Origin: Candidatus Omnitrophota bacterium
Lineage (GTDB): Bacteria > Omnitrophota > Gorgyraeia > Gygaellales > Profunditerraquicolaceae
Reading direction: 5' to 3'
Length of the DNA: 42,763 bases
NCBI GenBank assembly: GCA_028715785.1
Contig: JAQURC010000009.1
Coordinates: 19,539-62,301 of the forward strand
Shown: positions 1 to 42,763 of the stretch, piece after piece
How positions within the stretch are numbered: position 1 is the first letter of the stretch
Layout of the letters: every line of letters starts with the position of its first letter
Translations under genes and position numbers: made by a program
Notes under the pieces: model-generated
What the model saw: the letters and a program-made list of their open reading frames with translations, nothing else
Databases searched by the model: none
What the model was told of the DNA's origin: nothing

Positions 1-2
1 CG

Positions 3-3000
3 GTAAAATTGGAATATTCCACCAATGCCTTTAGCGATGAATTGCAGACAGTAGTTATCGCTGCTTCGACTGATGCCACAGGAACGCCCGCAGGCACTTA
101 CAAATATACCTGGACTATTCCTGACGCCATATCTGCTACGGTAAGAGCAAGGATTACCAATAACGCCGATACTACCGTCAAAGATATTTCCGACGGAAAC
201 TTCAAAATTATCGGCAGTTTTATTCTTACCGCTCCCAACGGCGCGGAACAGTGGACCGTAGGGCAGTCCTATAGTATTACCTGGACTAAGACAGGTTCAA
301 TTACCAACGCCAAGATAGAATACTCGACTAACGGCGGCGCGACTTATCCCAACATAATCATTGCTTCAACACCCGCCGGCGGATTAAGCTATTCCTGGAC
401 AATACCCGATACTATATCCGCAACCGTAAAGGTAAAGATCTCCGATGCTTCCGATGCCACGGTATTCGATGAATCCAACGCTAATTTTACAATTTTGGGC
501 GGATTTACCGTAACCGCTCCCAACGGCGGCGAGGTCTGGACAGTGAATGAGTCCCGCAATATCACCTGGAATACCGCCGGCACTGTAGCTAACGTAAAGC
601 TTGAATATTCTACTGATGGAGGGGGCACTTATCCCAATGTTATTATTGCCACTACTCCTAATAATAACCTATATGCCTGGACGGTTCCGGATAATATCAC
701 CAATGGCGCCAGGATAAAAGTCTCGGATGCTTCCAATGCCAATGCCTTTGACACTTCCAATGCAAACTTTAAAATCCGCGGTTCATTGACCGTAACCGCG
801 CCCAACGGAGCTGAGGCTTGGCCGATAAACTCTACGCAAAACATCACCTGGAACAAAGTAGGCTCCATTACCAACGTAAAATTAGAATATTCCACCAATG
901 CCTTTAGCGATGAATTACAGACTTTTCTTATTACTGCCTCGATAAATGCAACCACCGGCACGCCTTATTCCTGGTTAATTCCGGATAAACCTTCGGCAAC
1001 TGTTAAAGTGCGTATCTCTGATGTCTCAGACTCTACGGTCTATGACTTATCTAACGCTAACTTTAGTATCAAAGGAAGTCTTTGGGTCACTTCACCCAAC
1101 GGCGGGGAGACCTGGGTAGTAGGCAATACCAATAATATTACCTGGACCAAATTTGGCTCCATTGCCAACGTGGAATTAAGGTATTCAACCGACGGAGGCA
1201 CAACCTATCCTGTAGGCAATATCATCATTGCTTCTACTCCTGCTTCTACCTTAACGTATTCCTGGACCATTCCGGATGCTATTAGTACTCAATTAAAAGT
1301 AAAGATTGCCGATGCCGGGGATGCTTCTGTTTTTGATGAATCCAACGCTAACTTTACCATCAAGGGTTCGGTTACGGTAACTTCACCCAACGGCGGGGAG
1401 ACCTGGATTGTCGGCGAAAACAGGAACATTACCTGGACCAGGACTGGTTCCTTCATTAATGTAAAATTGGAATATTCCACCAATGGTTTTACTGATGAAC
1501 TACAGACTACAGTAATCACTGCTTCTATCCTGGCAGCCCCTTTAACTTACGCCTGGACGGTGCCGGATGCCATTGGCACTAATCTAAAGGTAAGGATCTC
1601 CGATGCGGCCGATGCAACGGTTACCGATGTCTCTAACGGGACATTTACGATCAAGGGCGCCTTAACGCTTACCGCGCCCAACGGCGCTGAGACTTGGATT
1701 GTGGGCGAGTCAAGGAACATTACCTGGAACAGGACCGGTTCGATTGCCAATGTCAAGCTTGAATATTCAACTGATGCCGGTGTAAGCTACCCTAATGTGA
1801 TTACTGCCTCAACTTCCGCAGCTACCGGAACCTATGCCTGGACAATCCCGGATGTGATAGGCAATCAATTAAGGGTCAGAGTAACCGACGCTACCGATGC
1901 CACTGTTTTTGCTGCTTCCGCTGCCAACTTTACCGTCAAGGGTTCTTTAACCGTAACCGCGCCCAACGGCGGTGAAGCCTGGGTCGTCGGCACTTCACAA
2001 AACATCACCTGGGCCAAGACCGGGACCATATCTACGGTAAAATTGGAATATTCCACCAATGCCTTTAGCGATGAATTGCAGACAGTAGTTATCGCTGCTT
2101 CGACTGATGCCACAGGAACGCCCGCAGGCACTTACAAATATACCTGGACTATTCCTGACGCTATATCTTCTGCGGTAAAGGTAAGAATTTCAAATACCGC
2201 CGATGCGGCAGTCGTAGATAGATCGGATACGAATTTTAAAATTACAGGCAGCTTTACTTTGATTGCTCCCAACGGCGCAGAACAGTGGACCGTAGATACG
2301 GTCCAGACAATCAATTGGACAAGGACAGGCTCAGTCGCCAATGCCAAACTAGAATACTCCACCGACGGCGGCGCGACTTATCCCAACATAATCATTGCTT
2401 CAATACCCGCCGGCGGATTAAGCTATTCCTGGACAATACCCGATAGCGTATCTACAGCATGCAAAGTAAAGATTTCAGATGCTTCCGATGCTGGGGTTAA
2501 CGATGTTTCAAACGCAAATTTTGCCATACGCGGAGGTTTTGCCATAACCGCTCCCAACGGCGGGGAGGTCTGGACAGTAGGGACATCGCAAAATATTACC
2601 TGGACCACCACAGGTTCGGTTGCCAACGTAAAGTTGGAATATTCCACCGACGGCGGGATCGGGTATCCAAATATAATCGTTGTTTCTACGCCTAACACCG
2701 GAACTTACGGCTGGACAATCCCGGATGATATTTCTGCCACGCTCAAAGTGCGTATCAGCGACGTAAATAACAGCCAGGCATTAGATGTTTCAAACAATAA
2801 TTTTAAGATTCAGGGCGCGCTAGCCATTGCTGCGCCCAACGGCGCGGAACAATGGGAAGTAGCAACCTCTCAGAATATTACCTGGACAAGCACAGGCACA
2901 ATAGCCAACATAAAATTAGAATATTCCACCAACGGTTTTTTTGATGAGTTGCAAACCGTATTAATCACTGCTTCTGTTCCCAACGCAAATACCTATGCCT

Positions 3001-6000
3001 GGACGATACCCGATGCCATATCTTCAACCGTAAAGGTGCGCATTACCAATGTTGCCGATTCTACGGTGTATGATTTGTCAAATGCCAATTTTACGATTAA
3101 AGGTTCGGTGGTATTGACTGCGCCTAATGGAGGAGAGTCTTGGATTGTCGGCACAAGCTATAACATTACCTGGACAAGAACCGGTTCAATCGCCAACGTA
3201 AAGTTGGAATACTCCACCAACGGATTTAGCGATGAATTGCAGACAGTTTCTATTATTGCTTCCACTCCCGCCGCTTCATTAAGTTACGCCTGGACAGTTC
3301 CGGATGCCATAGGCAACATAGTGAAAGTCAGGATCACGGATGCTTCAAATGCTACGGTTACTGATGTTTCTAATGCAGATTTTTCGATAAAAGGCTCGCT
3401 TACTTTGACTGCTCCAAATGGCGCAGAGATTTGGAGGGTAGGAGAGAGCCGTAACATCGCCTGGACAAAGACCGGTTCTATTGCCAACGTGAAACTGGAA
3501 TATTCAACCGACGGCGGCGCAAGTTATCCTAACGTAATTATTTCCTCTAGCGATGCCACAACCGGAACCTATGCCTGGATAGTCCCCGATGCAATCGGAG
3601 CAGCTTTAAGAGTAAAAATAACCAATGTGGCGGATTCGGCGGTTTCGGATGTGTCTAATGCTAACTTTGAGATAAAAGGTTCGCTGATGTTAATTTCTCC
3701 CAATAGCGGAGAAGTTTGGAGTGTGGGCAGTATACAGCCTATTACCTGGTCAAAATCAGGAACAATCGCTGATGTTAAATTAGAGTATTCGACAGACGGG
3801 GGTGTAATATATCCCAATGTAATTATTGTTTCTACTCCTGCGGCAGCAGGCAGTTATTCCTGGACAATACCTGATAGTATTTCTACAAGCGTAAGAGTCA
3901 AGATCACCAGCATCGCCGATCCGGCGGTTTTTGATGCTTCCGATGCCAACTTTAAGATTGCCGGTTCGTTGACCCTTACCGCTCCCAACGGCGGCGAGGC
4001 TTGGATTGTCGGGTCGCCACAGAACATTACCTGGACAAAGACCGGCTCAATTGCCAACGTGAAACTGGAATATTCAACCGACGGCGGCGCAAGTTATCCT
4101 AATTTGATAGCTGCTTCAATAGACGCTGCCCTGGGGACTCCTTATGCCTGGACAATACCCGATGTACCTTCAACCGCTGTTCGTGTGAAAATTACCAATA
4201 CCGCGGACGCTACTATATTTGATGCATCGAATGCCGACTTTAGTATTAAAGGGGCATTTACCATAACTTCTCCCAACGGGGCGGAAACCTGGATAGTGGG
4301 AGAGAGCCGTAATATTACCTGGATAAAAACAGGCTCAATTGCCAATGCGAAATTAGAGTATTCTACCGATGGGGGAAGTAATTATCCTAACCTGATAACC
4401 GCGTCTGTTTCGGCGGCTTTATTAAGTTATGGCTGGACAGTGCCTGATGCGATCGGGGCAAGTTTAAAAGTAAAGATTACAGATGTCGCGGATGTTACGG
4501 TTAGCGATGCTTCAAATACAGATTTTACGATAAAAGGTTCTTTGACATTGACGTCTCCTAATGGCGGAGAAGTCTGGGTAGTGGGAGAGAATCGTAACAT
4601 CACCTGGACAAAGACCGGTTCTATTGCCAACGTGAAACTGGAATATTCAACCGACGGCGGCGCAAGTTATCCCAACGTAATTATTTCCTCTAGCGATGCC
4701 ACAACCGGAACCTATGCCTGGCCGGTTGCAGATGCCATTGGAACCACGCTTAAGGTAAAGATTACCAATGTTGCCGACGTTATGGTCAATGATGTTTCTA
4801 ATACAGATTTTGAAATAAAGGGCTCGCTTATTTTAACTGCGCCAAATGGCGCAGAAACCTGGATTGTCGGCAATAACAATAACATTACCTGGAGCCGCAC
4901 CGGTTCAATCGCCAATGTTAAACTGGAATACTCCGCCGACGGCGGTTTAAGCTATCCCAATGTAATTATTCTGTCTACTCCCGCGGCCGCCGGTAGTTAT
5001 TCCTGGACAGTCCCTGATGTGATCGGAACGACTTTAAGGGTAAAAATAACCAATGTGGCGGACGCAACCGTTTCAGATGCATCCAATGCGAACTTTAAGA
5101 TTGCCGGTTCATTTACGATAACCAGCCCCAATGGCTCTGAAGTCTGGATAGTGGGGGAGAGCCGTAATATCAGCTGGACAAAGACCGGTTCTATTGCTAA
5201 TGCAAAATTAGAGTATTCAACTGACGGAGGAGTAGCTTATCCAAACATGATTACCGCTTCAATCCCCGCTAATTTAGGCAGTTATACCTGGACTATTCCC
5301 GATAATATGTCTTCTACGGTTAAAGTAAGGATTTCCGATGTTACCGATCCAACGGTATTGGGTGCCTCCAATGCCAACTTTAAGATTACCGGGTCATTTA
5401 TAATAACCGCTCCCAACGGAGCAGAGAAATGGCCGATAGGTTCAACTCAGGCAATTACCTGGACAAAGACCGGTTCTATTCTTAATGCGAAATTGGAATA
5501 TTCTATCGATGGAGGGACTAGCTATCCGTATGTGATTATAGCCACTACGCCGGCAGCCAGCCTCAGTTATAACTGGACAGTGCCAAATACTCCCAGCATA
5601 ACCTGCCGGGTAAAAATATCCGATGTTTCCGATCCTACTGTTTTAAAAACTTCGAATGCGGATTTTAAAATTCACGGGGCATTTACTCTGACCAGCCCTA
5701 ATGGCGGAGAAGTCTGGGTAGTGGGAGAGACGCGTAATATCAGCTGGAATACTCTTGGTTCAATCGCCAATGTCAAATTAGAGTATTCTATTGATGGCGG
5801 CTCAACTTATCCCAACTCTATTGTTCTTACTACGCCGAATACAGGTTCATATTCTTGGACCATTCCCGATAATATCGGCACTACTTTAAGAGTAAGGATT
5901 ACCGATGTTACTGATCCCGATGCCACAGCTGTCTCTGCGGCTAATTTTAAGATAAGAGGAAACATTATTATTGGCGCTCCCAACGGCGGCGAGGCCTGGG

Positions 6001-9000
6001 TGGTCGGAACTCTGCAGAATATTACCTGGGCCAAAGTAGGGACCATAGCAAATGTAAAGATAGAGTATTCTACCGACGGCGGCACCACTTATCCTGTAGA
6101 AAACCTGATTGCCGCTTCTCTAGACGCATCTTTAGGGACCTATGCCTGGACAATTCCGGATGCTATTTCTACCACGGTAAAGGTAAAAATTACCAATACC
6201 GTGGATACCACGGTATTCGATGATTCCAATAATAACTTTATTATCCGCGGCGGTTTTACCTTGACCAGTCCAAATGGCGGTGAAAAATGGTCGGTAGGCA
6301 CATCCCGGACGATTACCTGGAATACTTTTGGTACTATTGCCAATGTCAAATTAGAGTATTCCACCGACGGCGGCGCAACATATCCTGTAGAAAACGTGAT
6401 TGTTGCTTCTACGCCTAATCTTGGTTCTTATAACTGGACAATTCCTAATAATATTTCCTCAGCCTGTAAAGTGCGTGTTTCTAATGCCGCCGACCCCGGA
6501 AGTTTTGATGTTTCCGACCTTAACTTTAAGATAATGGGCGGGTTTGGCGTTACTTTCCCCATTGGAGGAGAAGTTTTCGTGATCGGTTCCAGCCAGAATA
6601 TTACCTGGACCACAGCCGGAACAGTGGCTAATGTCAAATTAGAATATTCTACTAATGGCGGCACTAGTTATCCGAATATAATTACCGCTGCTATACCTAA
6701 TACTAATTCCTATACCTGGACGGTGCCGGATGCCATTTCTACTACTGTAAGGGTAAAAGTTTCCGATGCTGCGGATGTTGATGCTTTTGGCGCTTCTGCC
6801 GGGAACTTTAAGATAAGAGCCGGTTTTACCTTAACTAATCCCAGCGGCGGCCAGGCCTGGGTAGTGGCAAGCGCGCAGAATATCACCTGGACTACTTTTG
6901 GAACGGTAGATAATGTAAAATTGGAATATTCCACTGACTCCGGGGCTACTTATCCAAATATCATTATTGCTTTAGTGTTAAATAGCGGCACCTATGCCTG
7001 GACAATACCCGACGCCATTACTCCCGCGGCAAGAGTAAGGGTTTCTGATGTGAATGATTCTACTGCCATGGCTACTTCCACTACAAACTTTAAAATTCAG
7101 GGTTCTTTGACGATAACCGCGCCTGTCGGCGGGGAACAATGGACCGTGGGTTCGGTAAGGACGATTACTTGGGACAGGGTAGGTTCAATTCCTTTTGTAA
7201 AATTAGAATTCTCTACCGACGGTGGGACTCTTTACGCCCCTATTGTTGCCTCAACGGCTAACACCGGAAGTTATTCCTGGACCATACCGGATAATATCTC
7301 TACTACGGTTAAGGTGCGTGTTTCCGATGTTAATGATGCCACGGTAAACAGCGCTTCAGCCGCCAATTTTAAGATTCAGGCTGGTTTTACTATGATTGCT
7401 CCTAATGGCGGAGAGATTTGGCTGGTAGGAAGCAGTCAAAATATTACTTGGTCCACCCAGGGGACTGTGGGTTTTGTAAAGTTGGATTACTCTGTAGATG
7501 GAGGAGCAACATTCCCGGATATAATTACCACTTCCACTGCTAATACAGGCACATATTCCTGGACCGTCCCGGATAGCGTTTCCGGTTCTGTAAAGGTGCG
7601 GGTGAGTAATACGATGGATGCTACATCCTACGCTACTTCCAATGCTAACTTTAGGATCCGCACCACTTTTACTCTGACTTCTCCAAATGGCGGCCAGCAG
7701 TGGCTGGTAGGGGCCGTTCAGAATATCACCTGGAATACGGTGGGGACATTAGCGGGAGTGAAATTAGAGTATTCACGGGACGGTTTCTTAACCGATAAAC
7801 AGTCAATCGCTGCTTCTGCTGCGCCTACAGGAAGTTATGCCTGGACTATACCGGATGCAATCTCCAATACTGTGAGGGTGCGTGTATCCGATCCCAATGA
7901 TATAGGCGCATATAAGGATTCTAGTTCCGATTTTAGGATTACCGCCAGGTTTACGGTAACTGTGCCTAACGGCGCAGAAAAATGGGATGTGGGCAGCACG
8001 CAGGACATAACCTGGAGCTGGGCAGGGACGGTGCCTAATGTAAAATTGGAATATTCTACCAATGGAGGAGCGACATATCCCGATATAATAGCAGCTGCGG
8101 CTAATACAGGCTCTTACACCTGGGTGGTACCGGATACAATCAGCGCTCAATTTAAGATAAGAATCTCTGATTTGGCTGATGCTACTGCAAATGATGTCTC
8201 AGACGCCAATGCCAAAATAAGGGCTAAATTTACAGTAATTTCACCCAACGGCGGCGAAGTCTGGACCGTAGGCGCTTCTCAAAATATAACCTGGAGCACT
8301 GTCGGGACCGTTGCCAATGTGAAACTTGATTATTCGACGGATGGAGGCGCAACTTATCTCGGGGCAATAACAGCATCTACTGCTAATACAGGCACATATT
8401 CCTGGACCGTACCCGATGCTATTTCTACGGCCGTTAAAGTAAGGGTAATGAGCACTACCGATACGGATGCTTTTGACGCTTCCGATAATGATTTTAAGAT
8501 CCGCGGAGCATTAGCAATAACTTCTCCTAACGGAGGAGAGCTATGGCAGATTAATCTGAGCAATAATATAACCTGGAATACCACCGGAACAATTCCAACC
8601 GTAAAATTGGAATACTCTACGGACAGCGGCTCAACTTATCCGAACACAATTGTTGTTTCGGTTGCAAATACCAATACTTACGCCTGGCTTATACCTGATA
8701 ATCCTACAGCTTTTGCCCGTATACGTATAACCGATACGGCGGACGCGACGGTCTATAGTACCTCTGGTGCCAATTTCCGTATCCAGGGTTATTTTACGGT
8801 TACTTCTCCCAATGGAGGAGAAGCTTGGATTGTAGGAAGTGCGCAAAGCATAAACTGGAGCTGGGGCGGGACTATTCCTCTTGTTAAATTAAGTTACTCT
8901 ACGGATTCAGGAACAACTTTTCCTAATGTTATTAATGTTTCCGCGCCAAATGGCGCCGGCGGCGGCGGTAATTATTCTTACGCCTGGACGGTTCCCGATA

Positions 9001-11675
9001 CAGTCTCTCAGGCAGCGCGGGTAAAAATTGAAGACCCGAACGACAATACAGTATTCGATATCTCCAATGCTGATTTTAAGATAAGAGGCAATTTTGTTTT
9101 AACCAGCCCCAACGGAGCTGAACGCTGGATTACCGATGAGGTCCACGCGATAACCTGGGCCACAACCGGGACCGTAGCCAATGTAAAACTGCAGTATTCT
9201 AAAGATAATTTTGTTTCAGACATAAATACTATTGTTGTTTCCACTCCTAACACAAATACGTATAACTGGACGATCCCCGACGACCGATCGACCACGGTGA
9301 AGGTCAGGGTCTTGGATGCCAGCGATGATACCGTCAATGCGGTATCGGCCGCCAATTTTAAGATAGACTATTATACGATAACCTGGATCCTAAAAGACCT
9401 TCTAACCAACGAGCAATTAACCAACCTTTCCGTGGTTGAAAAGGATACGGCTAGTTTAACTACGCTGAATTGGCAGACAGCCGGGCAGACTTCGCCTGTA
9501 ACGCATCAAACCAAATATGGGTTATGGACTGCCACCTGGTCCTGCTCCGGCTACGGCGATAAAGCCCAGAATTACGCGGCCAATTCCGATCAGACATTTA
9601 CCTTATATATGGAAACGACAGTTATACACATATGGCGTACGTATTCGGAATTCGCGTATAATTCCACAGGCGACAGGCTGGATGTAAGCTCATGGCTGGA
9701 AAGAGACGGCGGCGTGGTTTCCGGCGCTGTTTCCGTTAAGGTTGATATTTATGATGCTGGCGTCTTAATTAAAACATTGACTTCAAATACGCCTAGCGAA
9801 GGTGGATTTTTTAACCTAGATTGGGCTCCTTCCGGTTTGTCGGCGAGCAAGGTTTATACTACTGTTACCGAAATTACCAATGCATCCGGCGCAAAATTCA
9901 AGACACCCGGCTCATTTGAAATTACCGCCGCCAAGCGGCTCGAAGAGATGCAGACAACGGTTAATTCTGTCCTGGATAAGCCCATGTCCCAGGTGAATGC
10001 GGATTTACAGGCAACGTTAGCTGCACAAACAGCGACTATTGATACCAAGATGACCGAGCAGACCAATGTTATTACCCAGAAAACCGATGAAATGAAGGCC
10101 GCGATAGATACGAGCTTGAGTAGTTTTGAGACAAAAACTACTGAGGCCATCACCAAGCTGCAGTCAGGCGCAGATAAAGCGGTTTCTGCCGGCGCGACCC
10201 TTGAGGCAACTGCGAAAAGATTTTCCTGGCAGGCCTCTGTTTCTCCCGATCCTGCATTAACCGACGATACGATCACCTTATCTTGCCAAGGGCAGCCGGG
10301 GTTATTTCCTGTCTTAGTTATCTACAGCTGGGATAATAAAACCATCGTAGATAACGTAGTTTTAAAGGACACCAGCGGCCAGGGGCTTTATACCTATGAG
10401 TTTGAAGCAGATAGCCGGTTTACTGCAGGCAAGGCTTATACTTATGTGATTACCGAACAGAGTACCGGCGGTATGGTCTCTGGTTCAGGAATGGTGGAGA
10501 GTATGGGTATCACTACGGTAGCGGGTTTAGCCGCGGCCGCTCCGGAAGCAGAGCGGGCAGCCAAGCAGGCATTGGATGCGATCCAGGCGGTGGAGACAAT
10601 TTTGGGATCCAAAGATAATACCAATATCTCCCTTAGTTTGAAAAATCTTAAGGAATCGATAGATAGATTGCCCGAAACCATAGCAAAAGAAGGACCTTCC
10701 GTGCGCCTCACCAGCTCTTTGAATGAAATCTCGGAGAGGGTAAAAAAATTAGCCGGCGATGAAGGTTATAATATGAATAAATTATTGGAACAGGCCATCA
10801 GTGAGTCTCCGACCGTTAAAGATATACGCGGTAAAACCGAGGCGATTAATTCGGTTATCGATCTTTTAATGCGGCTCTTTGAGGCAAAATTCGGCGGCAT
10901 AGATGCCCCGATTATCTCGACTTCTCTTCAGCCGGGCAGCGTAAAATTCCGCATTGTGGCGATGAACCCCTCTAAAGTCAGGGCGCAGTCGGTAGAGGTT
11001 AAATATAATTTACCCTCCGAGGTAAAACCCAAAGATATTATGGATACAGGCGGGTTGGACCTGGAATATGATTCTGAAAAGTCTATTTATTATATGCATA
11101 AACCGGAATTCGAGCTTTTGCCCGCAGAAGTTAAGGTTTATGAAGTAGAAGTTGAAGATGTCTGGGTTATCCAGGAGAAAAAACTCGATAGCTTAAGAAA
11201 ACGCGTGGACAATATCATGGATAAGTTACAGAAAACCCCGTATTATGAAAAGGGCAAAGAGATAGCCGATACTATCTATCCGCGTTTAGATGAGATAGCT
11301 GTTTCTCAAAAAGACGATTCAGTCAATCGTGAGCAGCATATAGGTATTTATCGCCAGAATCTTTTGACCTTAGAGCAGATCAAAGAAGATATCGGCCGGA
11401 TGGAGAAGATCCTGGTTACTGCCGGAGGCCCCGCTTCCCCTGAAATGTTGTCTAAAACCAGGATAAAGGCGGATGAACCCACCAAGACAATGACCTGGAT
11501 ATTGGTATTTGTCATTATTGTCTTTATCGGCCTCTTAACGGGTGTGCTTTTCTTTACCTGGCACCGCCAGGCGCGCCTGACCCGCGAAGAACTTTTGTCC
11601 GCTAAAGAATCTGCTTTTCCGGAACCTGATTTAAAGGAAGAACAGGAAAGTAAAGAGACCGAAATAAAAGAATAA
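3..11675 (+). CDS. Giant surface repeat protein (5' truncated by window edge): ~33 tandem Ig-like/Kre9-KNH-type domains, membrane-proximal coiled-coil region, C-terminal TM helix, short acidic cytoplasmic tail
   Basis: Open frame from the window edge; about 33 repeats of [GSLTVTAPNGGExWxVGxSxNITWxxxGxIxNVKLEYSTDGGxxYPNxIxxSTPxxxxYxWTIPDxIxxxVKVRISDxxDxxVxDxSNANFKIK]; C-term TM MTWILVFVIIVFIGLLTGVLFF followed by KEEQESKETEIKE tail. Confidence 0.9.
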   Translation, partial: VKLEYSTNAFSDELQTVVIAASTDATGTPAGTYKYTWTIPDAISATVRARITNNADTTVKDISDGNFKIIGSFILTAPNGAEQWTVGQSYSITWTKTGSITNAKIEYSTNGGATYPNIIIASTPAGGLSYSWTIPDTISATVKVKISDASDATVFDESNANFTILGGFTVTAPNGGEVWTVNESRNITWNTAGTVANVKLEYSTDGGGTYPNVIIATTPNNNLYAWTVPDNITNGARIKVSDASNANAFDTSNANFKIRGSLTVTAPNGAEAWPINSTQNITWNKVGSITNVKLEYSTNAFSDELQTFLITASINATTGTPYSWLIPDKPSATVKVRISDVSDSTVYDLSNANFSIKGSLWVTSPNGGETWVVGNTNNITWTKFGSIANVELRYSTDGGTTYPVGNIIIASTPASTLTYSWTIPDAISTQLKVKIADAGDASVFDESNANFTIKGSVTVTSPNGGETWIVGENRNITWTRTGSFINVKLEYSTNGFTDELQTTVITASILAAPLTYAWTVPDAIGTNLKVRISDAADATVTDVSNGTFTIKGALTLTAPNGAETWIVGESRNITWNRTGSIANVKLEYSTDAGVSYPNVITASTSAATGTYAWTIPDVIGNQLRVRVTDATDATVFAASAANFTVKGSLTVTAPNGGEAWVVGTSQNITWAKTGTISTVKLEYSTNAFSDELQTVVIAASTDATGTPAGTYKYTWTIPDAISSAVKVRISNTADAAVVDRSDTNFKITGSFTLIAPNGAEQWTVDTVQTINWTRTGSVANAKLEYSTDGGATYPNIIIASIPAGGLSYSWTIPDSVSTACKVKISDASDAGVNDVSNANFAIRGGFAITAPNGGEVWTVGTSQNITWTTTGSVANVKLEYSTDGGIGYPNIIVVSTPNTGTYGWTIPDDISATLKVRISDVNNSQALDVSNNNFKIQGALAIAAPNGAEQWEVATSQNITWTSTGTIANIKLEYSTNGFFDELQTVLITASVPNANTYAWTIPDAISSTVKVRITNVADSTVYDLSNANFTIKGSVVLTAPNGGESWIVGTSYNITWTRTGSIANVKLEYSTNGFSDELQTVSIIASTPAASLSYAWTVPDAIGNIVKVRITDASNATVTDVSNADFSIKGSLTLTAPNGAEIWRVGESRNIAWTKTGSIANVKLEYSTDGGASYPNVIISSSDATTGTYAWIVPDAIGAALRVKITNVADSAVSDVSNANFEIKGSLMLISPNSGEVWSVGSIQPITWSKSGTIADVKLEYSTDGGVIYPNVIIVSTPAAAGSYSWTIPDSISTSVRVKITSIADPAVFDASDANFKIAGSLTLTAPNGGEAWIVGSPQNITWTKTGSIANVKLEYSTDGGASYPNLIAASIDAALGTPYAWTIPDVPSTAVRVKITNTADATIFDASNADFSIKGAFTITSPNGAETWIVGESRNITWIKTGSIANAKLEYSTDGGSNYPNLITASVSAALLSYGWTVPDAIGASLKVKITDVADVTVSDASNTDFTIKGSLTLTSPNGGEVWVVGENRNITWTKTGSIANVKLEYSTDGGASYPNVIISSSDATTGTYAWPVADAIGTTLKVKITNVADVMVNDVSNTDFEIKGSLILTAPNGAETWIVGNNNNITWSRTGSIANVKLEYSADGGLSYPNVIILSTPAAAGSYSWTVPDVIGTTLRVKITNVADATVSDASNANFKIAGSFTITSPNGSEVWIVGESRNISWTKTGSIANAKLEYSTDGGVAYPNMITASIPANLGSYTWTIPDNMSSTVKVRISDVTDPTVLGASNANFKITGSFIITAPNGAEKWPIGSTQAITWTKTGSILNAKLEYSIDGGTSYPYVIIATTPAASLSYNWTVPNTPSITCRVKISDVSDPTVLKTSNADFKIHGAFTLTSPNGGEVWVVGETRNISWNTLGSIANVKLEYSIDGGSTYPNSIVLTTPNTGSYSWTIPDNIGTTLRVRITDVTDPDATAVSAANFKIRGNIIIGAPNGGEAWVVGTLQNITWAKVGTIANVKIEYSTDGGTTYPVENLIAASLDASLGTYAWTIPDAISTTVKVKITNTVDTTVFDDSNNNFIIRGGFTLTSPNGGEKWSVGTSRTITWNTFGTIANVKLEYSTDGGATYPVENVIVASTPNLGSYNWTIPNNISSACKVRVSNAADPGSFDVSDLNFKIMGGFGVTFPIGGEVFVIGSSQNITWTTAGTVANVKLEYSTNGGTSYPNIITAAIPNTNSYTWTVPDAISTTVRVKVSDAADVDAFGASAGNFKIRAGFTLTNPSGGQAWVVASAQNITWTTFGTVDNVKLEYSTDSGATYPNIIIALVLNSGTYAWTIPDAITPAARVRVSDVNDSTAMATSTTNFKIQGSLTITAPVGGEQWTVGSVRTITWDRVGSIPFVKLEFSTDGGTLYAPIVASTANTGSYSWTIPDNISTTVKVRVSDVNDATVNSASAANFKIQAGFTMIAPNGGEIWLVGSSQNITWSTQGTVGFVKLDYSVDGGATFPDIITTSTANTGTYSWTVPDSVSGSVKVRVSNTMDATSYATSNANFRIRTTFTLTSPNGGQQWLVGAVQNITWNTVGTLAGVKLEYSRDGFLTDKQSIAASAAPTGSYAWTIPDAISNTVRVRVSDPNDIGAYKDSSSDFRITARFTVTVPNGAEKWDVGSTQDITWSWAGTVPNVKLEYSTNGGATYPDIIAAAANTGSYTWVVPDTISAQFKIRISDLADATANDVSDANAKIRAKFTVISPNGGEVWTVGASQNITWSTVGTVANVKLDYSTDGGATYLGAITASTANTGTYSWTVPDAISTAVKVRVMSTTDTDAFDASDNDFKIRGALAITSPNGGELWQINLSNNITWNTTGTIPTVKLEYSTDSGSTYPNTIVVSVANTNTYAWLIPDNPTAFARIRITDTADATVYSTSGANFRIQGYFTVTSPNGGEAWIVGSAQSINWSWGGTIPLVKLSYSTDSGTTFPNVINVSAPNGAGGGGNYSYAWTVPDTVSQAARVKIEDPNDNTVFDISNADFKIRGNFVLTSPNGAERWITDEVHAITWATTGTVANVKLQYSKDNFVSDINTIVVSTPNTNTYNWTIPDDRSTTVKVRVLDASDDTVNAVSAANFKIDYYTITWILKDLLTNEQLTNLSVVEKDTASLTTLNWQTAGQTSPVTHQTKYGLWTATWSCSGYGDKAQNYAANSDQTFTLYMETTVIHIWRTYSEFAYNSTGDRLDVSSWLERDGGVVSGAVSVKVDIYDAGVLIKTLTSNTPSEGGFFNLDWAPSGLSASKVYTTVTEITNASGAKFKTPGSFEITAAKRLEEMQTTVNSVLDKPMSQVNADLQATLAAQTATIDTKMTEQTNVITQKTDEMKAAIDTSLSSFETKTTEAITKLQSGADKAVSAGATLEATAKRFSWQASVSPDPALTDDTITLSCQGQPGLFPVLVIYSWDNKTIVDNVVLKDTSGQGLYTYEFEADSRFTAGKAYTYVITEQSTGGMVSGSGMVESMGITTVAGLAAAAPEAERAAKQALDAIQAVETILGSKDNTNISLSLKNLKESIDRLPETIAKEGPSVRLTSSLNEISERVKKLAGDEGYNMNKLLEQAISESPTVKDIRGKTEAINSVIDLLMRLFEAKFGGIDAPIISTSLQPGSVKFRIVAMNPSKVRAQSVEVKYNLPSEVKPKDIMDTGGLDLEYDSEKSIYYMHKPEFELLPAEVKVYEVEVEDVWVIQEKKLDSLRKRVDNIMDKLQKTPYYEKGKEIADTIYPRLDEIAVSQKDDSVNREQHIGIYRQNLLTLEQIKEDIGRMEKILVTAGGPASPEMLSKTRIKADEPTKTMTWILVFVIIVFIGLLTGVLFFTWHRQARLTREELLSAKESAFPEPDLKEEQESKETEIKE
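9..9365 (+). repeat. Tandem protein-coding repeat array, ~280-290 bp unit, about 32 complete copies plus one partial
   Basis: Recurrent PNGxExW...NITW...WTxPD...NFKI motif counted by eye in the translation; near-identical DNA blocks at larger offsets. Confidence 0.9.
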
Positions 11676-11909
11676 ATGCTTTTTGATGTGATTCTCCTAA
11701 GCCCAAGAGAGGTTATTTTTGAAGGACAAGCTAAAAGTGTTATCTTGCCGGGTGAAGAGGGTGTATTTGAAGTCTTATCTTTCCATAAACGGATCCTCAG
11801 CCGTTTAATTTCCGGAAAATTATTTATCGATGAACAGGGCTTTCCCGTAAAAAGAGGGATTGCCAAAGTAGACCAGAATAAAGTAACTATAATCGTAGAA
11901 GAAAAATGA
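11676..11909 (+). CDS. atpC: F1-type ATPase epsilon-like subunit, N-terminal beta-sandwich only (77 aa)
   Basis: MLFDVILLSPREVIFEGQAKSVILPGEEGVFEVLSFHKRILSRLISG resembles epsilon 'xSPExxVFxGEVxSVxLPGxEGxFGVLPxHxPLLSxLxxG'; no C-terminal helical domain; ATG directly follows the upstream TAA. Confidence 0.85.
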   Translation: MLFDVILLSPREVIFEGQAKSVILPGEEGVFEVLSFHKRILSRLISGKLFIDEQGFPVKRGIAKVDQNKVTIIVEEK

Positions 11910-12124
11910 GCCGTAACCTGTCGTTGGTCTTAATTTTTTGTTTCTGTATCCTGGGGCCTTGTGCGGTTTTTGCTGCCGGCACTTTTTCCAGTATCACCGC
12001 TTTAGGCAGGAATCCCTCCAGCGCTCCCAAGATTTTTACGGCGATGATCATTGCTTTGGTTTTTGCCCAGTCTCTGGCGATTATTGCCATGTTGATTGTT
12101 TTTCAGCTTTTTAGTTCCTCTTAA
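11906..12124 (+). CDS. atpE: F-type ATPase c-like subunit (72 aa), essential TM2 carboxylate replaced by Gln
   Basis: GRNPSSAPKIFTAMIIALVFAQSLAIIAMLIVFQLF aligns with c-subunit 'ARNPxxxxKLFxxMILGLAFxEALAIYGLVVAFxL'; ATGA overlap with the epsilon gene. Confidence 0.75.
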   Translation: MSRNLSLVLIFCFCILGPCAVFAAGTFSSITALGRNPSSAPKIFTAMIIALVFAQSLAIIAMLIVFQLFSSS

Positions 12125-12140
12125 AAACGGGAGACCAGAT

Positions 12141-12860
12141 ATGCTTATTGTTTCTTTGATTTTATTTCAGCTTCTTATTTTTGGCGGGCTGATATTCCTG
12201 TTACGCCGCGTATTGACTAAAAACGTTACCGATGCCACAAAACATCTTGAAGAATTAAGCCATGATTATTCCCAGAAAGAACAAAAACTTAACCAGCAGC
12301 TCGAGGAAGCAAAAGAAAAATCGCAGAATATTATCAGGGAGGCTCAAGCGGAAGCAGAGAGGCTGAGAGCGCAAAATATTAAAGACGCGGAAAACCAAAG
12401 GGATTTGATTTTAAATCAGGCGCGCTCTCAAAGCGATACGATTATCCGGCAGGCAGACAAATCGCGCAATGCGCTTATTTCCGAACTGGAAGCCAGGATT
12501 GAAAAAGAAGCAATAAATAAAGCCTGCGACTTAATGCAGGTGACCTTGCCTGAGAAATTCAGGCAGGAGGTGCATCTTTATTGGGTAAAAGAGCTGCTGG
12601 AAGATGGGTTCAGCCAGTTAAGGCACCTGCAATTTCCAAGCGATATCAGCGAAGTCAAGATCACTTGCGCATTCCCCTTAACTGATGAGCAGCGTAAGAA
12701 TCTATCCAAGAAAATAAATGATGTGTTAGGTTATGATGCCCAATTGAAAGAGGAGACCGAACCTAAGGTAGTTGCCGGTTTGATCATTAGTATAGGAAGC
12801 CTGGTCCTAGACGGAAGCCTGAAGAATAAGATCGAAGAGCAGGCCAAGGGTAAAAAATAA
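12141..12860 (+). CDS. F-type ATPase b-delta fusion subunit
   Basis: N-term TM plus long charged coiled coil with AEAER (b type); C-term VKITCAFPLTDEQRKNLSKKINDVLGYDAQLKEETEPKVVAGLIISIGSLVLDGSLKNKIEEQ matches delta C-term 'PLTxEQxxxLxxxLxxxxGxxvxLxxxvDPxLIGGvxvrIGdxViDGSvrxxL'; GGGAG upstream of ATG 12141. Confidence 0.85.
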   Translation: MLIVSLILFQLLIFGGLIFLLRRVLTKNVTDATKHLEELSHDYSQKEQKLNQQLEEAKEKSQNIIREAQAEAERLRAQNIKDAENQRDLILNQARSQSDTIIRQADKSRNALISELEARIEKEAINKACDLMQVTLPEKFRQEVHLYWVKELLEDGFSQLRHLQFPSDISEVKITCAFPLTDEQRKNLSKKINDVLGYDAQLKEETEPKVVAGLIISIGSLVLDGSLKNKIEEQAKGKK

Positions 12861-12890
12861 TCCGCAGCTATAATAAGATTGGAGCGAGCT

Positions 12891-14360
12891 TTGAAGTTTG
12901 AAGTAAGAGAAGTCGGCAAGGTCAAATCTGTGCGCAAATTTATTGTTATGGCTTCAGGGCTTCCTTCTTGCGTGAACGGCCAGATCGTGGAGTTTGCCAA
13001 CGGCACCTGGGGCCTGGTGATGGGGTTTACCGAAGACAAAGTCCAGATCCTGGTTTTAGGCGATGCAACTTCGATCCGGGCAGGAGATGAGGTTTATAAT
13101 AAAGGTAAATCTTTAAATTTACCGGTGGGTGAGGCTTTTATCGGAAGGATGGTTAACGGGCTCTGCCAGCCGCAGGATGATCAAGGGCCGATAGCGGCAG
13201 ATGAAGCTTACCCGGTATTTAAAGTTGCTCCCGGAGTTATGGAGCGTGCCCCGGTTAAGGAGTCCCTGGAGACAGGAACCTTAATTATAGATGCGATTAT
13301 CCCTATTGCCAAAGGGCAGCGCCAGCTGCTTATCGGAGATCGGCTTACGGGCAAGACAACGGTAGCCATCGATGCGATATTAAATCAAAAAGGCAAGGAT
13401 GTTATTTGTATTTATTGTTGCATAGGAAAGCCTTTTTCAGCCCTTGTAAAAATAATCGATACCTTAAAGGAGCACGGTTGCCTTAGTTACACCTGTGTAG
13501 TTACCGGCGTAGCCTCTTTATCCCCGGGAGAACAGTATCTTGCCCCTTACACTGCCTGCATGTTAGGGGAGTATTTTATGCAGAAGGGCCGCGATGTGCT
13601 GGTGGTGTTGGATGATTTGACCAAACATGCCTGGATATACAGGCAGATATCTTTGCTCCTGGAGCGCGCCCCGGGAAGAGAGGCCTACCCGGGAGATATA
13701 TTTTATATTCATTCCCAATTGATGGAGCGCGCCGGTTACCTAAAGGCAGAATTAGGCGGCGGTTCAATGACTTTCCTGCCTATCGTAGACATACTTCAGG
13801 GGGATGTTACCGGCTACATTTCCACAAACCTTATTTCTATGACTGACGGGCAATTGTATTTTTCTACCAGCCTCTTTAACCGGGGTTTTAAACCGGCAAT
13901 CGATTTCGGGCTTTCGGTATCGCGTATCGGCAATAAAGCGCAATGGCCGGCGATGAGGGAGTTAAGTAAAACTCTGCGCCTGGATTACCTTCAATATAAA
14001 GAACTTTTACAGATGACCCAATTGCGCACTAGCGGGCTTTCTAAAGAGGCCGAAAGCAAGCTGGCGCGCGGGGGAGCAATGAATCAATTAATTGTTCAGG
14101 ATAAGAACAAGCCGACCGTTATAGAGGAGCAGATAATTTATCTTTACGCCTTAAATCGCGGGATCCTGGATAATTTATCCGATAACCAGTTAAAGCAGTT
14201 TAGGCAGGAAGCCTTCCTGTTTATAAATAAACACTATCCTGGTTTTTGTAAGGATGTGCGCGCTAAGCAGGAATTAACCGGCGAAATTAAAGAGAAATTG
14301 GAATCTTGCTTTAAAGAATATTTTAAAGCGTTGCTAAAGGGGGATGCTGCCGATAAATGA
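12891..14360 (+). CDS. atpA: F1-type ATPase alpha-like subunit (diverged, short N-terminus)
   Basis: Walker A GDRLTGKTT; LLLERAPGREAYPGDIFYIHSQLMERA; arginine-finger context SVSRIG; TTG start at 12891 (GGAG spaced 6 nt) or TTG 12879. Confidence 0.9.
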   Translation: MKFEVREVGKVKSVRKFIVMASGLPSCVNGQIVEFANGTWGLVMGFTEDKVQILVLGDATSIRAGDEVYNKGKSLNLPVGEAFIGRMVNGLCQPQDDQGPIAADEAYPVFKVAPGVMERAPVKESLETGTLIIDAIIPIAKGQRQLLIGDRLTGKTTVAIDAILNQKGKDVICIYCCIGKPFSALVKIIDTLKEHGCLSYTCVVTGVASLSPGEQYLAPYTACMLGEYFMQKGRDVLVVLDDLTKHAWIYRQISLLLERAPGREAYPGDIFYIHSQLMERAGYLKAELGGGSMTFLPIVDILQGDVTGYISTNLISMTDGQLYFSTSLFNRGFKPAIDFGLSVSRIGNKAQWPAMRELSKTLRLDYLQYKELLQMTQLRTSGLSKEAESKLARGGAMNQLIVQDKNKPTVIEEQIIYLYALNRGILDNLSDNQLKQFRQEAFLFINKHYPGFCKDVRAKQELTGEIKEKLESCFKEYFKALLKGDAADK

Positions 14361-15190
14361 GGACCCTTTCGAACATAAAAAAAGATATAGAATTTAATCA
14401 GGGCCATGCCTCTTTGATCGAGGCCCTGAAGAATATCGCGGTGGCTCAATTCAGGATACACGAACAAAAGCTAAAATCATTCGAAAAAATTATTTCGACC
14501 GTAGAAGATTTTTTTAAACTTATCAATATCGATGATATTAATTGCCCGTTTTTAAGGCCCCAAAAAGGCCTTTTAGGCGTAGTCGTGGTCACTTCCGACA
14601 GCGGCCTTCTGGGCGGGCTTAATCTAAAGGTCATAAACCAGGCTCTTTTGGAATTAGAGAAGACCCCGGGCAAGCTTATCGTGATTGGCGCCTGCGGAAA
14701 GAATTATCTTCGAGAAACTAAATTTTCTTTTGTTTCTTTTGGCGGCGTCAATGATGAACAGCGTTATGTCCAGGCAATGCAGTTAAAGGACTATTGTTTA
14801 GGCAAGGTTGCAGAAGGCGTATTTGGGTCTCTCAAGGTAGTTTATCCGCACCCTATTTCATTCACTGTGCAACGGGTGGAGACGCTGACGTTTTTGCCGT
14901 TTCTACCGGCTCAAAAATCAAATGTCCCTGTCGGCGATTTAATTTTAGAGTCCAGCCCGGCGGATATCATCCAATACCTGGTATCTGTCTGGATAGGGCA
15001 GAAATTTTATGATATCTTTGGTTTAAGCCGCCTGTCGGAATTCGCGGCGCGTTTCGTGCATCTTGAAGAGAGCTCCCAGAAGTTAAAAGATATAGAAAAA
15101 AATTTGAAGCTTCAATATTTTCGCGTAAGGCATGAATTTATTGACAGGAATATGCGCGAGCTTTTTAGCGCAAGGTTATTATATACCTAA
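14357..15190 (+). CDS. atpG: F1-type ATPase gamma-like subunit
   Basis: N-term RTLSNIKKDIEF...LIEALKNIAVAQFR, TSDSGLLGGLNLKV, C-term helix ending MRELFSARLLYT; between alpha and beta; ATGA overlap with alpha. Confidence 0.88.
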   Translation: MRTLSNIKKDIEFNQGHASLIEALKNIAVAQFRIHEQKLKSFEKIISTVEDFFKLINIDDINCPFLRPQKGLLGVVVVTSDSGLLGGLNLKVINQALLELEKTPGKLIVIGACGKNYLRETKFSFVSFGGVNDEQRYVQAMQLKDYCLGKVAEGVFGSLKVVYPHPISFTVQRVETLTFLPFLPAQKSNVPVGDLILESSPADIIQYLVSVWIGQKFYDIFGLSRLSEFAARFVHLEESSQKLKDIEKNLKLQYFRVRHEFIDRNMRELFSARLLYT

Positions 15191-15202
15191 CTAAAAATAG
15201 CG

Positions 15203-16594
15203 ATGAGCGATAATAATACAGGCAGGATAGTTTCGGTGCAGGGCCCGGTAGTGGATGTAAAATTCTCTACTGCTTTAGAGGTGCCCAATATTTTTACGAT
15301 TATCAATACCCAGAATATAGATAAAGAAGCGGTTGTTCTGGAGGTCGCCGAGCATCTGCCGGGTAATATCGCCCGTTGTATTGCTATCAATTCTACGATA
15401 AATATCCAGCGCAATGCCCAGGCCCGTCCAACAGGCGCGGCAATCCAGATCCCTTCCGGAGAAGTGCTTTTTGGGCGCATCATAAATATCTTGGGGGATC
15501 CCATAGATAATAAGGAAAAGCCGCTTTCGCCGGAAAAGTTTGATATAAGAAAAAAGGACATGGGCAGCTTGATTAAGGTCAAATCAACGGTCAAAAAAAG
15601 TTTTGAGGTTATGGAGACCGGGATCAAAATTGTTGATTTGCTTTTTCCCGTGGTTAAGGGGAGCAAGACCGGGATCTTGGGCGGGGCGGCTTTAGGCAAA
15701 AGTATCCTTACTTTAGAGATAATCCAGCACATCGTGAAAAAATATCAGGGCAGTTGTGTGTTTGTAGGCGTGGGGGAACGTATCCGCGAAGGAAATGAAT
15801 TATATTATGAGCTTTCAAAACACGATGTATTATCAAAAACAATGATGGTTTTTGGCCAGATGAATGAGCCTCCCGGGGCCCGTTTTGGCGTGGCCATGAC
15901 CGGTATCAGCATGGCAGAATCCGTCCAGCGTAAAAATCAGGATGTTCTTCTTTTTGTGGATAATATCTTCAGGTTTATCCAGGCAGGCGCTGAAATATCC
16001 ACTCTTTTAGGCAGGGTCCCTTCAGAGACAGGGTATCAACCCACTTTGATTTCTGAAGCAAGCGAGTTCCACGAAAGGATCCGTTCCTCGACGGATTCAG
16101 GAGGCTCGATAACCGCTTTTGAAGCAGTCTATGTGCCTGCGGATGATTTGACCGATCCGGCAGTAGTGGCCATTTTTAGTTTTCTTGATTCGATCCTGGT
16201 GCTTTCCCGCGAACGGATACAGTTAGGGTTGTATCCGGCAATAGATCCCCTGCAATCTTCTTGCGCCAACCTGGATATCGATATCGTGGGCAGGAGGCAT
16301 TTTGAGGTTGCCCAGGAGGTGATCAGGATTTTCCAAAGGTATGAGGAATTAAGGCGGATTGTTTTGGTGGTGGGAGTCGATGAACTTTCAAGCGCCGACA
16401 GGATTATTTATGAACGGGCCCGGAAATTGCAGAACTTCCTTACCCAGCCGTTTTTCGTGGCCGAGGCCTATACGGGTAAGCAGGGCCAATATGTAACCAG
16501 CGAACAGACCCTTAGCGGTTGCGAAAGAATAATCGCGGGGAAATTTGATTCAAAGCCGGAGGGGGAGTTCTATCTGATCGGAGCATTAACCTAG
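15203..16594 (+). CDS. atpD: F1-type ATPase beta-like subunit
   Basis: GGAALGKS Walker A, GERIREGNELYYE, MNEPPGAR, LLFVDNIFRFIQAGAEISTLLGRVPSETGYQPTL, VYVPADDLTDPA, LGLYPAIDPL, DELSSAD at the DELSEED position, QPFFVAEAYTG. Confidence 0.95.
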   Translation: MSDNNTGRIVSVQGPVVDVKFSTALEVPNIFTIINTQNIDKEAVVLEVAEHLPGNIARCIAINSTINIQRNAQARPTGAAIQIPSGEVLFGRIINILGDPIDNKEKPLSPEKFDIRKKDMGSLIKVKSTVKKSFEVMETGIKIVDLLFPVVKGSKTGILGGAALGKSILTLEIIQHIVKKYQGSCVFVGVGERIREGNELYYELSKHDVLSKTMMVFGQMNEPPGARFGVAMTGISMAESVQRKNQDVLLFVDNIFRFIQAGAEISTLLGRVPSETGYQPTLISEASEFHERIRSSTDSGGSITAFEAVYVPADDLTDPAVVAIFSFLDSILVLSRERIQLGLYPAIDPLQSSCANLDIDIVGRRHFEVAQEVIRIFQRYEELRRIVLVVGVDELSSADRIIYERARKLQNFLTQPFFVAEAYTGKQGQYVTSEQTLSGCERIIAGKFDSKPEGEFYLIGALT

Positions 16595-16603
16595 GGGGTG
16601 CTT

Positions 16604-17062
16604 ATGGTTAGAAAAAAGCTGGGTGAGATTTTAATCGAAAAAGGCCTAATTACTCCTAAGCAGCTAGAGGATGCTTTATCTGAACAGTCAAGGACAAAGG
16701 AGTTTCTTGGCAAAATTTTATCTGATAAAAATCAGATTAAAGAGTTGGATTTGCTAAAAGTATTATCCGAGCAATTTAAAATCCCCATAGTTAATTTGAA
16801 GCACAGTTATACTGATTGGGCATTGATTAAAAGTTTCGGCTCATCTTCGATTTTGGATTATAAGTGTTTTCCGCTGAAAAAAGATGATTGGTCGGTGACA
16901 TTTGCGATAAGCAACCCCTTAGACGCCTGGGCATTAAAGAAAATAGAAGAAGTGGCAAGAGGGTTAAAGGTGCAATTGGTCCTGGTTTCTCAGGAGGATA
17001 TGCTTGAGGTTATTGACGGATACCGAAAATATTTAAACGAGAATATTGCCAAACTATTTTAA
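16604..17062 (+). CDS. Stand-alone MshEN/T2SSE-N domain protein (candidate c-di-GMP sensor)
   Basis: KKLGEILIEKGLITPKQLEDALSEQ followed by FLGKILSDKNQIKELDLLKVLSEQ, the paired 24-residue MshEN motifs; no ATPase domain. Confidence 0.75.
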   Translation: MVRKKLGEILIEKGLITPKQLEDALSEQSRTKEFLGKILSDKNQIKELDLLKVLSEQFKIPIVNLKHSYTDWALIKSFGSSSILDYKCFPLKKDDWSVTFAISNPLDAWALKKIEEVARGLKVQLVLVSQEDMLEVIDGYRKYLNENIAKLF

Positions 17063-17066
17063 GAAT

Positions 17067-19220
17067 ATGCCGAAAAAAATAGATACTATTTTATCCGAAG
17101 GCTTAATCGAAAGAGGGTTGATTTCCAAGGAAGCCTTAGAGCCTCTTTTTGGGGAAATAGAAAAAACCGGTGAAAGCCTCCAGCAGGTTTTAGTTAAGCG
17201 CCAGTTGGCCCTAGAGAAAGATATTTTAGCTGTTTTTGCCGAGAAATTAAAACTTGTTTGCCTGATAAACTTAAAAGAGGTTCCCATAGATAAATCTGTT
17301 TTTGACAAGGTCCCGCTAAAGGTTGCCTCGTATTATAAATTTCTGCCCGTAAGTTTAAAAGACAGGTTATTGACTATTGCCGTATCCAGCCCCTTGGATA
17401 TCAAAATTCAGGATGAGATAAGGACGCATTTAGGTTTTGATATAGAAACGGTCCTTTCCCGCCATGGCGATATATTGGATTCCTTAAAAAAATATTATGG
17501 TTTTGCCGCCGATACCATGAAAGAGATTTCACAGGGTTCTGAAGCTAGGCGGGGCTTCCAGGAGCATGCGCAGGAAAAAGTAGAAGATATCGAGAAATTG
17601 GCCGGAGATGCTTCAGTAATCAGGTTGGTTAATCAGGTAATTCTAGAAGGATATAAAAAGCGCGCCACGGACATTCATATCGAACCTCATCGGGAAGGAG
17701 TAAGCCTGCGCTACCGCATCGACGGTTTGCTTTATGAAACTAAAGTTGCTTCCGAAATAAAGAATTTCTTAAGCGCTATTATCTCGCGTATTAAAATCAT
17801 GTCTAATTTAAATATTGTGGAGCGCCGCCTTCCCCAGGACGGCCGGGCAATCGTTAAGGTCGCAGAGCAGATGCTTGATTTGAGGATCTCTACGATGCCC
17901 ACGCCGTTTGGCGAAAGCGTAGTCATCAGGATCCTGCCCACCAAGATGCTTTTTAGTTTGGAAAAATTAGGCCTGCCAAAAAAAGATCTGCAAATCTTTG
18001 AGAGCCTGATCCTCAAACCCCACGGCATAATTTTTATTACCGGCCCCACCGGAAGCGGAAAGACAACTACCTTATATACATGTTTGAGCAGGATCAATAC
18101 AAAAGAACGCAAGATCATTACCATTGAGGATCCCATCGAATATGAGATGCCTAATATTACCCAGATCCAGGTTGCCCCGGAGATCGGCCTGGATTTTGCC
18201 CGGGGGTTACGCAGTATCTTAAGGCATGATCCTGATGTGATAATGTTGGGGGAAGTGAGGGATTTAGAGACCGCCCAGATCGCCATCCGCGTTGCCTTGA
18301 CCGGGCATATGGTATTTTCTACGCTGCATACTAATGACGCGGTTAGCGGCATTAACCGCTTAACCGATATCGGTGTCGAGCCGTATCTTTTGGCTTCCAG
18401 CGTCGAAGCATTTATTGCCCAGCGCCTTATAAGGTTAATTTGTCCGGACTGCAAGTATGAGGATAAGGCTGCTTCGGAGCAATTAAGGGAGATGATTGCT
18501 AGGGACCTAGGGTTAAAATCAATGGATGAAGTAAAAATCTTTAGAGGCAAGGGTTGTGCCGGTTGTAATTTTACCGGTTTTTTCGGCAGGACGGCAATAT
18601 ATGAGATTTTGGTTATGGATGGGGCGATAAAAGATTTAATTTTAAAGAAAGCCACTTCCGGGCAGATTACCAAAGTAGCCCTGGCAAAGGGGATGCGCAC
18701 TTTACGCCAGGATGGCTGGCAGAAGACAGTTGCCGGTTTAACTACTCCCGAGGAGGTAATGAAAACAACTTCTGCTCAAGAGCAGCCAAATGATTTAGAG
18801 AGCAGGGCTCAGGTTTCTTTGGGGGTTTTTACGCCTGAGAGCGCCCATCCTCCCAAAGAAAGCGGAAAAAGAGCCTATCAACGCTTAAACAGCAGGGTCA
18901 ATCTGCGCTATAAGCTTCTTAAATCGCAAGGTGATCTGCTTAAGCGGGGATTTACTCCCGAAGAACTTAGCGTTACCAGCAATATTTCTGCCGGAGGTTT
19001 GCTTTTTTTCTCGGATGAAATATTAGCTGTCGGTTCAATTTTAGAGTTAATTTTAGAGCTGCCTGGAGGAGGCGAAGATCCCATAGAGTGTTTAGCCAGG
19101 GTGACGAGGGTCGAGGAGATGGATCAAGAAGGAAAGTATAACATAGCGGTCTGTTTTTTGGATATAACCGGCGCGCAAAGGGGGAGGCTGAATAAATTTG
19201 TTGAGCAGGAATTAAGTTAA
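17067..19220 (+). CDS. gspE: Type II secretion/type IV pilus assembly ATPase (GspE/PilB) with C-terminal PilZ domain
   Basis: GPTGSGKTTTLYTCLSRIN, IEDPIEYEMPNITQIQV, RHDPDVIMLGEVRD, TGHMVFSTLHTNDA, CPDC...CAGC; C-term RAYQR...NISAGG is PilZ-like RxxxR...NxSxxG. Confidence 0.93.
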   Translation: MPKKIDTILSEGLIERGLISKEALEPLFGEIEKTGESLQQVLVKRQLALEKDILAVFAEKLKLVCLINLKEVPIDKSVFDKVPLKVASYYKFLPVSLKDRLLTIAVSSPLDIKIQDEIRTHLGFDIETVLSRHGDILDSLKKYYGFAADTMKEISQGSEARRGFQEHAQEKVEDIEKLAGDASVIRLVNQVILEGYKKRATDIHIEPHREGVSLRYRIDGLLYETKVASEIKNFLSAIISRIKIMSNLNIVERRLPQDGRAIVKVAEQMLDLRISTMPTPFGESVVIRILPTKMLFSLEKLGLPKKDLQIFESLILKPHGIIFITGPTGSGKTTTLYTCLSRINTKERKIITIEDPIEYEMPNITQIQVAPEIGLDFARGLRSILRHDPDVIMLGEVRDLETAQIAIRVALTGHMVFSTLHTNDAVSGINRLTDIGVEPYLLASSVEAFIAQRLIRLICPDCKYEDKAASEQLREMIARDLGLKSMDEVKIFRGKGCAGCNFTGFFGRTAIYEILVMDGAIKDLILKKATSGQITKVALAKGMRTLRQDGWQKTVAGLTTPEEVMKTTSAQEQPNDLESRAQVSLGVFTPESAHPPKESGKRAYQRLNSRVNLRYKLLKSQGDLLKRGFTPEELSVTSNISAGGLLFFSDEILAVGSILELILELPGGGEDPIECLARVTRVEEMDQEGKYNIAVCFLDITGAQRGRLNKFVEQELS

Positions 19221-19259
19221 GGGTTGTCAGCCATAGTAATCAAGAAGGGGTAATTTTAA

Positions 19260-20525
19260 ATGATCAAATATACATATTATGCGAAAAAAAGCACCGGAGA
19301 GACGATTGAAGGCAGGATCGATGCCGTCTCCAAAGAAGAAGCGATTGAGAAGCTGAGTTTGAAGGGGTATTTACCCGTTTCCATAGAAGAAGATGCCGGG
19401 CGTATTGAGCGTCAAGGTGCGCCCAATATAAATCGCCAAACCAGCCGATTGGCCGAATCTAAAATTTTTTCTTTTAGTAAGCCGGGGGGCAGGATAAAGC
19501 CGGGCCAGGTAACTGTATTTAGCCGCCAGTTGGCAAGCCTCTTAAAGTCAGGCGTGCCTATTTTAAGCGCGATTAATATAATCTCGGAGCAATCCGAGAA
19601 TTTTTATTTAAAAGCTTCGTTAAAGAGCATTTGTAACGCGGTAAAAGACGGCTCCACTTTTTCTTCCGCCTTAAGCAATTATCCGCGGATATTTCCGTCT
19701 CTCTATATTGCCTTGGTGCGCAGCGGAGAAGAAAGCGGCACTTTGCCGGCGGCTCTTTTGAGGATAGCTGATTATCGGGCTAAACAAGAAGAGATTATTT
19801 CGCGCATCCGGATGAGCCTGGCTTATCCCATGCTTATGGCAGTCGTAGGAGCGGCCACAATAGTTTTTATGCTTACCTTTGTTATGCCGCGCCTGATGGG
19901 GATATTCATTAATTTAGGTGAAAAGTTGCCTTTGCCTACCCGTATTTTGATCTCTATAAGCCAAGGCCTTGGCCACTGGTGGTTTTGGATAATTTTAGCC
20001 TTGGCAATAATTATTTTACTTATCAGGAGACAGATCAAAACAGAGGCGGGAAAGTTATCTTTCAGCCTGCTTAAGCTGCGTCTGCCGATATTCGGCAAAC
20101 TCATCCTTAAGGCGGAGTTGGCTCGTTTTAACCGTACGTTGGAACTGCTGATTAAAAATGGAGTATCCATATTAAGGGCTATTGATGTAGCTATCCCCGT
20201 GCTTGAAAATGAGGTTATTAAAAGACAATTAAGGCAGAGTTATCAAGAATTAGAGCAGGGCGGTTTTTTCGGCAGGAGCCTGAAGAATTCAAAAGTATTT
20301 CCTCCTTTTATGAGTAATCTTATCAGTATCGGCGAAGAATCGGGCAGGCTGGATGAAGCTTTAGCCGAAATAGCCGACAGCTATGAACATGATACGGATG
20401 AAGCTATAAAAGTAATGAGCAGCCTTATAGAGCCCCTGATGATTTTGGGAATGGGCCTGATTGTGGGGTTTATTGTAGTCGCCATGCTTCTTCCGCTATT
20501 TGAAATCAATGTGATTGCAAGATAA
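19260..20525 (+). CDS. gspF: Type II secretion inner-membrane platform protein GspF/PilC
   Basis: FSRQLASLLKSGVPILSAI, LVRSGEESGTLPAALLRIADY, second T2SSF repeat LISIGEESGRLDEALAEIADSYE, C-term TM. Confidence 0.93.
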   Translation: MIKYTYYAKKSTGETIEGRIDAVSKEEAIEKLSLKGYLPVSIEEDAGRIERQGAPNINRQTSRLAESKIFSFSKPGGRIKPGQVTVFSRQLASLLKSGVPILSAINIISEQSENFYLKASLKSICNAVKDGSTFSSALSNYPRIFPSLYIALVRSGEESGTLPAALLRIADYRAKQEEIISRIRMSLAYPMLMAVVGAATIVFMLTFVMPRLMGIFINLGEKLPLPTRILISISQGLGHWWFWIILALAIIILLIRRQIKTEAGKLSFSLLKLRLPIFGKLILKAELARFNRTLELLIKNGVSILRAIDVAIPVLENEVIKRQLRQSYQELEQGGFFGRSLKNSKVFPPFMSNLISIGEESGRLDEALAEIADSYEHDTDEAIKVMSSLIEPLMILGMGLIVGFIVVAMLLPLFEINVIAR

Positions 20526-20553
20526 GAATGAATTATTTAGCTTGAGGGAAGGT

Positions 20554-22467
20554 ATGGATTCGATGTTTCAATGGTTTCAGCTAAATTTAGATATCGTATT
20601 TTTCGTCTATGGCCTGGCGTTTTTGATAATGGGCATTACGGTATTAGCCCAGTTACGCGGTGAAAGCCGGTTTAAGATTGTTAATATCGTATGGGCGCTG
20701 GCTGGTTTTGGTATTACTCATGGCATAAATGAGTTGCTTGATATGTGGGCAATAATCAAAGGGCGCCATCCTGGGCTGGATATATTGCGCTGGTTTATCT
20801 TGCTCATTTCTTATATTTTCCTGTTTGAGTTTGGCAGGCGTTTTTTTTATTTAAACAGTAAGCAAAAAAAACATAATCGGGTATTAAGTAACATATGGAT
20901 ATGGCCGGCTCTGGTAATAATCATCTCTGTTTTAAGTTTTAGCTCAAGTGATATCTGGAAAATTGGCGGGATTTGGGCAAGGTATCTTTTAGGTTTTCCG
21001 GGCGCGATCCTGGCTGGTCTGGGGTTCCTGTCATATTATAAAAAAGAGTTGCAGGCGCCGCTTAAGTTAAAGAAATATTTTCAGCTGGCAGGGGTGGTTT
21101 TTTTAGTTTACGGTTTTTTAAGCGGATTAGTCGTGCCTAAGGCGGATTTCTTTCCGGCAAATTGGCTTAACAACGATTCTTTTTTATCATTGCTGCATAT
21201 TCCGGTGCAGGTATTTCGCTGTTTATGCGCGATAATTTCTACCTGGGCGGTGATAGAGGCGTTGAATATTTTTAATTGGGAGACTTCCGAAGGGCTGCAA
21301 AATTTCCTTGAACAAAGAGAAAAAATTACCGAAGGGATACAGGAAGGCATAATGTTAGTGGATAAGGAGTTTAACATCCTCTGGGCAAATAAGGCTTTAA
21401 TGAGGCGTCATGGTGAGATCCTGGGAGATAAATGTTACCGGGTTGTCCATAGAAGAGAATCCCCTTGTGAAGCCCCGCTTGATGCCTGTCCGATTGCGGA
21501 AGTTTTAAAAGAAAAGAAAGTTGTAAGTTTAATTCACACCCATTTTGATAATAATAACCACCCAAGATTTTTTGAAGTAAGCGTTTATCCCCTTGTGGAT
21601 GAAAAAAACCAGATTAATGAATTTGTCCATATCAGCAGGGATGTTACTGAACGCCAGCAAAAGGCCGAAGAATTAAAGAGGGCCTATGTAGAATTACATA
21701 AGGTCCAAGCAGAGCTAATCGATTCGGAAAAATTAGCCGCGATAGGTGTTTTAGCCAGCGGAGTGGCCCATGAGATAAGGAATCCTTTAGCTATAATTTT
21801 ACAGGGGGTAAATTTTTTAGAGGATAAACTTAAGCCCCGCTCTCAGAATATTTCCGATACCTTGAATATGATCAAGGACAATGTCAGAAGGAGCGACAAT
21901 ATTATCAATGGGATATTCAGTTTTTCCCGGAAGACAGAGTTATCCAGGCAAAATGAGAGCATGGAATCCATGCTGGAAAATTCCCTGGTTCTGGTTGGGC
22001 ATAAAATTAAGTTAGGCAATATTGAGATTAACAAGCAATTTCAGGCAGATTTACCTAAAATCTTTGTCGACCGGCAAAAAATAGAGCAGGCGCTGGTGAA
22101 TATCTTATTGAATGCCATTGAAGCAATGCCGGATGGCGGAAAGATTTTTATCCGCGCTTATTCAAAAAGACTCGATGAGATAAAAAATGGAGTGGGTAAG
22201 AGAAAAAGCGACATGTTTGTATTAGGAGAACAAGCCTTGATTGTAGAAATAGAAGATACCGGGACAGGTATTTCTAAAGAGGTTACGGATAAGCTTTTTG
22301 TGCCTTTTTTCACCACTAAAGGCCCTAATAAAGGACTGGGTTTGGGTTTGTCAGTTACGCGTAATATTATGTTGATGCATAAAGGGATTGTTGATATAGT
22401 TAGCCAGGAAGGTAAATTTACTAAAGCAATTCTTACTTTTAAAATAGGGGAGGAAGGGGTAATATGA
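20554..22467 (+). CDS. Multi-TM sensor histidine kinase with PAS domain
   Basis: About 6-7 N-term hydrophobic helices; PAS-like region ending VHISRDVTERQ; H-box GVLASGVAHEIRNPLAIIL; N-box LLNAIEAM; G-boxes EDTGTGIS and GLGLGLSVTRNIM. Confidence 0.92.
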   Translation: MDSMFQWFQLNLDIVFFVYGLAFLIMGITVLAQLRGESRFKIVNIVWALAGFGITHGINELLDMWAIIKGRHPGLDILRWFILLISYIFLFEFGRRFFYLNSKQKKHNRVLSNIWIWPALVIIISVLSFSSSDIWKIGGIWARYLLGFPGAILAGLGFLSYYKKELQAPLKLKKYFQLAGVVFLVYGFLSGLVVPKADFFPANWLNNDSFLSLLHIPVQVFRCLCAIISTWAVIEALNIFNWETSEGLQNFLEQREKITEGIQEGIMLVDKEFNILWANKALMRRHGEILGDKCYRVVHRRESPCEAPLDACPIAEVLKEKKVVSLIHTHFDNNNHPRFFEVSVYPLVDEKNQINEFVHISRDVTERQQKAEELKRAYVELHKVQAELIDSEKLAAIGVLASGVAHEIRNPLAIILQGVNFLEDKLKPRSQNISDTLNMIKDNVRRSDNIINGIFSFSRKTELSRQNESMESMLENSLVLVGHKIKLGNIEINKQFQADLPKIFVDRQKIEQALVNILLNAIEAMPDGGKIFIRAYSKRLDEIKNGVGKRKSDMFVLGEQALIVEIEDTGTGISKEVTDKLFVPFFTTKGPNKGLGLGLSVTRNIMLMHKGIVDIVSQEGKFTKAILTFKIGEEGVI

Positions 22468-23225
22468 AAAAGAAGAAGATAATGCTGGTTGACGATGAGG
22501 TGGATTTCTTGAGGATATTGAAATTAAACCTGGAAGATAAAGGTTACGAAGTAATTGCTTTATCCAACGCCAAAGATATTGTCGCCCAGGTAGATAAATA
22601 TAAACCTGATTGTTTATTGCTTGATTTGCTTATGCCTGATATAGGGGGCATGGATGCCTGTCAGCTGCTTAACGGCGATCCTGTGGGTAGTAAAACTCCC
22701 ATAATCATTCTTTCTGCCTTGAGTAAAGATGCGGATAAGCTTAAGGCTTATGAGCTAGGGGTATTGGATTATATCACTAAGCCGGTAGAAATAGAGAAAG
22801 TCATATCGGCCATTGAGAAAGTAACGGCGCCTAAGGGTTTTACCCTAATTGAGCTAATGTTGGTGGTTATAATCATCGGCGCTTTGGTAGCAATGGTCAT
22901 GCCCCGGCTTACCGGAAGGAGCGAACAGGCCCGCGTTGCTACAGCCGAAGCCGATATCCGCGCAAATATCGCCACTGCTTTGAAACTTTATGAGCTGGAT
23001 AACGGCACTTTTCCTTCTACGGCAGAAGGTTTAAATGCCTTGTTGAGTAAACCGGGCTCCAGCCGAAAATGGAACGGGCCTTATTTGGAGAAGCAGCCCA
23101 TAGATTCCTGGGGACGGGAGTATAAATATAAATCGCCGGGCGATCATAGGCCTGATTATGATTTGTATTCATTGGGCAAAGACGGCCAGGAAGGCTCCGC
23201 CGATGACGTCAAAAATTGGGAATAA
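22464..23225 (+). CDS. gspG: In-frame fusion of response-regulator receiver (REC) domain with GspG-type major pseudopilin
   Basis: REC: IMLVDDEVDFL...CLLLDLLMPDIGG...IIILSA...DYITKPVE; then APKG|FTLIELMLVVIIIGALVAMVMPRL...PSTAEGLNALLSKPGSSRKWNGPYLEKQPIDSWGREYKYKSPG...YSLGKDGQEGSADDVKNW; ATGA overlap with the kinase. Confidence 0.9.
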   Translation: MKKKKIMLVDDEVDFLRILKLNLEDKGYEVIALSNAKDIVAQVDKYKPDCLLLDLLMPDIGGMDACQLLNGDPVGSKTPIIILSALSKDADKLKAYELGVLDYITKPVEIEKVISAIEKVTAPKGFTLIELMLVVIIIGALVAMVMPRLTGRSEQARVATAEADIRANIATALKLYELDNGTFPSTAEGLNALLSKPGSSRKWNGPYLEKQPIDSWGREYKYKSPGDHRPDYDLYSLGKDGQEGSADDVKNWE

Positions 23226-23592
23226 AGGGTTTACCCTTATAGAAATAATGATGACCACAGTGGTTTTGTCCCTGGGGACCATTTTGATATACGGGGCATT
23301 TTTTACTTCCCTGGATTCATTTAATCTCTATAGCGATTATTTAAACCTCACTTCCTGGATGGATGAGCAGGTTTGGAGGGCGCAGGATGATTTGAGTAAG
23401 TTTGGGGCTTTGGCCCGGATTCAGACGGCAGGTGAATTTCAAAAGTCAGGCAAGGTTTTTAGGTGGGGCCTAAACTATAGCTTGATCGATGATAAGTTAT
23501 ATAAGATCGACCTGGATCTTTATTGGCAACGCGGCAGAAGAAAAACAGGGCTATCGAGAAGCGCATATGCACAGTATAATAAAAAAGAATAA
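23203..23592 (+). CDS. Type II secretion minor pseudopilin (GspI/H-like)
   Basis: MTSKIGNKG|FTLIEIMMTTVVLSLGTILIYGAFF class III signal; starts inside the 3' end of the gspG frame. Confidence 0.75.
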   Translation: MTSKIGNKGFTLIEIMMTTVVLSLGTILIYGAFFTSLDSFNLYSDYLNLTSWMDEQVWRAQDDLSKFGALARIQTAGEFQKSGKVFRWGLNYSLIDDKLYKIDLDLYWQRGRRKTGLSRSAYAQYNKKE

Positions 23593-24154
23593 AGAGGGTT
23601 TTACCCTTGTTGAGCTGCTTATCGTTACGGCGCTCTTAGCTATTGTGTCCCTTGCAGTTTATGCCACTTTTAATAATGGCATAAGGATTTGGCAGAAGAT
23701 AAATGAACAGGCGCCTCAAGAGGATCTGGATATATTCTTTGAGGAGTTTGCTTTAGATTTAAGGAATACTTTTAAATTCAGCGGGTACAATTTCATAGGG
23801 AAAGAAAAACAGCTTGAATTCATTACTATCGTAGGCAGCCCGAGGATGCATAAAGATACAGTAGGCAAAGTTATTTATTTTTATGACCCGGAGTCAAAAA
23901 TAATAAGCAAGACTTCTTTGGATTATAGCCAGATTTACGAAGGTAACGGCGGCATAACCCGGCAGTTAGCAAGGGGTGTGGAATCCTTGAGGTTCAAATA
24001 CTATTTCTACGACAAAGAGGCAAAAGAATACATCTGGATTGATGAATGGCCGAAAGACGGGTTGCCTTTGGCAGTAAGGGTAGAGGTAGGTTTGGAGGAG
24101 CCCGGGCAAAAAAGCGAGTTTGTTAAAACGATCACTATTGCGGTTAACAATTAA
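23567..24154 (+). CDS. gspJ: Type II secretion minor pseudopilin GspJ-like
   Basis: KKNKEG|FTLVELLIVTALLAIVSLAVYATFNNG; GspJ-like length and order between I and K. Confidence 0.75.
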   Translation: MHSIIKKNKEGFTLVELLIVTALLAIVSLAVYATFNNGIRIWQKINEQAPQEDLDIFFEEFALDLRNTFKFSGYNFIGKEKQLEFITIVGSPRMHKDTVGKVIYFYDPESKIISKTSLDYSQIYEGNGGITRQLARGVESLRFKYYFYDKEAKEYIWIDEWPKDGLPLAVRVEVGLEEPGQKSEFVKTITIAVNN

Positions 24155-24180
24155 TTCAGCTGTTTATTTAAAAGGACGGT

Positions 24181-25185
24181 ATGCGGACTAAAAAAGGCAG
24201 TATATTATTCATTTCTTTATGGGCGGTTTGCCTGCTGACTATCTTTAGCGTAGTTTTAGGGTATCAAGTCAGGCAGAAATTAACTTTAGCCCAAAGGCTG
24301 GATGAAAAAAGTAAATTGCATTTTGTTGCCCAGGCGGCGGTAACCAAAGCCGTCGTTGAATTGAGGAAAGAAAAAGAGAAGTCCTATGATGCTTTAGGGG
24401 ATCCTTGGAGTAATAATATCAGTGCCTTCAAAGAGATTGCCGTAGGCGATGGCCTGGTCGATATTTCATACGCCTATATAGATGAGAAGACGGGAATTTA
24501 TCAAAGCCGGTATGGACTTGTCGATGAGGAAAGAAAAATAAATATTAATAAAGCAGGGATGCCGGTGCTTGAGCGTTTTTTCCGGAATTTCGTTGGCCTG
24601 GATGAAACAAGCGCCCAGGAACTGGCCGCATCCGTAATTGACTGGAGGGACAGCGACAGCCAATTATCGATACCCTTGGGCAGCGCCGAAGATTTTGATT
24701 ACAGGAACCTGCAGTATCCTTACGAAGCAAAGGACCAGGATTTTGATGTCCTGGATGAGTTCCTTCTGGTTAAAGGGATGAGCCAGGAGATCTTTGAAAA
24801 AATCAAAGATTATGTTACTATCTATGGAAGCGGTAAGGTCAATATCAACACTGCTTCAGGGGCGGTGCTTCTGGCTTTGGGATTAGATGAGAGTATCGTA
24901 GATGATATTATGTCCTTCAGGGCAGGGGAGGATGGGGTGATCGTTACTTCCGATGATAAAATTTTTGATACGGCTGTTAATATAATTCCCAAACTCAGCC
25001 AGTTTTATCGTCTTAGTGCTTCCGAGTTAACGGAACTTAGCGCGGTAGTTGACCGATACCTGGTTACAAATTCTGAAAATTTTACGGTCAAGGCGACTGC
25101 TAAACTAAACAACGGGAAGGGCGGCGTTGAATTGATTTGTACGGTTGACCGCAGCGGAAATATTTTGTACTGGAGGGAGTCTTAA
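24181..25185 (+). CDS. gspK: Type II secretion minor pseudopilin GspK
   Basis: MRTKKGSILFISLWAVCLLTIFSVVLGY; SVIDWRDSD; VNINTASGAVLLALGL; order after GspJ. Confidence 0.85.
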   Translation: MRTKKGSILFISLWAVCLLTIFSVVLGYQVRQKLTLAQRLDEKSKLHFVAQAAVTKAVVELRKEKEKSYDALGDPWSNNISAFKEIAVGDGLVDISYAYIDEKTGIYQSRYGLVDEERKININKAGMPVLERFFRNFVGLDETSAQELAASVIDWRDSDSQLSIPLGSAEDFDYRNLQYPYEAKDQDFDVLDEFLLVKGMSQEIFEKIKDYVTIYGSGKVNINTASGAVLLALGLDESIVDDIMSFRAGEDGVIVTSDDKIFDTAVNIIPKLSQFYRLSASELTELSAVVDRYLVTNSENFTVKATAKLNNGKGGVELICTVDRSGNILYWRES

Positions 25186-25188
25186 GGT

Positions 25189-26673
25189 ATGTTGGGAATG
25201 GGGATTAGAAAATTGAATTTTTTATCTGATAACGGCAAACGGGAGTTTGTCGGAATAGATTTTAGCTCTAATACCTTAAAAATTGTCCAGGCCAGGGGTC
25301 CTGCTAATAAAAGGAAGATAGTTAACGTTAAAAGCCGCGATATTACCGGTTTGCCTGATGCCGAGATCTCTAAAGTCATCCGTGAATGTTTTAATAGTTT
25401 AATGGTAAAAGACGCCAATATCATAAATACCGTTGCGTCACATTTGATCTTGACTAAAAATATCGAGGTACCGTCTATTGATCAGGCTGTGATAAAGAAA
25501 ATTATAGATTTACAGGCGCCCCGGCATACTCCGTATTCCCGCGAAGAAATAATCAGCGATTATATCGATATATGCACTTATAAACATACTTATACCAAGA
25601 TCCTTTTGGTGATTGTTGCGCGTAATGTCATAAAAAGGCAATTTGAGATATTGGAAAAAGCCGGGTTTAAATTAAGAAGCGTGTTTCTTGCCCCGGAGGC
25701 GCTTGCCCGGTCTGTCTCCGGAATATTAAAAATTGAGACTGAAAATGCACCGGCAGGCCTTATTCATATCGATGAAAGCTCCACGGATTTTTCCGTTGTT
25801 TTTAAAAATAAGGTTTTGTTCATAAGAAATATCCCCATTGGAGCCAGGAGCCTCCTGAATGAAAAAGAAAAGTTTGAGTCGAAGTTTATTGAAGAAATAA
25901 AAAGGTCTTTGGAGGCCTATCAGGCCGAGGAGATCGAGAGTTATCCTAAAATGCTGGTTTTGACCGGGGCCGTAGAAGAATTAAAAGATATAGAAACCGT
26001 TTTGAATAATAACCTGCATTTATCGGCCAAGGTAGTGCCATATTTTAGCAACCTGATAATCCCCGAGGAGGTTAAAAGCGCAGCGTTTAAGATAAGGTAT
26101 TCTTCGTTCCTAAATGTAATTGCGCCTTTATTTGGCCTGGAGGAGATGAAGGTCAATTTTATTCCCGATGAGATAAAAATAAAGAGGGCTCTGGAGGAAA
26201 GGGGCAAAGACTTAATTAGAATAGGGGTCTTTACGCTCACTGTTTTTATTTTGATATTTTTTATATTGTTAAGCAAGATTTATTTTAAAGGCGTCTATTT
26301 TAGAAGCTTAAGCAATAAATACCAGGTATTGAACCAGGAATCCCAAAAGTTAGAGGCTGAATCTTTAAAGGTAAAAACAGTAAGGAATTATTTATCCAGC
26401 CGCGGTTTCTTTTTAGAGGTATTAACCGAATTGCATAATATCAGCCCTTTGGATTTAGAGCTCAATGATATCCGTTTTGATGAACAGAATAAATTTTCCG
26501 TCAGGGGCACTTCAGAGTCCATGTCTACGGTTTTTTCATTTGTTGACAGCATGAAAAAATCAAGATATTTCCAGGATGTTAAAACTAAATATACTACAAA
26601 AAGGAAAGAGGGGTTAAAAGACCTGACGGATTTTGAGATAACTGCTTTTCTGAATAAGGGGGCTGGTCAATAG
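25189..26673 (+). CDS. PilM-PilN fusion / GspL-like assembly protein
   Basis: N-term FVGIDFSSNTLKIVQAR...IIDLQAPRHTPYSREEIISDY (PilM, actin-like); TM IGVFTLTVFILIFFILLSKIYF then PilN-like ferredoxin-fold region. Confidence 0.8.
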   Translation: MLGMGIRKLNFLSDNGKREFVGIDFSSNTLKIVQARGPANKRKIVNVKSRDITGLPDAEISKVIRECFNSLMVKDANIINTVASHLILTKNIEVPSIDQAVIKKIIDLQAPRHTPYSREEIISDYIDICTYKHTYTKILLVIVARNVIKRQFEILEKAGFKLRSVFLAPEALARSVSGILKIETENAPAGLIHIDESSTDFSVVFKNKVLFIRNIPIGARSLLNEKEKFESKFIEEIKRSLEAYQAEEIESYPKMLVLTGAVEELKDIETVLNNNLHLSAKVVPYFSNLIIPEEVKSAAFKIRYSSFLNVIAPLFGLEEMKVNFIPDEIKIKRALEERGKDLIRIGVFTLTVFILIFFILLSKIYFKGVYFRSLSNKYQVLNQESQKLEAESLKVKTVRNYLSSRGFFLEVLTELHNISPLDLELNDIRFDEQNKFSVRGTSESMSTVFSFVDSMKKSRYFQDVKTKYTTKRKEGLKDLTDFEITAFLNKGAGQ

Positions 26674-26674
26674 G

Positions 26675-27232
26675 ATGTCCAAGGCTCAGGGGCTCCATAC
26701 ATTTTTTACGCGTTTGCCTAAAAAGGAAAAAGCCATTCTTTACGCGGTGGTTTTTTTTGTTTCCTTGGTAATTTTAGAACGTTTGATAATTTCTCCCGTA
26801 TTTTCCAAGATGAAATCATTGGATAAAGAGATCCAAGCCAAAGAATCCGGCATTAGGGGGAATTTGCGCATATTAGCCCAGAAGGACAGGATCTTAGCCG
26901 AAAATGCCAAGTATAGTTCTTTCTTAAACAGCTCTGAACCCGGCGAAGACCAGGCAGCTTCTTTACTGAAAGAGGTCGAAGATTACGCCGATAAGGCTTC
27001 GGTTTATCTGATCGATATGAAACCTTCAAGCGTAAAAGAAACAGGGGCATCAAAAAAATATTTGATAAATTTAAACTGCGAAGCACAGATGGAGCAATTG
27101 GTTATTTTTATGTATAATATAGAAAACTCTAAGGAGCTTTTGACTATTGAAAGACTCCAGATAAGCCCAAAGGCCAAAGAATCCAGCATAGCAAAGTGCA
27201 GCATGGTTATTTCTAAAACAATTACTCCGTAA
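26675..27232 (+). CDS. PilO/GspM-like inner-membrane protein
   Basis: Short cytoplasmic N-term, TM AILYAVVFFVSLVILERLIISPVF, coiled coil, C-term LLTIERLQISPKAKESSIAKCSMVIS; follows PilM-N. Confidence 0.75.
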   Translation: MSKAQGLHTFFTRLPKKEKAILYAVVFFVSLVILERLIISPVFSKMKSLDKEIQAKESGIRGNLRILAQKDRILAENAKYSSFLNSSEPGEDQAASLLKEVEDYADKASVYLIDMKPSSVKETGASKKYLINLNCEAQMEQLVIFMYNIENSKELLTIERLQISPKAKESSIAKCSMVISKTITP

Positions 27233-27271
27233 TCTTTGATCTTAAAGAGGCACAATAGCAAGGAGGATGCA

Positions 27272-27748
27272 ATGAAAAAGAAAATCTCAATTTTATTAAT
27301 CTTGCTTATATTTTTTAGTGTTAGCGGCTATGCTTCGCAGGACAGGCTTCCTGAAATGCGTAATAAAATTTCTTCGGAATCAAAAGAAATAAAAGCCTCG
27401 TTTTTGAAATCAAGAGATATAGTTTTGATGAGCAGTATGTGGGATTCTTGCGTTATGACGATGACCCAGCTGGATGCTTATTTTTATATGGTAGGGATTT
27501 TTGACAGCGTAAAAAGCCCCGATGAAGATACCGTTAATTATCTGATTAATTGGCTAAAGATAATCAAGAGCACAAGCGAATTGAATATCAGGGGCTTGGA
27601 TTCAGCGACACAGATACTTGAGCCTAAAACTAAAATTTACAAAGAAAGATTAGAAGCCGATTTCAGCGAATTAAACAAAAGCATAGATTCTGAGTTAAGC
27701 AGGGTTTCCATGTTAAAGGAGGCACTAAAACCAGGCAAGGCGCCTTAG
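27272..27748 (+). CDS. Secreted hypothetical protein
   Basis: Signal peptide MKKKISILLILLIFFSVSGYAS; AAGGAGG Shine-Dalgarno; no recognised domain. Confidence 0.7.
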   Translation: MKKKISILLILLIFFSVSGYASQDRLPEMRNKISSESKEIKASFLKSRDIVLMSSMWDSCVMTMTQLDAYFYMVGIFDSVKSPDEDTVNYLINWLKIIKSTSELNIRGLDSATQILEPKTKIYKERLEADFSELNKSIDSELSRVSMLKEALKPGKAP

Positions 27749-28065
27749 GGGGCCGGATTTTTTAATTCCTGAACCTGTTTTTTAAGTTCTTCGTTGGTTT
27801 CTTCCAACTTTTTCACGCGTTTCTCCAAATTCCAAATTCGTTCCGCCACATATTCGGCATTATCCTCGATAATCAATTGAGCGCCTATTTTACGCATTTT
27901 TGTCCCTTTAGGAAGAACTAACTGCTGGCCATTTCCGACAGTTACAATTTCCATGCCGCTAGGCGGCTCTTGTTGGTCCGTATTATCATCGTTTGCTTCG
28001 GCAGGAATGTTAGTAACCAAAGGATTTAAAAGGATAAACAGCAGAATAATGAAGATTTTACTCAT
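27745..28065 (-). CDS. Secreted coiled-coil hypothetical protein
   Basis: MSKIFIILLFILLNPLVTNIPAEA signal; C-term coiled coil RIWNLEKRVKKLEETNEELKKQVQELK; AAGGAGG upstream on minus strand. Confidence 0.7.
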   Translation of the reverse strand: MSKIFIILLFILLNPLVTNIPAEANDDNTDQQEPPSGMEIVTVGNGQQLVLPKGTKMRKIGAQLIIEDNAEYVAERIWNLEKRVKKLEETNEELKKQVQELKNPAP

Positions 28066-28094
28066 TTTAACCTCCTTGTCCACACGGGCCTACC

Positions 28095-28114
28095 CCTGCC
28101 TGCCGGCAGGCAGG
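28095..28114. repeat. Perfect 20-bp palindrome CCTGCCTGCCGGCAGGCAGG
   Basis: Read directly; intergenic, between divergent genes. Confidence 0.85.
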
Positions 28115-28198
28115 CGCGCAATACCTTATCAGCGCGGGGTATTAAATCAATTATACCACAACCAAGCCTTTACCAATAATTTTACTTTTTGTAATATA

Positions 28199-28227
28199 TT
28201 GACATATTTACGAATATGTGTTATATT
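28199..28227 (+). promoter_or_regulatory. Sigma70-type promoter TTGACA-N17-TATATT, spacer containing ACATATT-tacg-AATATGT inverted repeat
   Basis: Consensus -35 at 28199-28204, -10 at 28222-28227, 17-bp spacer, ATG 6 nt after the -10. Confidence 0.75.
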
Positions 28228-28232
28228 TTTTT

Positions 28233-28577
28233 ATGGTGTTTTTGGCAAGGCAGAAAGAAAATCGTTGTTTCCCCCGGATAGGTTTTCATTCAAAGATACA
28301 GTATCAGCTCAGGGGCAAGCCGGATTTTTCCAGTGCTCTCACTAATGACATAAGCTGCGGCGGTTTAAGGTTTACCGGCGACAGGTTTGTTCCCAGATCA
28401 ACCGCGGTAATGCTTGAAATCAACGTTTTAAACCGCGTTCTAAGGCCTATCGGTAAAGTCGCCTGGTCAAGGCCCCTGGCGCATTCCAATCGCAATCAAA
28501 CGGGCATAGAGTTTGTCGAGTTCGATCTGCTGGAAAGAAGGTATCTTAAAGATTTTATCAATATGCAGCTGGGTTAA
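28233..28577 (+). CDS. PilZ domain protein
   Basis: RCFPR (RxxxR) and NDISCGGLRF (DxSxxG); start 28233 chosen because ATG 28218 lies upstream of the predicted TSS. Confidence 0.75.
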   Translation: MVFLARQKENRCFPRIGFHSKIQYQLRGKPDFSSALTNDISCGGLRFTGDRFVPRSTAVMLEINVLNRVLRPIGKVAWSRPLAHSNRNQTGIEFVEFDLLERRYLKDFINMQLG

Positions 28578-28605
28578 TTTCAACTTAATGAAAGGAAAAT
28601 AAGTT

Positions 28606-28794
28606 ATGGCACCGGAAGCACCCAAAGCAAAGAAAGCGGAAGCAAAACCCAAGGCGGATAAGCGTATTAATTGCCTGGCTTGTAATAAGGTGGTTAAGAA
28701 ATTGAAGAGGTATTATCGAAACGGTAAATACTACTGCAGCAAGAAATGCTGGCGGGAATTTATCAAAAAATCAAAGACGGAAGAAAAGAAATAA
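28606..28794 (+). CDS. Small zinc-ribbon-like protein (62 aa)
   Basis: CLACNKVVKKLKRYYRNGKYYCSKKC (CxxC...CxxxC) preceded by Ala/Lys-rich leader. Confidence 0.65.
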   Translation: MAPEAPKAKKAEAKPKADKRINCLACNKVVKKLKRYYRNGKYYCSKKCWREFIKKSKTEEKK

Positions 28795-29141
28795 TGAAGA
28801 GCCTTAAGGAGCGCAGATTACATCCACGGTTAGAGCAGCAGTTACCGCTTGGTCTGGCGGTAGACGGCTATGATTTTTCCACCACAACGCGCAATATCAG
28901 CTGCGTAGGCGCCTATTGCCACTTGGATAAATATATGCCGCCATTTACCAAGATTTCCGTAAAGTTGAGCCTGCCTAATAGGGATCCTTCCGGTAAAAAC
29001 ACGATTGTTGAATGTAAAGGAGTGGTCGTCAGGACCGAGGATGAGGCCAATGGCGGATTTAATTTAGCCATATTCTTTAATGAAATGCGCGATGAGCAGC
29101 GTAAAAAGATCGCTCGCTATATAAGCAAGTTCTTGCCCTAA
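28793..29141 (+). CDS. PilZ domain protein
   Basis: RLHPR and RNISCVG (RxxxR, NxSxxG); start MKSLKERRLHPR. Confidence 0.75.
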
Positions 29142-29152
29142 AAAAATCCACA

Positions 29153-29665
29153 TTGGGAAAAATCAGGAAATATAATCCGGTTAAGTTGATTATCGGCTTC
29201 ATCTACAAAGATGAAGCTATTTTTATCAAAGCCAGGAATAAATTAGCAAGAAAATTCGGCAAAATCGATTTTGAATCACAGGAAATCGACTTTAATTATA
29301 CCGATTATTATGAAGCAGAGATGGGGCGAGGGCTAAAAAGGAAGTTTATCGGTTTTCATAAGCTGATTCCCATGCAGGATTTATACCGTATCAAGCTTTA
29401 TACCAACCGGTTTGAGAAAAAATTATCTGTTTCCAAATTACGCCGGTTGAATCTTGATCCGGGATATGTGGATGCGGCTAAGCTGGTGCTTGCTTCTACC
29501 AAGGATTACGCCCACAGGATATTTTTACGTAAAGGTATTTTCGCCGAGGTGACCCTTTCCTTTAGAGATAACTCATTTTCCGGAAATGACTGGACTTATC
29601 CGGATTACCGCAGTAAAGAATATATCGATATTTTCAACCAGATCAGGAAGCTCTATATACCGTAA
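29153..29665 (+). CDS. DUF4416 family protein
   Basis: KLIIGFIYKDEAIF...FNYTDYYEAEMGRGLKRKFIGF...RLNLDPGYVDAAKLVLASTKDYAHRIFL; TTG start. Confidence 0.8.
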   Translation: MGKIRKYNPVKLIIGFIYKDEAIFIKARNKLARKFGKIDFESQEIDFNYTDYYEAEMGRGLKRKFIGFHKLIPMQDLYRIKLYTNRFEKKLSVSKLRRLNLDPGYVDAAKLVLASTKDYAHRIFLRKGIFAEVTLSFRDNSFSGNDWTYPDYRSKEYIDIFNQIRKLYIP

Positions 29666-29671
29666 AATAAA

Positions 29672-30631
29672 TTGCCAGACTATCCGTCATATCTTAACGC
29701 TTATAAAAGCGGCAGATTAAAGGAAATAACCGGACAGCTGTTTTCTTCCCTTGTCTCCTGCCAGATTTGCCCGCGCCGCTGTAAGGTCAACCGATTGGAT
29801 AATAAAATCGGTTTTTGTAAAACCGCCCAACTCCCCAAAATTTACAGTTTTATGGCCCATCACGGTGAAGAGCCGCCGATATCAGGGGCAAAAGGAAGCG
29901 GGACGATATTTTTTAGCCACTGTAACCTTGGCTGCCTGTATTGCCAGAATTATGAGTTTAGCCAGATGGGGGCCGGTAAAGAATATACTTTTGAACAATT
30001 GGCGGCCATTATGCTGGAGTTGCAGGGGTTAGGCTGCCATAATATTAACCTGGTTACTCCAACTCATGTTTTACCGCAGATACTCAAAAGTTTAGAGTTA
30101 GCCATTCCCCAGGGATTAAAGATCCCGTTGGTTTATAACACCAGCGGTTATGAATTGGCCGAAATTATCAAGTTACTCGACGGTATTGTTGATGTTTATC
30201 TTGCCGATAGCCGCTATGGGGACAACCTGATTGCCAAAGAATTATCACAAGTTTGCGATTATGTGGAATTTAATCAGGGAGCGCTTAAGGAAATGTATAA
30301 GCAGGCGGAACCGGCTGAATTTGCGGATGATGGATTAATCAGGCGAGGCCTGATTATCCGGCATTTGGTATTGCCGAACCAGGTTTGCGCCACCGAGAAG
30401 ATAATGAAATTTATTGCCGAGGAATTATCCGGGGATATTTATATAAGTCTAATGAGCCAGTATTTACCGTATCATAAAGCATCCGGCAACCCTAAAATTA
30501 ACCGCCGCCTCAAAGCCGCGGAGTATGAGGAAGCTAAGCAGATATTGGAAAGAAATCATTTGCTTAACGGCTGGATCCAGGAGTCATACGGACAGGAGAG
30601 GTTTGCCGGAGTGAATATTAAACCCGCTTAA
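29672..30631 (+). CDS. Radical SAM protein, PflA-like (COG1313 type)
   Basis: CQICPRRCKVNR...GFCKT; SGTIFFSHCNLGCLYCQNYEFSQ (CxxxCxxC); TTG start. Confidence 0.88.
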   Translation: MPDYPSYLNAYKSGRLKEITGQLFSSLVSCQICPRRCKVNRLDNKIGFCKTAQLPKIYSFMAHHGEEPPISGAKGSGTIFFSHCNLGCLYCQNYEFSQMGAGKEYTFEQLAAIMLELQGLGCHNINLVTPTHVLPQILKSLELAIPQGLKIPLVYNTSGYELAEIIKLLDGIVDVYLADSRYGDNLIAKELSQVCDYVEFNQGALKEMYKQAEPAEFADDGLIRRGLIIRHLVLPNQVCATEKIMKFIAEELSGDIYISLMSQYLPYHKASGNPKINRRLKAAEYEEAKQILERNHLLNGWIQESYGQERFAGVNIKPA

Positions 30632-30632
30632 T

Positions 30633-31115
30633 ATGGCTAAAGAATCCGGATTTAAAAAAACCGTCAATTTTATCTTTTCCAAGCTTTTTAAGATCAATGA
30701 TTCCGCGCAAAAAATTGCTTTGGGCGCCGGCCTTGGCGTATTTAGCGGCCTTATACCCGGGAGCGGCCCGGTTGCCGCGATATTTTTGGCTTTTATTTTT
30801 CGGGCCAACCGCGCCGCCGCATTATTCGGCAGCCTGCTTACCAATACCTGGTTAAGCCTGGTAACTTTTGTCTTGGCAATAAAAGCCGGTTCTGTTATAC
30901 TTAAAATGGATTGGCGGCAGGTGCAGCAGAAAGCGCAGGTCCTGGCGCAGGATTTTGCCTGGCCTAAATTTTTTAAACTTTCATTTTTTGAGGTGCTCCT
31001 GCCTGTTGTCACCGGTTATCTGGTTATCGGCTTAGTTTTAGGGGTGTTTAGCTACCTAATAACCCTCTTAATAATCAGGAGGAATTTACATGGAAGTAAA
31101 ACAATTCACCTATGA
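30633..31115 (+). CDS. DUF2062 family membrane protein
   Basis: ALGAGLGVFSGLIPGSGPVAAIFLAFIFRANRAAALFGSLLTNTW. Confidence 0.75.
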   Translation: MAKESGFKKTVNFIFSKLFKINDSAQKIALGAGLGVFSGLIPGSGPVAAIFLAFIFRANRAAALFGSLLTNTWLSLVTFVLAIKAGSVILKMDWRQVQQKAQVLAQDFAWPKFFKLSFFEVLLPVVTGYLVIGLVLGVFSYLITLLIIRRNLHGSKTIHL

Positions 31116-31638
31116 TGTCAAAAAAGATTTTAACCGCGCATTAAGCCTCATCGGTATTATTCCGCTGCTTGTATTTATCTATTTGATCGCAGGTAAGTTT
31201 GCTAATTTTCATGTTTTAGCCGTAGAGGCCGGCTATATTGTGCTGGCAACCATCGGCGTTTTTATTATGGGGATTGTTGTCGGCAGGAGGATGCTGATGT
31301 CGGTAATTTTTAAATTAATCGACGATAACCGTAAGATCCTGCTCATGCAGCAGGAATTGGTTGAAAAGAGCCGCCTGGCGGCAATTACCGAGACTGCGCT
31401 TGCTTTAGGGGACCAGGTGAATAACCCGCTTTTGGCTATCAGCGGAAACCTTGAGCTGCTTGAACTTGAACTTAAACATATTGAATTAACCGAAAAGACC
31501 CGCAATAGAATCGAGACTATGCATAATAATTTTCAAAAAATCCGCGACGTCATGGAGAGGATGTCGAGATTGAATAAGGTTGAATCGATAGCAATCCACG
31601 GGGATACCCGGGCGATTGATCTGGAAAAATCAGTGTGA
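31090..31638 (+). CDS. Membrane protein with degenerate HisKA-like domain, no HATPase domain
   Basis: Two TM helices, then ETALALGDQVNNPLLAISGNLELLELEL aligned to H-box AHEIRNPLAAISG with H replaced by D; stops after HisKA. Confidence 0.65.
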   Translation: MEVKQFTYDVKKDFNRALSLIGIIPLLVFIYLIAGKFANFHVLAVEAGYIVLATIGVFIMGIVVGRRMLMSVIFKLIDDNRKILLMQQELVEKSRLAAITETALALGDQVNNPLLAISGNLELLELELKHIELTEKTRNRIETMHNNFQKIRDVMERMSRLNKVESIAIHGDTRAIDLEKSV

Positions 31639-31646
31639 TTTATTAA

Positions 31647-31691
31647 AAATAATAAGGCCGGCGTCTTCTTTAGATACCGGCCTTATTATTT
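31647..31691. terminator. Bidirectional hairpin terminator, 15-bp stem
   Basis: AAATAATAAGGCCGG (31647-31661) and CCGGCCTTATTATTT (31677-31691) exact inverted repeat between convergent genes. Confidence 0.8.
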
Positions 31692-31710
31692 ACCGATTAC
31701 TCTACGGATA

Positions 31711-32025
31711 TTAATCTCCGTAAACCGTGGTGGTGTATTCGCCGTAGATGCCTAGGGTATTTCTGGCGTCATAGTCAACATATTTGATATTTTTGATCCC
31801 GCCATTTGCAGCGGCAGCTTTGATACTGCAGTCTCCCGTTGCGACTAACCCTAAGATTGAGGTGGCTTTGGCTGTTCCGGTTTTACTATAGGCCATTGCG
31901 CCATCACCGGCAGCTACAGGAGCTTTGACTTCGGTATAAATCATTCCCATTGGGTATGGGGTGGCACAACCGCTAAGCATTGCCGCAAGAAACAATACTG
32001 AAACAATAAAACTGATTTTTTTCAT
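31711..32025 (-). CDS. TRL-like lipoprotein
   Basis: Lipobox LSGC; GMIYTEVKAPVAAGDGAMAYSKTGTAKATSILGLVATGDCSIKAAAANGGIKNIKYVDYDARNTLGIYGEYTTTVYG. Confidence 0.8.
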   Translation of the reverse strand: MKKISFIVSVLFLAAMLSGCATPYPMGMIYTEVKAPVAAGDGAMAYSKTGTAKATSILGLVATGDCSIKAAAANGGIKNIKYVDYDARNTLGIYGEYTTTVYGD

Positions 32026-32163
32026 GCAAGCCTCCTTTCAAATTGTATTTTAACAAGATTATTTGATAATGCAAGATTTATTTGCGCTTGCTAAAAGGCT
32101 TTTTAAGAGTTAAAATATAACATAAAATCAGGATAATTGGATAAAAGATTAAAGGAGATTTTA

Positions 32164-32910
32164 ATGAAAAGGATAGTTTTACTAAGGCATGGGGAAAGCA
32201 CCTGGAATAAAGAAAACCGTTTTACCGGCTGGACCGATGTTGATTTATCGGAAAAAGGATTACAGGAAGCCAGGAAGGCCGGAGAGACGCTTAAAAAAGA
32301 AGGCTTTGTGTTTGATCTGGCTTATACTTCGGTATTGAAGAGGGCCATCCGCACGCTTTGGATTACCCTTGATGAAATGGATTTGATGTGGATACCGGTA
32401 TATAATTCCTGGCGGCTCAATGAAAGGCATTATGGGGCGCTGCAGGGTTTAAATAAATCGGAAACTGCCGCAAAATATGGAGAAGAGCAGGTTTTGATTT
32501 GGAGGAGAAGTTACGATGTCCCTCCGATGGCGTTAGAAAAAAATGACCCGCGTTATCCTGGCAATGACCGGCGTTATAAAGAACTTAAATCCAAAGAATT
32601 ACCGCTTACCGAATGCTTAAAGGATACCGTTGCAAGATTCCTGCCGTATTGGCATAAAACAATTGCCCCCAGCGTAAAAGCCGGAAAACGGGTAATTATT
32701 GCCGCGCATGGGAATTCATTGCGCGCATTGGTAAAATACCTGGATAATATCTCTGATGAAAAAATTGTAAGTTTGAATATTCCTACCGGGCTGCCTTTGG
32801 TCTATGAGTTAAATGACAATCTTAAGCCGATTAAAAGTTATTATTTAGGTGACCCTGAAGAAGTAAAAAAGGCCATGGAGGCGGTAGCGAATCAGGGCAA
32901 AGCAAAATAG
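32164..32910 (+). CDS. gpmA: 2,3-bisphosphoglycerate-dependent phosphoglycerate mutase
   Basis: [69 protein letters not shown]. Confidence 0.95.
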
Positions 32911-32921
32911 GGGAGGGCCAA

Positions 32922-33101
32922 ATGATCGATCTTGAAGCGCTTAAAATTGCGTTAGCCAGAGAAAATAAATCGATTGAAACCTATCAAAAGATGTTAGTGG
33001 ATCATCCCGGCTTAAAAGAATTGCTCTCGTTTTTACTAACCGAAGAAGAGAAGCATAAAGTGCTGATTGAAAAGAAAATCAGGGAGTTGACTCAATATTA
33101 A
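32922..33101 (+). CDS. Small ferritin-like/rubrerythrin-type helical protein (59 aa)
   Basis: MIDLEALKIALARENKSIETYQKMLVDHPGLKELLSFLLTEEEKHKVLIEKKIRELTQY; GGGAGG upstream; contains EEEKH. Confidence 0.6.
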   Translation: MIDLEALKIALARENKSIETYQKMLVDHPGLKELLSFLLTEEEKHKVLIEKKIRELTQY

Positions 33102-33105
33102 GTTG

Positions 33106-33624
33106 ATGCATAAAAAATCCTTTATTGTTATATTATTAGGATTAATATCATTGGCCTCAAACATTGAATGCAAGGCAGAGGAGGGTAGGAATATGCGCAT
33201 AACAAGTGAGGCATTTGAGCATAACGCCTTTATTCCTGTAAAATTTAGTTGTCAAGGTAAGGGCGCCAACCCGCCTTTGTCTATCGAAGGGCTGCCCAAA
33301 GGAACTAAAAGCCTGGCTTTAATCGTCGATGATCCTGATGCCCCGGGCGGTGATTTTGTGCACTGGGTGGTTTATGACGCGCCGGTTACCAGCCGCATAG
33401 AAGAAAACAGCATTTTTGGAAAACAGGGAGTCAATTCTTTAGGTAAGCCGGGTTATGTGAGCCCTTGCCCGCCCGCCGGAGTCCACCGTTATTTTTTTAA
33501 GGTATACGCCTTAGATGCGCTGTTGAATTTAAAGGCCGGAATAAGCAAGCCGGATTTAGAGTTTGCTATGGCCGGGCATATTTTGGATAAGGCTCAGCTG
33601 GTCGGCTTATATCAGAAGAAGTAG
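33106..33624 (+). CDS. YbhB/YbcL-type PEBP (Raf kinase inhibitor-like) protein, secreted
   Basis: NPPLSIEGLPKGTKSLALIVDDPDAPGGDFVHWVVYDAP; HRYFFKVYALD; N-term signal. Confidence 0.93.
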   Translation: MHKKSFIVILLGLISLASNIECKAEEGRNMRITSEAFEHNAFIPVKFSCQGKGANPPLSIEGLPKGTKSLALIVDDPDAPGGDFVHWVVYDAPVTSRIEENSIFGKQGVNSLGKPGYVSPCPPAGVHRYFFKVYALDALLNLKAGISKPDLEFAMAGHILDKAQLVGLYQKK

Positions 33625-33632
33625 CTTGTTTT

Positions 33633-34301
33633 ATGCCCTGGTATATTTATATAATCGAGTGTAAGGATGCTTTGCTATATACCGGTATCACCACAGATTT
33701 AGCCCGCAGGGCAAGAGAGCATGGCGCTGGCCGCGGCTGCAGGTTTACCGGGGGCAGGGCGCCGGTAAAATTAGTGTACACTGAAAAAGCCATCAACAGG
33801 TCTGCCGCTTTAAAACGGGAAGCCGCGATTAAGCGCCTGCCGCGAAAGAAAAAATTAGAGTTGTTTAAATTAAAAAAGCGAAAGGAGAAAATGATGCTGA
33901 ATTCATCCAAGGCCGTTACTTTATTTTTTTATATAGTTCTATTTGGCGGTGTTAATGCCTTTGCCGGGCAGGCGGATATGCTTCAGGCGGTTAAGCCGGA
34001 GTTCCAGAAAATGGATGCAAATAAAGACGGGCTTGTCAGCCCAAAAGAAATGCAGGCGTATCAAGCCGGAAAATTTGAAAAATTAGATAAAGATAAGAAT
34101 GGGGTTATTGATACAAAAGAACTGGCGGTTGATAATACAAGAATGCTTCAAAATTCCGATAAAGATAAAGACAAAAAGATTACCAAGGGTGAGTCCACTT
34201 CGCAATTCAGCGAATATTTTAAGCAAATGGACAAGGATAAGGATGGCAAAATATCCGAAGCCGAATATACGGATTATTGGAAAGGCGTGTATTATTTTTA
34301 A
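33633..34301 (+). CDS. GIY-YIG nuclease (UPF0213-like) continuous in frame with secreted EF-hand protein
   Basis: WYIYIIECKDALLYTGITTDLARRAREH (GIY-YIG); internal MMLNSSKAVTLFFYIVLFGGVNAFAG signal peptide; EF loops DANKDGLVSPKE, DKDKNGVIDTKE, DKDKDKKITKGE, DKDKDGKISEAE. Confidence 0.8.
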   Translation: MPWYIYIIECKDALLYTGITTDLARRAREHGAGRGCRFTGGRAPVKLVYTEKAINRSAALKREAAIKRLPRKKKLELFKLKKRKEKMMLNSSKAVTLFFYIVLFGGVNAFAGQADMLQAVKPEFQKMDANKDGLVSPKEMQAYQAGKFEKLDKDKNGVIDTKELAVDNTRMLQNSDKDKDKKITKGESTSQFSEYFKQMDKDKDGKISEAEYTDYWKGVYYF

Positions 34302-34356
34302 AACCGTTTTTTATTCATCTTGCGAAAGAAAAAGGGAAAGTCCCTATTTATAACCT

Positions 34357-35985
34357 ATGATTTCCGTAAATAACGTATCGCTGCAATTTGGCCAGCGTAA
34401 GCTCTTCTCGAACGTAAATATCGTTTTTTCTCCCGGCAACTGCTATGGTTTAATCGGCGCCAATGGTTCGGGTAAATCCACTTTTTTGAAAATTCTCTCA
34501 GGCCAGATTGATTCAACCGGCGGGGACGTTACCGTGTCCCCGGGAAAGCGTATTTCGGTTTTAAAGCAGGACCAGTTTGCTTTTGACCAGTATACAGTTT
34601 TGACTACGGTTATTATGGGCCATAAAAGGCTATATGAAATTATGACTGAAAAGGAGGCCATTTATTCCAAGATTCCTTTTACCGATGAAGATGGTATGGC
34701 CGCTTCCAGGCTGGAGGAAGAGTTTAACGAATTGGGAGGATGGAATGCCGAGTCTGACGCGGCTAAACTTCTAAGCGACCTGGGTATCGAAGAATCTTTA
34801 CATACGGCGCAGATGAGCCGGTTGGAAGCCGGGCAGAAATTTCGCGTTTTATTAGCGCAGGCATTATTCGGCAACCCCGATATCCTGCTTTTGGATGAAC
34901 CGACCAACCATTTAGACGTGGAATCAAGTATGTGGCTTGAGGAGTTTCTTTGCGATTTTCAGAATATCGCCATAGTTGTCTCGCACGACCGCCATTTTTT
35001 GGATAAAGTCTGCACGCATATTGCCGATATCGATTTTTCCAAGATCCGCCTTTACGCGGGTAACTATACTTTTTGGTCAGAAGCCAGCCAGCTGGCCGCC
35101 CGCCAACGCAGTGAAGCTAATAAAAAAATAGAGGAAAAGCGCAAAGACTTAAAAGATTTTATCATGCGTTTTGCCAATAACGCCGCAAAATCGCGCCAGG
35201 CAACCAGCCGAAAGAAGATCCTTGAAAAACTTACCATCGAAGATATCCAGCCTTCTTCGCGTAAATACCCGTATATTAATTTTGAGCAGGAAAGGGAAGC
35301 CGGCAATGACCTTTTAAGCATAAATAACCTGTCTAAGCAGGCAGACGGCGAGATAATGTTTGAGCGGCTCAACATCACCATTCATAAGGGTGATAAAGTC
35401 GCTTTTGTCGGGCCCGACGACCTTGCTAAGACCATGCTTTTTGAGATCTTGATGAATGAAGCCCGGGCTGATAGCGGCACTTTTAAATGGGGAGTTTCCA
35501 CCCGCAGGGCTTATTTTCCCAAGGACAATTCTAAATTTTTTAATTCACAACTGAATATTCCTGATTGGCTTAAAACCTATTCGCCCAATACCGAAGAGGA
35601 GTATATCCGTTCTTTTCTGGGGCGCATGCTTTTTTCAGGGGAGGAGGCGCTTAAACCGGTAAATATTTTATCCGGAGGGGAGAAGGCCCGCTGTATGTTT
35701 ACGCGGATGATGGTTATCCAGCCCAACGTCCTTATTTTAGATGAGCCGACCAACCACCTGGACTTAGAATCAATTACTTCTTTGAACCGGGGCCTGAGTA
35801 AATTTCCCGGAACAATTTTATTTTCTTCGCATGACCACGAATTAATCCAGACTGTAGCCAACCGCATTATCGAGATTACTCCTGGAGGATATATTGACCG
35901 CATCAGCACTACCTTTGATGAATACCTGGCCAATGAGCAGATTAAGGAGCAGCGGCACCAGCTATATAAGGGGGTAAATCTATGA
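34357..35985 (+). CDS. ABC-F family ATPase (YbiT-like)
   Basis: NBD1 GANGSGKST, LLLDEPTNHLD; ANAAKSRQATSRKK linker; NBD2 degenerate Walker A GPDDLAKT, intact LSGGEKAR and LILDEPTNHLDLES. Confidence 0.9.
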   Translation: MISVNNVSLQFGQRKLFSNVNIVFSPGNCYGLIGANGSGKSTFLKILSGQIDSTGGDVTVSPGKRISVLKQDQFAFDQYTVLTTVIMGHKRLYEIMTEKEAIYSKIPFTDEDGMAASRLEEEFNELGGWNAESDAAKLLSDLGIEESLHTAQMSRLEAGQKFRVLLAQALFGNPDILLLDEPTNHLDVESSMWLEEFLCDFQNIAIVVSHDRHFLDKVCTHIADIDFSKIRLYAGNYTFWSEASQLAARQRSEANKKIEEKRKDLKDFIMRFANNAAKSRQATSRKKILEKLTIEDIQPSSRKYPYINFEQEREAGNDLLSINNLSKQADGEIMFERLNITIHKGDKVAFVGPDDLAKTMLFEILMNEARADSGTFKWGVSTRRAYFPKDNSKFFNSQLNIPDWLKTYSPNTEEEYIRSFLGRMLFSGEEALKPVNILSGGEKARCMFTRMMVIQPNVLILDEPTNHLDLESITSLNRGLSKFPGTILFSSHDHELIQTVANRIIEITPGGYIDRISTTFDEYLANEQIKEQRHQLYKGVNL

Positions 35986-36557
35986 AAGTAGTTGCTTTTA
36001 ACACCAGCGCGCGGCATGACGGCAATACCGCGATTCTTATAAGGAAAGTTTTTGGAGAATTGGAAAAAAAAGGAATTGAAACCGAGCTTATTCAGCTTGC
36101 CGGAGAGAAAATCCAGGGGTGTGCCGGCTGCGGGGTGTGTTTTACGAGAAGAGATAAGAAGTGCGCGGTTGCCGGTGATCCGGTTAATGCGTATATTGCC
36201 AAGATGATCAAGGCCGACGGCATTATTATCGGCTCGCCGACTTATTTTGCCGATTGCACGGCTAATGCCAAAGCCTTGATTGAACGGGCGGGTATGGTGG
36301 CCAGGGCCAACGATAATATGTTTATGCGTAAGATTGGCGCCGCAGTTGTTGCGGTGAGGCGCGGCGGGGCAATCCATGCTTTTGATACAATCAATCATTT
36401 TTTTACAATAGGGGAGATGATTGTCGTAGGCTCGTTATATTGGAATATAGGGATCGGACGTCAAATCGGAGAAGTGGAAAAAGACGAAGAAGGTTTGAAC
36501 ACGATGAGTATATTGGGCAAGAACATGGCCTGGCTTATGCAGAAGGTTTGCGCATAA
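35982..36557 (+). CDS. Flavodoxin-fold NAD(P)H-dependent (FMN) oxidoreductase
   Basis: FNTSARHDGNTAILI; CAGCGVCF; GIIIGSPTYFADCTANAKALIERAG. Confidence 0.85.
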   Translation: MKVVAFNTSARHDGNTAILIRKVFGELEKKGIETELIQLAGEKIQGCAGCGVCFTRRDKKCAVAGDPVNAYIAKMIKADGIIIGSPTYFADCTANAKALIERAGMVARANDNMFMRKIGAAVVAVRRGGAIHAFDTINHFFTIGEMIVVGSLYWNIGIGRQIGEVEKDEEGLNTMSILGKNMAWLMQKVCA

Positions 36558-36559
36558 AT

Positions 36560-37627
36560 ATGAAAAGCAAAGTATATTTTATCCCGGTAAGTGACTCTAA
36601 TGATCTTCAGGCGGTTAACCAAAAGCTCAGAAGATTGATATCGGAGAGCAAGGTTTTGGATTTTATCCATAAAAACGACCGAGTTGCCGTCAAGCTTCAT
36701 TTCGGGGAAGAAGGAAATACCGGTTTTGTAAGGCCGCAGTATTTACGGCCGGTCTGCGATGCAATTGCAAGATGCGGGGCAAACGCTTTTTTATCGGATG
36801 CCAATACTCTGTATCGGGGAAAACGCCTGAATTCCAGCGACCATCTGAAGCTGGCTTATGAGCATGGGTTTACCAAGGCTGTTACCGGCGCGGATGTGAT
36901 CATACCGGATGACACAAAAAAAGAAAACACGGCTGCCATAGAGATCAACCAAAAATTTATCAAAAGCGCCAGCCTCATGCGTATTTTTACCGACGCGGAT
37001 GCGATTGTCGCGGTCAGCCATTTCAAGGGGCATATTTTAACCGGTTTTGGCGGGGCGCTAAAAAACATCGGCATGGGATGCGCTTCCAGGCAGGGTAAGC
37101 TTGCCCAGCATTGCGATGTGGCGCCGGTTGTGTATACGGAAAAGTGTATCGGCTGCGGAGAGTGCCAAATAGTCTGTCCGGTAAAGGCGATTCACCTTGA
37201 AAATAAAAAATCAGTGGTGGACAGTTCAAAGTGCATTGGCTGCGCAAGCTGCCTGGCGGTATGTCCGACTATGGCGATGTTCATCGATTTTGGGGCAGGG
37301 GATAAGGTGCAGGAGAAGATGGTTGAATATGGTTTAGCGGTGCTCAAAGGAAAAGAAAATAAATCCGGCTTCATAAATTTTGCCGTCAAAATTAATAAGG
37401 AATGTGATTGCTGGGGGATGGAAAATCCGCGGATTGCCCCTGATGCCGGGATATTGGCATCGTTTGACCCGGTGAGTATCGACAAGGCGAGCTTTGATCT
37501 GGTGAATAAAGCAGGCGGCAGGGATATCTTTAAAGCCGCCCATCCCGAACAAGACGGAATGAAGCAGCTTAAATACGCCCAGGAAATAGGGTTGGGCAGC
37601 CTTGATTATGATTTGATCCAATTATAG
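36560..37627 (+). CDS. DUF362 domain protein with two [4Fe-4S] ferredoxin motifs
   Basis: VKLHFGEEGNTGFVRPQYLRPV; SHFKGHILTGFGGALKNIGMGCASRQGKLAQH; CIGCGECQIVCP and CIGCASCLAVCP. Confidence 0.92.
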   Translation: MKSKVYFIPVSDSNDLQAVNQKLRRLISESKVLDFIHKNDRVAVKLHFGEEGNTGFVRPQYLRPVCDAIARCGANAFLSDANTLYRGKRLNSSDHLKLAYEHGFTKAVTGADVIIPDDTKKENTAAIEINQKFIKSASLMRIFTDADAIVAVSHFKGHILTGFGGALKNIGMGCASRQGKLAQHCDVAPVVYTEKCIGCGECQIVCPVKAIHLENKKSVVDSSKCIGCASCLAVCPTMAMFIDFGAGDKVQEKMVEYGLAVLKGKENKSGFINFAVKINKECDCWGMENPRIAPDAGILASFDPVSIDKASFDLVNKAGGRDIFKAAHPEQDGMKQLKYAQEIGLGSLDYDLIQL

Positions 37628-37635
37628 GGGTGAGT

Positions 37636-38031
37636 ATGGAAAAGGGCAGGAATGGCCAAAATCACCGCAAGTCCGCCCGCAGCCAGGCCGCCTTTACGCT
37701 TAACTACAGCATAGAGAAGCCGTTTGAATTACGCATTAGTTTGGGGCTGCCCGATGAAACCGGCGCTTTAATGCAAGACTTAAGCGATTTGGGAGCGGCG
37801 ATTATTACCAGCTACGACATACCGCCAGGAACGCTTCTTCGGATAAAATTTAATCTGATGAATCTGCGTTTGTTTGGCGAGAAGCGCTTAAGGCGTATGG
37901 AGCTTATCGCAGAGGTTATGTCGAATTCGGTTATGCCCGATGAGAGCCACAGGATCGGGATCCGTTTCGATAAAATTTCAGAGGAAGACAAGGCCGCGAT
38001 AAGGGATTTTGTTGAGAGGGATAAAAAATAA
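37636..38031 (+). CDS. PilZ-like domain protein
   Basis: RKSAR (RxxxR) and QDLSDLGAAI (DxSxxG); C-term IGIRFDKISEEDKAAIRDFV. Confidence 0.65.
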   Translation: MEKGRNGQNHRKSARSQAAFTLNYSIEKPFELRISLGLPDETGALMQDLSDLGAAIITSYDIPPGTLLRIKFNLMNLRLFGEKRLRRMELIAEVMSNSVMPDESHRIGIRFDKISEEDKAAIRDFVERDKK

Positions 38032-38055
38032 GCATTAAGCAGAGAAGGATTAGTT

Positions 38056-39093
38056 ATGGCCAGGATGGCAAAAGATTATGAAATTGGCGACAAAGCTATA
38101 GATAATTTAATTGACGAGCTGGTTAAAAAAATCGGCTCTGCTGAAAGCGGGAATTTATTAAGGGAAATAATCACCACTGCGGTTAAATTAGGCAGAGAGT
38201 CTGATGACAAGGGGGACCTTAAGCTTGTAAATAACGTGCTTAAAGAATTACGCTACTCCTTTAGGGTGTTTTCTCCGTATAGAAACATTAAAAAAGTGAT
38301 TATCTTTGGTTCGGCCAGATCCCAAAAGGCTTCGGCTGAATATAGGATGGCGGAAGAATTTTCAAGAAAATTAACCGAAAAAGGCTATATGGTGGTAACC
38401 GGAGGGGGGCCCGGGGTTATGGAGGCCGGCAATAAGGGGGCGCTGGCAGGAAAAGACTTTGCCTTGAATATCCGCCTGCCTTTTGAGCAAAAGCCCAATC
38501 CGTATATAGATGAAAAAGAGAAGCTAATTAATTTTAAATATTTTTTTACCAGGAAGCTGGTTTTTGTCAAAGAAACCGACGCCACTGCTTTATTTCCGGG
38601 CGGGTTTGGCACAAATGACGAGGGTTTTGAAATGCTTACTCTTATTCAAACCGGAAAATCCAAGCCCCGGCCGATAGTTTTAATAGAGCCTAAAGGTTCT
38701 ACCTACTGGGTTGATTGGAAGCGTTTCATAAATAAGCAGCTGTTTAAAAATGGCTTTGTGAAAAAAGAAGATTTTAACCTTTTTTACGTTACCAAAAGCA
38801 TTGATGAAGCAATCGGCTATATCGAAGATTTTTACAGGATATACCACTCGATAAGGTATGTCTCCGGTTTGACGGTAATGCGGTTGAATAAAAAGATTTC
38901 GGATAAAACCTTGGATCTGATCAACCGGGAATTTAAAGATATCCTGGCCGGCGGCGAAATTTGTTTTTCTCCTCCTACTGAAGAGGAGATCCAAAAGGGG
39001 GAATATCTGCAGCTGTTTCGGCTGATCATGAATTTTAATATGCGCGATTACGGCCGGCTCTGCCAGATGATCGGTATTATTAACAGGGATTAA
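38056..39093 (+). CDS. LOG family (lysine-decarboxylase-like) nucleotide-binding protein
   Basis: VIIFGSARSQ; VVTGGGPGVMEAGNKGA; ALFPGGFGTNDEGFEMLTLIQTG. Confidence 0.9.
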   Translation: MARMAKDYEIGDKAIDNLIDELVKKIGSAESGNLLREIITTAVKLGRESDDKGDLKLVNNVLKELRYSFRVFSPYRNIKKVIIFGSARSQKASAEYRMAEEFSRKLTEKGYMVVTGGGPGVMEAGNKGALAGKDFALNIRLPFEQKPNPYIDEKEKLINFKYFFTRKLVFVKETDATALFPGGFGTNDEGFEMLTLIQTGKSKPRPIVLIEPKGSTYWVDWKRFINKQLFKNGFVKKEDFNLFYVTKSIDEAIGYIEDFYRIYHSIRYVSGLTVMRLNKKISDKTLDLINREFKDILAGGEICFSPPTEEEIQKGEYLQLFRLIMNFNMRDYGRLCQMIGIINRD

Positions 39094-39104
39094 GGGGGGA
39101 ATTG

Positions 39105-40055
39105 ATGTTTAGGGAAAAGATCAAGGTTTTGGATTGCACGATCAGGGACGGCGGATTAATGAATAATCATGATTTTGACCCGCGTTTTGTGCGCGAAGTT
39201 TATAAGGCGCTCTCTGAAGCAGGCATAGATTATATGGAGATCGGCTACAAGAATTCCAAGCGGCTTTTTAATCCCAAAGAGTTTGGAAAATGGAAATTTT
39301 GCGAGGATCAGGATATCAAGAAAGTAATCGAAGGGATTGATTCCCGGACCAAGATCTCGGTGATGGTGGATGTGGACCGGGTCGATATTGACGATATTTT
39401 GCCTAAGCAAAACAGCCCGGTTGATATGATCAGGGTGGCTGCTTATGTTAAGGATGTGGATAAGGCGATCTTTTTGGCAAATCACTTCGCGGACAAAGGC
39501 TATGAAACCGCGGTAAATATCATGGCCATATCCCGGGCGCTGGATAATGAACTTAGCGAATGCCTCCAGCAGCTTGAGAAAGAATGTAAAGCCGGGATAA
39601 TCAATATCGTGGACAGCTTCGGCTCGTTGTATCAGGAGACGACGGAATTCCTGATCAAGAAGGCAAAAAGTATTTTAAAAACCAAGGAAGTCGGGATGCA
39701 CGCGCATAATAATCAGCAGCTTGCCTTTGCCAATACCATCGAGGCAATTATCCATGAGGCAAATTACGTGGATACGACTATTTTTGGTTTGGGCCGGGCA
39801 GCGGGTAATTGTCCCACCGAGTTGATGCTGGGATTCCTGAAGAACCCCAAATACGATATCCGGCCGATTCTGGATGTGATCTCCAAGGAATTTATTCCTT
39901 TGCAGAAGAAGATAGAATGGGGCTACTTTATTCCTTACGCGATTACCGGCATCCTTGATGAGCATCCGCGCGCGGCGATTGCCCTGCGGGAGAGCGACAA
40001 AAAAGAGAATTACCGCGAGTTTTACGAGAGTTTAGTCGGTGAGGTCGGGGAATAA
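39105..40055 (+). CDS. HMGL-like / 4-hydroxy-2-oxovalerate aldolase-type aldolase
   Basis: VLDCTIRDGGLMNNHDF; YMEIGYKNS; NIVDSFGSL; VGMHAHNNQQLAFANTIEAI. Confidence 0.88.
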   Translation: MFREKIKVLDCTIRDGGLMNNHDFDPRFVREVYKALSEAGIDYMEIGYKNSKRLFNPKEFGKWKFCEDQDIKKVIEGIDSRTKISVMVDVDRVDIDDILPKQNSPVDMIRVAAYVKDVDKAIFLANHFADKGYETAVNIMAISRALDNELSECLQQLEKECKAGIINIVDSFGSLYQETTEFLIKKAKSILKTKEVGMHAHNNQQLAFANTIEAIIHEANYVDTTIFGLGRAAGNCPTELMLGFLKNPKYDIRPILDVISKEFIPLQKKIEWGYFIPYAITGILDEHPRAAIALRESDKKENYREFYESLVGEVGE

Positions 40056-40097
40056 GAGGGGACGTCCTGAAAGGGGACACCCTTAAATAAGTTTTAT

Positions 40098-40730
40098 ATG
40101 AATATAATAAAATTTAAGGAAAAACCTATTCTGGGGATCCTTCGGGGCGCCCAAGCAAATCAAATCGAGCCTTTGGTCGAGACAGTAATTGAGGCTGGGC
40201 TTGAAACTTTAGAGATTACCATGAATACTCCCGGAGCCGCGGATCTAATTAAAAAAGCAAAACAGGTTTCCCGGAGCCGCTTGGTTTTAGGGGCCGGGAC
40301 AGTGCTTACTCTGGAAGATTTAAAAATTGCCGTTAAGAATGGCGCGACTTTTATCGTAACGCCGGTTTTAATTAATGATGTTGCGAAATATTGCCTAAAG
40401 AATAAAATCCCGGTATTTCCCGGAGCCCTTAGCCCCCAGGAAATTTATCAGGCCTGGGAGGCCGGGGCAACCATGGTCAAAGTGTTTCCGGCAAAATTTT
40501 TTGGGCCGGAATATTTTCGGGAAATTAGGGGACCATTTGATCAAATAGAGCTTTTGGCTTGCTCCGGGGTAACCGCGGATAACCTGATGGATTATTTTGC
40601 CTGCGGGGCAAGCGCGGTTTCTTTTGGCTCAAGTGTTTTTAGAAAAGAATGGCTGGCCGAGAAAAATTTCACCGCAATTGCTCAAGCGGTTAAAAGGTTT
40701 ATCGATTCCTGGAAAACCGAGAAAAAATGA
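40098..40730 (+). CDS. eda: KDPG/KHG aldolase
   Basis: PILGILRGAQANQIEPLVE; ETLEITMNTPGA; VLGAGTVLTLEDL; VFPGALSPQEIYQAWEAGATMVKVFPAKFFGP. Confidence 0.93.
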   Translation: MNIIKFKEKPILGILRGAQANQIEPLVETVIEAGLETLEITMNTPGAADLIKKAKQVSRSRLVLGAGTVLTLEDLKIAVKNGATFIVTPVLINDVAKYCLKNKIPVFPGALSPQEIYQAWEAGATMVKVFPAKFFGPEYFREIRGPFDQIELLACSGVTADNLMDYFACGASAVSFGSSVFRKEWLAEKNFTAIAQAVKRFIDSWKTEKK

Positions 40731-41176
40731 AAATAACTTTGGCGGTTTTTATTTTAACCGCAGCATTCCTGTTCAGCGGCTGCGCTTCAATAAGCGGACC
40801 GGCTGCCAAAAATTCAGTCAATATTTACCGGTATAACCGGGTTCCGCATATTTGTTTTTTCCCCGCGGCCCAGGCAAAATGGGATGGCTATAAGGTTACC
40901 AATAAGGATTGGGATCAGTTGGATGAATACCAGAAGCTTGTGTTTATTCTTGAGGGCGTAAAGGAATTAGAAAAAAATGAAGCGGTGGTTATAGCCTTAA
41001 CTGACACCTCCCGCACTATTACGGCTTTGGATTATGGCGTAAATAAGATAAATAAAGAAATACCCAAAACGAGGATATCCATGATCAGTTTTATGTATGA
41101 TGTCTTAAAAGATGCAAAAATGGTGGCGCCGTCTCAAGCTAAAAAAGGAGGTGAAGATGAGCTGCGGAAGCTGTAA
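40727..41176 (+). CDS. Hypothetical lipoprotein
   Basis: Lipobox FLFSGCAS; ATGA overlap with eda. Confidence 0.75.
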   Translation: MKITLAVFILTAAFLFSGCASISGPAAKNSVNIYRYNRVPHICFFPAAQAKWDGYKVTNKDWDQLDEYQKLVFILEGVKELEKNEAVVIALTDTSRTITALDYGVNKINKEIPKTRISMISFMYDVLKDAKMVAPSQAKKGGEDELRKL

Positions 41177-41213
41177 GAAACCGAAGAAGAAGGCAAAGAA
41201 GAAAAAGAAATAA
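41157..41213 (+). CDS. 18-aa Cys/Lys-rich microprotein MSCGSCKKPKKKAKKKKK
   Basis: AAAGGAGGTGA Shine-Dalgarno 5 nt before ATG; overlaps the upstream CDS 3' end in another frame. Confidence 0.5.
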   Translation: MSCGSCKKPKKKAKKKKK

Positions 41214-41238
41214 GTTTATTTGCGTAGGTTAAAAAAAA

Positions 41239-41268
41239 GGGGGGCTGGATTTAACTATTCAGCCCCTT
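41239..41268. terminator. Hairpin (11-bp stem with G-U pairs, 8-nt loop) downstream of the microprotein
   Basis: GGGGGGCTGGA...TTCAGCCCCTT; A8 on the 5' side gives a U-tract only for minus-strand RNA. Confidence 0.4.
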
Positions 41269-41333
41269 ACTAAAAATGCTTGAGATTATTTTAGAAAGTT
41301 ATATAATTATTTAAGTAACTAAAAGGAGGAAAC

Positions 41334-41498
41334 ATGGCGTATCAACAGGGTGGTGGATTTGGCGGTCCCCGGGAAATGCACAAGGCGGTTTGCGCGGAGT
41401 GCAAAAAAGAGTGCGAAGTGCCTTTTAAGCCCAGAGAAGGCGGCAAGCCGATATTATGCAGGGAGTGTTATCAAAAGAGCAAGGGGCAAAGCCGTTAA
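41334..41498 (+). CDS. Small CxxC...CxxC zinc-binding protein (54 aa)
   Basis: MAYQQGGGFGGPREMHKAVCAECKKECEVPFKPREGGKPILCRECYQKSKGQSR; AAAGGAGG SD; resembles the CxxC-x17-CxxC family (spacing here 18). Confidence 0.75.
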   Translation: MAYQQGGGFGGPREMHKAVCAECKKECEVPFKPREGGKPILCRECYQKSKGQSR

Positions 41499-41502
41499 AT
41501 AA

Positions 41503-41570
41503 AAATAAAGGGGACGGTTCTATTTTTTAACCAAACGGCTAACAGGAAAATAGAATCGTTCCTTTTATTT
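41503..41570 (+). terminator. Long hairpin (24-bp stem), terminator or REP/MITE-like palindrome
   Basis: AAATAAAGGGGACGGTTCTATTTT (41503-41526) pairs with AAAATAGAATCGTTCCTTTTATTT (41547-41570), three G-U pairs; T-rich 3' side. Confidence 0.65.
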
Positions 41571-41573
41571 TTC

Positions 41574-41603
41574 TTGACATACCACACAAATGTGTGGTAT
41601 GTT
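41574..41603 (+). promoter_or_regulatory. lexA promoter with overlapping palindromic operator ACATACCACACA-AA-TGTGTGGTATGT
   Basis: TTGACA (41574-41579), 18-bp spacer, TATGTT (41598-41603); 12-bp perfect arms at 41577-41602. Confidence 0.75.
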
Positions 41604-41610
41604 CATAACC

Positions 41611-42213
41611 ATGAAAGAGAAGCCGTATTTGACGCCAAAGCAGGAGAGGGTGCTTAATTTTATCCGAAAACGGGTAGGGGAGAGGCTCCCTCCTACAATC
41701 CGGGAAATAGGGGAGGAACTGGGGTTTAAATCTACCGGAACAGTAAGGGACTATTTAAAAGTTCTAATACAGAAAGGTCTGGTGAAGCGGATGAACAGTA
41801 AATCACGGGCAATCGAGTTGACTGAGCGCGCGTCTTTCAAAATCCCCATAATTGGCACCATAATGGCCGGCAAGCCGAATTTAGCTTATGAAGAAATCCA
41901 GGGTTATGTTGATGCCGATGATTTGTTTCTTGGCCGCCTGGGTTTTGATGATGTTTTTGCTTTGCGGGTTAAAGGTGATAGCATGGTTGATGCCGGCATC
42001 TTGGATAGCGATATTGCCATTATCAAGAAACGCCCCAATGCCGACAATAATGATATTGTTGCCGCGCTTTTAGATAATAATGAGGTTACTTTAAAAAGGC
42101 TGCGCAGTAAAGGCGGTAAGTTCCATTTGGAAGCCGCTAATCCAAGTTATGCGCCAATCTTTGAAGAGTTTAAAGTCATTGGTAAGCTTATTACAGTAAT
42201 CAGGAAATATTAA
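41611..42213 (+). CDS. lexA: LexA repressor
   Basis: LTPKQERVLNFIRKRVGERLPPTIREIGEELGFKSTGTVRDYLKVLIQKGLV; cleavage context IMAGKP; GDSMVDAGILDSDIAII (Ser), VTLKRL (Lys). Confidence 0.95.
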   Translation: MKEKPYLTPKQERVLNFIRKRVGERLPPTIREIGEELGFKSTGTVRDYLKVLIQKGLVKRMNSKSRAIELTERASFKIPIIGTIMAGKPNLAYEEIQGYVDADDLFLGRLGFDDVFALRVKGDSMVDAGILDSDIAIIKKRPNADNNDIVAALLDNNEVTLKRLRSKGGKFHLEAANPSYAPIFEEFKVIGKLITVIRKY

Positions 42214-42593
42214 ATAAAGAGAAGATTTATGCAAACTTTAACATTAGAGATTTATACCTAAACTTACCGGGTTTTTCTAATGAGAGTTATGATACTTCCG
42301 GTAACTCCGATGAAACCAGGTCAATCCGCCAGCCGCATACCTTATTAAGATCCAGAATCCCCAATAAAATCTTTAATTAAAAGCAAAAAATCCAGGGAAG
42401 GTGCCGCATAAATCCCGCCTGAATTGTTATGTATAAAATAAAGCGGTAAGTCTAAGTAAAGAAGAATTGCCTTTTCCACAGGTAAAAAACATTATTGATA
42501 ACTTATTGTCTCTTATAGGGTTAAGAACACTTAGCCAAGATAGACAAGTTAACATAAGATATATTATATCCAGTTCCCAAAGATGTCCTGTAT

Positions 42594-42762
42594 TCAGAAT
42601 AAGCTGTTCTTTTTTTGATAGAGTTGTTTCATTTGCACCTGATTTGGGGTTTCTTTGAAACCCTTTGATTTTTCCTCTACCTGCAAATCTTTAAAAGCCT
42701 GTAAGAATGCTTGTTCATATTTCTCCTGCATTTTACGTACGCCTTTTAATATTTGGCTAAAA
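42594..42762 (-). CDS. C-terminal fragment of a minus-strand ORF cut by the window edge
   Basis: Reverse frame FSQILKGVRKMQEKYEQAFLQAFKDLQVEEKSKGFKETPNQVQMKQLYQKKNSLF*; composition plausible, no family recognised. Confidence 0.35.
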   Translation of the reverse strand, partial: FSQILKGVRKMQEKYEQAFLQAFKDLQVEEKSKGFKETPNQVQMKQLYQKKNSLF

Positions 42763-42763
42763 G

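Follow-up and report, generated by a model that had tools for sequence, protein, structure and literature searches.

An Ig-array giant gene of Omnitrophota, its probable change of length in seven-domain units and its linkage to F1-like ATPase genes

Introduction

The stretch of DNA analysed here (the window; 42,763 nucleotides, C9:19539-62301) belongs to an Omnitrophota genome of 1.46 Mb in 18 contigs with a completeness of 96%. It opens within a giant gene built of near-identical repeats, which is followed by a set of F1-like ATPase genes. The locus raises two questions: whether the exact identities in the array record real duplications or a fault of assembly, and whether the giant protein and the ATPase belong together. 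In the main-text passages of Seymour et al. 2023 (PMC10066038), giant ORFs of >20 kb are described as common in Omnitrophota and treated as a separate signature of symbiosis, and F-type ATPases of the Mycoplasma type 2/3 clade are described as adjoining type IV pilus (T4aP) genes.

Results

A giant protein of at least 53 Ig-like domains

The window carries the 3' part of the giant ORF (3..11675, + strand; 3890 aa, 5' end open), and the protein does extend leftward past the window edge, as an earlier note on this DNA had stated: the 5' part, including a signal peptide, lies on the same contig (C9:13819-19438), before a gap of 100 Ns, and encodes 1873 aa with 14 full and 1 partial domains. The minimal closed protein has 6334 aa and 53 domains, with the reading frame unbroken throughout, and comprises a signal peptide, an N-terminal head, the Ig array, a coiled-coil stalk, a membrane-proximal module and one C-terminal transmembrane helix.

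The presence of an Ig-like domain array in this stretch is certain. A profile built from the repeats recovered 33 domains of ~94 aa, matching the earlier count of about 33 Ig/Kre9-KNH-like domains: a partial domain 1 (3..218, +; profile positions 31-95) and 32 full domains of ~93-102 aa each (domains 2-33; 219..9371, +), the array ending at aa 3123 (nt 9371). The assignment rests on the repeat profile, on Pfam Kre9_KNH (PF10342), for which the array scores 157.5 bits against a cut-off of 24.6, and on a three-domain model that folds as an Ig-type beta sandwich (pLDDT 95.7, pTM 0.81). PF10342 was named after fungal cell-wall proteins; here, the array domains, which score well above the family cut-off, form a bacterial tandem rod of at least 53 units. 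Structural matches to the model in the PDB were chained Ig proteins and a bacterial adhesin extender (E-values of 1e-8 to 1e-6), and a PDB sequence search with one Ig domain gave no significant match. The protein resembles giant bacterial adhesins with Ig-like extender arrays (e.g., PDB 6xi3) in its long Ig rod of near-identical repeats, but differs from them in having a C-terminal membrane anchor and adjoining F1-like genes; Pfam detected no RTX or autotransporter part in the giant protein.

Between array and module runs the stalk (9372..10919, +), composed of a long coiled coil, a beta region and a second helical region; neither the stalk nor the N-terminal head produced a Pfam match above cut-off. 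The module (10920..11672, +), the last ~240 aa of the protein, consists of a beta-sandwich, a helical bundle, the transmembrane helix (about 11475-11558, +) and a short tail, and has 20 invariant columns in 26 sequences. A fold search with the module returned nothing below an E-value of 0.1 and no convincing match, and a PDB sequence search with it gave no significant match.

At L127-L128 (G011:C1), a complete giant ORF of 12,861 aa includes only 19 domains of this Ig type; it has exact repeats peculiar to itself (281 bp at +1524), and its module and F1-like neighbours are of the kind found here. In a MAG from Lac Pavin (L064), an in-frame stop falls within the Ig array at ~746-748, which may be a pseudogene, an error or a real variant.

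The scaffold gap and the 127-bp edges

According to the earlier note, window positions 1-127 are identical to 2035-2161, with similarity continuing into the next units. Both statements hold: identity stops at base 128, and 331-411 is identical to 2365-2445 at 80 of 81 positions. Counted from base 3, the longest exact repeat within the array measures 125 bp; in 20 codon-shuffled copies the corresponding length was 12-15 bp, and elsewhere in the window it was 17 bp.

The length of 127 bp, however, is an assembler k-mer edge and not the true extent of the repeat. The gap of 100 Ns (C9:19439-19538) directly precedes window base 1. The first 127 bp after it, with which the sub-contig starts (vertex U; 1..127, +), recur at 2035..2161 (+), at an offset of 2034 bp or seven domains, and the last 127 bp before it recur at 198..324 (vertex V; +). 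Both matches cover exactly 127 bp, with not one base further into the array. De Bruijn assembly at k=127, a standard top k-mer in metaSPAdes-type assemblers, leaves edges of exactly this length at a branching repeat. The resulting repeat graph reads Left-V-(325..2034)-U-(128..197)-V-(325..2034)-U-Right. Its 70-bp link from U to V (128..197, +) is unique and occurs only between these two vertices, so that in some genome of the sample the block occurs two or more times; we accordingly regard the presence of at least two copies of the seven-domain tandem block as very probable. From this graph closure we infer that the gap is a collapsed tandem repeat of the 2034-bp, seven-domain block, with the tract 198..2161 (+; 1964 bp, ~1.96 kb) apparently standing for at least two copies.

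In the sister species (G020), the corresponding array is likewise interrupted by a gap of 100 Ns, with 127-bp edges on both sides, a 2034-bp period and a collapsed tract of 1595 bp. Both gap edges thus repeat elsewhere over exactly 127 bases in either genome (127 + 127 in C9, 127 + 127 in G020). The left piece of G020 spans one full block and runs into the following one, and in-frame closure yields a minimal protein of 6354 aa and 53 domains. At assembly resolution the collapsed tracts are identical within each species, and the block is 77-78% identical between them. Identity between orthologous domains of the sisters is uneven: it is 86-94% in the last 14 domains and 83-89% in aL05-aL10, but lower, at 63-78%, for the central domains, and the step lies at R19/R20. 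In quartets of domains, clustering within species prevailed over orthology, by 33 versus 10 sites for aR02/aR09, which lie at the seven-domain offset, and by 22 versus 6 sites for aR13/aR17.

The bin also contains a 31-kb contig, C10 (G000:C10:1-31125; L008, L010), which duplicates the F1-like and pilus genes. Its reading as a paralogous second copy (88% DNA identity) was rejected because, over the 30,401 bases compared, C10 matches the G020 locus (G020:C1) at 100% identity and starts at the first base after the G020 gap; the contig belongs to the sister species and was mis-binned.

A seven-domain register across relatives

A genome of the same family (G166) has no gap and contains an exact tandem repeat of 2259 bp with a period of 2217 bp, equal to seven domains. 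Across 16 non-redundant arrays, with near-identical domain pairs left out, domain similarity was strongest at lag 7 (combined z = 8.7, which is not a strict probability since the arrays share ancestry), and lags 5, 6, 8 and 9 reached z of about 1. Lag 7 ranked first in 6 of these arrays, and in G166 as well once identical pairs were kept; in the window array, keeping them put lag 4 slightly ahead of lag 7. Taken together, the array most probably changes its length by unequal homologous recombination in a seven-domain register. Of the recent segmental duplication or gene conversion proposed in the earlier note, the event itself is supported by the collapsed block here and in the sister species and by the exact tandem in the third genome, and 127 bp as its extent falls. 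The suggested length variability is not seen in the minimal counts, which are 53 domains in both sister species.

An F1-like ATPase locus with pilus genes

Downstream of the giant gene, on the same strand, lie genes for a b/delta fusion with an N-terminal hydrophobic helix and an OSCP C-terminus (12096..12860, +) and for F1-like alpha (12879..14360, +; P-loop GDRLTGKT), gamma (14357..15190, +) and beta (15203..16594, +; P-loop GGAALGKS, with GERIREGNE kept). The P-loops of alpha and beta are intact, and beta keeps the GER motif. Pfam shows only these four proteins between 12096 and 16594; no epsilon-like subunit, X0 gene or membrane protein of 3 or 12 helices was found at the locus. The same genome has a canonical F-ATPase operon on C6 and a V/A-type pair on C4, and the F1-like alpha of the window is 44% identical to the canonical copy and 48-78% identical to the F1-like group.

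The set is followed by a stand-alone MshEN domain (16598..17062, +), a GspE/PilB-type ATPase with MshEN and PilZ (17046..19220, +), GspF/PilC (19260..20525, +), a histidine kinase gene and then pseudopilin and platform genes (22464..27232, +) encoding a receiver-GspG fusion, a GspJ-like protein, GspK, PilM-PilN and GspM/PilO. Upstream of the giant gene are genes for an ExeA-like ATPase, a secretin and a TPR protein, and type IV pilus/T2SS genes (GspE, GspF, pseudopilins, PilMN, secretin) lie within 10 kb of the F1-like set. The MshEN gene and the MshEN/PilZ-bearing GspE (16598-19220), directly after the F1-like genes, carry domains of the cyclic di-GMP-binding kind. At 22464-23225 a response-regulator receiver domain is fused in frame to the GspG pseudopilin, whose prepilin motif GFTLIEL begins at about residue 125; the sister contig has the fusion too (93% identity), and related loci mostly match one half only.

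A second F1-like set adjoins a second giant gene on C1 (L118; G000:C1:1-20000), where a giant ORF and a membrane-module protein accompany it; the counterpart giant ORF in G020 has 5207 aa (L119).

Linkage of the module to F1-like genes across the phylum

The membrane-proximal module may be joined to the array in one protein or stand alone as a short protein directly after a giant ORF, and across 57 named loci it is followed, in a recurring order, by b/delta, alpha, gamma, beta, GspE and GspF. The order fails mainly at contig ends, but also in L110 and in a few divergent loci (L106, L111 and L113-L115) with reordered F1 genes. L098, L108 and L112 are second module copies without nearby F1 genes, in genomes that also have a linked copy.

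A module profile, which includes the stalk, matched 159 of 384 phylum genomes. For the converse test we used gamma, which separates at ~300-365 versus 91 bits; alpha was dropped as a marker because the respiratory alpha, at 44% identity, is not cleanly separable. Module and F1-like gamma were found together in 143 of the 384 genomes, the module only in 16, gamma only in 25 and neither in 200, corresponding to an odds ratio of 71.5. Among the matches listed, an F1 gamma was present on the same contig in 77 of 83 module places, at a median distance of 3.1 kb. Because the phylum genomes are related and fragmented, these figures denote a strong association between module and F1-like genes and do not prove contact between the proteins. 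The module was also seen near F1-like alpha in MAGs labelled Planctomycetales, Latescibacterota and Verrucomicrobia (L105, L113, L114), by transfer or mis-binning.

Discussion

We favour, as a probable reading of the whole, an anchored surface fibre lengthened by recombination of seven-domain units and possibly driven by an F1-like motor; its parts differ in strength. Regarding the array, repeated unequal homologous recombination in the seven-domain register would lengthen and shorten it. That assembly error alone accounts for the 127-bp identity, with a misplaced or chimeric contig end and no second copy of the block, is very improbable. Such an error would fit the length of the repeat, 127 being a usual assembler k-mer, its location exactly at a scaffold gap and the presence of the mis-binned C10 in the bin; yet the unique link 128-197 between the repeat vertices could not be produced by a simple join of known pieces, the G020 sequence gives the 2034-bp period on its own, with a left piece consisting of a full block and the beginning of the following one, and G166 shows the exact seven-domain tandem gap-free and uncollapsed. 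A mixture of strains, one with a single block and another with two or more, both entering the co-assembly, is unlikely but deserves more weight, as a metagenome bin represents a population and an identical graph would be expected to result. Even so, this mixture still requires at least one strain with two copies, and the resolved left piece of G020 already runs from one block into the next.

Regarding function, we consider the giant protein to be probably a surface fibre anchored in the inner membrane, with a likewise probable adhesive or contact role. The protein would be secreted and held in the inner membrane by its C-terminal module, its 53 or more rod-like Ig domains would span very roughly 0.2 micrometre when extended, and the fibre would touch other cells or surfaces. 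The extra F1-like ATPase might work on or with the membrane anchor, as Mycoplasma F1-like ATPases do with surface proteins. Direct mechanical coupling of the anchor to the F1-like motor is a tentative proposal, somewhat short of an even chance. A nearly comparable, slightly lower weight goes to a giant protein that is a static adhesin or surface coat, with the F1-like ATPase serving only the pilus genes and the shared operon being regulatory: pilus/T2SS genes, too, are nearly always present at these loci, and the main text of Seymour et al. 2023 describes F-ATPase/T4aP loci, but in nearly all loci the module precedes b/delta, both where it forms part of the array protein and where it is a short protein of its own. 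The most specific version of the motor-linked fibre, in which a channel-less F1-like ATPase pulls or turns an Ig leg or tether for contact or gliding, with its length tuned in seven-domain units, is speculative and rather unlikely.

Known systems offer partial parallels. The Mycoplasma F1-like X0 ATPases (PMC3369863, PMC12994834) likewise have extra alpha, beta and gamma subunits beside the respiratory enzyme and a genomic tie to surface proteins (MIB-MIP), and the MIB-MIP surface system requires the ATPase (Berlureau 2026, PMC12994834). Their clusters, however, encode an epsilon-like subunit together with membrane proteins of 3 and of 12 helices (Beven 2012, PMC3369863; PMC12994834), whereas here there are a b/delta fusion and a single-pass giant protein. 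The 'symbiotic' type 2/3 F-ATPase/T4aP loci of Omnitrophota (PMC10066038) come from the same phylum and have the same F1-like subunits beside pilus genes; compared with the main text of that study, the present locus adds an Ig-array giant ORF with a conserved C-terminal module directly upstream of the F1-like genes. We found no report, the main-text passages of PMC10066038 included, that ties a giant ORF to an F1-like locus or describes a seven-domain unit, and both the link and the unit appear to be new here.

Short-read assemblies understate the length of giant repeat genes such as this Ig-array ORF, and the seven-domain register provides a concrete rule for the evolution of such genes. Giant ORFs and non-respiratory F-type ATPases rank among the strangest traits of Omnitrophota and, in the passages cited, were reported apart as signs of symbiosis; their frequent adjacency through the ~240-aa module makes them testable as one machine. 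If the fibre is indeed motor-driven, seven domains would make up one of its structural periods, and the whole would be a machine for contact or gliding, suited to life on other cells.
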